This document shows positions 1 through 64,000 of a DNA stretch of 64,000 bases, piece by piece. The translations under genes and the position numbers were made by a program. The DNA is from Polytrichum commune. Taxonomy: Eukaryota > Streptophyta > Polytrichopsida > Polytrichales > Polytrichaceae. Positions within the stretch are counted from its first letter, which is position 1. Each line of letters begins with the position of its first letter. The notes under the pieces were generated by a model. The model was not told the origin of the DNA. It saw only the letters and a list, made by a program, of their open reading frames with translations, and searched no databases. The stretch lies in NCBI GenBank assembly GCA_950295325.1, contig OX485807.1:30349666-30413665 (forward strand). Direction: 5' to 3'.

Positions 1-1001
1 AAAACATAGGCCTCGGACGGGTAAAACGGGACGTCAGAACACGAGTTGACGTCCGACAATTGGCTCCTAAACTTTCAATCCCACGGTGACCAGCAATCGC
101 GCCTCACCAATGGGAACAACAGAATACAACCTTGTGGGTCATCAATCCCACTTCGTTGTCACAAACACGAAATGAGGCTTTTATGGTTTCCCACAAAAAC
201 CCGCATCAATTTTACGATGCAAAAAAATCAAGTACGACTAGCCTCCAAATCCGGCTGGGAATCACAAAAAAAAATGACAACGAACCACAAGCCACAACAC
301 GCTTGAATCTTGGAAATTTGTCAAGTCTTCAAATCTTCATATACACACCAAATTGATCGAATCATATCTTTACAAAAAAAACTAACGATAAGTGCTACAC
401 TTCCTCAAAGGTTTGTTGCAAACAAAAGACTTGTCCGTCTTCTATGGTCGGTCGAAGTCTCAGCCCTTCTTTGCAAGAGCCAACAGACCTCCCTCCACTC
501 AAACTAGCACAACTTTTTTTTTTTTGCTAACTTCCATTCAAGCAAGTGATCACTCTCGAGAAAACAACACCATGAAACGCAACTCTTGCATTTTTTTTAT
601 TTCAAGATTCTCGTAAAATCCATTCACACACCATGAGCTTCCAACAACAACAACAAAAAACTCTCCTCTCCCCAACCTCTTCTCTTCCTCTGAGTCTTCT
701 CTCCAACCACACATGTGAGATAAGCCCAAAAATCGTCCTCTTATCCTCATCACATGGCTTCTAATTATCCATTGGTCTAAAAAGAAACTAAGGATAAAAC
801 TAGAAGTAAGACTAAAAGAGATTAGCTAAGAGTAACTAAGAGTAAAAAAAGATATAAGATTAAAAAGGTAAACTAAAAGTCATTAAGAATAAACTATGAG
901 TAAACAAAAAGGTAATCTATTTCTATTCCCTTTTACTTTCCTCCAAATCAAAGAATCACAATGTAACACAAAATAAGTACACATCTATATAGTGTACGCA
1001 T
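1..1001. other. Intergenic stretch, no gene recognised
   Basis: I see no supported gene here. The short open frames have no recognisable motif. The stretch contains a T-run near 511-525 and an A-rich part (780-960) with repeated 'actaagagtaaa'-like phrases, which looks like decayed low-complexity sequence. Confidence 0.5.
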
Positions 1002-2230
1002 TTACATTACGACACGCTTGCAACCCTCTAGAGGAACAAATGGGTCACCATCACCATAAATCTTCCTCACAACAATCCAATTTATTTGGACGCTATCCAC
1101 CATGAATCCTTTAAAGTTGACATTGGAGACACCATTCTCCAACATGACAACATCTAAATTTTCCCACAAAACAATTTGGGCCCGGGCATCCTCCGTTTGC
1201 ATATCATAACATGTTATTGTGACAACCTTACAATATTTGTTGTCGTAGACGTGACATGCCATTGTAGTCCAATCTCACAAGTGTTTCACATGGTCAAACA
1301 TGATTCACGAGTTTTCCATGTCTCCTCCACACTCCATGCGCTTTACCAAATCAACTCCGTCTCTACCAAGATCTACCGACATCTTGAACACAAAGACCTT
1401 ATCTTTGGATTGCCCTAGAAACCAACTATCATGCATATATTTAAACCCATAGTGGTTTTTCAACACCATGATGCTATCCAAGAAACCCATCCCACTACGA
1501 ATGTAACAATTTGTTCTCGCCACAAAATTCCTATAATTAGGAGAAACCAACATGGAGAATTACTCATTACCACCTCCAAGGATGCTCCATGAAAATGGTA
1601 TTTTTCTTCTAGGAGAGGGGATTTGAGGATGTAATCTGCCAAAAATTGTTTACTGGCAGCCATAACAATAGTTGGAAGTTGGGGTTTTAGACACCTTATT
1701 TGCCACACACTACTAGTTAACCATGTCTAGTGACTCACGACCCGCTCCAATAGACACATGATGGTTGTGAACACCCAAGTGGATACAAACACAAGACATG
1801 TATGACAATTGTGAATGGACGTATATAATTTTTGCATAGCAAGTATCAAGACACATAGGAGCAGCATGGCAAACCTTGCATTGAGCCTTAGATTTCTCTG
1901 GTGGGTCTATACCAACCATGAAATGATTGGGTGTGATACCGATCCATTCAGTAGAGTTGCTAACTCCACCATTTTGTGAAAGATACTCACACAAGTTGTT
2001 AGGGCAATGGGGATGACCAACACATGAAGACCTTTGAAATATTAAACCAAATTTGTTCTAAATGTTTGTTGTTTTGGTTCTACACTAGGCATGCCCGTCG
2101 TAAATTTTGTCCATGTCATCCATCGCCTTGCCATAAGTGTATGGAATTCTAGTATTAACCGGTGGCAAAATGAAAAAGACATCCCCATCCTATCACTTTG
2201 TACGAGCCTGCGCCCAATGACCAAAACGAG
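1002..2230 (-). pseudogene. MULE-like transposase relic
   Basis: Read on the minus strand, this stretch gives a broken series of peptides in the order expected of a transposase. The N-terminal part (about 2230-1713) is Cys/His-rich, with CVGHPHC, CEYL and a final HNHHVS, and aligns well with the plus-strand fragment at 62386-62947. A middle part (1708-1305) has no clear motif. The C-terminal part (1262-1002) has CYDMQTED and FMVDSVQINW followed by IYGDGD. I associate these with a family repeated in plant genomes, whose two Asp-containing blocks resemble a MULE-type DDE core. Several frame changes and stops interrupt it, so it is not functional. The class is inferred from motif order; the relation to the right-end copy is seen directly. 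Confidence 0.6.
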
Positions 2231-3402
2231 CCACTATCCACTTTTTAGTTTTGAATCAAAACTATCTTGCACAAGTTAGTCACCAATCTCTTGGAATAAT
2301 TCTTGTTCCACATACATATTACCAAGGAAAAAAATAAACTTCAGACTATGCAAATTCTTGTGGACCACTACAAAACTATTTGCACCCGATGGAAGATTGA
2401 AAGGAGTAGAGCAATCTCCTGCTCGAAGAGATGCTATTGGAAAAAAAAAACAAATTCAATGTAGACTCACAAGAATGAGGAATGGAAATGATGCATGACA
2501 TAGACATCAAATTATGTAGACGTAAACAACATTGACAATATATTTTGATAAATTTTGTATGTTGATAATATAATCTGGATAGTGGTAGTGATTTCATTAT
2601 AAGAAATCACGTGGCATACATTTAATAAAAAATATAATTATTACAATGACAGCTCGAGTAGGGCGTGAATTAATGCAAGGGTGTTATGTACCTTGAATAG
2701 GAACGCCACCACATACAATGTATCTACACACAAATATATGATTCGTGACAACCAATAATAAGCTATGACGTATGGAAATGTGAAACCCTAAGATTCTAAT
2801 GGTGAAGGCATGTTGTTGTTGTTGTTGTTACATGATGACATTAAATACACATAGATGTGGAGGACGGACAATTCATTCTTGAAGCAAAATAACAATCATA
2901 CATGAGACGTTCAAATTCTATTTGCTTTGCTAAAACTTCCAATTTGATTTTTGCAAATGCTCAATGAAGATGTGTTCACACATTCACAGTTGTCAATTCC
3001 CTTGAAGAAACACAAACAGAAGGGATCCTCCAAGTACTCGACATGAAAAACATTAGACCACCAATGTTGCCATGCCGTAGATCAATGCGGAGATCCGTTG
3101 GAGTGGCCAAGGAGCAACAAGTCGGGAACATCCATGAAGTGGCATTGGAGGCAATGGAGGCAGGCCAAATGGGAGAAGATGATGAGAAAGAAGATGAAGA
3201 CAAAGTTGACAATGAGGCTAGCCCACTAAGGGAAGAAGAAGAAGAAGAAGAAGAAGAATCATGCCAATGAGGACAACCAAGAAGACGGCAAAATAAAGGG
3301 CGATAATGCAAAAGCAGATAAAACCTCCATAATCCAAGTTTTCTTCCCCAAACCCTAATTTTTCTTTTATGTGACATTCCAAGCTTTATTTAATTTTGAC
3401 AT
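2231..3402. other. Intergenic stretch with GAA microsatellite
   Basis: No supported gene. A GAA run at about 3231-3258 creates an artificial acidic open frame on the plus strand and a Ser-rich frame on the minus strand. A short GTT run lies near 2812-2829. Confidence 0.5.
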
Positions 3403-3799
3403 AATTCTCCCAAGAGTTTGTTGTTTGGAGGGGGGGGGGGGGGGGAGGGGGTGATCAACTCCAATATCCGGGGAGACTTTTGGACATAATCGGTTGAGAT
3501 CCTAATGATTCCAAGTCCAACCCGCTTGTTGACATTGTTCAGTATTTTTGTATTAATGGATGCAGGGCTAAGTTTGTTGTTTTCCAGCTTGTTACCTACA
3601 CTAGTCGCCTTACAATATAGGTGAGAACCTTGGCATGGGGATTTGATCATCTCCTCCTTCCTCCGAACAACAAAAACTAGTTAGAATTTTTTTCCGAATA
3701 GTTTGTTGTTTGGAGAGGTGAAGAGGGGGGGGGGGGGGGTGATCCATTCCAATGTCCGGGCAAATTTTAGGACATCATCAGTTAAGATTCTTGTATTCC
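3403..3799. repeat. Tandem diverged repeats with long G runs
   Basis: Two diverged copies of a module start with 'gtttgttgtttggag', then a G run of 14-16 bases, then 'gtgatc' (about 3415 and 3700). A third relative is near 5917. The segment 'gatcatctcctccttcctccgaacaacaaa' near 3644-3673 is roughly the reverse complement of the module start, so one copy looks like a small inverted-repeat element. The G runs (3430-3445 and 3726-3739) could form quadruplex structures or could be assembly-sensitive. Confidence 0.5.
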
Positions 3800-4286
3800 T
3801 AAGGGCCGCTTTACAGTATGGTGGAGAAGTGCACTGGTCGGTCAAGAATTTTCGCCCAAGACATGGTTGGTTGAGGCGAGGGATGGTATGCCGGAGAAGA
3901 TGAAAAGATAATAAAATAATGCCTTAAGAAGTCTTGACCGGCCGTAGTGTAACCACCTAAAGGAGAAATGTATTGAGAAGTCCACTGGACTACTTCACAA
4001 AACGGCCTAAATGACCATTGTATTCGTTTTTTTTATAAATATTGATAAAAAAAATATGTATATGGCAATGTTTTAGAACTTCTTTCATGACAATAATTTA
4101 TGTAAAAATTTTCCACCTCTATAATACATCCAAATTAAGGTAAATATGTAGGTAACATTATGTTCTTATTGATTTTTAAAGAAATTACATGTTGGTATAG
4201 TCCAACCTTGTCAATACGACACTCGTTTATACGACACCCTCAATATTACAACACATTTTTACGAGACCAAACTTTTTAGTTCAAAA

Positions 4287-4955
4287 CTCCCTCTTTTATA
4301 CGACTACAACACTTGATAATGCAACATATAAAATCTCCGCTTTGTCATATTAAAGAGGTAGTTAATGCTAGAATACCTTTCATCTATACAATATACATCT
4401 AAAATACCTCCATTTTCACTTGGAAACCACTTCGGAACTTCACTTATTGTTGGAAACTTAATGTTAATTAGGGTTACTAGTGTAGAATGGACATAGTTAG
4501 GGTGAGAGTGGCCTCTTGCCTAGTATGTTGCCTTGTACATGGGTGATATAGTATCACCAATATCTTGATGCTAAACGTCATGCATCATTGTTGTCTAGTT
4601 TCTTATTAGAGAACTCTTTATATTTTGGTGTTAATGAAATGATTAGTTTCCAAAAGTTAGATGGGAATTTAGATAAGATGATAGTTGCTAACTTGGGTAG
4701 GAACACCAAATATTTTTGGACTCTTATTTTAAGAGTTCTTGAGAATATTTGTAATTGTTTGGAGTTATAAGTTATTATTTCATACCATCTATATTGCTTA
4801 AACTAATTGTATATATTTTTAAGCTCATATTACTTATGTTTTCATATTCCCTCAATAATATGACAACTTTACGTCATTTTTCATATTAATGAGATTACGA
4901 CAACTCGATAATATGACTTTTTGTATTTCTCAAAAATGTCATACTAAAGAGGGAG
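4287..4955. mobile_element. Small inverted-repeat element (pogo/Tigger-like?)
   Basis: The left end CTCCCTCTTTTATACGAC (4287) is matched by its near reverse complement GTCATACTAAAGAGGGAG ending at 4955. Sub-terminal 'tacgaca' motifs recur at both ends, as in some pogo/Tigger elements. There is no coding capacity. It is nested inside the larger element. The family assignment is a guess; the terminal inverted repeats are visible. Confidence 0.5.
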
Positions 4956-4969
4956 AAAAATAATGCAAA

Positions 4970-5368
4970 GATTTCTCTTGGGCCATCACACCCCCTTACA
5001 TTTCATAACCACGTGCGATAAAAGTTTGCTACCCTATATTATATGCCATACATAATTTTAAAATTTATGATATTTTTTTCTACATATGCATAAACATTGA
5101 TAATATCTTTTGTATTATTTTTTGAAATTTGTAGGCATCTTAATTTTTTTAATTAATTGTTTCAATTCAATTTTGCATCATTCTAGTTAGAAACGGTATG
5201 TTTTATTTTTATTTTTTTACTATGTAATAGATACCCGTGTATATCTACTCATGAAAAACAATTGATAAATTTTGACCCATTTTGGTGATGCTATATGTAA
5301 AAAGTAGATTTTTTTTATCGCACGTGGTGTTCAACTTGACAATGGAGTGCACCCCCCGAGAGATTTCT
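4970..5368. mobile_element. MITE with terminal inverted repeats of about 50 bp
   Basis: The left arm (about 4970-5025) runs through 'gatttctcttggg', a 'cacccccttac' block and 'ccacgtgcgataaaa'. The right arm (about 5312-5368) is its reverse complement with several mismatches, including the shared CCACGTGCGATAAAA. The interior is AT-rich and non-coding. It directly follows the previous element, so these insertions accumulated in one site. Confidence 0.6.
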
Positions 5369-5663
5369 CTAAGGAAGAAATATTTTATTGAAGTTAGAGT
5401 TCTCCAGAGGCCAAGTTTCTTGTCCTAGGTTTTGAGGTTGCCCAAGAAACTTGACCTCCGGAGAACTCCCCTTGGAAAAAGTGTTGCCACGTTGCCAACC
5501 ATGTCATTATTTCATCCATGTACAAAGTTCTCCACCAAAGGATTCCTGGCCATAGTGTAAATCACCACTGGACAAGAGTGTCACCCTCGGCCAATCAAAT
5601 TTCAGAATTCCCCTAGAATTCTTGACCGGAGGACTTCTCCACCGTAGTGTAAAGCGGCCCTAA

Positions 5664-8589
5664 GTCCAACTAGTTACATGTTGACACCGTTCAGTATTTT
5701 TTTTTGTATTAATGGCCCCAATATGCTCTAGATTCCTCTAAAACAATGGGTAATTTTTTGAGGTCTTGAACTTCAACCAAAGGTTTGATCACTCCCTTCC
5801 TCCCTTCAAACATATAAAAAAGTTAGAATCTTGCAAATGCAAAAATATATCAATTGTACTTTTGTTGCCAAAGGTAATTTGACAAATTTTTGCACTTGCA
5901 AGATTCTCCCAAGGGTTTGTTGTTTGAGGGAAGAGGGGGTGATCAACTCTCCCTCTTCATTTAAGTTCATACATGGTTCATACACATTTTTGTGAGACAA
6001 CTTATCAAAACCTCTCATCCTCATCTTTTCTTTAGAATAATTAAGATTTCGAAAGGAGCAAATTAGTTTAAAGGCCACCTTATATTGAATTATAATGAGG
6101 GATTTACATTAGAAGAGTCTAAGTTTTCTACTTCATAACAACTGAGTTTGGGTTGGATTAACTAAACGTTGAGGTGGATTAACTTAGATATTTTCACTTA
6201 CAATGACTACTAAATCTTCAAGTAGTTTATTAAACTAAAAGTAAGTACAAACTAATTATTGGCTTGGTAACACAAGGGATATTTACTAGACTTCACACCG
6301 TCATCATATTGCCATAAATTGTACAAAATTCACGTAAATATCTTAGTCATTCTTGAAACTAAGATTCTCGTGTCCATTAATTGCTTCCTCGTATAAGCTC
6401 CTTCCAATCATGTTGATTATTGAATCTAGAATAATCAACAAATTTTGAACGTATTCTCCAATTTTGTTGGATGCGAGTTCAACAAAGTTGATTCTACGGA
6501 TTTTTCAAAAATATTTGTTGTAATGTGATTGTTAATTTTAAAAATTTTGGAAGACAAAATTTTTGATGCCCATAGGCTGAATTGAATTATATTATTAATC
6601 AATTCCGCTTGACCTAACAAGCAACATTACGATTTTTTTGTTTATCATGTTGTCTTGTCGCTATACCACGTCTTGAAGGTGATGGTCAATTATTGAAAAC
6701 TGAATTTTCCAATGGCTATGGGGATGGAAATCATGTGATATATGTATCGATTGCCAATATAATGGTTCTTATCTTGATGTTACGCATGAGACAGATAGCT
6801 TTTGGAACCAACATTGGCAACACAAAAATTATCGTTTTAAGAAAGAATCGGATAATGACACAAACTAGCTTAAATTTGAGGGAAAAATATTTTATATTTT
6901 GAAGGGTAATCATTGAATGACAACATGACTACACTACATTGAACATTGTGATACGATTTTTTGGATAAGTAGAATAGTTTAAATTTTTTAATGTTAGTTT
7001 GGTGTGAATTGCATTTAGGAATCTAAATAAAATGTTGAATTAGGCAACTAGTGACTAGTTAACGGAAAGGAGTGAGGAGTAGATTCTTTTCACTCATCTG
7101 AATTAAATTTTGGAGTAGGAGAGTAAAAATGGTAGGGCTATAGACATGTGCAGAAAATGAAAAGATTCAACCGATCTGGATATGAACAGACACAAGAAAA
7201 GAAGTTGTCTGTCAAGTTGATAAGGACCATAGGCAGGACAAAGAAGAGAGGAGAATATACTTCAACTCTTGGGAAGAGAGTACCTCCTCCTCGTTCAATA
7301 GAGGATCTTGAGTTTTCTTAGCAATATCCTGGCGTGAAGCCTTTGTTTTGTGTAATTGGTGGTTTTTCCCTAATATAAGAATCTTTACATATTATTCTCT
7401 CATATCATATTGTGTGTTCTTTTCATTGGTGGGAAGTAAGTATATCTTGTGGGTGTGAAGCCCCGGATCGTGAAATGAGAATTCATCATAATTTAAAAAC
7501 GTGATACCCAATCTCCATAGACTTTTGCAAAGTATAACACCTTAATTTAAAAACTCATTAGGTTAAATATGGTTTTGCTAATGCTGAAGAAATAAAAGGA
7601 AATTGAATATCGTATTATTTATTTTAATTAATTAGGATTGCAATACGAAGAAAAATGGAGACATATTGGTAGGGATATCTAATATGTGGTATGGCCTATG
7701 GTCACTAGATATTGTTGGAAGAGACTATGGACCAAAACAAGGAGCTCTAACCTTGTGAGTATGAGACTATGGCGTACTCAAAAGACCATTGTTGAGCTGT
7801 GACTCTTTGTATTGCCAAATTATAATAAGAGGGATGTTATTGACGAGAGTGGGTTGTAAGGGAGTGACTGAGCAATTGCATGTACTGCCTTGAATTACCT
7901 TCAACCTTAATTAAATAAGTTCTAAAACTTCTTTCAAAAGTTAATTTCCAAGGGATTGTTGTCCCAAATCCATCTTGATTCCTCCATGATCTATCAATTA
8001 ACCTAATAATGACATCTAGATGTAAAACTTGACACTCAATAAGTCTTCCATGTGTGGTTTTCTTAATTGGAACCCACCCTCAAAAACCATCTACAAACAT
8101 CATTCTTATAATAAGTAATATTAGCATTATTCAATGGATTTTGTTTCTTGAGATTCAAATGGCTCAATGAAGGTGCTCGTTGATGCTATGAATGATGTCA
8201 ACTTGTTAATACGAACCACTGTACCTTGCAATTTTATTTGATGTTTTGTTTAGTTTCATATTGGTTTTGATGATTTGTATGTTATGTGCAATCCAGATCC
8301 ACGAAAGATGATATTTGTGAATCTAATTTACCCTACAAGATCCATCGCATATGCAATATAATAATTTTAAATTTTATTGAATCTGAAGAGCATATTTCCT
8401 TTGAAGACTACACAAATTGGGTAAAAAAATTCTTCTCTCCTCCCCCAAGCTTCTTCTTATGCCAAAGGCACTACTTTTACTTTTATTTTCACATATAATA
8501 AAAGTATTCTATTCATAGCTCCATCACTTAGTTCTACTATAAATAATTGGTTCTTCTCGAACCTTCTTCCATCTTTTAACTTAATCTCA
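5664..8589. other. AT-rich intergenic stretch
   Basis: No gene or conserved motif was found. The open frames are short and AT-driven. The segment near 5880-5935 repeats the 'gtttgttgttt' module seen at 3415 and 3700. Confidence 0.5.
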
Positions 8590-8966
8590 TTCTTCTAGTT
8601 GGAAATGTCTAAATCCAACTGGATTCATCCATCCTTCCTTCTAGTTGGAACTGTCTAATTCCAACTTGGTTCATCCAACCCTTCTTCTAGTTGGAATTAT
8701 CTAATTCTAACTAGATCTATCTATTCATAAAGAGTTGCCTAAATCCAATGAATAACATTCATCTTTCCAAATTTGGAGTGGTCTAACTCCAGTGCACCTT
8801 ATCGAGAGTTGTCTAACTCATGTGCACATGTTCTCAATACGGAATGGTCTAATTCCAATGCACTAAATGCGGAGTGGTCTAACTCCAATGCACATGTTGT
8901 CAATCTAGAGTTGTACAACTCCAGTCTCCAATCCACTTATCTTCAACTTGGAGTTGTCTAGCTCCC
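8590..8966. repeat. Array of about ten short hairpins with a shared GTCTA-type loop
   Basis: Short inverted repeats recur every 40-60 bp. Examples are TTGGAA-ctgtcta-ATTCCAA, GGAGT-ggtcta-ACTCC, GGAAT-ggtcta-ATTCC and GAGTT-gtac-AACTC. The loop core GTCTA is mostly constant. One stem position changes from G-C to A-T while both arms stay complementary. The spacers are poorly conserved. No gene is convincing in either strand. Confidence 0.65.
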
Positions 8967-9690
8967 ATCATCCTCTGCTTAAACACTAGCACATGTGGTT
9001 AGAATATTTAATCATCCATCAATATTTCTAGTCACCTTACACAATAAGGTGCTATGATTCTTTTGGAGAGTTAAGTATGTTCTTTGGACACCACATATTA
9101 AATAACATGAGTGTATAAAAGGGGATTTTTAGAGGCATTGATGTTTATAATATATGTAAGGGGGGTTATTGTTTATTATGATTTGTTGTTGTCTACAAAA
9201 AAAATTGGCTATTGACAATTTTAAAGTAGAGGTAGATGTACAAATCGCAATCCTAAAGTTTTGAAAAAGTAGTATTTATGCTTATCTTATGACTTAAATG
9301 ATTATTTGTTGGTATATTTAGATTCTATCATTCTCTCTAGCTTCAATGATGCATATTGCATGGTCAAATTCTCACGAGATACGTCATATGGATGAAAGCA
9401 TCTTTAAACATTTTTCAAATTTGAAAGTGGAAGTGAATTGGGGATGAGGTATTTAATTTGTAAGCATACCTTAAGATGAGATATTTAATCTAGAAGATGT
9501 TGGTTTCCAACTCCAAAAACTTGGCATAATCGAAATGCACATATTACAAAGCATAGTAGCAAATGGGAGAGTAGAACACTTACATCGTATGCCATAGTAG
9601 GGAAGAAATGCCAATGAGTTATACTACAAACACATGTGTATCATGTATGCATGTATCTATATGCAAGGTTGACTACATGATGGCAAACAC
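8967..9690. other. Intergenic stretch
   Basis: AT-rich sequence between the hairpin array and the methyltransferase-like fragment. No gene or repeat is recognised. Confidence 0.45.
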
Positions 9691-9775
9691 CTACACGTTA
9701 CTTGGCATTCAACGGTTTTGTATTTTGGTTTTCATACACAAAGTGAGATCATCAACTCACTATGTGTTTTGTAAG

Positions 9776-10260
9776 TGTGAGGGTGTGCCGGATGTTGATG
9801 TGGGAGCCACCAACCTATTCCTTAATCTAACCAACTCTCGGACTTAGCTCATGCACAAAGTGGTCCCTCAAAGAGGCGGTCGGGAGAAAGACTTGAAATT
9901 GTTGCCAGTGTTTATCGAGGCTTTAACTAACCTGGAGATGTGGTACTTGATGCCTATGTATCCACATGTGATTATAGACCTCAATGCCATTCATTCGTAT
10001 TTGACTGTTCATTCTCTATGTTTTTGTGTTAAATAATTGATTTTGTGTTGTGTCTAGGTGCTTCTATTCATGCATGTAAAAGAAGCGGTTGCCACATTGT
10101 GGCCTTGGAGGGTGATTCAACCATATTCGATGGCATTTTGTCTCCATTTTGTAAGGAGACTCCTCTCCTTACACAAGGAAGTGTACCTCACACTACAATC
10201 CTTGCGGACGAAGACAAACATGTTCAGAAGGTTGTAAAATGTTCTCGCATTAGTGAGTAA
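9776..10260 (+). pseudogene. Fragment of a beta-class DNA-methyltransferase-like gene
   Basis: Two plus-strand pieces align with the minus-strand gene at 28.9-36.3 kb. The first (about 9776-10010) reads GVPDVDVGATNLFLNL, then after an in-frame TAG (9846-9848), VPQRGGREKDLKLL and VIIDLNA. The second (about 10058-10250) reads GASIHACKRSGCHIVALEGD. In the family this corresponds to the pre-motif-I helix, the SAM-binding motif I loop and the acidic end of the next strand. An intron of about 55 bp ending TCTAG splits motif I at the same place as in the 29-kb copy, and both copies use a GTGAGTAAG donor next. The upstream ParB-like and catalytic parts are missing and there is a stop, so this is a relic. 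Confidence 0.6.
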
Positions 10261-10801
10261 GTTTTGCCTGTCATTTGATATATGCAATGTTAAGTTTTTC
10301 ATCTGGCTACAATTTCAAGTATCTTATATTTTTGTTTTATGTGCATAGAATCGTGAGCCAAATCCAATTACCTCCCAACTTGATGTTTCTTCCTCCACAT
10401 ATATAGAATATGGCTAAGGCTGTGGTGGCTATCTTGACATTAGTCGATCATTCAAGATCCTGAAGGTTGGTTCCATTGGCATATGTAGATGACTAGGCCA
10501 AAGAGGGTAATGAAGCTCTAGGATAGTGACAATGAATAGCATCATGGTTAGCCTTAGACATTAGGATTGGATTTGTGTTGTTTTCATGTTATGACTTATT
10601 TTATATAATCCACTATTAGTGGACTTGGTTATGTGTTCCAATTTCATCTTCCCCTACAATCATTTCATTAGACATATTACTCAAGTCTATTTCAAAATTT
10701 CCATACATGATTACAATTCCACCTTTAAAAGTACTAGCAAGTGTTATTTAATCCCAATATGTACAACTTAATTCATCACGACAATACAATTTGAATTTGA
10801 C

Positions 10802-11571
10802 TTAAATTAAGTAAATAGAATCATATAACTTATCCATACCCGTGTACATGGTCCATATTTTCAAGGCAAATAACCCACGGTTATAAGAAACGTATGACCC
10901 TGATACCACTCGAATTTTGTCCATCATTGCTCGCTCATCGCTCGTCGCTAGCATTTCCCGTGCAAAATTGCATAATGAGGTAATCACATCTAGTAGTTTT
11001 GTCAAGAAGCTCACATCAAATCTTCTTCTTTAGAATCCCGAAAGGGTTCTCAACCACACCTTTCCCTCTTTGCAATTTTATGATATAAAGAGTCCTCAAT
11101 GTAGTAGGGTTTTGGCCATGGTGGGAAATCACAAGCCAAGGGAATAAATGGTAGCCAAAGTCACTCAAGATATATGGTGGGAAAACCATCACTTCTAGGG
11201 ATGCACAAAGAAATAGACTTGAGTTTGCTAGTTGATAGAGACTTCACCTCCAAAGTACACTTGCATCATTGGTGAAACCCGACATTTCCAACAACTAGTT
11301 TAGGAAACACTTTATGCTATAAATCACAACTTGACAATTTAAAAAGTAATTTTGGGTTTTGAATAGAATAATCTTCAGGATTGTTCATAGGTTTGGAAAT
11401 GAAGATAAAAGTGCCATCTACTACACCTACAACTCCTAGGAGACCACATAGGCTTTTAGAAGTAGGTTTCTGTTGCAAAAAGTTCCTCACCAATGGGCCA
11501 ACTAATTTCATGATGTAGGGCAATATTGAATGCCTAACAAGTACCATGAATAACATTCGAGTTAGTGACAT
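10802..11571 (-). pseudogene. PIF/Harbinger transposase (DDE nuclease) relic
   Basis: On the minus strand the first part (11571-11317) contains GVVDGTFIFISKP followed by EDYSIQ, the usual first-Asp block of Harbinger nucleases. Further on, in shifted frames, come YILSDFGYHLFPWL (second-Asp block, about 11185-11140) and GKGVVENPFGILKKK (third acidic block, about 11065-11030). The C-terminal end (11014-10802) includes LDVITSLCNFAREML. The order and spacing fit the family. Frame changes and stops between the blocks show it is dead. No partner Myb-like gene was seen. Confidence 0.75.
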
Positions 11572-14342
11572 TCATCCTAGTTGCAAACAACTCAACACAC
11601 AATTGCAAGCTTGACCCTTGAGCTAGGTTCAAAAAGCTGCAAATATTTTGCATTAGATACATGGAGGCAATATTTCATATTAACTACGCATAGAAATCTA
11701 GTCATTCTAAACAAAGGATACCCACCTCTCGTCATCACAATTCTTCTAGAGAAAGCAAGAAACTAAGATGTAAACAAGGCTTCACCAGAAACCCTAGTTC
11801 ATGATTGTTGAACATGATAGAATTGCAATGTTGGAAGCAATGCAAACATTGCAACATTGATGAGGCCAACATGTTGCCCCATATCTTCTATGAGCATGGT
11901 TGCATTTGAAGAGTCAACCCGGGGGTGGACTATTCATTGGCAACTTGAATGGGTGCACGTGGGTCACTATAAATTAAAACCCCCTATATACAAGTTGTTT
12001 ATCATGAAATAAAATGTATACATACTAGCGGTAGGTTAGAAAATAGGCTCATGTATTTATACTAAGCTTTTTGGTTTAATGTGATAAATGCCTTCACTAC
12101 ATACACAAAATATAAATCTCAAAATACATAAACCTTCATGAAAAATACAAAACCCTACAAGAATGCACTCATTAGTCATTGGGGATCATTACCATATGAC
12201 ATCAAATGAATGAAAGAGTACAATTCAAATGAAATTACCACATTTTTTGTCATTTTTTGTCTCTAAATTTTAAGGCTCTCCTTTGTACATCTACTTTTAC
12301 TTCAAAGAATTTGATAACCTTTTTGAATGCACACACTTGAAAAAACAATATCTCTCCCATATGTATATTATGTACACTAGTGCCTCAATAATACACCTTT
12401 CTACACTCATGTTAATTTGTACGTGGTGTGAAGAGCCCACCCCTTGGGAGAGTCAACCTCTGGTAGCCAGTTGGAAGGAATTCTGCAAGGAGTCTTGGAT
12501 GTTGAGCAACAGTATGAGAAGGATGGATACGAGCAGTAAGTATGAGCCGAGTTGTGAAATCTCACTATGACAGCACACTGCGGTTAATATCTCTTGGACT
12601 TACAATTTGTGCCCAAAAGGAAATTCATTCTATTGAAGAATCAAACCAAAGCCAAACAACCAGAACTTTATGAAACCCAGCAATATCATACCAGTCGACC
12701 ATTTGACAGTTTTTCAGAGTTCAGAGAAATGATTGAGACAAATATGTGCAGATCATGGATGGTGCATATTGTTTCATGGTAATGGGTGCTCATTCAATTC
12801 ACGATTTGAAGAGTCAATATGGGTGCTGATACATGGGCAAACAACAGAGGGTGAGAAGCCTCCGTAGCAAACATCAGTTTGCAATTATGGTCATGGCACC
12901 AATAATCCCCTATTTAAATTTATGCATCAACAATGTGGGTCATTGTTTGGTAATCATGAAGGCAGCCTTGAGAATGGCTTTCAGAGTGTACAATATCACT
13001 TTGGTGATTGTTGGGATGTATAATCAATACAAGGACCCATTGACAGGTGGTTGTTGGTAGGCTTATTTGTATGCTTTTGGCTCCGTCAAAACTAGGTGAT
13101 TGAAGTCTAAGCTTGGCAGGGATGCACTACTCATAGCGACCCCTTCTATCTGATAACTGATCTAGTTATATAGGATCATATAAACTTGGATCATATTGTT
13201 GGGTTACTGGTGTTGTGTGCAACCTGTGACCTCCCAACTTGCAAAGCACAGAAGGTGCAATGGTGGCAGATCCAAGAGGTAGCTTGAATTTAAGAATTTT
13301 TTGGCAAAATTCAGGTCATAGCTTTAAGCAATGTCAAAGTGTGGTGACTAGGAAGGCTACTGTTCAAATCACACAAGCTTAGGTGAAAAATTGGTAAACC
13401 AAAGGATAGCATGCAAAATTACCAAGGCAATCTGTATTTGCAAAGACATTGTAAGTACTTATCAGATATGATGCTGCAATCGCCGAAAATTGGCACAACA
13501 GATGCTGCATGAAGAAATTGCAGTTTGCTAAGGGAGCTATGGTTGGAGGGGGAGGGGAAAGAGGGGATGGGGAGGAGGGGTTAGCAGAATATAGCTTCAG
13601 ATAGACAAAAAATATATGGAGTAGGTTGGCAAGTACTGGTGGAGTTCTGGGGGATGTGGCAACAAGTGCACTAAAACCCAGACTAACTTAAGTGGAAAAG
13701 GAGGTTAGATAAAGGTACAGTATTGGGAGCCCAGTGTCTGAATTCTTGAAGTACATAGGTTAAAAACCAAATATCTACTTATTGGTGGAAATGTAGACAT
13801 ACCATGCTTAAGCAACTCTGGACTTGTTATAAGTGGACATAGAGGCCTTAGTAATTTAGATGGACTCTTAGCCTAAAGATGGGCTTAACCTTGGTCTCTA
13901 TAAATCCATCTTGAAATTATCTTCTCATGCAACCCCACCAAATATATTTGAATTCCAGAAATTTGTTGCACAGAAATGCATGATGACATACATTAAGTGC
14001 ATTCCATTAGAAAAGCTACCATAATCAGTGCAAAAGATTTGCAGAAAACGAGTTCTTGGTTGAATTTGAAAGCCTGGCTTGAGAGCACTGCCTTGAGATC
14101 ACTCTAGTTGATACTTTTGTGATCCCCCAAGGATGCACAATTTGGATGAGATAGAACTTAAAAGAGGACATTTTACTGCTTCTCTCCTGATTTTTAAAAA
14201 GTCTGTTCAAGTTTTGTAATCCTATTCTTCACTATGCCTTGGACTGAACCCAAATATTTGTGCAGGAGGCCAATTTGTTCATGTGTTACTCTGTTTGGAA
14301 TCTTAGAGAAAAGAAAAAATAATCATTCCTGGTGCAAAAACA
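11572..14342. other. Intergenic stretch downstream of RUVBL1
   Basis: No gene is supported. The phrase 'gaagagtcaa' recurs near 11908 and 12806, with a weaker relative at 12430, which hints at an old dispersed repeat. A purine-rich, G-rich patch lies at 13541-13585. The RUVBL1 3' untranslated region and polyadenylation site should lie in the last few hundred bases before 14343. Confidence 0.45.
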
Positions 14343-19588
<5,246 letters not shown>

Positions 19589-20341
19589 TGTGGTCGACAC
19601 ACTTTGCTCAAAAACCCTAAATCTCCAACTGAATCGTGCTCAAGGCACACGAAGAAAAAGAGGGAAGAAAAAGCAGCAGAGTGAAATATTTCTGCAACTT
19701 CTTCTACTAAGTATTTCCCTACTCGACAAGCAGACAAACCCAAGCCCCCGCTGAAGTTGGCCTTCAGTTGAAAACAAGGATTTCAAGGTTGAAATGGAGG
19801 AACTCAAACGTTGGAAGCAAAATAGGGAGGGATTGCAAATTTGAGAATACTTAGGGGTCGAAGAAACTAGACGAGGAAAGAAGGCAGGCAGGTTGAGACC
19901 CAGCAACTGTTACAACTATTGAACCAAGGGACGGTCCGGGTATCTCCGGGTATCTCCGGGTACCCGTGCGTGTACCCTGAGACCCAAAGTTCTGCTCTAA
20001 AACCCTAAACCTGGCTTCATTCCATGACCTAAAAAAGTCACGGGTAGCTTAACTCTGGCATCATGTTACAGGCTTGGTAGAAATTCAATATGCGGAGTCA
20101 AGCATTATACTTAGAGTAACTTATCGAGTATTTGAATGTCCCAAACATAATCAAATTCCGGTTAGGTATGGATATGCGCTAAGAATTTGAGAGCAGTAAG
20201 TTTTGGAGGGTTATGAAGAAAAGAGTCTCCGAAGTCCGTATGATGAGAGGAAGCATGAACATAATGACGGTGAGGAAGTAGCCTGAGGATTTGAGTTGAG
20301 TGTTGAGTTAAGATTTGTAAAATTAATTGGAGCAATTGAAG
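19589..20341. promoter_or_regulatory. Shared divergent promoter with two telo-boxes
   Basis: 753 bp separate the two start codons of RUVBL1 (minus) and RPC7 (plus), so both genes must be controlled from here. Two AAACCCTAA boxes (about 19612-19620 and 20000-20008) match the plant telo-box, known mainly from promoters of translation and growth genes. A 10-base unit GGGTATCTCC occurs twice in tandem near 19937-19957, followed by a GGGTACCCG palindrome. No clear TATA box was seen. Confidence 0.6.
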
Positions 20342-23300
20342 ATGTCAGGTCGGGGCAGGGGTCGGGGCAGGGGACGAGGCGGTGGAGGACCGCAGTTTGT
20401 AGCTCGGGATGAGGACGGTAACGTTGTTTTCAACAAGAAGTTCGAAGGGCCACCTCCACTTTATCCTGTACTTCTCGAAATCCTTGCTTTAGTAGTAATC
20501 GTCTCTGTCAATGCCTTTGTGGGCTGATGAGAGCATATATTGATTGCATACGATGGTGAATTTCCTGTCTGCTTTCAATTTGCATTTGTTTAAGAAATTA
20601 ATTCTCCGAAAAAGTGTATGCTAATTTTAATGATGCAAGTCTTCAAGGTGACCTAACGTCATCATACCGACTCTTCTATCAGTACCTTCAGGGCTTTGTT
20701 TTCTCTGGAGATGGTGAGTCAGTTTGATGGAGAGGTCGGTTTGCGAAAACTTGATAGTTCTTCGAAGTCGGCAGCAATTGTTTGACTTGCTCAGAGTAAT
20801 CCTTGTTAATCCTTACTCCAGATATCCTGTGAACAAAAGTGTGCCAACTGCCCTGTTTGAAATAGGTATCTCATTTTGCGGACTGGAGGTTTGTTTGCAT
20901 GTGGGTGTTTGTTCCTCCCATATTGCATGTGAGCAGTCCTCACTGCTCCATCCAAGGGTAAGAGGATTCGTTCCGATGTGAACTTCCAGCATTAGGTAGG
21001 TGGATATCCCGATTCGGGTTTCTCTACATCGAATGATTAAGAAGAATTGGAACATGAAGAGCTCCAGAGTGCACCTCATGATCCACAGAATGGAAAACTA
21101 AATGTCTCCGCCTTGATTTTGGGTGTGCTAATTGCCCTGTTTGAAATAGGTATTTCGTTGGACGACATGGAGCTCCAGAGTGCACTCATGATCCCACTGA
21201 ATGAAAAACCAAGCGTCTCTTTCATTGTATGGGTTGGCATGTACTGCATCACATAACAACTTTGAACTGCTCTCAAGATTGTGTTGCTGTGTATGAAACT
21301 GCAGAAAGTCGAACAACTTCCAGACTTGCCTACTATCACATCCAGGGATGAAATGCTTGTGAAGCGACGACGAAATCTAGAACTAGCTTGGAATTCCTCA
21401 CCATACTACATTGAGAAAACCAAAGCAAAATGCGGTAAATTCTCTACCACCAAAGCTTTTGAATCTGCAAATTGCAATTGCTTACTTAGTCTCAAACAAT
21501 TGGACTTTTTGTGCAGACAAAAGCAGCTTCTACAGGAGATACATGTAGGAGGCTGTAGACTCAATGAGGACAAATTGGTTGATGCACCCAAATGTATGTG
21601 ATAGTTACTTATGAAAAACAAGATTTGCAATTTCAAAAGAAATTTACATGCTTGTTAACCTGGACATCTTTAAAAAACTAAACAGCACCATATTTATGCT
21701 CCTGCTTGCAGAGGGGATTGCGGCAGAAATAGAGAGGTACTCGGACAGATATCGAACAGATATAAGAGCAAACCGTTCGCCATTGAACTCTGTGCTCAAG
21801 TTGGCTCCTGGCTTTTTTCCAGCAGAACTCCTGGGTCAAGGTCAAACTTTTTCTGATCCTTTCATGTCGCCCTAATACGCTGTGTTTAGGTTGAGAATTG
21901 AATCCACTTCAGTGCATTTGCAAGGTCTATGTGTCCATTATTGCAAACCTAAAAAGGCTGTTATCATGAAATTGTGAGGGCCTTTGAAACTCATCTGAAG
22001 GCCATACCATGGAAAATTGAAATTGAACTTTGTGTTGTCATGGGCCTTCAAGTGTAGTGTAAACCATATATGCGACCGGACTCTCAACCAAGTGCTACTT
22101 GATCAATGTCCTATTCATGTGGGCCCTTTTACACAATAAGCTGTTATGTATAAAGGGTTGGGAGATTTGAAAATTGTCATGGTCTCCTGTTTTTGTGTTA
22201 GACCCACCTCTTTGAGGTGGACTTGATGCAAAATACGTTAGCCATTAAACGTTATCCATTACATGTTATGTAGGACTCCATGTAGGTTATTCATCCATTC
22301 TAACTTGGTCCATTGGTCCTTTAGGCCCTCAAGCTCTAGTGTAAATTGAATTGGGATGGTCTTGACCTTTTCCAACAATGAGAGGATTGGATTTCAAGGG
22401 TCATGGGCCCTCAAGCTCTAGTGTTAGTGCCCCTAACACTCTCGCCCAGGCTCCTTTCTGATCGAATTCATTTCTCTGCAGGTCGCGGTCGAGGAAAAGG
22501 AACACCACTAGGTTCTGCACAATGGACACTCCAGACAAGTTTAGCGAAGAGTGGTGAGCTTCCCCCACATTTCTTTGTGTTTTACTTATCTGGGCTTGAA
22601 TAAGATGTAATCTCAATTGCAAATATTGCCCTGTCCAGAAGCACCTGTGGCTATTTTGGAATGGGAGTTCCAGTACAATGAATCTTGAAACGCCTTGGCG
22701 TTATTGTTTTATCACACCAATTGATTGGTAAATCAATAAATTGTTCCAGCATATCAATCGATTGAACAACCCACAAATAGATGAACTGGAAGTAGAGTTA
22801 AATTTGTCACATCAATGAGAGCAGGTTGATTGTCACAAGTCTGCATTCATGAGAATTGTCATTGCTTTGTGCAGATTTACACAGACTAGACCAGCTTGCT
22901 TCACTGGAACAGAGGCGTCAGAAAGATGAGGTACTTGCAGAATTATCACCTTTTTCTGTTAAAATCAATGAATAGAGGTAAGGACTGTAGGCACTGGTTC
23001 AAGCAGACTTGTCTTTGGATGCTGTTGAAGAAACATTTGTTGGAAACTATTGGGACCTTCACCTGAATTCAAATATCTGTCTCAAGAAAGCTTTGTTGAG
23101 TCTCACATATTCTTGTGCCATCTGTGAAGAAGCCAAGCATTTTAATTCGGCTACTTTACCTTATAAGGTCCGAGAGGCCCATTCTGGGCCTGAAGGTGCT
23201 ATGCAGAGGGGTTTGAAATTACTTGATATCTTTAGCTAAAAGTGTCACAAGCGACTATATCTAAATTTATCTCCTTTTGCATATGCATTATTGCAATCAG

Positions 23301-25278
23301 AGCATGCATATATGTGGAATGAATTATAGGGAGATGTGGCTTGTGTAAATGACGTAGACTCAAATACAAACTACGAATATCTAATTACCATTGTCACAAA
23401 TCACTTTGTTTCCTGTTTTAAATAGGTTGTTCTAGATATGGATTCAACATTGTAGAAAAAAAAGAAAAATTCCTTATTTCTTGGGGGTTTGTAGAAGTTA
23501 TTATGTGTCCTGAATACACACACCCTGGTCATTTAAGGGTTAAGGTTGAGGGTGTACTGACAGAGGGTCCTATGTGTAGTGCTCAGCAGAGAAGATAATA
23601 TGATCTATTATATATCAATTGATAAATTGATAAATTGTCTTGTCCAGTGATTGACGTCAATCATGTTGTGGCTAACTTTTTTACCTCCAGGATAAAGAAG
23701 TGAAAGAGGGAGAGGAGAAAAAGCCTGGAGAAGGGGAGGAGGGTGATGGGGAGAACGAAGAACTAGAGGATGAGGAGGAAGAATTTGGAGATGATGACTA
23801 TGCACAGGTTCTTGATTTCTAACTTCCAAATTTTTTAGAACCATTCTCTATTCGGTGCACGTAGAATTTCCTCTTTTTCTAACTCGTTAGTTTTCTTTTT
23901 TTCTCGGCACTATTCACTGAAAATACTATTCATAGCAGCATAATTCATCCTGGAACTATCCACTGACAAGCATTTGTTTGCGTCTAAATTTTTTTATCAC
24001 TCTACAAGCACCATAGAGCACACATTAATTTTTTTGAAATGTATGGTAAATGAGCATTTATTCATGAATTTAGTATCAGTCAATACAAGTTTCAGCTCTC
24101 ACTAATTTAGAGACTTGGCAAAATCGTGTGTGTTTCGGGAATTAGTACCACATGCACTAATCAGGAAAATCAATTTAGTAACACCTTTTCTCACTAATGT
24201 TTATTATTGGGGGCTACATGATTTACCATGAACATAGATCAATGTGGATTAGTTATCATGACAACTGGCATACACAATATGGCAGGTGGCACTAAGACAA
24301 GAGGCTTTAGTAATTTGTAACAAGACAACACATCACTTCTAAAAAGTTTTATATTTAATGTGGCCCATGACAAATTTTTGGCACCGTAATTCTAATGCCA
24401 CACTAATCAGATATATAGTATACTCAATTCGTTGGATGTAGCAGCAAATAAATTTGGACCCACTTGCAGAGTCTCATTGAATTCTCTTCACATACATGCC
24501 TTCATCTTATAGGATTTGCCTACTTCATGTGAGTGGGGTTGTCTCTGAGCATAAATTGTGATTCTTGTTTTTTATCAGGCCTATGGATTCGATGATGATG
24601 AAGAATATGACGTGGATGATGGTGGTGATGATGGTATGATGTTTTCTTGGGACTGCATATCTTCACTAAAAAAATTGCAACATTAGAGTTATCCTTAAAG
24701 TCTCTCAAGAATTTAATGTTTTGGTAGGGAATTTGGCCCCACTTTTGACCATTTTAAGAAGCGTTCAAGTGATGTGGGAACCCTTAATTTTGGTGAATTC
24801 AAGCGGAGGTGTTTGACTTCTGCCAAAAGATGGCTATATATAAAAGAATTTCATGGCAAATTTGGAAGGCACCTAAAATAGTGCTCTCAAAAGTTTCTCC
24901 AAAGTTTGATATGAAGTTCATTTTCATATTAACGTCTTTTAGCCAAGTCAAATGCCTTCCCTTCATTTCATCATAATTGGGGGTTTCGATACCACTTGAT
25001 GCTCCTTAAACATTATAAAATGTCAAAAGTGGGCTAAATTCCCTACCCAAACACGAGTTTTTTTAAGACTTTAAGGAGATTGTCTACATTTTGTGAAATC
25101 ATGTTTTTTCACTAACATGCCTGTATTCTTCATGAGTCAAAGATGCAAATTGTATTACAATTATTCTTCAATGATTGCATGGCTGTCTGTAAGAATAAAC
25201 TGGCTGTCGTGGTATTGGTTAGAATTGTCAGATGTCTAACTTAAATTCTTTCATTTTACAGAAGGACCAACATATTAG
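20342..25278 (+). CDS. RPC7: RNA polymerase III subunit RPC7 (POLR3G/C31-like)
   Basis: Subunit of the RPC3-RPC6-RPC7 module of RNA polymerase III, which helps initiation at tRNA and 5S genes. Eight exons: 20342-20467, 21305-21434, 21712-21840, 22482-22553, 22875-22930, 23691-23807, 24579-24633 and 25262-25278. All have GT-AG borders and consistent phases, giving 233 codons plus stop (human 223). The start was chosen because MSGRGRGRGRGRGGGG gives the Gly/Arg-rich N-terminus typical of the family. Recognisable parts are the PPPLYP motif, the ELPDL-like stretch with SSPYYIE (exon 2), EIERYSDRY (exon 3), GKGTPL (exon 4), then a strongly acidic tail (exons 6-7) ending EGPTY, like the human ...EATY end. 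Intron 1 holds an internal duplication (about 21058 and 21169). Confidence 0.9.
23900..24170. repeat. Dispersed repeat, inverted copy at 27.8-28.1 kb
   Basis: Part of RPC7 intron 6 (for example 'atgtatggtaaatgagcatttattcatgaa') is the reverse complement of sequence at about 27835-28050. Similarity extends over roughly 200 bp with mismatches. Coding exons of RPC7 lie between the copies, so they are two insertions and not the ends of one element. Confidence 0.55.
24692..25078. mobile_element. Foldback MITE in the last RPC7 intron
   Basis: The two halves are near reverse complements over about 170 bp each. Both ends carry TCCTTAAAGTCT, then a GTAGGGAATTT block and a CCACTTTTGAC block (right arm read in reverse). 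It has no coding capacity and lies wholly within intron 7. The arms have diverged at perhaps one base in six, so it is not recent. Confidence 0.65.
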
Positions 25279-28200
25279 GCTGTTATGAATGGCTGCACTT
25301 GTTAACGCCAAGTATTTGACAGACTCCAGCCACTACCATGCTTGGAAGGTGCGTCCTCTCATATGCACTCTTTTACAATATAATTGCTGCCAGAACTTGG
25401 TTGGATCTGTTGATCATGAGATATAGCTTTTCACTTGTGTGTCTTCAACCAATATTTTTTTAATGTCAAGACAGTATGTTAGCTCCACAAAGATATGAAT
25501 CTGATCATGCTCACTGGATACTTTGTCCTGATACTTGCAGGATATTTCGAATTGAATTTACAGCTTCCACAAAATTGATCACATTCTCCATTTCCTTCAA
25601 CCATAATCAGTTTTGTGATGTAATTATTGTAAAGGGTAAGGATGTTTGTGGCTGATAATTACAGCAGGTCATGAGACCACATTATGGTATAGTTAATTTA
25701 CAATTTGAACCTCATAGCAACCAACAAGGTGCAGTGCAAAGGAGGTGCAAATGTGAACTTTGAATCTTGTATTATGAACCATAATTGTAGTTGAAACCCT
25801 TCCCAATTCTTAGAATTTAAACTCTTGGTTATTTTGGAGAATATTACAAAAGGTGGTTCCAGATTCCAACTGGGTGTGTTTGGCAGTGTCAAAGACATGA
25901 CAATACAGCCATATATGAAGGCAGATACTTTGGTGAGCAATGACTAATTCTACTGGATTAGTGTTGCTTAGCTTTATCCTACCACACAAATGAGTTTTTG
26001 TGTTGTTGAACCCTTAACCCTTAAGTGCCTAAGAGGCCCAATTTTAGACTTGTTCATACACGTATTTGAAGAACACTTCATTTTGAACCAATTTGTTAAG
26101 AGCGACCCTATCCAAAATCAACCTATTCTCCTTGTGCACTTTTCAAATTGGGTGAATATCTGATGTTTATTGAGAATTTGGGTTCAAATGCACAACCTGG
26201 GTGTCTTAATGCAAATACATACCTAGCATTTTGATATGCAATATGACATGTAGGTATAATGCACACAAGATCCTTTTGGCTTGCAATAGTTAGATTTTCT
26301 TCATGCAAGATCCTTGCACTATTTTCTCCTTGACATAGGATAATAATTCTAAAATAGTTTCAAACCCCCAAACATTAAAAGTGGTTTAGACTTGGTGAGA
26401 TTTGTAGAAATTGTGGAGATGGTCATACATCGAGTCCCTTGGTCTTTTAATCCCTAATGTCTCATAAGACCACAATGTGGTCTTGGGTTTGAGATGATGG
26501 CACTTTTAGGGGGGAGTGGGCAAGGTTTACTTCATAATGATGTTTTAATGAAGCTAATTTGGGTTTTTCATATCATTTACAGTTCTCCATGGAGTGCATG
26601 GCCACCCTCCCATGTGGTGAATAGTTTTCCTCTTGAGGACGATATATTCATGAAATCTATTGGCTTGTGATTTGTGTATGGTGTTTATCTCCAATGAGTA
26701 GGGAGGAAATATCACTATTCATGTGAAAAAACAAAATCTAGATGTCAACTATTAATAATTTGTATGAAGTGTTGATCACATCAAGTTTTGTTTCAAATAT
26801 GGTATGTGCATCACCATGATGATTTTGTATGTAGAATAAAAATATAGAAATAAAACATCATCTTTGATGATTTGAATGACATGTTTTCTAGTTTATTTGT
26901 GAATGTTGTTGACACTCTACACATAGGATCAAATTCTTTCACGCACTTCAAATTAAGCTGTAAGTCTTCATAAGATGAACATATCTACAAAATATCTAGA
27001 CAAACTAATCTCATCTTCATTTTATGAGTATTTTCTCAAGTTTTTGCATTGAAAATGCTTACACAAAGCTCGTGACCTTCTATAGAAAGTCCAACTATAC
27101 AAATTTGTTCTTTGACTTTGTGCCAACAATTTTGCTTGATACTTGTTTTATAAAACAAACTTGCAAATGTCACTTTATAATTGTCCTTGAAAATACATGA
27201 AACCCTAAGGATAATAAGAATTAAGGGTTAACTTGATCCGTATACATGTGTATATTCAAGGGGTCACATTGTGGTTGATAGCAGTAGGAGCTAGAGCAAA
27301 TCACCTTTCATTGAACATGAATTTTTTAAATCCTTTCTACAAAGTTTGGGAGGACAACTCGTGGTCTTCAATGCCCTCATATGATTTTTAGGTAGCACCT
27401 ATATATTCATGTCATGAAAAATCATATCAAATATGATATTGGGTATTTTTATAATAACATCATCCTAGGGTAACTTGGGGTCTCGGAATCAAATATAAGC
27501 TGTATTTATGCCATAATCTTCTATTTCTAAGGGATTGACCTTGATTCATATGACATATGGCAACTCTCATTAAATTGCTTTAAAATCTCAAATTTTCTTT
27601 GATTTCAATCGCTTTTTTTGAGGATGTTGTGTTTAGGTACCTTCTAGCACATATCCACATTTCAGGTCAAAGTCCCTAAGTAAGTCTTCACATAGTATAC
27701 TCTAAAAGGTACATAGAAAGTTTGCAGACCAATATCCACATTTCTATTGTAATCTCACTCGATCTTAGACTTGAATGGTTTATTTTCTAAGAGTACATGC
27801 ATAAATATCACACTAATTATCCCAATAGGTGTGTTGTGTACTAATTCCCGAAACATGCATTATTTTTTCAGGTCTCAAAATTAGTTAGGGTTAAAAATTT
27901 TACTAAGTGATACAAGATTCATGAATACATGCTCATTTACCATACATTTCAACAAAATTAGTGCTTGCTCTAAGGTGTTTGTAGAGTGATAGAAGAAATT
28001 ATATGCAAACATATGCTTGTCAGCATCACATTACTCAGCCCTATGGTTGAGTTATGTTTCTATATTTAGCATATGACATGGGCCACCACTGTCTTAACTT
28101 TATGGAAAGAAACTTAGATAATAAGAAGAAACTAACACTAATATGAATAGTATGAATATTAAGAATAGCACCAGTACTTGCAGGATTGCTATGATAGGAG

Positions 28201-28598
28201 TAGTGAGCAAAATTTCATGAGCAGTGAGCAGACTTTAATGAGCAGTGTCTTCAATTTTTAGTCATCAAAAGTGAGACTTTATTTCTTCAAAATTTCAGTA
28301 ACCATGTGACAAGGGCCTATATCCGTGGTAATATAAACTTAGAATTTTTTTGAACAAAGACAAGATGACGTCATACAAGTTAGGGCTGACGTCACATTAT
28401 AAAAATGAAGTAAATGTGAAAAACTATAATTTGGGTACTTTGAGAAATAACATAGGTTTAGGGTCAAAAGTAAAAAACAAGTAAAAAACATATGAGTCAG
28501 CCCATGGGGTGAGTGATCATTAGAAGAATATTTCATATGAGGTTTATTTACAATTACGGTGAAGCCTATGAACAAAGAAAGTAGAGGTCGAGATGAAG
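25279..28598. other. AT-rich intergenic stretch
   Basis: No gene was recognised. It contains the inverted copy of the intron-6 repeat (about 27835-28050). Two TGACGTCA-like sites lie near 28366 and 28388. Confidence 0.45.
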
Positions 28599-28847
28599 TT
28601 AATGATCATCATCCGTGTCAGCCTCCCGAGTAAGTCGGTCCACCATTTGGCAAATGATTTCATCAACGATTATTTTAGCAAAGTCTAAAACAAGTGTTGT
28701 CGGTGCTCTAGGGACGATGACGTTCCCTGTACCTAGAAGGGGTTGACATTCACATGTGTAAGTGGAAGTGCTCACTACCAAGTATTGGGAAGGGGACATA
28801 TTCGAGCTCCCTTGCATTGTCTCCGAGTGAGGCGAACACGAATACAA
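28599..28847 (-). other. Open frame of 82 codons, status uncertain
   Basis: An open minus-strand frame ending in an acidic tail (EADTDDDH). It lies just downstream of the methyltransferase-like pseudogene and could be a further terminal exon of that family or chance. I recognise no domain. Confidence 0.2.
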
Positions 28848-31268
28848 GGAATATCAACACAATAGTAATGTATAAGAAAAACTTGAAGACTTTATATTCA
28901 AAATGAAAGAAAGTAGTAAATATAATGGAATCAAGCTGTATCCGATTCTGAAGCACTCAGATCAAGATAAGCTTTTACACGAGTATCATAACGAGGACAA
29001 CGTGAATGATCTGACGAAGAGTCAGATATAACACTACAATACGCGTGAGTAACACTACAATACGCTTGAGCTAAGTCTTCTGCATATGAAGGGAGGATAA
29101 AAGGAGCACAAGGGCTCCTTGTAAACCATGGACGCTCAAAAATCTTGGAGGGCTCACCAAGTGCCAATCATCACGAAAAAATCCGGCCCAATGAGTAAAA
29201 TATATGAAAAAGACATTTACAATAAGAGAGTGATTGGTGAATGTGAAGTTACAACTTACTCACATAGGTCTTTAAAAGGGGCATCAAGTATTGGCGATTC
29301 ATCGTCAAGTTCAAATGCGTCAAAAGTCCCACCAACATCAGCAAGCGGGGTTGAAGGAAGAGCTTTGAGGGGTTTCAAAACCTCCTCAAAAAGCTTAGTG
29401 TCGCTCTCCAACACCAATATATGGCGATTAGAAGACATTGCTGCTCGGATGGATGCACCTGAAGTGAAACAAACAATAATTAGTACTTGCAAACAAATGA
29501 CAACATATACGATTAGAATTGATTGAGAAAATCAAGAAAACATATGAATTAAGAACATACTTTCAGCTACTTACCTGTGGAAGCTGTTAAATCTGCAACA
29601 ATACCATTTAGTGGAGAAATGCCATAGATAAAAATCTTAAGTAGGAGATCGGACTTCTGTTTAGGACCCCTCCAAGGCTTGCCATCAGAAGCCTTGCACA
29701 ACTGAGAGTTTGAATCAACAAAGTTAAAAATAACATCATCAGTCGAGAGGTCCACATCCGGAATAAATGGATCTTGTTCAATAATTAGAGGTGTCGGTTG
29801 ATGTGCAATAGCGTTGGGGAGGGACCTAACCAAGAGAATGGCTTTGAATTTGAATTTTTGTATAACAAGAATAGAATGTTGAAAATGATTTTGAAGTAAT
29901 AGAGAATGACAAAAAAAAGTAATGGAGAATGAAAGAGCAGGAGGGGAGGGGACTGCTGGCAACCGCAGATTCCAAGTAACGTTGGGAAAGAACAACAACG
30001 TGTAATGAGAATACAATAAAACCAAGACTCCAACCACGGATAGTGAGGTAAGTAAGAGAAGGAGGTCTATCGGCAACTACAGACCTCCGGATTGCGAGAA
30101 TCCAAATCAAATATGGACATAAGTAGGACAAAAATGACCATGACAACATTATGATAATTTAGTGGGGGTTAAATGGAAAATAAATAGATATTATTTAAAC
30201 ACAGTGCAAGAAAAAAAACTTACATTCTTTGCAAGGTTGATTGGATTCGCCAAATCAATAGAATTTATAATTGTCCATTCATCGAAGACTTTAAACTTGT
30301 AATTTTTAAGAAATCCAAGCACATCTTTTTTTATATTGATGAAGTCAGGGTAAAACATCAATAATGTTCCGTCGTCATGAAGGTATTGGTGTGCGAATGC
30401 CATAAGCACTTGAAGAAATGAAGGAGAGAGAGAGCGTTCCAAGGAGGAATATGTGAAGGAGGATCGGAAACACCGAGAATGCGCAATCCATTTGGGTAGT
30501 CAACTATAATCAGGTCAACAGCTGGCTTCTTGTTCACTATGCCATCAAAGTAGAACTTCCGGTCTGTACCAACCTATAAAAAAATATCAAATTAATACAT
30601 TGGGTTAGGAAATGAGAAGATGGAAAATTTCAAAAATAAGTGGAATGAACAAATTTAATTCAATGTAGCACAACTAATTGATTAAATCATTGAAATATAT
30701 AAATCAAAATTACCAAAAAGTTCAAGGTAAGGTTTTATTACAGTTGTCAAAAAAAATCGGATGTCCTCATATGCAGGAGGCCACTCCTTCGTTCGTTGCC
30801 TCTCTTCCACCATACGAACAAATGAATCATTGAGAATCAATGATTTCGAAGAAGAAACACAAGGAAGAGGATGTAAATTCTGCATCCTACCTTTTATAGA
30901 TGACGACAGATGGGTTAGGGGAGCAGGGGAAGATGAAGCAGGTGGTATTGGAACCTGATGGGTAAACTTTGGTCTCTTACTTCAAGGTGAAGAAGGGCCA
31001 ACAACATTGACTTGCTGAGAGAGTTCAATAATATCTATGTCGTCTTCATTTTCTCCATGAAGAACATCAACAACATGATGTTGAGTTTTTTTCTTCCGTG
31101 CTCTCTTGGCCGGTGCTTTAGGACTCAAAACTAGAGCTTTGGAGACCTTGCCTACAAGAGCTGGCTCCAAAGACTCACGTAATGTAATTTCAAAAGAAGG
31201 TGGTTTTTGGACAGGGCAATCTAAATACCACCCACATGTAGAAAAATGAATGGGATCCCATGATTTAA

Positions 31269-32092
31269 GCATTCTTTCAGTGAACATACAGTCTTCACTA
31301 TCTTTATCCAAATAATTGGCAAAAAAAACTAGGAGTTCTAAAAACTGCCTTTGCAGGGACAAGAACAAACTTGAAGTATCGATATAGGACATGACGCACT
31401 GCCTCCTTAAAATTTAATTGATCGTCAGGTTTGTTCTTCTTGTGAACACCTTTATCATCAACAAATTTCTTGAAGAATGCCGTCTCCCACATGAAATTCG
31501 CATTGTCTCAACATATTCAGTAAGGGAAAGAAGAGGATCTGACCCTTCAGGTGTGTAATCGATATTGATGTCCATGTTTGAAATCGTGGCATCGAACAAT
31601 TTGACAACCTCTTGCGATAACTGTAAAGTCCAGTAATGAATTATGTCAAGAATGAAAATGACATCACATTAAAAATCAAACATTCCTTCAGTGAACATAC
31701 AGTCTTCACTATCTTTATCCAAATAATTGGCAAAAAAAACTAGGAGTTCTAAAAACTGCCTTTGCAGGGACAAGAACAAACTTGAAGTATCGATATAGGA
31801 CATGACGCACTGCCTCCTTAAAATTTAATTGATCGTCAGGTTTGTTCTTCTTGTGAACACCTTTATCATCAACAAATTTCTTGAAGAATGCCGTCTCCCA
31901 CAATGAAATTCGCATTGTCTCAACATATTCAGTAAGGGAAAGAAGAGGATCTGACCCTTCAGGTGTGTAATCGATATTGATGTCCATGTCTGAAATCGTG
32001 GCATCGAACAATTTGACAACCTCTTGCGATAACTGCAAAGTCCAGTAATGAATTATGTCAAGAATGAAAATGACATCACATTAAAAATCAAT
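31269..32092. repeat. Tandem duplication of 411 bp inside the methyltransferase-like pseudogene
   Basis: Two copies lie end to end, offset by 411-412 bp (31270-31680 and 31681-32092), and are nearly identical. Each contains a whole exon plus flanking intron. The copy nearer 31.5 kb has lost one base (CCCACATG versus CCCACAATG, near 31490), which shifts its frame. The other copy keeps the frame. Confidence 0.85.
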
Positions 32093-33602
32093 CAAGGCAT
32101 TAATCACTAAGGTGCTTAGCATAATATACCTATACCCACCATGTTGCCTTGTGTAACCATGGTGGAAAGGCGTGGTCATTAAATCCCAAATTAAAAAATT
32201 TTAAGGATTCACACAAACTCAAAGTTGGTTCCATCGTTGGAGCCACTTCACTTTTATTAATGAATACATCGCTGATGTAGCAAGCATCCATAACTTCTCT
32301 TGTTGCATTTCTGGAGACTTTTCGTGTTCTTCATAATGCAATTTAATTTGTCCCAAGAACTCCGGAGTATGCTTCGGATCTGCAATAGGCAATTGTTTCT
32401 GCAATTCAAAAATAGATGAAGACTTCACCTTGCTTACCGCCTTATTGATAAATTCATGTACGCTCTTAGTCGTACATTTTCTTTGTTGAAATACTAGTCA
32501 TAAAAACGCCTCTAGGCAGCAGTAGCTGCATCCCCAATTTCTTGTTGCAAATCCTCACATTAATGAATAGTTTAGACAAATAGTAAGTCATAAACTTAAA
32601 TTGAAAAAAAAATGGTTGTAATTAAAATATGAACAATAAATAATTACTTGGTATAAAACTGAATTCAATCATTCAGCTGTTAGAGTATATCAAGTTCGTT
32701 TGGAGGATTTCTGTTTGGCTTCCAAAGCCACTAAATCTTCTTTAAAAACCAGATTCTCAAAATATTGCAAAAGTTGAGGAGTAACACTTTGGATTCTGTA
32801 CAACTTATGCACCAAATTTGTTGCCACATGTGACTTTTGATTTCTCCTACAAATATTAAAAATACAAAGAATTAATAAAACAAAAATGCAACAAACAATA
32901 TGTTTGATATTAGTCATAATAATAACTAAACTTCCAAAACATATAAAAATATACTTACCAATTTATTTTATGCAAGGCTGTTGGCATGCTTAGAACATTG
33001 CCCTTCACCTCGAGAAAAATGCTTTCAATTCCAAAGTGCCACTCAAAATTATCAGCATAGTCTTTCATGATAATTGGTAACCACGCTTGCAATCGATAGT
33101 TGTCATCCCAGACAAAAAACATCTTATTGGAAAAACTTCTCAGATCAGCATCAGCCTTTAAAAAAATTTCAAACTTATTATTGGCTTTCACCCAGTTGTC
33201 ACTCCAAGTGGAGATATCAGAGGTCACTTCCATAGTCTTGTCTTCATCATTTTTAATGGCTATATAAAATACATCATTCCCCTCCATATACCCACACGAT
33301 ACAAAATGATTGGCAAAATTCATGACATTATTTTTCAAACAAAGGCGCATAACAGGAAGAGAAACCATCTTACATAATGAAATGTTAAGTTTGGATTTCC
33401 GTTTGGGATGAAACCGAAGTCTTTCGAGACAGGATGCAGTATTGACTGTCTTATTTTTTAATATATTATAGATATCTGTCTCCAATTGTCGTTCGGACAA
33501 CGAGTCTTCTAACACATCTAAATTCTTCATTTCCTCTGCACCCAACATTAATATAGTTTCGTGGTTAACACATTTAGTATTAATATCCTCCCAGCTAACC
33601 AC

Positions 33603-35752
33603 CCTTCATTCTAAAGGCTATAACATATACATGCCAAGCCCAAACAAAGAGATCCATACCTTTATGGAGAGCCCACATTAGGATATATAATGTCCAAAAA
33701 TTACAATGCAAACAAAAGCAATGACTAGGAAATATGGTTTAGGGAAAGCACTGTCGTCAACCGCATACCCCTTAGGTATCACCACAAGGAAATAAAAAAA
33801 ATGATTAGGGCTATATAACCAGATATGTCTTGCGGTTTTCATGACCATCCTTCATTGTAAAGGGGCTAACTCCTACATGTCATGTCCAAATAGAAAGATC
33901 CTTACGTCTATGGACCCATCACTAAGAGTGACCACTTCCGGCAATTGCATATTACCAAGGGTGACCATGACGATGAAGAAGAATGAGAACTAAAATGCAA
34001 CATTAATGTCCAACATTCATACTAAATACAAAGTTCCAATAGTAACACCCTACACTAGTCTAGGGCTGTGAGCCCAAATTGATGCCCACATCTGTTGTTA
34101 ACACTTGTAAAACATTACAAGTGGTGTTTTGTTGATTTATGATTATTCACAAAAATATAAAAAGAGTGAAGCTTGAAGAAAGCTAAATTTGAAGCATTAG
34201 GCTTGTGTGGAGTGGATTTAAGTAGTATGAGGACATACCTTGATGAAGTGTGGTAGGTAGAAAGCCAAAGTTAGTTAAATGTTTGAATTAGGATCTTTGT
34301 TGATCATTTGAGGGAGGAAGGCTTAGAAGATAAGATGAGAGGCTACAAAGTAGGAGGAGATTTCGAAGGCTTATCGTGAGCCTTAAGGGTGCTCACCCCC
34401 TCAAACTCATTATATAATCTCTCATTCTTCCCTCACTCATCATCTCTTTCCTTCGTGCTCCTTGGCACCCCACGTGTTATAAGTGTGGGTGTATGGAAGC
34501 AAGATAGGAGCACATGTGTGTGCATGGTTTTGAAGTTAGGAGCCAAGGCTAGTTGGCCTTGAAGAGGGTTTGACCTCTTGTTAGCATTAGTTTGGGTGTG
34601 AATGATTTTAAGATAATTTATGACTTCAAGTTGTAGTACTTGAGTTCATATTTCTTGGGTATATGTGTTTGTTAAGTGTCATTATAACTATTCCACTCGG
34701 GCTAGGAGGAAATCGAAGGGTGGAATACTTTTGGTGACACGTTGCCGGAGCACGAGTTGGTAAATGATAGGGTCCTTTGAGTAGTCTAGGTTGTAAGGGG
34801 TATAACTTCCGAGCAGAAGAAGATACTTCGTTGAAATTTAGAGGGTTAGTAAAAAACTTGTTTATATAAACATGGTCAAAATCTGAGGATGTTTGGAGTA
34901 CTGGAGCAGCAGTTATGACATTCTGAACTTTGCCTACATTTTTGAGCTGAAATGGGCATAACTCCTGGACAGAGCCTTGGAAATACATAAAATTTTGAGG
35001 GATGCTTTATTCTTAGGTTTCCTAGTTATGGTACAAATTTCAAGTCATTCCAAGTAGATTAGAAGGAGATATATCATTTTGAAGTGTTTTCAAGAGTTGC
35101 AGACTAAAAAGGCCATAACGTTTTGGCAGAACATAAAAATAGTTTGAAATTTCAGGGGGTCATAAACAATTAGTTTTTGTGATTGCTCCGAAAATTTGAA
35201 GTTCTTTGGAGCCCGTAAGAGGAAGTTATGACATTCTGAAATCTGGGTAGACTGACACACTAAAATGGTCATAACTGTCGGACAGAAAATGGGATAGGCT
35301 CACAAATTGGTGAGATGTTTTTTGCTTTGTCTCTTTAGTTACAGATAAAATTTCAGGACATTCCGAGAAGTAATGGGAAAGTTACACTATTCTGAAATTT
35401 GTTCTGGATGTAGCCTTGGGGGTTAAATCATAAGTCATTAACATTGTGTATATTCTAAAGGCATATTGGAATGATACATTGAGTTACTAAGGAAGGAGTT
35501 TGCTAAGTGTCATCAATACTATTCCACTCGGGCTAGGACGAAATCGAAGGGTGGAGTACTTTTGGTGACAAGGGCACTAATAACAATTAGTAAGACTAAT
35601 ACTAAAATCCAATATTAAGACTAAAATTAAACTATAATACTTATACTAAGCACTATGACCACACACTAAGACGACCTAACATTAAACACTAGTATTAAGA
35701 CCAACAAATTAATGTAGAATCTATGTGTGAAGGCCGAGTTAGGGTTACTCAC
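33603..35752. other. Gene-poor insert within the pseudogene, with dispersed repeats
   Basis: Between two pieces of the pseudogene. A repeat starting TGTGAGCCCAAA at about 34067 is shared with 62948. A 50-bp block ('attccactcgggctagg...ttttggtgaca') occurs at about 34690 and again at 35521 in direct orientation. I think the space was enlarged by one or more insertions that I cannot delimit. Confidence 0.5.
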
Positions 35753-36762
35753 CATCATCTTCCTCATCATCTTGTTCTTCAGAACTATCGTTGCCGCCAT
35801 CCTCTCCAATTGATTTTTCTTTCAAACTACCGTGATGAATCTCTTCCATGTTGATGTTCTCTTCTCTTTCTGAAACCTAATATCAAAAGACTTTACTCAA
35901 CAGAAGAGTTATATACATTCAAAAAAACATTAAACACAACTACTAAAAGAATAATTATCGCTATACACTACCTCTTCGTTGCTAAATAACTCCACATGAT
36001 GGTCATGCTCCATGTTGCCAATTAGGATAGATATCTGCTGAACCTAAGTTTCCAAAACAACCTCCTCCTGAATAGCAAACAAAGTCTTTACGGTATCGCC
36101 AATAACTGCAATGCTTCTTTTCAAAACACGATTCCTAATCCGCATTCCAACCGATTTCTTTCGATTCGTGAAATACAAACGCCCTCCTTCCATCCTCTTC
36201 TTGCGTTTTTTTGTTGCTACGAGTATTGTTTTGATACTCCTCAACATCCAAGCTTCTCGGCATCTGGATTCGCACCGCTTACTAAGATATCTCATTCTTT
36301 GCTCGCCTTTCAAACAAATTAACTACCGCTTTACTACACAGTTTAAAGTTTTAGGGATTGGGTTTTAGGGTTAGGGTACCAAAACCCTAAATCACAATAT
36401 TCTCCAATACTATACTATGACGCGTTTGTTGTCTAGACTTTATTGTCACGTGCCACGATCAAATTCTCGTCCACAAAATTAGAATATAATCCTATGAATA
36501 GTTTGTCAGGCTTTTACTTCCTAAGTTGTCATGATTAAAAATAGAGTCTCCACTTTTCATCTTTTTTAATGACATTATAAAATCCATCTATTATGTCAGA
36601 TATTTATAGTTAAATGTTTTCTCTAATTTTTAAATAACTTGACATCGCTATATTTTGATAACATAGATTTCATGTAATTTTTTTTTCTATTTGATGTCTA
36701 CCTAAAAAATCTTGAAGAATTTATTGGTGTGATGTTTGTTGTTAGTATGCACTCTCTTTGAC

Positions 36763-37260
36763 ATGGCTTCGATTCGTGTAGAAGGTCGTCGGGCCTCTAT
36801 GAGAGTTCCTCCTCAAAGTGATGGTCGAATTCTTTTTAACGTCCATATGTTGTCTTTGAAATTTGGTTTCAAACATGATTCTATTTTTTTAGGAGAGGAA
36901 ATCCTTGATGACTCCGGAGAGTTGTCATTTACAATTGCAGATCCACCTTCTACAGATGGCGAGGAAAAAATGTGGGTGTTACGTCCATCCAATTATTGTG
37001 CAATGGGAGACCTATCGGCCCCTCATGAGTTCACAAGTGTGGTAGGTTCAAAGTCTGCCTTAGTGATTCATATTGTACATGATATTCAAACTCTTAAACC
37101 TGAACTTATTCACTTGGATGACTCAAAAGTAGAGTCTGCCGTAGGTGATATCCCATCCACGTCTAAGGGCCAGCATAGTATTCCTACAGTTCCTCTGCTG
37201 CAATCTCCGTCTGGCTCGAAAATGTTGTATCAAAAACCTCCCCTCACCCCGCTATCCAAG
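36763..37260 (+). CDS. Isolated 5' exon, unknown protein
   Basis: An ATG at 36763 opens 166 codons that end at a good donor (GTAAAT at 37261). The peptide begins MASIRVEGRRASMRVPP, has an acidic middle (SGELSFTIADPPSTDGEE) and a Ser/Pro-rich end. I recognise no domain. No continuing exon is evident downstream before the minus-strand gene at 37833, so this is probably a gene fragment or the first exon of a broken gene. The start lies about 450 bp from the pseudogene N-terminus in divergent orientation. Confidence 0.4.
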
Positions 37261-37832
37261 GTAAATCTTAGTGCGGTTGATTGCATTCGTAAGTTACAGT
37301 TAACACTATATTCGTTAAATTGAGACTTTCTCTAGTCTCAAATTAATATATGGATCAAACAACATTCCGTGTTCCGAAACTATATTGCGAACAATCTCAA
37401 ATATATTATATGTTCTAATATCCCAAATCTATTATGTGTGGACATAAGCACATATGGTAGAGCACTCAACACCAACTTCATCAACAAAAACACTTTGGGT
37501 AGAGCACTCCAAACTAGTTTCACCCAAAAAACATATAAAATGATTTCTATTAATAGCATGGTCAATAAAATATAGACATTGCAACATAGAAAGTGCATGC
37601 AATAAATGCATTTTTCTTCAATGGAAAATTTAGTCCCAAACTTAATAAAAAAATGAACTTCACAATTGTATTGAAATATAGTAAATGGATATTCATCCAA
37701 CCCCAAACAATATAGCATTCGCAAGTTCTACCCAAACTTTGCCCCAAGTTTGAGGAGCACACATATGAGTAATATATATTCGTCGAATCACAGTTTACAC
37801 TATAATCATGCTAACACAATCCTACCAACTTC

Positions 37833-40800
37833 TCATTCAACGTGGGTTGCTTCTTCTCCGATCCGAGCAAGGTTGTCTTTTGCAAAAGTTATGTACTTTT
37901 GAGGGATGGACACTGATCCACTATGATTTTTCCGTGGTTTCCATGCTATGAATATGGAATCTGTATCTACCCAAGATGGACCGTGCTCAGAATCCACCTT
38001 CCACCGAAAGTGTTGGTTTGTATCCCAGCCTGTATAATGCCGAACAACATCTTCATTCCGTGCTGTCGGTCGGTAGTACTCCACTTGTATTTGTCGAAAA
38101 TGAGGGCTGGAAGATACAAAATTTGGATTGGACAAAGCTCTTGCCACCCACACTGGCTTTGCATATGTCTCATCTCCAGGACGCAAAATGAGCATATAAC
38201 CTTCATGACAATCCACTGCAATGCGGAAAGATGGTGGCGGACGACTACTAGCAGGCCCAACGTAATGGTCGTCCATATCAAACTCCTCGCGAACCTCTCC
38301 ATTACTCAAAAGACTAGCCTCCGAAGCTTGTACATCAATACGAGTTTGTGGCCAAAATCCGTGCCTCAAAGTATGAGGGCTATCTTGGTGGAGATCTGCC
38401 AAGGCCGCACGAACACGTGTCCAATAATGTATCCAACTCCCATAACGATGCCAACATGATCCGCCAACATCCGCTATCTTCAAACTCTCCCAATATTGAA
38501 TGAAACCTGATATACCTTTCAAAATATCCTCCAAATTCTTCATGGCTATTGGCTTGCAAGGCCTAGGCTCTCCATCCGGTAACATGGTCTTCCCATCCGC
38601 ATCCACGCACCACACAAGGAGACCCTCTGGCGGGCTCCAGTCTTGTGTCGTGCACAACAACTTGTATTGCATGGCCGGGACACCATCGTCACGCATGTAG
38701 AACCGGAATTGTTGTGCCTTCGTATGGCCAATCAATCGATGAGCTCCACTTCGAATATAAGGTTCTATAAATGCCTTGAAGTCTGGCACCTCCTCAATCA
38801 TATGGGGGATGACGGGAACGTTCTCCAAATCCATGTACGACTTCATCAATAACGGGATTGTAGGAAAATCCTCCTCCCGCAACTTCATGCTCCACCGTCC
38901 AAATGATGCATCAATATCGTCGTGCGTGTGGCCTACCAATAGGAAGGACACAAAAACCTCCTTGAAAATGCCTTTCGCAACCAACAACAACCAATATGCA
39001 AATACATATCTACTTTTATTGTCCTTGGCACAATTGTCCAATTGGACACGCAAAGTGGGGGGCAACTTCTTGGCTATCACCGGTTCACTAGGTGGTTCGG
39101 GCAACGAATGCAAGCATACATCTTTTCCATCCATCACTGCTTCATATAAAGGTGTTGAACCCGTGTTTTCAAATAACAATCCTGAAGAATAGGCTGGCGG
39201 TTTCTCTAAATCACGCAAAAGCCTTGCAAATGACCCTATCGTGTGGTTTGAATCTGTTGGATACAAATCAAGAGCATAATGGGCAAACTTGACATCACCG
39301 TGTCCATGTGCAATCATTCCTACAATGCCAACCCAAAGTGATTAGTACCTATGTATGTCTAAATCGTTTTGAATGAATCAATGTTCTCAAGTACATCACG
39401 GAATAAAATACAACAATATTTAGGGTATGTCATAACATTGTTTCGAAGATCACCTGTAACCGATACATGCAACTTAAAAAATCCATCCGTGGCCTTGATT
39501 CGTTTTGCAAAACATGGGGAGGCTGTCTTGGCATGGTCCATTTTGTCATGGATGACCGTAAGAACTTCCAAGGGCCTGGAGATGGACAAAGCTCTATTTG
39601 TGTAGTAATCATTACGGTGTGCCTCTTGCATGTTTACGTGCTTGAAATAGTTCAATTGATGCACCGCAAACGACTCGGTACCCATCGTGTGTGCATCCCG
39701 AAGGCGCTTCAACTTCTCGCAATTAGAGCACCTTGCAAATTTGTCCCCTCGTCTTTTTGTAATGTATTCGCTGAAGTTTGCTTTCTTGATTGCACTCAAT
39801 TTTGACGATGAAATTGGCTCCAACCCAATCTTCTCGCCAACTGCATTTACATCCAACAATATGTCTTTCCATTTTGTGCCTGTGGGAAGAACTTTCTCCA
39901 CAACCTTTTCACCAGTTGTGAGTGTGCGTGTTTTGTGCGGCATTGCATCGGCAAGCGGGACAATGATGGTTGCTAGAGTGGCCGTTGCTTGCCTTGTTGT
40001 TTCCCTAGGTTTCTTTAAACCCACGTTCCCATGGTGACGGGACCGGCGGCCTTCCTTGGCATAAGCAGCTTGTCTATAAAAGTCCGCTTTCGACACACCA
40101 TGAATGGTGTACCATGCCTTGCAACACACGTCTATGCTCTCAATGGTGATGACCTTGGGACCCGCCCCATTCACATGTATCGCCCTATGCACATCAAGTT
40201 TTTTGGTGGATCTTAGACGGAAATCACCAAGCCACATTTCTTCGCGGATGGCCTTCAATTTATCCCGGGGAAACAATTGGCAACAACGATGCACACAACA
40301 ATCCTTTGTGGCAACTTCTCTAATGGACTCCTCCCCGAGCAACCTTTGACGTTTACAATCAGTTGCAGACGGAGCAGGACGTGCCAATGTATCGTACTTT
40401 CTTTGACCCTTGCGTGGCCGCATGTTTGATTGCTGTTCTTTTTCGATTTGCAAGTGTCGTTGCTCATGTTCATACAAACTAACTCCATCAATCGTGACAT
40501 TCCTCAATGGCCACCTCCGGAGGGAGAACCTATGAGTGGGATCCACCTCGGAATGAACGAACGACTCCAATATGACAACCCCAACGTCCTCGGTGCCAAG
40601 CGGGTTTTCATCAATGCAATCTTGTGGATGGGTGTTGCGACAAATCCCCTCTGCCACAGCAACTCCACTGTCATTAAGAAGTACCACCTCCAAATTCACC
40701 CATGAAGCCCTTGAGAGTCCCGTACATTCAGCAATGGGACATTGCGGTACGGAAGGCGAAGGTATATCCAAATGATCTTCATCTGCACTGTCAGCCAAAG

Positions 40801-40905
40801 TATCCTCCCCGACAATGTCTATCTCATCCTCAGATGCAGATGGCGAAGTGGCCATATCTTCAGATGACCAATCCCCTCTTTCACTAAACCCATTCATTCT
40901 GCCTA
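37833..40905 (-). CDS. Transposon-type protein with DUF7869-like domain, two exons
   Basis: Exon 1 runs from about 40905 (a TGTGTAG acceptor-like site precedes MNGFSERG) to before 39359. Exon 2 starts at 39319 after a CATTGTAG acceptor and ends at 37833. Together they give roughly 1,000 residues. The N-terminal half is acidic, then has a Cys-rich block (CCVHRCCQLF), CSNCEKLKRLRD and HDKMDHAKTASP. Exon 2 carries RVQLDNCAKDNKSRYV and FLLVGHTHDDIDASFGRW. I associate the D-N-C, K-x-N and G-H-T-H-x-D-I-D blocks with DUF7869, a domain repeated in plant and other eukaryotic genomes with transposase-like conserved acids. The C-terminal part is unique. No stop breaks either exon. The donor of the short intron is uncertain. 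The 79-bp palindromic array begins about 200 bp upstream. Confidence 0.6.
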
Positions 40906-41109
40906 CACACATGAACATTGAACCTTATCAAGAAACCACAAAAATTGTAGGTTCCAATCGAATAATACAAAAACCATCTTATATAAAAAATATTGCAAAT
41001 ACTCAATGTTCATACATGTTCGTATGACTGCTATGCCATTGGCTCTGTAAAGGTTTGGGTTGGCCAGTGGACACACTATCATTTAGAGCCCATCCACACG
41101 GTGGGTCTG

Positions 41110-42400
41110 GGTTTGGGTCGACCTACCCAAACCTTGTGGCACGATGGGATCATGGTCATCCAGATTCCATCCAAACAGTGGGGATAAATTGGGTCGAGCG
41201 ACCCAAACGTTTTCGCAAGATGGGTTCAGGCTCATCACAGAGAGCACCCACACAGCGGGGATGGATTGGGTAGACCGTCCCAAATTATGTAAGGGCACTG
41301 GGATGGGTCAAACCTAGTACATGCCCACTGTGGGATAAGGTTTGGGTCGACCGACCCAAACCTTATAGGGCAGGAAGGGCTCAAAGTCCACCCTAGTACC
41401 TGCCTCACGTGGGGGTGGGTTTGGGTCGACCGACCCAAACCTTCAGGGGCAGGATGGGCTCCGTGTGCACCCTAGTACCTGCCTCATGTGAAGGTGGGTT
41501 TGGGTCGACCGACCCAAACCTTCAGGGGCAGGATGGGCTCCGTGTGCACCCTAGTACCTGCCTCATGTGAAGGTGGGTTTGGGTCGACCGACCCAAACCT
41601 TCAGGGACAGGATGGGCTCCGTGTGCACCCTAGTACCTGCCTCATGTGAAGGTGGGTTTGGGTCGACCGACCCAAACCTTCAGGGGTAGGATGGACTCCG
41701 TGTCCACCCTAGTACCTGCCTCATGAGGGTATAGGTTTGGGTCGACCGACCCAAACCTTGAGGGGCAGGATGGACTCCGTGTCCATCCTAGTACCTGCCT
41801 CATGAGAGTATAGGTTTGGGTCGACCGACCCAAACATTGAGGGGCAGGATGGGCTCAGTGTGCACCCTAGTACCTGCCCCATGTGAGGGTGGGTTTGGGT
41901 CGACCGACCCAAACCTTGAGGGGCAAGATGGACTCCGTGTCCACCCTAGTACCTGCCTCATGAGGGTATAGGTTTGGGTCGACCGACCCAAACCTTGAGG
42001 GCCAGGATGGGCTCCTTGTCCACTCTAGACCCTGCCTCACGAGGGGATAGGTTTGGGTCGACCGACCCAAACCTTGAGGGCCAGGATGGGCTCCTTGTCC
42101 ACTCTAGATCCTGCCTCACGAGGGGATAGGTTTGAGTCGACCGACCCAAACATTGAGGGGCAGCATGGGCTCCATGCGCACCCTAGTACTTGCCCCATGT
42201 GAGGGTGGGTTTGGGTCGACCGACCCAAACATTGAGGGGCAGGATGGACTCCGTGTCCACCCTAGTAACTGCCTCATGAGAGTAAAGGTTTGGGTCGACC
42301 GACCCAAACCTTGAGGGGCAAGATGGACTCCTCAGATGATCAGGGTCAGGCTGAAACCCGCCCACACTAGCGGAGGGGTTTGGGTCGACCGACCCAAACC
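41110..42400. repeat. 79-bp tandem array built on a 22-bp palindrome (centre AC)
   Basis: Thirteen copies start at exactly 79-bp steps (41341, 41420, 41499 ... 42289), with a further copy at 42379 and three degenerate ones at 41112, 41188 and about 41265. Each has the arm GTTTGGGTCG, the centre AC and the arm CGACCCAAAC. The rest of the unit ('gggcaggatgg..ctccgtgt' and 'ccctagtacctgcc') is also conserved. One copy (42131) has an arm mismatch. Short open frames across it are by-products of the repeat. Confidence 0.95.
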
Positions 42401-42420
42401 TGATAAGAGTCACCCTAAAA

Positions 42421-45280
42421 CCCTCAAAATCCGGCGGATAATGCGGCGGATAATCCGAAATGTGTTGATTTTGAGCTCATTGCAAAGTTCACGGTGGGCT
42501 TCCATGCTGTGGATAGGTGCTCATGAACTTGCATGCTGTGGATAAGTGCTAATGAACGGAAGCATGCACGAACCTTGAAGTATAGCTCCGACTAAGAGTT
42601 CTCTCCACGAATTCAAGAGTGGGAGAAGAGCAAAAAAGGACTGAATTTTGGGGGGTGCGTCCCTTTATACTATCCACCTCCGTTTCTCGGACTTCCTCAT
42701 TGGATGCCTTTCCCGCCTTGTTCTCATATTTTGATTATTTCAAAACCTCCTAACATAATTCCCCGTTTTTTGTTTATAGTGGAAAATGCGCATCTATCAA
42801 TGCCCCTCTGATACCCCAGCCGTCATATGACTTAGTCTATGATATTTAATCTTCTTTTTTTTGTCTTTTGTGGATATGACATATGCCGTTGGGAGGAAGG
42901 GTGGCGGCCACATTAATTTTTTCAAGTGTCATGACGGTATATTTTAACCAATATTTTAACTCCATTCAATGCTTTCAAGTGTAAACCTATTTAGGTGGGG
43001 TTTGGGCCATTTGGAGGCTGCAATTATGAAAGGGTTTCCAAGGCTTGAGGCCATTGTCGTGATGAATAAAATTATTTATTTGTCTCCCATAAACCCTAAA
43101 CCCTAGAACATTGCTCTATTATCTCACATGCAAGTGTGGCAATGAGGAACGTATGTGGACGTTGTTAAAGGGATACTAACTACCAATGTGGCGTTTTAGT
43201 TCAATCTATTAATGATATTTGAATCCATCTTGAAGTTCACTTCAAGTTTACTAATGTGTGGCCTTCGTGGCTCTTCGTGGCGCCAACCATCAAATGACAT
43301 TGCTAATTCCGTGATGAAATAACTACACAAAATATGGGGTGTGTGTTTCATTATATTTAGTGTTGTTACCACTCTACTATGCTCAACATTAATTTTTAAA
43401 TCTTTGACAATTATTGTTACACATAAATGTGTCGCTTACCTTCTACTTTCACGTAAATTTTTTCTTTTCACATCCTTCCTAACACTAATTGCAAACATGT
43501 AAATTCTACATATTACCATAGATGATACTTATTGTGAGAGTTTACATTTTATGTCACTGACTTTCATATGGTTATTGATATTTAGTGCATGCGCTTGTAT
43601 ATAGGGTATCAAACACTAGATATCATATTTTGTGTAGTTGGGTTTTGTAACTTAAGTTATTTGTGATTTGACCTGTCAAAAAAATGTAGTTAACTTTATT
43701 TGTTTAAAAAAATGTTTGACAAAAAATGTAGTGTTGTAGTGTCCCTACAATAAATAACATATTTAGAGTTTGATACAATAAATACGAACGCATCTACTCA
43801 ATACTAATACCACTATGAAAGTAAGTAACATCAAATGTAAACTCAAACACTCAATATTATCTATGGTAATATGTTGAAGTTACATGTTTGAATATAGTGT
43901 TAGTAAGGATATGAAAAAAAAATGATAAAGAAAGATCTCCAATATATCTTCCAATATCCTATAACAATATTTGTCAAAAAAATTAAAATTATTGTTGATG
44001 GGGGTAGACTGTCTCATTTTATGTGCCTATGACATGCACCATTGGGAAGAAAATGATATTTGATAAGTGATTTTGAGAACCCATCCTCCACAACTTCACA
44101 TTGATGCATTGCATACAAATTAAATTATGTACTTCCAGGATATTACTCTACTTGGACTCAAATATTATGGTTTATTTCAAATAATGTCTTGACAATATAT
44201 GTGGGAACATTATGAAACTTCATATAGCCAAAGCCACCAAATACAATAATTACAGTTTATGTCATTATGAAGACTTTCACATGAGGACTTATACATTGAA
44301 AACAAGGAATTGATCTCATGAAAAATTTGAATAAATTGGCCAACTTTCAATTTGCAACAATAAAATGAGAAAAGCTTTAAAAGAACATGTGACGTTTGTA
44401 ATGTGTGCACACAACGTTGATCCATTGTCCAACATACAAGTGTGGCAATGGATAACCTATGTGAAAGGCATTAATGGGAATTCCATCACGAATAGGACTT
44501 TTTAGTTCACTCTTTCAAGGATGTTTGAAACTATCATGAAGTCCATTTGAAATCTAGTATGAAGATCATATATACTATAATCAAGTTATTATACTCTTTT
44601 TTTTAGACAGACATTGTTATAACTTAATATTGGTTGACATGATCGTGAGCACATATGATTAGGATGTTGTCAAGACAATATACATTTGTATTGGAAACTA
44701 CAAGCACTAAGGCCCTGTCATTTAACCTTATGTGCCATTCATTTAAGGCTTGCGGTGTGTAGGGTTTAGGGTTTAGGTTGGAGGGATCATCGAACATCAA
44801 GCTTAATGCTTAAATGGCTTCATATGATGTTGAACTCCATGGGGTTGCAGTAGATAAATTTGTAATCTTTGTGTATCTCCCATGTACTTCAAATGTCAAC
44901 TTCTATGTACTGATATAAATGTTGAATTTAATGCTACTTGGGTGGGTAATATCCATTGTATGCTAGAGCCTTATCTTCTACGAACTTGGGTTATAGAAAT
45001 TACAATAGAGAGCACTAAACCCTTGACCATGTAAATTGTCACCATATTTTAATTGTTGCACCGTGCAATTGCATTGAGAATTGCAATATACTTATGAAAT
45101 ACTCCTCTTAGACTTTGTATCGCTCTCATCTTACTCCATATGACTACATTATTCAAATACTAAAACAAATAATGGATTCATTCTATGATGTAAGCAATTC
45201 CAACGCGGGACCATTGAATTGAACACCATTAAAATCAGAGTTGGTGATGGTGTTAATTATGTGCAATACCTTAGGCTATG
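42421..45280. other. AT-rich intergenic stretch
   Basis: No gene was recognised. There is a short tandem 'ggcggataat' near 42433-42455. The rest is AT-rich with short chance frames. Confidence 0.5.
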
Positions 45281-46497
45281 TTGCTTTTCGATTTTTGGGC
45301 TAAGCCGCTATAGATAGCGGCTTAGAAGGCCGGGGCCGGGCTTTGGCGGGCAGGAGGCCGGGTGGCCGCTAGGCGCCAAGTGTGCACCCCAGAAGCCTCG
45401 GGTAGCCACCATCACCAATAAGGTGTTGACACATGGCAGGGTGGCTGCCCGCGAGGCTTGTGAGCCGTAGATGGGCTCGGGGCGCTCCCATGGCCCAGAT
45501 TGGGTCCCATGGCGACCCTTCGCTTTGTCTATTTAACTCCCTCCGCGCCAAGCTCCCTCCTTTCTCTCCCTCATTTCTCACCTTGTCGTGAAGCGGCGCC
45601 TCCGCCTAATGCCGCTTCCCACATTCTCTCTCTCATTCCTTTCCACCTCTCTGATTCTTGTAACCCTCTTCTCTCATTCTCTCTTTTTCTTGTAAGGGTT
45701 TAGGAGTGATTGTAGAGTGTGTTTAGGGGTTGGGGAAGTGTTTTTGTGTAGAAATATGCGCATTGAGTGATTTCAGGGTGTGTATGTTGATTAGGAGTGT
45801 TGTTTTGTTTAAAAATACAAGCATTGAGTGATTTCAGAGTGTGTTTGTTGGTTAGGACTGCAAGCGGCGCCTTTCGACTTACACTCATTCTCTCATACTC
45901 TCCTTCTCTCTTCTCTCATTCTTCTCGCCGTCTCTCATTCTCTCTTCTTCTTGTAAGGGTTTAGGAGTGATTGTAGTAGGGTAGTGTTTTTGTGTAAAAG
46001 TATCCGCATTGAGTGATTTCATAGTGTGTTTGTTGTTTAGGAGTGTTGTTTTGTTTAAAAATACGAGCATTGAGTGATTTCAGAGTGTGTTTGTTGGTTA
46101 GGAGTGTGTTTTTGTTTTAAAGTGCGCCGTTGTAGTGATTTCAGAGTGCTTTTGTTGTTTTGAAGTGTGTGTGAGTTGTTTGTGAAATCTAGTGAGTGGA
46201 ATTCTAGTGAGTGTTAGTGATATCTGAGTGTTCAGGTGTAATCAGATTCTAAGAATCAGATTCGCAAAACCTATTCGCAAAACAACATCAGATTGGTAGA
46301 GCTTGCATCAAGGTAACTTATCTCATTCAACATAACCTGCTTCTTAGCCTTTAGGGTCTTCATGCATATACAATGTATAAGCATTGTATATGCAGCGTAA
46401 AACATTATGGGTGAATATGGAAACACTACGGTTTCGGTAGACGCCCGAAACCTCTATATAAAACCCCAAACCCATAAAGAATTAACTGGGCAGCTAG
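45281..46497 (+). promoter_or_regulatory. Probable 5' flank of the long ParB/methyltransferase-like gene
   Basis: A GC-rich patch (45318-45420) is followed by two diverged tandem copies of about 250 bp (45695-45865 and 45950-46130), each with 'gcattgagtgatttca' sub-repeats. TATATAAAA at 46455-46463 is a plausible TATA box. The array of palindromes starts 35 bp downstream, so it would fall in the transcribed leader. This reading is inference from position. Confidence 0.4.
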
Positions 46498-46870
46498 TTT
46501 GGGTCGACCGACCCAAACTCTGCAGCTGGTTGGGTTCGAACGACCCAAAACCTGCAGGCGGTTTGGGTCGCTCGACCCAAACTCTGCAGCTGGTTTGGGT
46601 CGCTCAACCCAAACTATGCAGCTGGTTTGGGTCGCTCGACCCAAACTCTGCAGCTGGTTTGGGTCGCTCGACCGAAACTATGCAGCTGGTTTGGGTCGAG
46701 CGACCCAAACTCTGCAGCTGGTTTGGGTCGCTCGACCCAAACTCTGCAGCTGGTTTGGGTCGCTCGACCCAAACTCTGCAGCTGGTTTGGGTCGCTCGAC
46801 CCAAACTCTGCAGCTGGTTTGGGTCGCTCGACCCAAACTCTGCAGCTGGTTTGGGTCGCTCGACCCAAAC
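46498..46870. repeat. 32-bp tandem array of the palindrome (centre mostly CT)
   Basis: Twelve copies start every 32 bp from 46498 to 46850. Most have arms GTTTGGGTCG and CGACCCAAAC with centre CT. The first has AC, 46530 is rearranged, 46690 has AG, and two have single arm changes. The 10-11 base spacer contains CTGCAGCTG and hardly varies. Because 32 is not a multiple of three, all frames stay open across it, but I do not regard them as genes. Confidence 0.95.
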
Positions 46871-47129
46871 TCTGCAACCTACAAATCCAATATCCCAAGA
46901 TAAACATCCTTCCCACCATCAACAAGAAATTATATTCAAATGGCTATAATTTGAAATCGTCTGATATTTGCTGGCATGTCCACATACGTCCAGCGCGGCT
47001 CTAGAAGGTCACCGAAAATTGCTCTCATGTTGGATAATTTGACCACTACACAATATTCAATATATTCATATTCTTAAGACCCGAACTCTACCAATAATTC
47101 TTATAAGATTAGGCTATTCGAGGCTTGGG

Positions 47130-47236
47130 TTTGGGTCGGTCGACCCAAACCTCTTCATGATGGCCAGTAGAGCACCCTTCAATTCGCACTGATGTTCAAT
47201 CCAAGTTGAAAAACTTTGGGTCGATCGACCTAAACT
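47130..47236. repeat. Two single palindromes in the leader (centres GT and AT)
   Basis: One copy at about 47130 has centre GT. One at about 47215 has centre AT and one arm mismatch (CGACCTAAAC). They lie between the 32-bp array and the acceptor CTTACAG that precedes the start codon at 47262. Confidence 0.85.
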
Positions 47237-47261
47237 AACAATTTTGTTTCTGGACTTACAG

Positions 47262-50200
47262 ATGGCCACTAAAAAGAGACCTGGAGAGAGGTGGTTCATT
47301 CTCGCCCCAGACTACCTTTGGGAGGAGTACGAAACTCCACAGGACGACTCATACGTCCCAAAGGATGGGATTGTTTTTGCGTGGTCCGTTCAGGTTGTGA
47401 AAGCCTCCCAGTACAAGCTCTTGTTCGTGGTGAAAGTGGGGACCCACGAGCAACACACCTGGGCAACGCTGACGGGATGGGAGGTTGCTTCCGTCCAAGC
47501 TCTCGGGGAGCACGTTGACGTTATTCTAGAGAACTCCGCAGTGCAGAACGTGCATATGTTCATGCACCAATTCTCCGAGGCTTTCGACCCCCTATACGCC
47601 AAGGAGACGTGCGTTGACCCGGAGATAATAAAACCGGAGACCATCTTCATAGATGGCACTGTATCGAACACCAAGGTCGCTAGCAGGTTCACAAAACTGA
47701 AACAAGCGATCACGGTTTTGAATAAAGCGTTGCAAAGCAAACCAAAAACGCAACAACCTGTCAGGCGGAAGGCCAAGACAGAAGAAGGAGCAGGTTCCTC
47801 CAGACCCCAATCTGTGAGGATTCCGCTGGCGGTTCCGGCAGATTCTAGAAGACCGAGCACTACCTCGACTCCGGCTGACAGCGAGACGCCAACTCCTTCA
47901 GGAAGCCGGCTGACGACCCCCTCCGGGAGCCGGCAGACGACCCCGTCCGGAAGCCGGCAGACGACCCCGTCGAAAAGGGCAAGAGAGTCATCAGTCATGA
48001 CCACCGAGCCAGTTTCGCCAGAGTTGCGGATGCCCAAGCCTGGCCAAGAGGTTGATGATGGGGAAATTCAAAAAATCAATGACAATTTTGAGACGAAATG
48101 CCTCCATTGCTTCTTCATGGGCAGGGACTTCAAGTTCGAGGTGAACATTGCACAATGCCACCTTGCGCCACCTGAAAAGTGTGTCCGAGCCAAGGAGGAT
48201 GCCTATGTCGACTGGATGGTCGCTCAAATCTTGGGAGGGCAGTTCAAGGACGACAGGCAGACAATTGTCGTGATGCCCCAGGGGCTAAAAAGAATGCCTA
48301 CGGCTGATATGTGGCCGGCGATTTCTAAAGGAGATTTCTGGCTGATTGACGGCCAGCACAGTGTAGAGGCCTCCAAAAAAATCCAGCTGATGACTGAATG
48401 GGACGACCCCAACAACCAGAAGGAGAAGCTGAAGGTATGGAAGGCACTGGTGGTTTGGTCGGACAACGAGACCGTCCTCAGTGACATCTCCAGGTTTTTC
48501 AACATGGGGAATAAAAAGAGGGCGTATCAGGCATCCTGGATTAGGAATATAATGGCCTCGAGGGATGTGTGGGAGTTCTACGGCAGGCCGCCCAAGGAAA
48601 GGGAGAATGCAAAAGACAAGAACCCAAAATGGGAGGTGAGTAAGTTTGGGTCGATCGACCCAAACTCTTGTATTGTTTTATTTTCTTCCCAAGTTTTGTA
48701 GTTTGGGTCGATCGACCCAAACTCTTGGATTCATCAGATTTAAAGTTTGGGTCGATCGACCCAAACTATTGGCATGTTTTATAGTCTTCATCAGATTTAA
48801 AGTTTGGGTCGATCGACCCAAACTATTGGCATGTTTTATAGTCTTCATCAGATTTAAAGTTTGGGTCGATCGACCCAAACTATTGGCATGTCTTATAGTC
48901 TTCATCAGATTTAAAGTTTGGGTCGATCGACCCAAACTATTGGCATGTCTTAAACTGCTGTTCCATTTTTTTCATGATGTGTTCTCTAACATATGTTCTT
49001 GACTTCATGTTCAGGACTTCAAATACCAGATGATCAATAAATTCTCCTCTATTGACAACGCTAGCCACAAGCAAAAAAAATATAACGAGCTAAGAGGAGA
49101 AATCTACTTGATCACAGCGTCCGACTCCGTGTGGATAAAATGGAAGACTGTCTTCGAAAAACACGAGACGGGAGACCTCATCGATCCCGACACCGGTATT
49201 CTGTACAACCAGACTGCGCGCTTCAAGCAAATGAAGCCACTAGTGAGGGAGTTCTTTAGAGCTCTTCAAGGTCTCTCAGAGACAGAGGTGGGAAAGGCGG
49301 CGTCCCACATCCTCCACGTGGAGCCGACGGCGAAGAGATGCTGGGTTCACCCAAAGATCGTCTTCACGAAGCCAAAGATCTTCGTCCCTTCATGCTACAC
49401 CTTGAAGGAATGGACGGAGAACAGGAAAAAGAAGACGACCATTGTCCAAGAGCTGCACAAGCTGGTGCCCGAGAAGAAGCTCATCGTGGACGGAGAGGTT
49501 GACGAGGCGCACTGGAGGGCATTCAAAGCCGAGTACAAGTTCACCAGTGCGTCCATGGCGGCACTCATGAGGGAGGCGGGAGACGACTTCCTCAGGTCCA
49601 AGTTCGTGAAGGGGGGGAGGAACCGGGCGCTTCCCGAACACTCCGCGCGTGCCTTCTCCAACTTTATAAAGGAGAAGAAGATCGTCAGGTTCGAGGGCGA
49701 AGCTCACTTCAACTTGGTCTCCCTCGAACCTCTAAAGATCCAAGGTTGGCCGGGCTCTGAGTCCAGGATGGCGATCAGGACTGCAGCTGGGGACCGCTTC
49801 CCCTTCGGAATGATAGACTTCAGGAACATTCCTGGAGCCTCATTCGAGGGGACAATGAGCACCCCGTTTTACGAGCCGTTCTTCACCAAGTTTGTGGACT
49901 ACGCCAGCCCCAAATTCAGGGAGGTCGACGTCTGGTTGTGGATTGTCGAGGACAGGAGGGCGGAGCAGGTGTACGAGATCGTGCGTAAATTGCAACCAGA
50001 GTACGCCGTCTCAAAATCTCATTACGTTGCTGCACCGGCGGAGGGGGCGTACAGCTCATTGAAAGACAAGAAGACGAAGATAGTCTGTGTGTTGTGCTTG
50101 TACTTCGTGTACAAAGCTGAGCTGCTGAAGGTGCCAAACCATCCTATAGCCCGGATGGAAAAGCTTTTCCAAGTCCCAGAAGCGTTGGGCACCAGCAGGA

Positions 50201-53200
50201 GCTTGTACGACGAGGCGAAGTACGCCAACTACCCCGCGGATGAGCTGCGGATGGATTTTTACCTGCGGATGATGAGGACCCTCACGAAGAGGGGGGACTT
50301 CATCTTCAACGTCTTCGGGGGCTCCAAACCGATTTTTGCAGCAATGGTAAGAAACTAACCTCGTCGATCTATATGCCTGGTTTGGGTCGAGCGACCCAAA
50401 CTATGGGCATGCTTGGTTTGGGTTGCTCGACCCAAACTAGGGCATGCTTGGTTTGGGTCGCTCGACCCAAACTAGGGGCAGGCACAGTTTGGGTCGCTCG
50501 ACCCAAACTAGGGGCAGGCACAGTTTGGGTCGTTCGACCCAAACTAGAGCAGGCACAGTTTGGGTCGCTCGACCCAAACTAAGTATTCTTGTTTTGTTTT
50601 GGGTGTTATTTTTGCTTATTCTTCATTTGTGATCCTAATATTATTGATTTGGATTGTGCAGATGTCTGGGTTGAACATCTACTCCTATGTGGAGGATACC
50701 GATGTTCAATTCTACAGGACCCAGAAGGCTCTGGCGAAGAGAATGGACATCCTCGACTGGATTCCCGGATCCTACGTCGAAGAGATCGTCGAGGGGGGTG
50801 AGAACCCGTTGGATATGGCCAGGCGAATCAACCCAGGCGAATTCGTCATGCAGGCCCCCGTTCAAATGCCAGAACCCCTCACCGGATTGCATCTGGGCAA
50901 TCCGTCCGTGGAGGCAGGTGGCGAGGTTGCGGAGGAGGAAGAGGAGGAGGAGGAGGAGAAAGTGGAAGGAGAGGTGGAGGAAGGGGCAACAGGATTCACT
51001 CAAGAATCCGAGGCCCCTCAGCGGAAGAAGGCCATGCGTGTCGCGCACCTCTCCATGAGGAGTGGCCGAAACACCATGGGCACAAGGGGGACCCCGGAGT
51101 GACACCCGGGACTTGTGGCGCCGTTGGTGAGAGGGCCCAAGTGATCCTAGTGTGGGTGAGGGCCCCGGGCGTTGGGAACGCCTCCCACCCACGAAGACTA
51201 GGAGGCACAAGGGCAAGGCCATGAGCTATGCGTAGCTCATGGCGTGGTGATTCTAGAATGCTCAAGATCACCTCAAGCGGAGGTGGGAGCTAGGAGTTAT
51301 GGCCATTTGAGTGGGGCGCTGTCCCGGGACAGCGCCCTGGTACAGCAGTGCCTGGGAGTGATTCCCGGGACTGCCAAGGTTCAAACAGGCATAACTTCCT
51401 CAAGACTTGCTCAAATGGGGCAAGTGAGGAGTCCATCGGCATCTACGTGAAGCGTAGATGAAGATGGAGTGGTTGGTTGTTATGATCAGACATCATACAA
51501 GGAAGTTATGATGGTCTGAAGCTGCTGGGGGGGTTCTAGGCCCAGCGGCTAAGGGAAAATGTCCACTTGGCCCCAACTCTTGGTAGAGAGACAAGAGGTT
51601 GGTTGACGGTGGGGTAGGGGCCCCGCGTAAAGTCCTAGAGGCTTATATGGGTGAGGTGGTGTGGCCTCACCCACCCGAGGCCGAACGGCACGGCCTCCAT
51701 GGGCATTGGCCCATTGTGAGGCCATAGTTGCCTAGTATGGTTCGGGTTGTTGTAGTGTTGCTCCGGCAACGCGATGATCAACATAGGATTGGACTTCCAT
51801 GGATGGAAGTCCACATTGGGGAAATGGGTTACCGATTAAGGGGTGAGTCCCGAAAGCAAAGTAGGAGGGTTGGTTCCCTCCTATGAACTATTGGTCCGGG
51901 GTAAGAGGAGCTATCCATTAGCATGGCGGAATGCGAAGGGTTAGCAACTCGTAACCTTTGCTAGAATTGAAAATTGGCAAGATTATTAATGGACCTAGCA
52001 AGGGTTGCGACACGTGGTATCAGAGCAGGGTTCCAAATTTTGAGCTCACACTTTGAGGGAAACATGGCTATCAAAAATACGGGTTGTGATGGTGAGCCCG
52101 GGGTTTCCAAAAGGTTGTGAGGCTCAAATTGGAACAAGGATCATGTGCAAATAGAGTTTGATCATACCATTGATTTTAATGGTAATGGTGGGCATGAGGG
52201 TGGATTCGGTGAGGAAAATGGAGGTGTCCTTTGAAAGGGCTCCCACAAACCTCAAATAGTATTTGGGGCCTAGAATACCGAATGCACCCAAAACCTTGGA
52301 GGGTATTAATGTTGGATTGAAATTTCAATTCGAGATGCTTCGAAGGTTCGGATGTTGAAATGAACTTGGTGCTAATGAGGCACCCGGGGCCTCTTAAGGC
52401 CTATGTGTGCTATTCAAACGCACAAATGAAGGATACACCTAAAACGGACGAGCTTTCTAAGAAATGCATCGTTTTAGGTGGGGTTTTAAAAGCGGGTGGT
52501 GGATGCCTTGTTTAAGTCCCCAAGGCTTCTTGAGGACATGGTGGGGATCATCAAGTTTGCAAGATCATTGAATCCGATGGTCCCGAAGAAAAGTTTGGCG
52601 GCGCATCACCACAAGTGGCTTTAGCCAAAGTAGGTCCCAAAGAAATGAGTGCAAATTGTTTGGTCCATTTTACTTAGGCAAAACATATTGGTGCCGCAGA
52701 CGGAATGTTGAAAGATGGCTTTATGCTTCCAAAGCAAATCATACTTGTGCCGCGGATGGAATGTTGGGAGGTGGGTTTGTCCTACCAAGGCAATTCATGT
52801 TCGTGCCGCGGACGGAGTGTAGGAAGGTGGCTTTGTGCTACCAAGGCAAAACATGTTTGTTTTGCGGACAAATTATTAGAAATTGGTTTTGTGGCACCAA
52901 ACCAATTTGTCGTGCGGACGAAATGTTTAAAGTTGGCTTTGTGGACCAAGCCAAGCCAAGTTGCCGAGGACCAAATGTTGGACGATGGCTTTGTGGCCAA
53001 GGCTAGTAGCCTTAAGCCGAGGCCAAGTATTTTGTACCTTGAGGCTCAAATGAATGGGAGAAATGTCTCATGTGTTGACAAAGAGGCTATTACTCCTTCT
53101 TGAGCCCAAAACTCACAAGGGAGTTGGGGCTTGCCGATTGATAGAGAAAGCAAGCCCACCAAGGTGCGGTTTGGAAAGGGCAAACCGCATGAGACAAAGG

Positions 53201-56200
53201 AGGCCGCGATGCATGTAACCTTTCAATGTGGGACATTGGATTTTTGTCAAAATTTCACACCATGTGAAATAGATGAAATGCATATCATTGTGAAGGCCGC
53301 CTACGTTGAAACTCACATGATAGATGTGAGGTGCAAGCCGGTGAGCTTGCGGTGCATTATGATGGGTCATAATGGCAAAGAATTGAAGTTCAAATTGACA
53401 AGGACTCCTATGTTAGGAGGACCCAAGGTGAATTTGGTCTTAATGGACCAAATGAAAAATAGAAAACATAATGGTCGTGGTTCAATTGGAGCAACTCCAA
53501 GGAATGTATGGGGAGGCTAGGAAAGATGGGCCTCCTCCAAACCACATTGGTGGGATGTTGGTGAGATACAAGGATGTATTCACCAATGTGTTGCCCAAAA
53601 AAATTACCGCCAAGAGGTAAAAAATAACTTTGCTCAACGAGAGATTGAGTTCTTCAGGTATGTGGTGACAAAGGAAGTTGGTGGACGAACATGAAGAATG
53701 TCAAGGCAATCCAAAAAGAGAATTGGCCCTTGATTCAAGAAAAGGGCTTAGGTCATTTGTTGGCCTAGCCAACTACTACCACCACTTCATTCATGGTTTT
53801 GCTAAGGTTGCTAGAACCTTAGTCAACATGTTGGAAAAAAATGGCTATCCCCAAGAGTGGGATGAGCCTTGTCACCAAGCCTTTGGGAAGCTCAAGAGTA
53901 AGTTCTCTTCACAAGATGTGGTTAAGTTTCCGGGTTTTCATGAGCATGTTGAGGTGCACATGAAGGCGAAGGACTTTACCATTGGCGGATGTTGATCCAA
54001 GATGGATGACCATTGCTTATGGGAGCATTAAGCTCCGTGGTTGTAGAAGCTTGTCGAACTTGTGCAAGAAATGGCTATCCCAAGAGTGGGATGAACCTTG
54101 CCACCAAGTCTTTGAGGAGCTTAAGACCAAGTTCCTCTTTACCACCCGTGTTCAAGTTCGCGGAGCTTGAAAAACCTTTTGAGGTGCATACGGGGGGCGA
54201 GTGACTTTACCATTGGCGGATGTTGATGCAAGATGGATGGCCATTGCATATGAGAGCATGAAGCTCGATGGTTCGACTTGTGAAAGAAATGGCTATCCCA
54301 AGAGTGGGATGATGTTTGTCATGAGTCTTTGGGGAGCTTAAGACCAAGTTCTCTTTACCACCCGTACTCAAGTTCGCGGAGCTTGACAATTCTTTTGAGG
54401 TGCATACGGGGGTGAATAACTTTGCCAATGGTGGATTATGTGTAAGATGGATGGCCATTGCATATGCGAGCATGAAGCTCGATGGTTGTTAAAGAAGACA
54501 ACCAACTCATGACAAAGAACTTCTTTGCGGTAGTGCATTGCTTGAAGATGTGGCGACACTAGTTGGGGTCACACAAAGTAAAGGTCTACAAGGACAATGT
54601 GTCCTAAAAGTATTTTGACATACAAGCGCAAGTGAGCGCCAAGTCATTGCGTTGGCATGATAGCTTGGCGCTTATGAAGGTGGATTTGGTCCACAAACCG
54701 GACCGTGGAAATGTGGTGCCGGATGCGCGAAGTAGACCGGAAGAGTTCCAAGCAATGAGAACCATCCAAAAGTTGTGGCTAATGTGTGCGGCGAAGGAAA
54801 CTTGTGATGCAAGATACGGGAGGGGTAAATTAATTACCCCAAAGCACAAAAGCTTTTAGGTGAGCTTCGCAAGAGCAAGGTGCTCAAAGAGGTTAAGTTG
54901 GTGGACGGATTGTTCAAGTGCAAACAAAGTCGGGTATTTGTGCCACAAGGCAAGTTGAGGCTATCGGTTTTGAAGGAAAAATGTGATAGCCCTATTGCCG
55001 GCCATAGAGGAGAAAGAAAAAAAAACCGCCATAGAATGGTGTCAAAGAGGTACCATTGGCGGTGCATAAAAGAGGATATAACCCACTTTGTGAAGGCGTG
55101 AATAAAGTGCCAAGTGAACCGAGCCTCTTACCAAAAGCAAGGCGGTTTCTTGCAACCGTTGCCTATCCCGTCGGCGCCATGGCATAGTATGTGCATGGAC
55201 TTGATCATAAGTTTGCCGGAGTCACATGGGTATGATGCCATCTTGTTGATGGTAGAGCGGTTTGCCAAGTTGGCACACATGGTGCCGATTGTGGGAACCG
55301 CCACCGCGTTGGAGACCGCATAGCCTTTTCTCAAAGGATGGTTGAGGCACCACGGGTTGCCAAGAGTGATTGTGTGGGATCAAGATCCAAAGTTCACAAG
55401 TGCATTTTCAATGCATTTCTCTAAGGAGGTCGGAATGAAACTAAGGTTTAGCACGGCCTTGCATTCCCAAATTAATGGGAAAGCGGAGCATGTGAATGGA
55501 GTCTTGAAGCAATACTTGAGGAACTTGGTGGGGGCGGACCAAGGAGATTGGGCGGACTATGTGGGTCGAGCGGAGTGTAATTGCAATGTAGCCACGCACT
55601 TGGCTACCAAGGGGTGGTCTTTCGTGGTGGCTTATGGAGTGGATGCGCTCCAACCTATTAACCTAGCTCTCGAGGGGGCACATTCAACACTAGAGTTCAA
55701 CCAAGATGGTGAGGACTTGGCCAAGGATGGTAAACAAGTCTTGGAGATGACCAAGTTGTTGGTGGAGAAAGCCCGAAGGTGCTACGGAGTGCAAATCAAT
55801 GCCGGAAGACGCGAAGTGGAGAATGAGGTGGGCCAAAGGTGTTGTTGAATGTGAACAACTTCACTTAGCCGAAAGGCCTCACTCCAAAGTTCATGTCCAA
55901 AATTGGAGCTTTGTTTTCAATTGTGGAACAAGTGTTCAAGGACATGTATAAGTTGGAATTACTGCCGGAGATCAAAGTGCATCCGACATTTCATGTCTCA
56001 TTCCTAAAACCATTTAAGGACGACACCTTGTGGCCCGATCACAAGCAAGTGATTAGGCCACCTCCCCACCTTGTGGACGTCATTTGGAACATGAGGTAGG
56101 AGGGCATCCTCAAGTGTAGGAAGCCCAAGTAAAAATGAAAGAAAATGTACAAAGGAGTACTTGGTGAAATGGTGAGGATACCATGAGAAAGAAACCGCTT

Positions 56201-59200
56201 GGGTGGCGGCAAGAGACATGGTGAACACCAATGAATTGGTGAAGCACTTTGAAGAAACTAAGGCTAGACATTCCAATAAAATGAAGCGTAGGCATTGATG
56301 AGGACATCAATCTCCTTTAGTGGGGGAGAGACTCTAGTAGCAAACATAGCTTCGAGGTTAATTGCTCCACAACATGCACTTGTTCTTTGGCTTGAGGGAA
56401 TAAAGTCCAAACTTTAGTGGTGCAAAGAGAAAAGTATGAGATGAGGTCCTAGTCTTGTACTTGTGCTTGGTTAATGGAAGAGGGGGAATAGACATGCCAA
56501 ACTAGGTTGGGTAAGCCGAGTAATTGGGGCCATGGCTTGGAGGGGCCTTGGATAAAACCAAGAAACTTCTTAGTTGTGGGCTTGTCCGGGCGGGGACAAG
56601 GTGATGGCGCGTGCTCATAAAAGTGCTACCCGCGAGCTAACGAGAGTTGGCGCATGGGAGTCATGAACCCATGTCTCGAAAGAGCAAAGTGGGAACCGAG
56701 TCGGGCGGGACTTGGCATCACCCCCGTGCGATCGAGGCGTGGCTTAACAATGGAAAGCCATCTCGGAGTTGCAACCGAGACAACTTAGTGGAAGCGTTGA
56801 GGTCTCGCCTAGATGTGTCATGTTAGGCTAGTGAAGCCTAATGGGGGAGGCCCCAAAGGAGGGGCAACCCAAGTGAGTCTCAAAGTAGGTGGGTCTATTG
56901 TAGGTTAGGTCGTTGGAGGAGTTCCAAGGTCGCTAACGGACCGCCTAGTAACGACACCTTTGGGACTATGCCAAATTTGAAGATGCATTGTGGGGGTCGC
57001 GCCCTAAGGTAAACACAATGCCGCACCATAGAGGATGGCAACTTGAGAATTGGTGTGCCGACTACGAGTATAGTCGATGAGGGCATCGACTCCGTTTGGT
57101 GGGGGTGAGTGTCGCGCACCTCTCCATGAGGAGTGGCCGAAACACCATGGGCACAAGGGGGACCCCGGAGTGACACCCGGGACTTGTGGCGCCGTTGGTG
57201 AGAGGGCCCAAGTGATCCTAGTGTGGGTGAGGGCCCCGGGCGTTGGGAACGCCTCCCATCCACGAAGACTAGGAGGCACAAGGGCAAGGCCATGAGCTAT
57301 GCGTAGCTCATGGCGTGGTGATTCTAGAATGCTCAAGATCACCTCAAGCGGAGGTGGGAGCTAGGAGTTATGGCCATTTGAGTGGGGCGCTGTCCCGGGA
57401 CAGCGCCCTGGTACAGCAGTGCCTGGGAGTGATTCCCGGGACTGCCAAGGTTCAAACAGGCATAACTTCCTCAAGACTTGCTCAAATGGGGCAAGTGAGG
57501 AGTCCATCGGCATCTACGTGAAGCGTAGATGAAGATGGAGTGGTTGGTTGTTATGATCAGACATCATACAAGGAAGTTATGATGGTCTGAAGCTGCTGGG
57601 GGGGTTCTAGGCCCAGCGGCTAAGGGAAAATGTCCACTTGGCCCCAACTCTTGGTAGAGAGACAAGAGGTTGGTTGACGGTGGGGTAGGGGCCCCGCGTA
57701 AAGTCCTAGAGGCTTATATGGGTGAGGTGGTGTGGCCTCACCCACCCGAGGCCGAACGGCACGGCCTCCATGGGCATTGGCCCATTGTGAGGCCATAGTT
57801 GCCTAGTATGGTTCGGGTTGTTGTAGTGTTGCTCCGGCAACACGATGATCAACATAGGATTGGACTTCCATGGATGGAAGTCCACATTGGGGAAATGGGT
57901 TACCGATTAAGGGGTGAGTCCCGAAAGCAAAGTAGGAGGGTTGGTTCCCTCCTATGAACTATTGGTCCGGGGTAAGAGGAGCTATCCATTAGCATGGCGG
58001 AATGCGAAGGGTTAGCAACTCGTAACCTTTGCTAGAATTGAAAATTGGCAAGATTATTAATGGACCTAGCAAGGGTTGCGACAATGCGGGCTGCCACGCC
58101 GCAGAGCAAGCTAGTGCCCGTCCTCACGGTGGCCGACGCGAAGGACATGTATTCGAGGGACGCGACAGCCACCTTCAGGGAGCGGCGAATGCTGAAGGGG
58201 AAGAAATTATATAGCGACTATGCGGTGGAAGAGACGATCGCCATAAGCTCCGAGGACGAGGACGACATGGAGCTCGCAAAGAGGCTGAGGTCGGATCCTG
58301 CCTCCCCCACAGCGTTCGCCGGGATGGTGAGGGTGAAACCCGAGGTCCTCACCGTGGAGGAGGCCAACGCGAAGATGCTCCGGGACGAGGAGCAACGCAT
58401 CCGATTGCAGAAGGCCGCCGCCGAGGAGCCCTCGGTCCGCAACGAAGTCGCGGAGTTGAGGGCTCTCCTGTTGGAGCAGGAGCAGCAAAGGGCGATGGCC
58501 CCACCTCCGTCCCAAGCGGACCTGATCACGCAAGTGATCCAGGGCATGCTGGCGCAGGGATTGGTGATGGCTCCCCCGAGTTCATTCCCTCACTTGCCAG
58601 CAGGCTTCCCTCCACAGGATATCCGCCCGCGGCCGGCTACGCAGCAGTCCTTCAGCTTCGCGCATTTGTTGCAGCCTCACGCCCGCCCTTACGCGCCCGT
58701 CCAGCAGGTGGACGACCCCAACCTTTGGCGCGTCCCCGGAGCTTCCAGCCCGTTGGGACCCCCGCCGCTCCGGCCTCCCATCCTCTTGCCCCCACACCAC
58801 TAGCGGGACGACCCCCACATGTTTGGGTCGGCCGACCCAAACAGTGCCGACGTTGCAGCTTCCCAGAGCGACGCTCGCCAAGCAACAGGGTTTGGGTCGG
58901 CCGACCCAAACCCCGTCCCCGATCAGACCCCGGTGGACGAGCCCATGTTAGATGTTGAAGGCCCGCAAGGGCCTGGTGATACCTCTACTCCTAACCCAGT
59001 CGATGAACCAATGCATGATGCGCATGCGGAGGTTGGGTTGGGACAAAGGCCTGACAGTCAGCCTTTGCATGAGCAGGTTGAGGCTGAAGTCGTCGTCGGA
59101 GGCGGCGGTGACAGAGGTGGGGCAGCGCACGCGGTGACGGCATCCACGTCGTCAAGGCGCGACCAAGGCGAGGTAATGCACTGACCCCACTCAGTTTGGG

Positions 59201-60500
59201 TCAGTCGACCCAAACTCCCTGGGTCTTTGTCTTCTTGCCTTGGTCGTGTCCCCTAGCTACCCTAAACTCACGCACACGTCGCGCCCCCCGGCACTCGCGC
59301 CCTTCGCCACATCCCCCCGACCATTCATTCGTCCACATACCCCCGGCTTGCGACGAAGTCTTCATCACGGCGGCCCGTCTCTTTAATTTTTGCTAGATGT
59401 AGAAGTAGGCTAGTTTGAACGCATCGTTCAACGCGGCTCCCCCCCAATCAAGATGTACATAGAGCATTGTATACAATATAATCACCATTTTTTACTCCTA
59501 TATACTTGTATCCTGTGTTTGGATGTATGTTGTATGCTCTTGCCTCTCTTGTGTCCCTTGTTGCACCCCCTCCAAAATGAATCAAATGGTTTTGTGTTTG
59601 CACCGAGAACACTCGTTTCTTTAAATGCTTCGTTTGGACATAGCATGACATAAGTCGCCCACCGTTTTCTCTCGATCGTATCCGCAGGGCTCGGAGCATA
59701 GCGTAGCGGCTCCCCGACGCTCTTCTCCAAGGAGTGGAGAGGGCAGCGCGGCGGCGCCCCCGATTTTACCCGTCCCGCCCCCGCGGCCGAAGAAACGATT
59801 CCTGGTGTTAGACCTGAACGGGGTCCTCGTCCAATGCGTTCATTGCCCTAGGACCCCCACGGTGCCCTTTTGCAAGCCCGAGGATGCTAATTACGACGGG
59901 CCGCCCACATTCATAAAGAGCAAGCTAGTTCACCTCCGCCCGTGGCTTCGGACCTTCCTCCAGATGGCCCAACAGCGATGGTGGGTGGTCGTGTGGAGCT
60001 CCATGACGGCCGAGAACACCAATGCCGTCGTGGAGTTCGTCTTCAAGGGCATCGAGCCCCCCTGCATGGTCCTAGCACAGGAAGCCTGTAGAATATTGTA
60101 CACACCGGACGGCAAAGTCGTCAAAAAACCAAACAACCCCGCTTCCCCCCAATACCTCAAGGTCTTGAAGCCCATTTTTTGGGACCAGCGTCCGTCATTG
60201 ATAGGCGTCCCCTACGACGTCCGGCCCACCCGCGAGAACACGCTCATGGTGGACGACAGCGCCGCAAAGAACATGTTGAACCCGACGGCCAACCTCATAG
60301 TTTGCCCTACGTGGACGGTCGAGAAGGTCCGGGACCGATTTTTGTTAGACCTTGGTAAATACCTCCAGGCGCTCTGCGAAAGCGGACTGCCCGTAAACAA
60401 TTTTGTTAGGAACAATCCGATAGGCGAGAGATACTTGGATCCACGAGACCATTTGTACAGAGAGTTGTTATCTCACGCGAAATTTAACAAGCTCATTTGA
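47262..60500 (+). CDS. ParB-like / beta-class methyltransferase-like / FCP1-type HAD fusion, split by an LTR element
   Basis: Exons: 47262-48635, 49015-50346, 50662-51038 resuming at 58089-59172 (an LTR element lies between), and 59688-60500. All borders are GT-AG and all phases are 0. ATG directly follows CTTACAG. Without the insert it encodes about 1,659 codons. Exon 1: unknown N-terminal region, repeated TPSGSR linker, then a ParB-like block with FWLIDGQHS (Asp at residue 363) and DISRFFNMGNK. Exon 2: GMIDFRNIPG near residue 724, where motif IV would be, then RMDFYLRMMRTLTKRGDF and VFGGSKP (residues 891-897), joined to AAMMSGLNIYSYVEDTD across intron 2. This is the motif X to I region of beta-class DNA methyltransferases. 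Exon 3: acidic, coiled-coil and Pro-rich linker with an in-frame TAG at 58801-58803. Exon 4: FCP1/NIF-type HAD domain with VLDLNGVLV (residue 1431) and LMVDDSAAK. ParB and HAD calls are firm by motif; the methyltransferase call is by order and spacing. Confidence 0.6.
48636..49014 (+). repeat. Intron 1 with six identical palindromes (centre AT)
   Basis: Copies start at 48645, 48702, 48746, 48803, 48860 and 48917. The last three steps are 57 bp. Each is a perfect 22-base palindrome because the centre is AT. The donor is GTGAGT and the acceptor TGTTCAG. The first palindrome starts nine bases after the donor. Confidence 0.9.
50347..50661 (+). repeat. Intron 2 with six palindromes (centres CT, AG, TT)
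   Basis: Copies start at 50381 (AG), 50417 (CT, one arm change), 50452 (CT), 50488 (CT), 50524 (TT) and 50559 (CT), at 35-36 bp steps. The spacer is 'aggggcaggcaca'-like. The donor is GTAAGA and the acceptor TTGTGCAG. The intron splits the methyltransferase motif I region. Confidence 0.9.
51039..52012 (+). repeat. 5' LTR
   Basis: 974 bp, TGTCGC...GCGACA. It contains a perfect 24-base palindrome (51314-51337, centre GTCCCGGGAC) and other hairpins: CCATGAGCTA/TAGCTCATGG near 51219-51242, CATCTACG/CGTAGATG near 51440-51460, and GACTTCCATGGATGGAAGTC near 51794. Confidence 0.95.
52015..52026 (+). other. Primer binding site
   Basis: TGGTATCAGAGC starts two bases after the 5' LTR and matches the complement of the 3' end of plant initiator tRNA-Met, the usual primer of such elements. 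Confidence 0.9.
52027..53130 (+). other. Leader/gag-position region with a degenerate repeat of about 57 bp
   Basis: No intact gag was seen. From about 52690 to 53000 a unit beginning TGCCGCGGACGGAATG recurs about six times (52692, 52747, 52803, then weaker), encoding variants of a 'GFVLPRQ' peptide. This replaces the expected gag and suggests a rearranged, non-autonomous element. Confidence 0.5.
53131..54000 (+). pseudogene. gypsy protease-linker and RT/RNase H remnant
   Basis: The first part (53131-53520) resembles the protease-to-RT linker of Ty3/gypsy Pol (CEIDEMHIIVKAAYVE, VDLR-like and LGGPKVNLV stretches). Next, PPNHIGGMLVRYKDVF (about 53530-53580) is followed almost at once by EIEFFRYVVTKE and then by GLRSFVGLANYYHHFIHGF (about 53740-53800), the RT thumb and RNase H boundary. 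The RT palm with its catalytic acids is missing. Frames change several times. Confidence 0.75.
53838..54505 (+). repeat. Triplicated RNase H segment inside the retroelement
   Basis: The segment beginning 'atggctatccc..aagagtgggatga' occurs at 53841, 54071 and 54289, that is three tandem copies of about 220 bp. Each carries a decayed version of the same RNase H stretch (KPFEVHTG/GG). Confidence 0.85.
54600..56280 (+). pseudogene. gypsy integrase and weak chromodomain remnant
   Basis: Pieces in order: ALMKVDLVHKPDRGNVVPDA (RNase H end, about 54680), a zinc-binding part with HRG and a broken second pair (about 54990-55095), the core PWHSMCMDLIISLPESHGYD (about 55180-55240), WDQDPKFTSAF and NGKAEHVNGVLKQYLR (about 55376-55530), then VHPTFHVSFLKPF (about 55978) and a remnant resembling EYLVKW...ETAW (56157-56215). 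Stops at 55101, 55321, 55846 and 56097 break it. Confidence 0.85.
56292..56330 (+). other. Internal copy of the polypurine-tract region
   Basis: 'gaggacatcaatctcctttagtgggggagaga' closely resembles the true pre-LTR sequence at 57078-57110. It lies right after the integrase remnant, where the PPT of a standard element would be, so about 780 bp of extra sequence separates it from the current PPT. Confidence 0.5.
57093..57109 (+). other. Polypurine tract
   Basis: TTTGGTGGGGGTGAG lies immediately before the 3' LTR at 57110, the expected place for plus-strand priming. Confidence 0.75.
57110..58083 (+). repeat. 3' LTR
   Basis: 974 bp, the same ends as the 5' LTR. The two differences I found are C/T near 57258 and G/A near 57841. 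Confidence 0.95.
58822..58912. repeat. Two palindromes in exon 3 (centre GC)
   Basis: Copies start at 58821 and 58890. Centre GC makes each a perfect palindrome. Both are in the same reading frame as exon 3 and each would encode FGSADPN. They lie just after the in-frame TAG at 58801-58803. Confidence 0.9.
59173..59687 (+). other. Intron 3 with one palindrome
   Basis: Donor GTAATG, acceptor TATCCGCAG. One palindrome at about 59194 has centre GT and one arm change (GTTTGGGTCA). The rest has no recognisable feature. Confidence 0.75.
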
Positions 60501-60665
60501 GACACTACGTGTGTTTGTATGTGTATGTATGTATGTGTGTGTGTGTGTGTGTGCGCGCGCGCCCGTTCATTTTGTGTAATATATGCTTCATATGTATCTT
60601 GATTTTCACGCGCTCTATCAAACCCTCCTCCCTTGGGTTTTGTTTCGTTTCCTTTTTTGCGCCAG
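60501..60665. repeat. (GT)n/(GC)n microsatellite
   Basis: A GT-rich run at 60505-60552 leads into GCGCGC. It lies just after the stop codon of the fusion gene. Confidence 0.9.
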
Positions 60666-61501
60666 CGTTTGGAGCCCTCGATTGACATCGTCAGCGAGTC
60701 GGACTTGGGGAGCTTCTTCTACGAGACCGTCTACGACGCCGCGTCGACCATTGACTACTCCAAGGAGCCTCTTGACGCCGGCGTCGTCGATAGCCCCCCA
60801 CCCAAGCAAATCTTCCGGCATTCTCCGTCCCCGTCGCCGCTCAAGGGCATAAATCGCAAATGCGTCCGGACATCCCCCTCTCCGCCCGGCGGCAGTAGTA
60901 CACCTCAACGGCGGCTGCGGATGGACGCTCGGCCAACGAAGAGTGGAACCCTTCCTATTCCTTTGCGGGACGCATTGCCCCTCCTCGCCGACTCCGACGG
61001 GAACGCCCCCGGTGACAAGGTGAACCCCCCCCCCCCCCCCAAACCTGGTTAACCGCGCATTACAATCATTTTGCACTTAAAAAATGAACGTGTGACACGT
61101 TTGGGTCTTCCTCCCTAAACTAACACATGTGGTCTTGCATTGACGCGTTGCAGGTTGCTCCCACCCGTAAACCTATGCGGTCTAGTGCGTCCATCGAGTT
61201 CGAGCGTATGTACGCCATGACCAGAAATGCGAGACAATCCACTTCATCGTATTCGAATTCTTCGACGTATATTTCGGGTGGCCGACGGACTCCAAAATGT
61301 GTTATGGATGGCGGTCACCCCAAGAATGGCTATAGTCGCGGGGCGGAGATTTTCAGGAATGTTGAAGCAATGCGAGCAAAAGAAGCTGCAGCAAAAGAAA
61401 AAGAGGCAAAAGAAAAAGAGGCAAAAGAAAATGAAGCAAAAGAAAATGAAGCAAAAGAAAATGAAGCAAAAGAAAAAGAGGTAGTCTCCGAGGCTAGATA
61501 G
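60666..61501 (+). CDS. Two putative further exons, low-complexity tail
   Basis: Piece 1 (60666-61019) follows a TTTTTTGCGCCAG acceptor and ends at donor GTGAAC. Piece 2 (61154-61501) follows CGTTGCAG and ends in TAG. Both are in phase 0 like the four exons upstream. The intron between them holds a degenerate palindrome (about 61100: GTTTGGGTC / CCTAAAC). Piece 1 is Ser/Pro-rich (ESDLGSFFYETVYDAAS). Piece 2 ends in repeated EAKEK/EAKEN units coded by a 15-bp tandem repeat (61381-61481). If exon 4 uses an earlier donor, for example GTAAAC near 60393, these could be the true C-terminus. Otherwise they are a separate transcript or relic. Confidence 0.35.
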
Positions 61502-61619
61502 TCCATAGTAGGCGTAGGGTTGTGGGCCATAGGCAAGAACATTTTGGGTCGCACTATCCAATGGATGTGTGGTGTTAGCATGCTATGCATTTTACGTGCC
61601 ATACTTTGTATGTTTTTTT

Positions 61620-62150
61620 TGCAATAATATAAGTGTCACATGATTTTGCCTTCAATATGGTCTAAGGTTTGGAGTGCCTTATTGTGTGCATTAATATGAA
61701 TGTTTTAAGATTTTCCCTTCAATAAGATCTATGGTTTGGATTGCCCTACCTAAACCATATTCATACAAGCTCTCATATTTTGTGTGCATTAATATGAATG
61801 TTTTAAGATTTTCCCTTCAATAAGATCTATGGTTTGGATTGCCCTACCTAAACCATATTCATACAAGCTCTCATATTTTGTGTGCATTAATATGAATGTT
61901 TTAAGATTTTCGCTTCAATAAGATCTATGGTTTGGATTGCCCTACCTAAACCATGTCCATACAAGCTCTCATATTTTGTGTGCATTAATATGAATGTTTT
62001 AAGATTTTCCCTTCAATAAGATCTATGGTTTGGATTGCCCTACCTAAACCATATTCATACAAGCTCTCATATTTTGTGTGCATTAATATGAATGTTTTAA
62101 GATGTCCCCTTCAATTTGGTCTAAGGTTTCGATTGCCCACCCTAAACCAT
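61620..62150. repeat. 98-bp tandem repeat with a weak palindrome
   Basis: Four good copies start at 61703, 61801, 61899 and 61997, with degenerate ones before and after. Each contains GGTTTGG, about ten bases, then CCTAAACC. This recalls a decayed form of the 22-base palindrome. Confidence 0.9.
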
Positions 62151-62385
62151 CACAAATATGAGTTATTAATGGGGTTCTTGGTCTAAACACCCGCTTCAAA
62201 GTGTTTGCATCTTACAACTTTCACCAATATGTGTTCCATTTATCCTTGTTCTTATTTCTATGAATGTCTCAAAATGCCCAAAAAGTCTCAATTTAACGAA
62301 TATAGTGTTAGTTTAGAAAAGGATACAAAAGTGAACTTAGTAAAAAATCAATTTTGATAAATTCAAATACTCCCTTCTTCGATAC

Positions 62386-62947
62386 TTGCCTGCTGAATAC
62401 AACGGCAATCATATTTTTGAGTTTCTTCCAGCCCCTGTAGACGTCAAAGCGGGACACGCGCGGAAGTTGTATGGTATGGATAAGCACTTTGACGGACATA
62501 CTTGGTGCCAATTCAATACACGCAATATTCAAAATGAATTCGATTTCAGTTTCCGTGCTGCTCGTTGTGTGGGACATCTGCGCTGCGACAATTCCAACTG
62601 CGAGTACCTTACTCGAGAGGGACGTCACGACTCTGTGAATGAGAAACTCTGGGATGGTCACGCTAAGAAACATTTTCTTGGACAAGCCCCTTCACTTGAT
62701 TCTACTATTGTTTGCAAGATTTGCAAAGTTCCTCCTAAATGTCTCGCAATTTGTTTTGCTATGATGTATTGGGTGACAGGCAATGCTTCCACGTCACAAG
62801 CTTGTATACATATTGGGTCTCACAATCACCCTGTAGCCCGCGGAGATTGTAGAGAGTCACGTGTGTTGCGGTATCTACTTCTGCAAGAGGCTGTTGGGAG
62901 GTCATTCACAGCGTCTCCGTCATCCATTGCTATGTCAGCAAGCCTTG
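62386..62947 (+). pseudogene. MULE-like transposase N-terminal fragment
   Basis: An open frame of about 188 codons. Conserved parts are WCQFNTRNIQ, CVGHLRC, CEYLTREG, VCKICK, CIHIGSHNHPV and CRESRV. It aligns with the minus-strand relic at 1713-2230. The Cys/His spacing resembles zinc domains found before MULE transposase cores. The frame ends where a dispersed repeat beginning TGTGAGCCC starts (62948), so the core is missing. Confidence 0.55.
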
Positions 62948-64000
62948 TGTGAGCCCAAAATGGTGCCCACATGTGGTGATTAACTCTTCGAAACCAATTT
63001 TAGTTTGATTTTGATGTGTTATGATTATTCACAAAACATAAAAAGAGTGAAGTGTGGTGTGGATTTAAGTTTAGGCATTAGGTGGTGTTGTGTGATTATT
63101 CCAAGGTTTGATTTCAAGAAGAGAATGCCTTGATTATGTGAGTAGGGGGGTAAGGTGAGGCAAGGTGAGCTCCGCGCGTTAAATGCCCACTTTTGGATCC
63201 ACCTTGTTGGTTTAGGAATGAGAAGGTTTTGTGGATGGGGATTAGTCCCTACTTTGGAGGAGAGGGTTAAAGGATTGTGATTGGAGGTGCTAATCCTCTC
63301 ACCCTATCCTCACCTCTCTCTCCCTCTCTCCCTCTTTGCTACTTAAGGTGTTTTTCTCTCATTTTACCTCTCTCTCTCTCTCTCAAGGCCTCCCAAGGGA
63401 GTGAGCTCTTAGAGATTAAGATTGCATGTGGTGATTAGGTAGTAGTTAGTGAAAGTAGTGTGTTAGATTAGTTCATGACTTAGGAGCAAAGAAAAAAAAA
63501 AACAAAAAACCTAAAAAACATTTGATTAGTGGATGAGAGGGGCTGTATTAAGGGTAGCTAGTAGCTGGGTTTACCATGTAGCTGCTGGACTGTGTGGGAT
63601 TAGGCTGCTGGGCAGCCGAGACTGCTGGACTGTGTGGGATTAGGCTGCTAGGCAGCCGAGACTGCTGGACCGTGTGGGATTAGGCTGCTGGGTAGCCGAG
63701 ACTGCTAGACCGTGTGGGATTAGGCTGCTAGGCAGCCGAGCTGCTGAACTGTGTGGAATTAGGCTGCTAGGCAGCCGAGACTGTTGGACCGTGTGGGATT
63801 AGGCTGTTGGGCAGCCGAGCTGCTGGACTGTGTGAGATTAGGCCGCTGGGCAGCCGAGCTGCTGGACTGTGTGGGATTAGGCTGCTGGGCAGCCGAGACA
63901 GCACCAACTGGCTGTTGGAACCCGGGTAACCAAGGGATTGCCGGTAACTAGGCCGGAGTTGTACCAATGGGTTAATTAGACAGTTGGCAGGTTTAGCAAG
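62948..64000 (+). repeat. Dispersed repeat beginning TGTGAGCCCAAA, possibly an LTR end
   Basis: The first 300 bp are related to 34067-34330, including 'tatgattattcacaaaa' and 'taaaaagagtgaag'. It starts with TG, lies at the break in the MULE-like frame, and continues past the window end. A CT-rich run lies at 63298-63385. I cannot see the other end, so the LTR reading is a guess. Confidence 0.4.
63582..63899. repeat. 40-bp minisatellite
   Basis: About eight copies of a 40-base unit (CTGCTGGACTGTGTGGGATT followed by AGGCTGCTGGGCAGCCGAGA) with few changes. Two units are shortened by a base. GGCTGCTGGGCAGCC within the unit forms a small hairpin. Confidence 0.95.

Follow-up and report, generated by a model that had tools for sequence, protein, structure and literature searches.

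It is proposed, with a probability of about one half, that the palindrome M1 of the window (the whole 64-kb stretch of Polytrichum commune DNA that was analysed) is the family-specific site of a DNA-binding protein, which is encoded by the transposon carrying the palindrome and would have a VANC-like anti-silencing function. The palindrome arms are under constraint relative to the centre and the spacers, palindrome and gene clade diversify together, and M1 is also present in a second, unrelated transposon superfamily.

M1 is confined to a DNA transposon in the window

M1 is a 22-letter palindrome, GTTTGGGTCG-NN-CGACCCAAAC, with two 10-bp arms and a two-base centre. The palindrome that the original prediction had described in the leader and introns of one gene is real: at ≤3 mismatches, 45 matches (36 of them exact) are found in the window and 0 in dinucleotide shuffles, and the 408-Mb genome has 9,231 exact sites, compared with 0 for the reversed control. 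The predicted coordinates are right within one base (the start is 46497, not 46498), and so are the periods of 32, 35-36 and 57 bp, next to which there is one step of 44. The prediction did not include the transposon to which the ParB-like gene and the arrays belong, the LTR-retrotransposon insertion or the array at 41111-42399, nor the occurrence of M1 in a second transposon superfamily and the apparent loss of the methylase catalytic motif. All 45 copies are inside this transposon and none outside; 16 are between the transposase ORF and position 42700, and 29 are in the ParB-like gene (leader, 14; intron 1, 6; intron 2, 6; exon 3, 2; intron 3, 1). The features are:

37301..62310, no strand: whole DNA transposon, 25,010 bp including the later LTR-retrotransposon insertion; 29-bp perfect terminal inverted repeats (TIRs), 2-bp target site duplication (TSD)
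37301..37329, + strand: left TIR, starting TAACACTATATTCG; 29 bp, perfect inverted repeat
37833..40924, - strand: transposase gene, two open frames; DUF7869 (Pfam PF25273, E 9.6e-43) in 37833-39341
41111..42399, no strand: 16-copy palindrome array on the 5' side of the transposase gene; period mostly 79 bp, AC as the centre of 15 copies
46497..46870, no strand: palindrome array at the start of the leader of the ParB-like gene; 12 copies, 32-bp period
47129..47235, no strand: two further leader palindromes (47129, 47214), from the M1 scan
47262..48635, + strand: exon 1 (458 aa) of the ParB-like/methyltransferase-like gene, with the motif IDGQHSVEASK; open frame, splice sites by eye
48644..48937, no strand: intron 1 array of 6 palindromes, which have AT as their centre and are mostly spaced by 57-bp steps
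49015..50346, + strand: exon 2 (444 aa), with methyltransferase-like motifs as read by eye and IDFRN in place of DPPY
50380..50579, no strand: intron 2 array; 6 palindromes, 35-36-bp steps
50662..59172, + strand: exon 3, split by the retrotransposon; two palindromes within the reading frame
51039..58083, + strand: LTR retrotransposon that interrupts exon 3 and does not belong to the system; LTRs start at 51039 and 57110, 5-bp duplication ATGCG
58821..58911, no strand: exon 3 palindromes (58821, 58890); arms conserved, flanks diverged
59194..59215, no strand: intron 3 palindrome, one arm mismatch
59688..60500, + strand: NIF/FCP-type phosphatase exon of the same element (Pfam PF03031, E 2e-14)
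62282..62310, - strand: right TIR; 29 bp, perfect inverted repeat

The 2-bp duplication is seen by eye in the window copy and in 10/10 other copies fetched at both ends, and at ≤3 mismatches the TIRs match the genome 788 times on one strand and 802 times on the other. CACTA/EnSpm elements have TIRs starting with CACTA and a 2-3-bp TSD; in the present element the TSD is 2 bp (11/11), but the TIR starts with TAACACTA. The ParB-like/methyltransferase-like gene is on the strand opposite to the transposase, and its first leader array begins just downstream of a TATA-like sequence (by eye) near 46455.

That 29 of the 45 copies belong to one gene, where they occupy its leader, introns and exon 3, would fit with a role of the palindromes as RNA hairpins in introns and leaders, and a 22-nt M1 copy indeed folds into a 9-bp hairpin (-13.2 kcal/mol, z -5.0). 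This role is nevertheless very improbable, as any such palindrome folds in this way, the conservation of the arms is in their sequence, and the M2 arrays of the MULE locus L030 (see below) begin >1 kb upstream of a TATA-like sequence (by eye).

The arms are conserved and the centre is variable

When the units of 13 arrays are compared with each other (312 unit pairs, L027 and L050 being excluded), the mean pairwise difference is 0.043 for the arms, 0.326 for the spacer and 0.506 for the centre, and the arms are less divergent than the spacers in 13/13 arrays. Exon 3 gives the same picture within a reading frame: in three copies the arms differ at 0/40, 1/40 and 0/40 positions and the flanks at 10/146, 62/146 and 62/146.

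The centres had been read correctly in the window, being AT in intron 1 (6/6), GC in exon 3 (2/2), GT in the intron 3 copy and mostly CT in intron 2 (4/6) and in the leader array (9/12). Their interpretation as a locus label, like the core of a recombination site, and the expected uniformity of centres within each array do not hold, as the centre is the most variable position in the arrays (0.51 versus 0.04 for the arms). It is also not fixed per site: in the three other copies of the element that were read, the intron 1 centres are AT GT GT TT; AC AT AT; and AC AT AT.

Period and copy number of the tandem M1 arrays vary between element copies, and RNA-directed DNA methylation can act on tandem repeats (PMC10398659). 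Both points would be compatible with arrays that face the host, as neutral or selfish repeats, silencing triggers or repeats spread by recombination, without a binder encoded by the element. Such an origin is unlikely, because neutral drift would not keep the exon 3 arms at 0-1/40 while the flanks reach 62/146, and the same arms are found over different spacers, none of which recurs exactly in both the MULE arrays and the window-type arrays that were read. The spacer comparison had been meant to show a transfer of arrays between these two kinds of elements, for which it gave no exact match.

A related DUF7869 element has a different palindrome

A homologous DUF7869 element (L099+L101) has the same anatomy, with a different palindrome and without M1. 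Its transposase is 64-76% identical to that of the window element, compared with 32% for exon 1 (E 3e-54) and 37% for exon 2 (E 4e-86) of the ParB-like gene, and the phosphatase exon is kept at 41% identity. It carries 17 palindromes of another sequence at the same places as M1 in the window element, the palindrome paired with the L101-type protein being TTTACGGACG. M1 is found in none of the three other DUF7869 families sampled, of which two possess their own clear palindrome array and the third has a looser one. A cluster of 30 sites at L100 was set aside as a loose imperfect palindrome, rescanning with a regularised arm having found 1 site.

It is possible to regard the palindromes as transposase sites needed for transposition, as for the subterminal repeats of CACTA elements, and one M1 array does adjoin the transposase gene. 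CACTA elements have repeats bound by element proteins, and the TnpA motif of maize Spm is placed subterminally; the palindrome placement here is, in contrast, internal, the nearest M1 being 3.8 kb from the left end and 3.1 kb from the right end. This function is also made doubtful by the location of 29 of the 45 copies in the ParB-like gene, by the replacement of the palindrome in the L099+L101 element next to a transposase that is 64-76% identical and a ParB-like protein that is 32-37% identical, and by the MULE palindromes, which track the clade of the ParB-like gene.

Palindrome and gene diversify together in MULEs

Further palindromes (M2-M5) are found in MULEs with a ParB-like gene, and they follow the gene clade with one exception. 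MULEs have terminal inverted repeats, a TSD of about 9 bp and a transposase with a SWIM zinc finger. At L035+L030+L033, TIRs of about 61 bp (87%) and the direct repeat AGTTGGCAT at both ends are observed (one copy only); the Pfam SWIM match (E 0.076) is below the cut-off, and no transposase model matched. Of 15 MULE loci in which a ParB-like exon is present, four have no accepted palindrome array, namely L037, L040, L047 and the one in the window, the weak clusters of L037 and L040 not being counted as motifs.

On the tree of the MULE ParB-like gene, whose rows were picked partly for a nearby motif cluster and in which L043 is labelled separately (M4like), M2 (17 rows), M3 (17), M4 (9) and M5 (3) need one change each, and all 8 palindrome labels together need 7 changes, which is the minimum, compared with a shuffled mean of 29.3. 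The M4 repeat of L043 is imperfect (≤2 mismatches at 4 sites), and L043 groups outside the M4 clade; when it is counted as M4, 7 changes are needed versus the least possible 6, and M4 alone needs 2.

The palindromes are 5' of the matching gene in 32/33 clusters having a scored gene within 5 kb, and one M4 cluster is 3' of the gene. This comparison covers the first 50 palindromes listed for each of M2-M5 and 239 gene places from 150 + 150 listed rows, some of them common to both; these places do not include short fragments or most of the rows with about 38% identity, and their clades were assigned by identity. Clusters for which no scored gene is found within 5 kb (M2, 1/9; M3, 9/26; M4, 8/15; M5, 4/5) count neither way, because many genes were not scored. 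The gene at C1:73645650 was assigned to the M3 group after M3 had been noticed beside it, and the tree puts it in this group on its own sequence.

This joint change of palindrome and gene between families is as expected if the gene product recognizes the site, and the original suggestion that the palindrome might be the site of its own gene's product is retained in this form; the role of the centre as a label is not part of it any more.

The ParB-like/methyltransferase-like protein

The window-type gene is under purifying selection, with dN/dS values of 0.04-0.08 in four comparisons (exon 1, 0.04 with one other copy; exon 2, 0.06-0.08 with three copies); for the MULE ParB-like exons the values are 0.08-0.62 (11 pairs), highest in close pairs. 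The ParB-like and methyltransferase-like domains of the original prediction can be kept at the motif level. A D-G-x-H motif is present in the ParB-like region, and a PHROG ParB match at E 0.019 is obtained with the protein of the second DUF7869 element; in Pfam and PDB, the scanned exons (window-type and MULE) have no ParB match and no match to support the methyltransferase-like label, and a Pfam match to DUF1985/DUF287 is also not found in the exons scanned. With hhalign, the window and MULE ParB-like proteins match weakly (E 0.0074, probability 5%). In an HMM search for their homology, the window exon does not appear in the list of targets, which extends to E 28. Single-sequence structure predictions of exons 1 and 2 have pLDDT values of 33 and 32, and no fold search is based on them. 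In viral contigs, neither relatives of the MULE ParB-like domain nor M1 are found.

The catalytic motif of N4/N6 DNA methyltransferases is (D/N/S)PP(Y/F/W). At the DPPY position, IDFRN and FDFRA are read by eye in the two DUF7869 elements, and QFPD, EYPD, DYPD, DIPE and DYPN are read in the six MULE copies where this stretch is found. The methylase catalytic motif appears to be lost, as judged from a by-eye alignment of a region without Pfam support. This argues against an active N4-cytosine/N6-adenine methyltransferase by which the element would be marked at its own palindrome, an improbable function for both the DUF7869 and the MULE copies. The same domain idea has been published for Sola1-1_Ec32 of Ectocarpus, also a giant transposon with an opposite-strand gene for a ParB-like and N4/N6 methyltransferase protein, for which binding and modification of the transposon that encodes it have been proposed; this transposon has a transposase of another superfamily, and no target site is given in the part of the paper that describes it (PMC12477816), whereas the catalytic motif appears lost here.

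The combination of a palindromic site and a ParB-like motif is shared with bacterial ParB-parS systems and ParB-methylase fusions, such as the ParB domain of Bacillus cereus fused to an adenine methylase (as cited in PMC5512222). A partition or centromere-like role, with ParB acting on parS-like palindromes, is the least credible of the functions considered: no ParA-like match is found among the ten window proteins scanned, exon 2 copies are listed on contigs C1-C7, the sequence resemblance to ParB is weak and the sites are dispersed and family specific.

Comparison with VANC and proposed mechanism

Arrays of the VANC motif are described in VANC and VANB introns and upstream of VANA, and VANDAL motifs and VANC proteins diverge together (PMC5735166, in the sections on these motifs). 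As far as the accounts in PMC5735166 and PMC10398659 go, the likeness concerns a transposon-encoded protein with family-specific tandem arrays of a short motif in noncoding parts, including introns and the region upstream of the transposase, and the joint divergence of motif and accessory protein next to a more conserved transposase, to which L043 and M1 in a MULE subclade are exceptions here. In the same accounts, VANC has DUF1985/DUF287 and a 9-bp motif, YAGTATTAY, without a long palindrome, whereas here the motifs of the protein are ParB-like and methyltransferase-like, the transposase of the window element is of the DUF7869 type, the palindromes are about 20-22 bp, and the system is found in two transposon superfamilies with one motif common to both. 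The activity of TnpA of maize Spm (CACTA), another element protein, also goes with demethylation (PMC10398659).

In the anti-silencing reading, which is preferred here, the most likely binder would be the protein encoded by the ParB-like/methyltransferase-like gene, which has the palindrome in its leader, introns and exon. A dimer of this protein would recognize both 10-bp arms, irrespective of the two bases at the centre, and the expressed protein would prefer GTTTGGGTCGNNCGACCCAAAC over TTTACGGACGNNCGTCCGTAAA. The sites would have been multiplied by tandem duplication in noncoding parts (5' of the transposase gene, in the leader and in introns), and the bound protein may keep the element genes active or unmethylated, like VANC on Arabidopsis VANDAL elements. 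As a change of the protein is accompanied by a change of the palindrome, the action of each family would be mainly on itself. If it had no anti-silencing activity, the protein would still be an element-specific transcription factor.

Escape from silencing with the host being spared is worked out for one Arabidopsis system in the literature cited here. The present genome would offer about eight palindrome-gene pairs in two superfamilies (two pairs in one locus each), and, as these pairs can be read from sequence, the protein-target rule is testable and the proteins are candidates for the recognition of DNA over about 20 bp.

M1 in a second transposon superfamily

In the genome-wide scan for the arm pair, by which a link of the palindrome to the gene family was to be checked, the 100 M1 sites listed of the 9,231 are distributed over three DUF7869 elements and four MULE loci, which makes seven loci in all. 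It can tentatively be imagined that the two superfamilies run parallel anti-silencing systems, with ParB-like/dead-methylase-like proteins and private palindromes, and that one MULE subclade has added M1 to its own palindrome and can thereby be kept active in trans by the protein of the DUF7869 element. If true, an anti-silencing factor would be exploited across transposon superfamilies, one target crossing between unrelated transposons.

The ParB-like protein of the M1-bearing MULE subclade is hardly similar to the window protein, and the presence of M1 next to it is unexpected under a strict one-protein-one-site rule. Among 12 leaders sampled in this subclade, M2 is present in 12/12 and M1 in 8/12, the four without M1 being the most diverged. 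On the tree, this distribution of M1 (8 rows with, 4 without) needs 2 changes, and 24/500 shuffles are as low.

Distribution of the palindrome M1 and its carrier

The palindrome M1, GTTTGGGTCG-NN-CGACCCAAAC, is present in 45 copies in the window at three or fewer mismatches (36 exact; 0 in 100 shuffles), and exact copies occur 9,231 times in the 408 Mb of the genome, where the control pattern, read backwards, gives 0. The observation is real and no artefact. The sites, periods and centres listed in the original prediction are correct for the window, whereas a 16-copy array at 41111-42399 had been overlooked. All 45 copies lie inside a single DNA transposon, which has the following features ("ParB-like" and "methyltransferase-like" are motif-level labels for the accessory gene opposite to the transposase).

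Features of the DUF7869 transposon and distribution of its M1 copies
37301-62310: whole element, with perfect 29-bp terminal inverted repeats at its ends
Minus strand of the element: transposase, Pfam DUF7869 (E 9.6e-43)
Plus strand of the element: multi-exon ParB-like gene, motif IDGQHSVEASK, with methyltransferase-like motifs identified by eye
59688-60500, after the ParB-like gene: NIF/FCP phosphatase exon (E 2e-14)
51039-58083, in exon 3: LTR retrotransposon, a later insertion (duplication ATGCG)
5' of the transposase gene: 16 M1 copies
Leader of the ParB-like gene: 14 M1 copies
Intron 1 of the ParB-like gene: 6 M1 copies
Intron 2 of the ParB-like gene: 6 M1 copies
Exon 3 of the ParB-like gene: 2 M1 copies
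Intron 3 of the ParB-like gene: 1 M1 copy

The target duplication is 2 bp, as judged by eye, in the window copy and in all ten copies fetched with both ends, and, at three or fewer mismatches, the terminal repeat is matched 788 times on one genome strand and 802 times on the other. Plant-type CCCTAAA telomere repeats open two of the three chromosome ends examined, the third opening with N.

An in-frame stop at 58801-58803, ahead of the exonic palindromes, is absent from the three other copies compared, and on this sequence evidence the ParB-like gene of the window copy is probably broken there, besides its interruption by the retrotransposon. Two tandem arrays were also noted: a 98-bp array (61682-62150, 4.8 copies) with imperfect GGTTTGG / CCTAAACC arms near the right end of the element, and, outside it, a 40-bp array (63582-63899, 8 copies) of the near-palindromic GGCTGCTGGGCAGCC. 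The flanking open frames at 36733-37323 and 62344-62952 resemble, by eye, the N-terminal frames of a MULE at another locus (L030), and the DUF7869 element seems to have inserted within the transposase gene of something MULE-like. A diverged ParB-like/methyltransferase-like gene belongs to this interrupted MULE itself (29367-33605, minus strand; up to 58% to copies of the M3 clade described below), and it includes a 411-bp tandem duplication (31270-32091, 99% matches); no palindrome array was found in this region.

Constraint on the arms of the palindrome

The arms of the palindrome are under constraint and the centre is free, as seen when the window element is compared with three other copies. 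In coding exon 3, the arms of the two palindromes differ from the window at 0/40, 1/40 and 0/40 positions, their flanks at 10/146, 62/146 and 62/146, and their centres at 1/4, 2/4 and 2/4. The dN/dS values relative to the window are 0.04 for exon 1 (one copy; dS is outside the range of the formula in the other two) and 0.08, 0.08 and 0.06 for exon 2 (three copies, the match of the 2.12-Mb copy being partial); the 1.18-Mb copy has one stop in each of these exons and the 2.12-Mb copy has one, in exon 1.

In the period-32 arrays (12 from MULE loci and one from the window; 312 unit pairs), the mean pairwise difference between units is 0.043 for arms and 0.326 for spacers, with arms less divergent in 13/13 arrays, the exclusion of units with more than 8/20 arm mismatches giving some bias in favour of the arms. 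The centres, predicted to be uniform per array, have a mean pairwise difference of 0.506 within arrays, and the view of the centre as a fixed locus label fails, as the same site has different centres in other copies.

Replacement of the palindrome in other DUF7869 families

The DUF7869 search, in which 150 of 1,489 candidates were scored, yielded several families, and the region upstream of the transposase was examined in three others. M1 is absent from this region in all three; two have a clear array each, of CCCACGGGTGTTCACCCGTGGG (7 sites) in one and TTTACGGACGCGCGTCCGTAAA (10 sites) in the other, and the third has a looser, imperfect palindrome, GTGGGGCATATGCCTCAC (30 sites). The second family (locus L099, extended by L101), the one of the three in which the ParB-like gene was compared, is homologous to the window element: the identity is 64-76% for the transposase, 32% (E 3e-54) and 37% (E 4e-86) for the ParB-like/methyltransferase-like exons, and 41% for the phosphatase exon (5370-6080 of L101). 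It has 17 palindromes of its own at three or fewer mismatches, sited as in the window (seven 5' of the transposase, six in the leader, one in intron 1 and three in intron 2), and its palindrome has the same design as M1, with 10-bp arms having CG ends and two central bases.

M1 in the MULE superfamily

Of the 9,231 M1 sites, the 100 listed are distributed over three DUF7869 elements and four further loci, these four having long DNA stretches in common. The one of these four examined in full (L035+L030+L033) is a MULE with terminal inverted repeats of ~61 bp (87%), a 9-bp direct repeat, AGTTGGCAT, at either end and a transposase with a SWIM match below the cut-off. A ParB-like gene of its own (WDGNHRxxAW) is placed divergently and includes methyltransferase-like exons; all six MULE copies where the relevant stretch could be located have another sequence in place of the DPPY-type motif (QFPD twice, EYPD, DYPD, DIPE and DYPN). 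In the MULE, M1 sites occupy the ParB-like gene's leader and a transposase intron, and no exact shared spacers (<20 bp) were found when four window-type elements were compared with 12 MULE loci.

This MULE belongs to a ParB-like gene clade, clade A, which bears a further palindrome, M2 (CCCTGTGCG-N4-CGCACAGGG), besides M1. Among 12 further clade-A leaders, M2 is present in 12/12 and M1 in 8/12, and the four that lack M1 show the greatest divergence in this set (84, 80, 72 and 65% identical). The centre has two bases in M1 of the window element and in the L101 homologue, and four in M2-M5. The simplest reading is that M1 originally belonged to the DUF7869 element and was later gained by a MULE subclade. 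The timing of this gain is weakly supported by the tree, because the M1-less L088 lies near M1 carriers, so that M1 presence needs two changes, and 24 of 500 shuffles are as good.

In the leaders of L030 (6853-8551) and other clade-A loci, a second palindrome, CCCTGTGCGTTAACGCACAGGG, is arrayed upstream of the gene that M1 also precedes; the CGTTAACG core is constant and the outer arms vary, reading CATGTGCG in the 65% copy.

Match between palindrome and MULE gene clade

The match between palindrome and gene clade is near one-to-one. The MULE ParB-like gene family is large and diverse (150 of 1,194 and 150 of 1,157 candidates scored), and the search for repeated palindromes covered 12 diverged loci, the clusters in shuffles being of two at most. 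Besides M2, the palindromes are M3 (GGGTGGCCG-N4-CGGCCACCC), M4 (GGGTGCCG-N4-CGGCACCC), M5 (GTGTCTCG-N4-CGAGACAC), M6 (GGCATCTCGGATCCGAGATGCC) and M7 (CAATGAAG-N3-CTTCATTG); no acceptable array was found in L037, L040 and L047 (3/12) or in the window's own MULE. In a cross-scan at two or fewer mismatches, each locus has a single M2-M7 type or none, the exception being M1 beside M2; L043 has an imperfect M4 and a gene outside the M4 clade.

Genome-wide, M2 has 493 sites, M3 103, M4 729 and M5 1,145 (reversed controls 0). Among the clusters drawn from the first 50 sites of each, with clades sorted by the author, a scored ParB-like gene lies within 5 kb of 8/9 (M2), 17/26 (M3), 7/15 (M4) and 1/5 (M5), the null means being 0.06-0.17. 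The gene is of the matching clade in all clusters with a nearby scored gene, and 32/33 clusters are on its 5' side.

On a 53-exon tree, a single change suffices for each of M2 (17 rows, support 100/100), M3 (17 rows, 90/90), M4 (9 rows, 100/100) and M5 (3 rows, 100/100), and the four motif-less rows need three. All eight labels need 7 changes, which is the minimum, and shuffles need 29.3; near-copies group by descent, and the shuffles show label clustering alone. When L043 is counted as M4, M4 needs two changes, and seven labels need 7 (least possible 6). The dN/dS of the MULE exons is 0.08-0.62 (11 pairs), indicating purifying selection in distant pairs and weaker selection in close ones.

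Pieces of another MULE-like ParB-like/methyltransferase-like gene were seen at 6618-6899 and 10033-10149 of the window, and between them, at 8592-8716, a 46-bp array in which CTAGTTGGAA and TTCCAACTAG form inverted arms, perhaps the palindrome of a further family. A dense array of an M5 variant, with centre GTAC or CTAC, lies between two clade-A MULE loci (contig C1 of G000, 468470-471927).

Proposed function of the ParB-like protein

The three strongest results are the constraint in exon 3, the replaced palindrome of the homologous element and the match between palindrome and clade. Selected sites that are mostly noncoding and are replaced as a set with gene divergence form the pattern of VANC and VANDAL, which is why the ParB-like protein is proposed as the palindrome binder. 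We infer that this ParB-like/methyltransferase-like protein would bind the palindrome as a dimer and, when bound, would keep its own element active, counteracting silencing. According to two reports (PMC5735166, PMC10398659), VANC is a protein of the Arabidopsis VANDAL transposons that binds family-specific motif arrays, which lie in introns and ahead of the transposase, and removes methylation; the accessory protein is less conserved than the transposase. The likeness to VANC is in the proposed working mode and the difference is in the protein family, so that the moss system is not a member of VANC.

For the giant transposons of Ectocarpus, ParB-like plus methyltransferase proteins have already been published (PMC12477816); green and red algae are mentioned as well, and the proposal was that such a protein binds and modifies the element encoding it. 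In the available text of open papers on such transposon proteins, no target site, co-diversification or cross-superfamily sharing was found.

Both DUF7869 elements have conserved the NIF/FCP-type phosphatase as a cargo exon. Phosphatases of this type target RNA polymerase II tails, and because of this action the enzyme may be part of the same counter-silencing kit. In L101 (582-1871), the ParB-like exon has a weak YEATS match, below the cut-off (E 0.017), in its N-terminal portion; a chromatin-reader domain of this kind would fit the proposed role of the ParB-like protein.

Follow-up and report, generated by a model that had tools for sequence, protein, structure and literature searches.

A candidate ParB–parS-like self-recognition arrangement in a giant DNA transposon of Polytrichum commune

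Background

The proteins ParB and KorB have repeated palindromic sites on the same element that encodes them. ParB-like domains are also known from algal transposons, including Sola1-1_Ec32, which encode an accessory protein with ParB-like and DNA methyltransferase domains that was suggested to bind its own transposon (PMC12477816). The joining of ParB to a methyltransferase in algal transposons is already published, and the parts of that account used here name no binding site (PMC12477816). Non-coding parts of the transposon that encodes VANC21 hold arrays of motifs to which this protein binds, and the motifs of VANC6 are different ones (PMC5735166, in the sections used here).

Here we describe a locus in Polytrichum commune that shares features with each of these systems. 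Like Sola1-1_Ec32 it is a giant DNA transposon with a ParB-like protein encoded opposite the transposase, but, going by the parts of the published description that we used, it is set apart by a putative C-terminal NIF domain, family-specific palindromes and the lack of a recognisable methyltransferase profile or catalytic motif (PMC12477816). With the VANC proteins of VANDAL elements it has in common a transposon-encoded protein, short arrayed non-coding motifs and a change of motif between related elements. The VANC motifs, however, are short and in one orientation whereas those described here are 22-bp palindromes, the sections of the VANC paper used here describe no ParB fold (PMC5735166), and anti-silencing is something that we infer for our protein. 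The predicted fold and the repeated palindromes on the encoding element are shared with bacterial ParB–parS, Noc and KorB, from which this locus differs in being eukaryotic, in having Ser or Thr in place of the motif Arg and in having no resolved helix-turn-helix. The literature searched (open-licence PMC articles) yielded no account of the palindromes, of how they pair with protein families or of the NIF addition, and the 22-bp palindrome looks new.

Results and discussion

A many-copy giant transposon

The window is the whole stretch of 64,000 nucleotides that was analysed; it lies on contig C5 of an assembly of 407.8 Mb in 64 contigs, nearly all of which is made up by C1–C7 (77.9, 70.3, 59.2, 59.1, 52.9, 44.7 and 42.1 Mb). 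Positions 37302–62309 of the window are one copy of a many-copy giant DNA transposon, and the unusual gene within them is its cargo. The ends of the element and its transposase-like gene are as follows.

37298..37301, no strand: left target-site duplication AGTT, which flanks both sides
37302..37329, + strand: left terminal inverted repeat, 28 bp, AACACTATATTCGTTAAATTGAGACTTT, a perfect match to the right end
37836..40924, − strand: transposase-like gene of two exons (open frames 39362–40924 and 37836–39341), DUF7869 (PF25273, E 9.6e-43)
62282..62309, − strand: right terminal inverted repeat, 28 bp, a perfect match to the left end
62310..62313, no strand: right target-site duplication AGTT, the same 4 bp as on the left

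The element measures about 18 kb after a 7-kb LTR retrotransposon is subtracted, and copy comparison showed that its borders at 37302 and 62309 are common to the window and five other copies. When the six copies were inspected by eye, five had a 4-bp AT-rich target duplication (AGTT in the window, and AAAT, TAAA, ATTT and AAAT) and the sixth, C4a, had no flanking 4-bp duplication. Going by these duplications the element is probably of the Sola type; AT-rich 4-bp target duplications are shared with Sola2 transposons, as are chimeric elements sharing one end (PMC3627910, in the sections used here), but the transposase here is recognised only as Pfam DUF7869. This DUF7869 gene, which is divergent from the ParB-like gene and contains the motifs QLDNCxxDNK and GHTHDDID, is likely the transposase.

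The preliminary description of this DNA had taken the cargo to be a eukaryotic nuclear gene and had proposed a count of its family members. That count gave at least 95 scored genome matches to exon 2, at 90–100% identity, among 1,229 candidates, and all exons of the gene are located inside the inverted-repeat-bounded element; the host-gene reading was rejected because of this copy number and the element ends. Viral origin was also considered, and exon 2 had no match in one scan of viral_contigs.

The ParB-like gene and its defects in the window

The gene runs on the forward strand and is interrupted by the retrotransposon.

47262..48635, + strand: exon 1, with a PH/PTB-like N-terminus (weak), a linker and a ParB-like domain with FWLIDGQHS (modelled on relative P0002)
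48636..49014, + strand: intron 1, with 6 palindromes, partly within a 57-bp repeat
49015..50346, + strand: exon 2, conserved, with motifs DFRNIP and FNVFGGSK
50347..50661, + strand: intron 2, in which units of ~36 bp carry 6 palindromes
50662..51038, + strand: exon 3, first part, to the LTR insertion
51039..58083, + strand: LTR retrotransposon within exon 3, 7,045 bp, not part of the element proper
58089..59181, + strand: exon 3, second part, with a low-complexity tail, a stop at 58801–58803, palindromes at 58822 and 58891 and donor GAG|GTAATG
59182..59687, + strand: putative intron 3, containing a single palindrome (59195, 1 mismatch)
59688..60500, + strand: putative exon 4, FCP1/NIF-type HAD domain with motif DLNGV (from PF03031 and splice signals)

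The peptides quoted in the preliminary description were all found where it had placed them. Its view that the exons splice in one frame held for the first three (47262–48635, 49015–50346 and 50662 onward), which have GT..AG borders and phase 0 joins, with the qualification that exon 3 is split by the retrotransposon; the NIF frame is putatively the fourth exon, judging from splice compatibility. Both the exon 3 donor, GAG|GTAATG, and the acceptor of the NIF exon, CAG|GGCTCGG (after CCGCAG), are in phase 0. All five other copies of this family (family 1) have the donor and four of them the exact acceptor string, C3a being the exception, while a further family-1 locus (L032) has a similar donor without the exact acceptor string. 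In a related family (family 2) the NIF frame is preceded by an acceptor CACAG, which like the donor GAG|GTAAC (loci L029 and L034) is in phase 0.

The retrotransposon has LTRs of 974 bp, one from 51039 and one at 57110–58083, and a duplication of ATGCG; its insertion site is uninterrupted in four of the five other copies, and the fifth, C4a, is without that neighbourhood. The stop at 58801–58803 is an open codon in all five. This insertion and this stop together mean that the window copy of the ParB-like gene is broken. Copies free of both defects exist, although exon 1 of C4a and of C3a is interrupted by a stop or a frame-breaking gap. As for the retrotransposon itself, its LTRs are 99.8% identical and its internal frames are broken by stops, as in a young insertion with a decayed interior, and each LTR contains perfect palindromes with other arms, GCGCTGTCC and GACTTCCAT.

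We calculated dN/dS between the window and the diverged copy C3b. Values were 0.04 for exon 1 (dS 0.84), 0.08 for exon 2 (dS 0.40), 0.19 and 0.16 for exons 3a and 3b, 0.56 on few changes for exon 3c (dS 0.07) and 0.21 for NIF (dS 0.10), and those of the two transposase exons were 0.23 and 0.09 (dS 0.15 and 0.18). These values indicate that the ParB-like gene is or was under purifying selection; relative to four close copies the changes were too few to judge selection. Across this single pair of elements dS extends from the value of exon 3c to that of exon 1, so that parts of the element have had different histories, exon 1 being the most diverged, and the spread points to segment exchange between subfamilies.

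Domains of the encoded protein

The ParB-like domain that the preliminary description had recognised in exon 1 is supported by structure prediction as a ParB/Srx-like fold of the ParB N-terminal type: in the model of relative P0002 the predicted fold is best matched by ParB, Noc and KorB. Loading of the CTPase clamp of ParB involves a GxxR-type nucleotide motif in which Arg is expected. We examined 76 relatives, 53 of family 1 and 23 of family 2 (with P0076 counted in the latter), and the motif was found in 37 and 16 of them, respectively; none of these has Arg at that place, where Ser or Thr, and once Asn, occurs within DGQHS or a close variant. This replacement makes loading of a CTP clamp doubtful. 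No helix-turn-helix was resolved after the ParB-like domain, the model being of low confidence beyond residue 393. Residues 1–150 of the exon 1 model form a confident beta-rich domain that is weakly PH/PTB-like.

N4/N6 methyltransferases have a motif IV of the form D/N/S-PP-Y/F/W and a motif of the form FxGxG. A methyltransferase-like domain had been proposed for the middle of the protein, with MIDFRN in place of the usual motif IV. The domain found no support from Pfam, NCBIfam or a PDB profile. Methyltransferase families gave no match in nine aligned rows at E up to 5 (six of the rows being without exon 3), against 6e-72 for the control, and the AlphaFold model of the region, built from 11 rows, had a mean pLDDT of 38. 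The deviant motif IV, in turn, was confirmed: all nine family-1 relatives that include exon 2 read DFRN[IA]P there, two copies of family 2 read DFRGIP, the lone PP[YFW] match falls within the proline-rich tail of P0003, and FGGSK is found at the place of FxGxG. A working ParB and N4/N6 methyltransferase protein might nevertheless bind and methylate its own transposon, as suggested for Sola1-1_Ec32, with the palindrome described below as its recognition site. The sole stretch that hhalign aligned to a bacterial methyltransferase does fall on motif I, and the ParB-like domain is encoded opposite the transposase like that of the published algal protein (PMC12477816, in the parts used here), but given the empty profile search and the altered forms of both motifs we consider such an enzyme improbable.

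FCP1/NIF domains have the catalytic motif DxDx[TV]. The frame at 59688–60500, with VLDLNGVLV and LMVDDS, matches Pfam NIF (PF03031) at E 2.3e-14 and 53.8 bits, above the cut-off of 21.8, and the corresponding score at L032 is 51.6 bits. The earlier assignment to an FCP1-type HAD domain stands, but the second catalytic Asp is absent, the motif reading DLNGV, with Asn for this Asp, in both the window and the family-2 frame.

Palindromes in non-coding parts of the element

A 22-bp palindrome, GTTTGGGTCG-NN-CGACCCAAAC, occurs in 36 exact copies in the window, most of them in introns or ahead of the two genes. The outer G before and C after its 20-bp core, TTTGGGTCG-NN-CGACCCAAA, are present in all 36, while its two central bases differ between sites. 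The core has 44 sites in the window when up to 1 mismatch is allowed, all at 41112–59214, compared with none in 100 shuffles, and the whole genome has 9,731 exact cores and none of a reversed-pattern control. The sites occur in repeat units of different lengths (79, 32, 57 and ~36 bp), and two arrays precede the genes.

41112..42398, no strand: array 1 of palindromes, with 17 sites at up to 3 mismatches, lying upstream of the transposase gene and built mostly of 79-bp units
46498..47234, no strand: array 2 of palindromes, with 14 sites at up to 3 mismatches, lying ahead of the ParB-like ATG and built mostly of 32-bp units

Allowing up to 3 mismatches brings the window total to 47. Array 1, next to the transposase gene, accounts for 17 and array 2, ahead of the ParB-like ATG, for 14; six each are in introns 1 and 2, two in the tail of exon 3, one in intron 3 and one near the 3′ end. 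The transposase gene, exons 1 and 2, the NIF exon and the spacer at 42411–46400 are free of them. The five other copies have 34, 34, 37, 33 and 29 exact sites, the last number being that of C3b, in which the arms are unchanged from those of the window despite the exon 1 dS of 0.84. In three of the five 40-kb stretches we also counted 5, 14 and 3 sites beyond the compared element, which we ascribe to neighbouring copies, and the family-1 loci L032 and L033 have 8 and 22 sites.

In other plant transposons, transposase sites are expected near the inverted repeats. Here the 3.8 kb at the left end are free of sites and the 3 kb at the right end have only one, with 3 mismatches, and many sites are located in the introns and upstream of the ParB-like gene. 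It is thus unlikely that the DUF7869 transposase is what binds the palindromes and that the ParB-like protein does something else, although one array does adjoin the transposase gene. The transposase upstream of another family-2 locus (L035) is 61–62% identical to that of the window and could have drifted in specificity too; because transposases differ between families, the transposase is still a possible partner of the palindromes.

Pairing of palindromes with protein families

Parts of a family-2 element adjoin copy C3a, which is apparently nested in it; the element encodes a related protein, with a stop in exon 1, and has seven exact TTACGAACG-NN-CGTTCGTAA sites in its introns. Family 2 has 89 scored genome matches among 1,184 candidates, and its palindrome has 3,737 copies genome-wide (control 0). 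The independent family-2 copy L034 has 8 family-2 sites and no family-1 site. Locus L030 holds both types (14 family-1 and 2 family-2 sites), again ascribed to neighbouring copies.

A search with P0076 revealed a third family, with 114 matches of which four (43–44%) are family-2-like. A third palindrome was predicted for it beforehand, and in the one locus read (3,000 bases) there are six TTACGGACG-NN-CGTCCGTAA sites, of which five precede the ATG and the sixth falls in what is presumed to be intron 1. Of the upstream five, four are in copies of one 135-bp unit and hence are not independent. One of the seven sites at this locus, just before the ATG, is of the family-2 type, and none is of the family-1 type. 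Identity in the ParB-like domain is 49% between families 1 and 2, 42% between 1 and 3 and 55% between 2 and 3, so that the closest proteins have the closest palindromes.

Among the 76 relatives, palindromes were decoded from protein predictions that had read through introns rather than from DNA. Family-1 arms were read through in 21 of the 53 family-1 relatives and in none of the 23 of family 2, and family-2 arms in 8/23 and 0/53, respectively; shuffled proteins gave 0.02 (family-1 arms) and 0.0 (family-2 arms) of 76. For the 29 proteins with a site the Fisher p of the pairing is 2.3e-7, the relatives not being independent of one another. Wherever a site could be decoded in relatives elsewhere, the pairing was kept. 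An exact site of the family's main arm is missing from 32/53 family-1 and 15/23 family-2 relatives, largely because little non-coding sequence was read through.

Variants of the family-1 arms also occur, TTTCGGTCG in five proteins, TTTCGGGCG in four and TTTGGGCCN in two, and in each case both arms had changed together; the variants form no clean clades. This genome contains no copy of TTTCGGTCG-NN-CGACCGAAA, a form deduced from the relatives. On a tree of 32 rows (the window, 23 family-1 and 8 family-2 relatives, excluding those without a decoded site or exon 1 and labelling P0047 by its family-1 arms), the palindrome label changes four times, the minimum being three and the shuffled mean 11.8. 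Relatives with variant arms in other species are P0004, P0005, P0006, P0019, P0031, P0032, P0035, P0036 and P0038, and P0019 and P0047 have two palindrome types each.

Alternatively, the palindromes might be sites of a host factor, or RNA or DNA hairpins that serve as a silencing trigger or as splicing or replication signals, and follow the families simply by descent. Sites in introns would indeed be transcribed and the arms could form hairpins, but the presence of three arm sequences within one genome, the constancy of the arms between the window and C3b at high exon 1 divergence, and 20 fixed bases around two variable ones, as with protein dimers, make this quite improbable.

A possible mode of self-recognition

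Fixed arms, a free centre and the match to families of a ParB-fold protein are the mark expected of a dimeric sequence-specific binder, and clustered palindromes on the encoding element, matched to the protein family, suggest a ParB–parS-like arrangement. The placement of the sites, in introns and ahead of both genes, is better suited to controlling expression and chromatin than to synapsis of the ends. We lean slightly toward the reading that the locus is a giant transposon whose ParB-like dimer recognises the palindromes of its own family, controls transcription and resists silencing. The protein would consist of the ParB-like domain, the conserved middle and, provided that exon 4 is spliced on, an FCP1/NIF-like domain at the C-terminus. 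As a dimer it would recognise the 22-bp palindrome with its free 2-bp centre and, with sites seeded upstream of both genes and in its own introns, would gather on copies of its own family and perhaps spread there. From the palindromes it would most likely control transcription of the transposon and keep host silencing off, as VANC does for VANDAL elements; this anti-silencing proposal is by analogy with VANC as a functional precedent (PMC5735166, in the sections used here). For the NIF part, RNA polymerase II or chromatin factors are possible targets. We give about even chances to the broader interpretation that this is a eukaryotic ParB–parS-like self-recognition system, in which each family has a ParB-like protein fused to a NIF domain that acts on chromatin or polymerase, and a private palindrome placed in its introns and promoters, the two diverging together so that several mutually blind families share one genome.

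If the ParB-like protein does bind these sites, a bacterial plasmid-partition fold would have been turned into a means by which eukaryotic transposons recognise themselves, and one genome would offer three site types for comparison. The published suggestion that the algal proteins bind their own transposons would then gain a concrete, testable site, and sequence-specific anti-silencing a second candidate class beside VANC. With 20 specified bases, a free centre and related proteins, these families would form a natural series for studying how a binder changes specificity.

Other features of the element and its surroundings

Open frames lie 3′ of the NIF exon, at 60603–61501 and 61584–62171, one of them with a KE-repeat run. 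The frame at 61154–61498 gave no sign of purifying selection (dN/dS 0.74–1.17 in the four copies with a value). A 98-bp tandem repeat is located close to the right end. Outside the element, a 196-aa open frame occupies 36733–37323, just beyond the left end, and a tandem array of ~40-bp units extends over 63582–63937.
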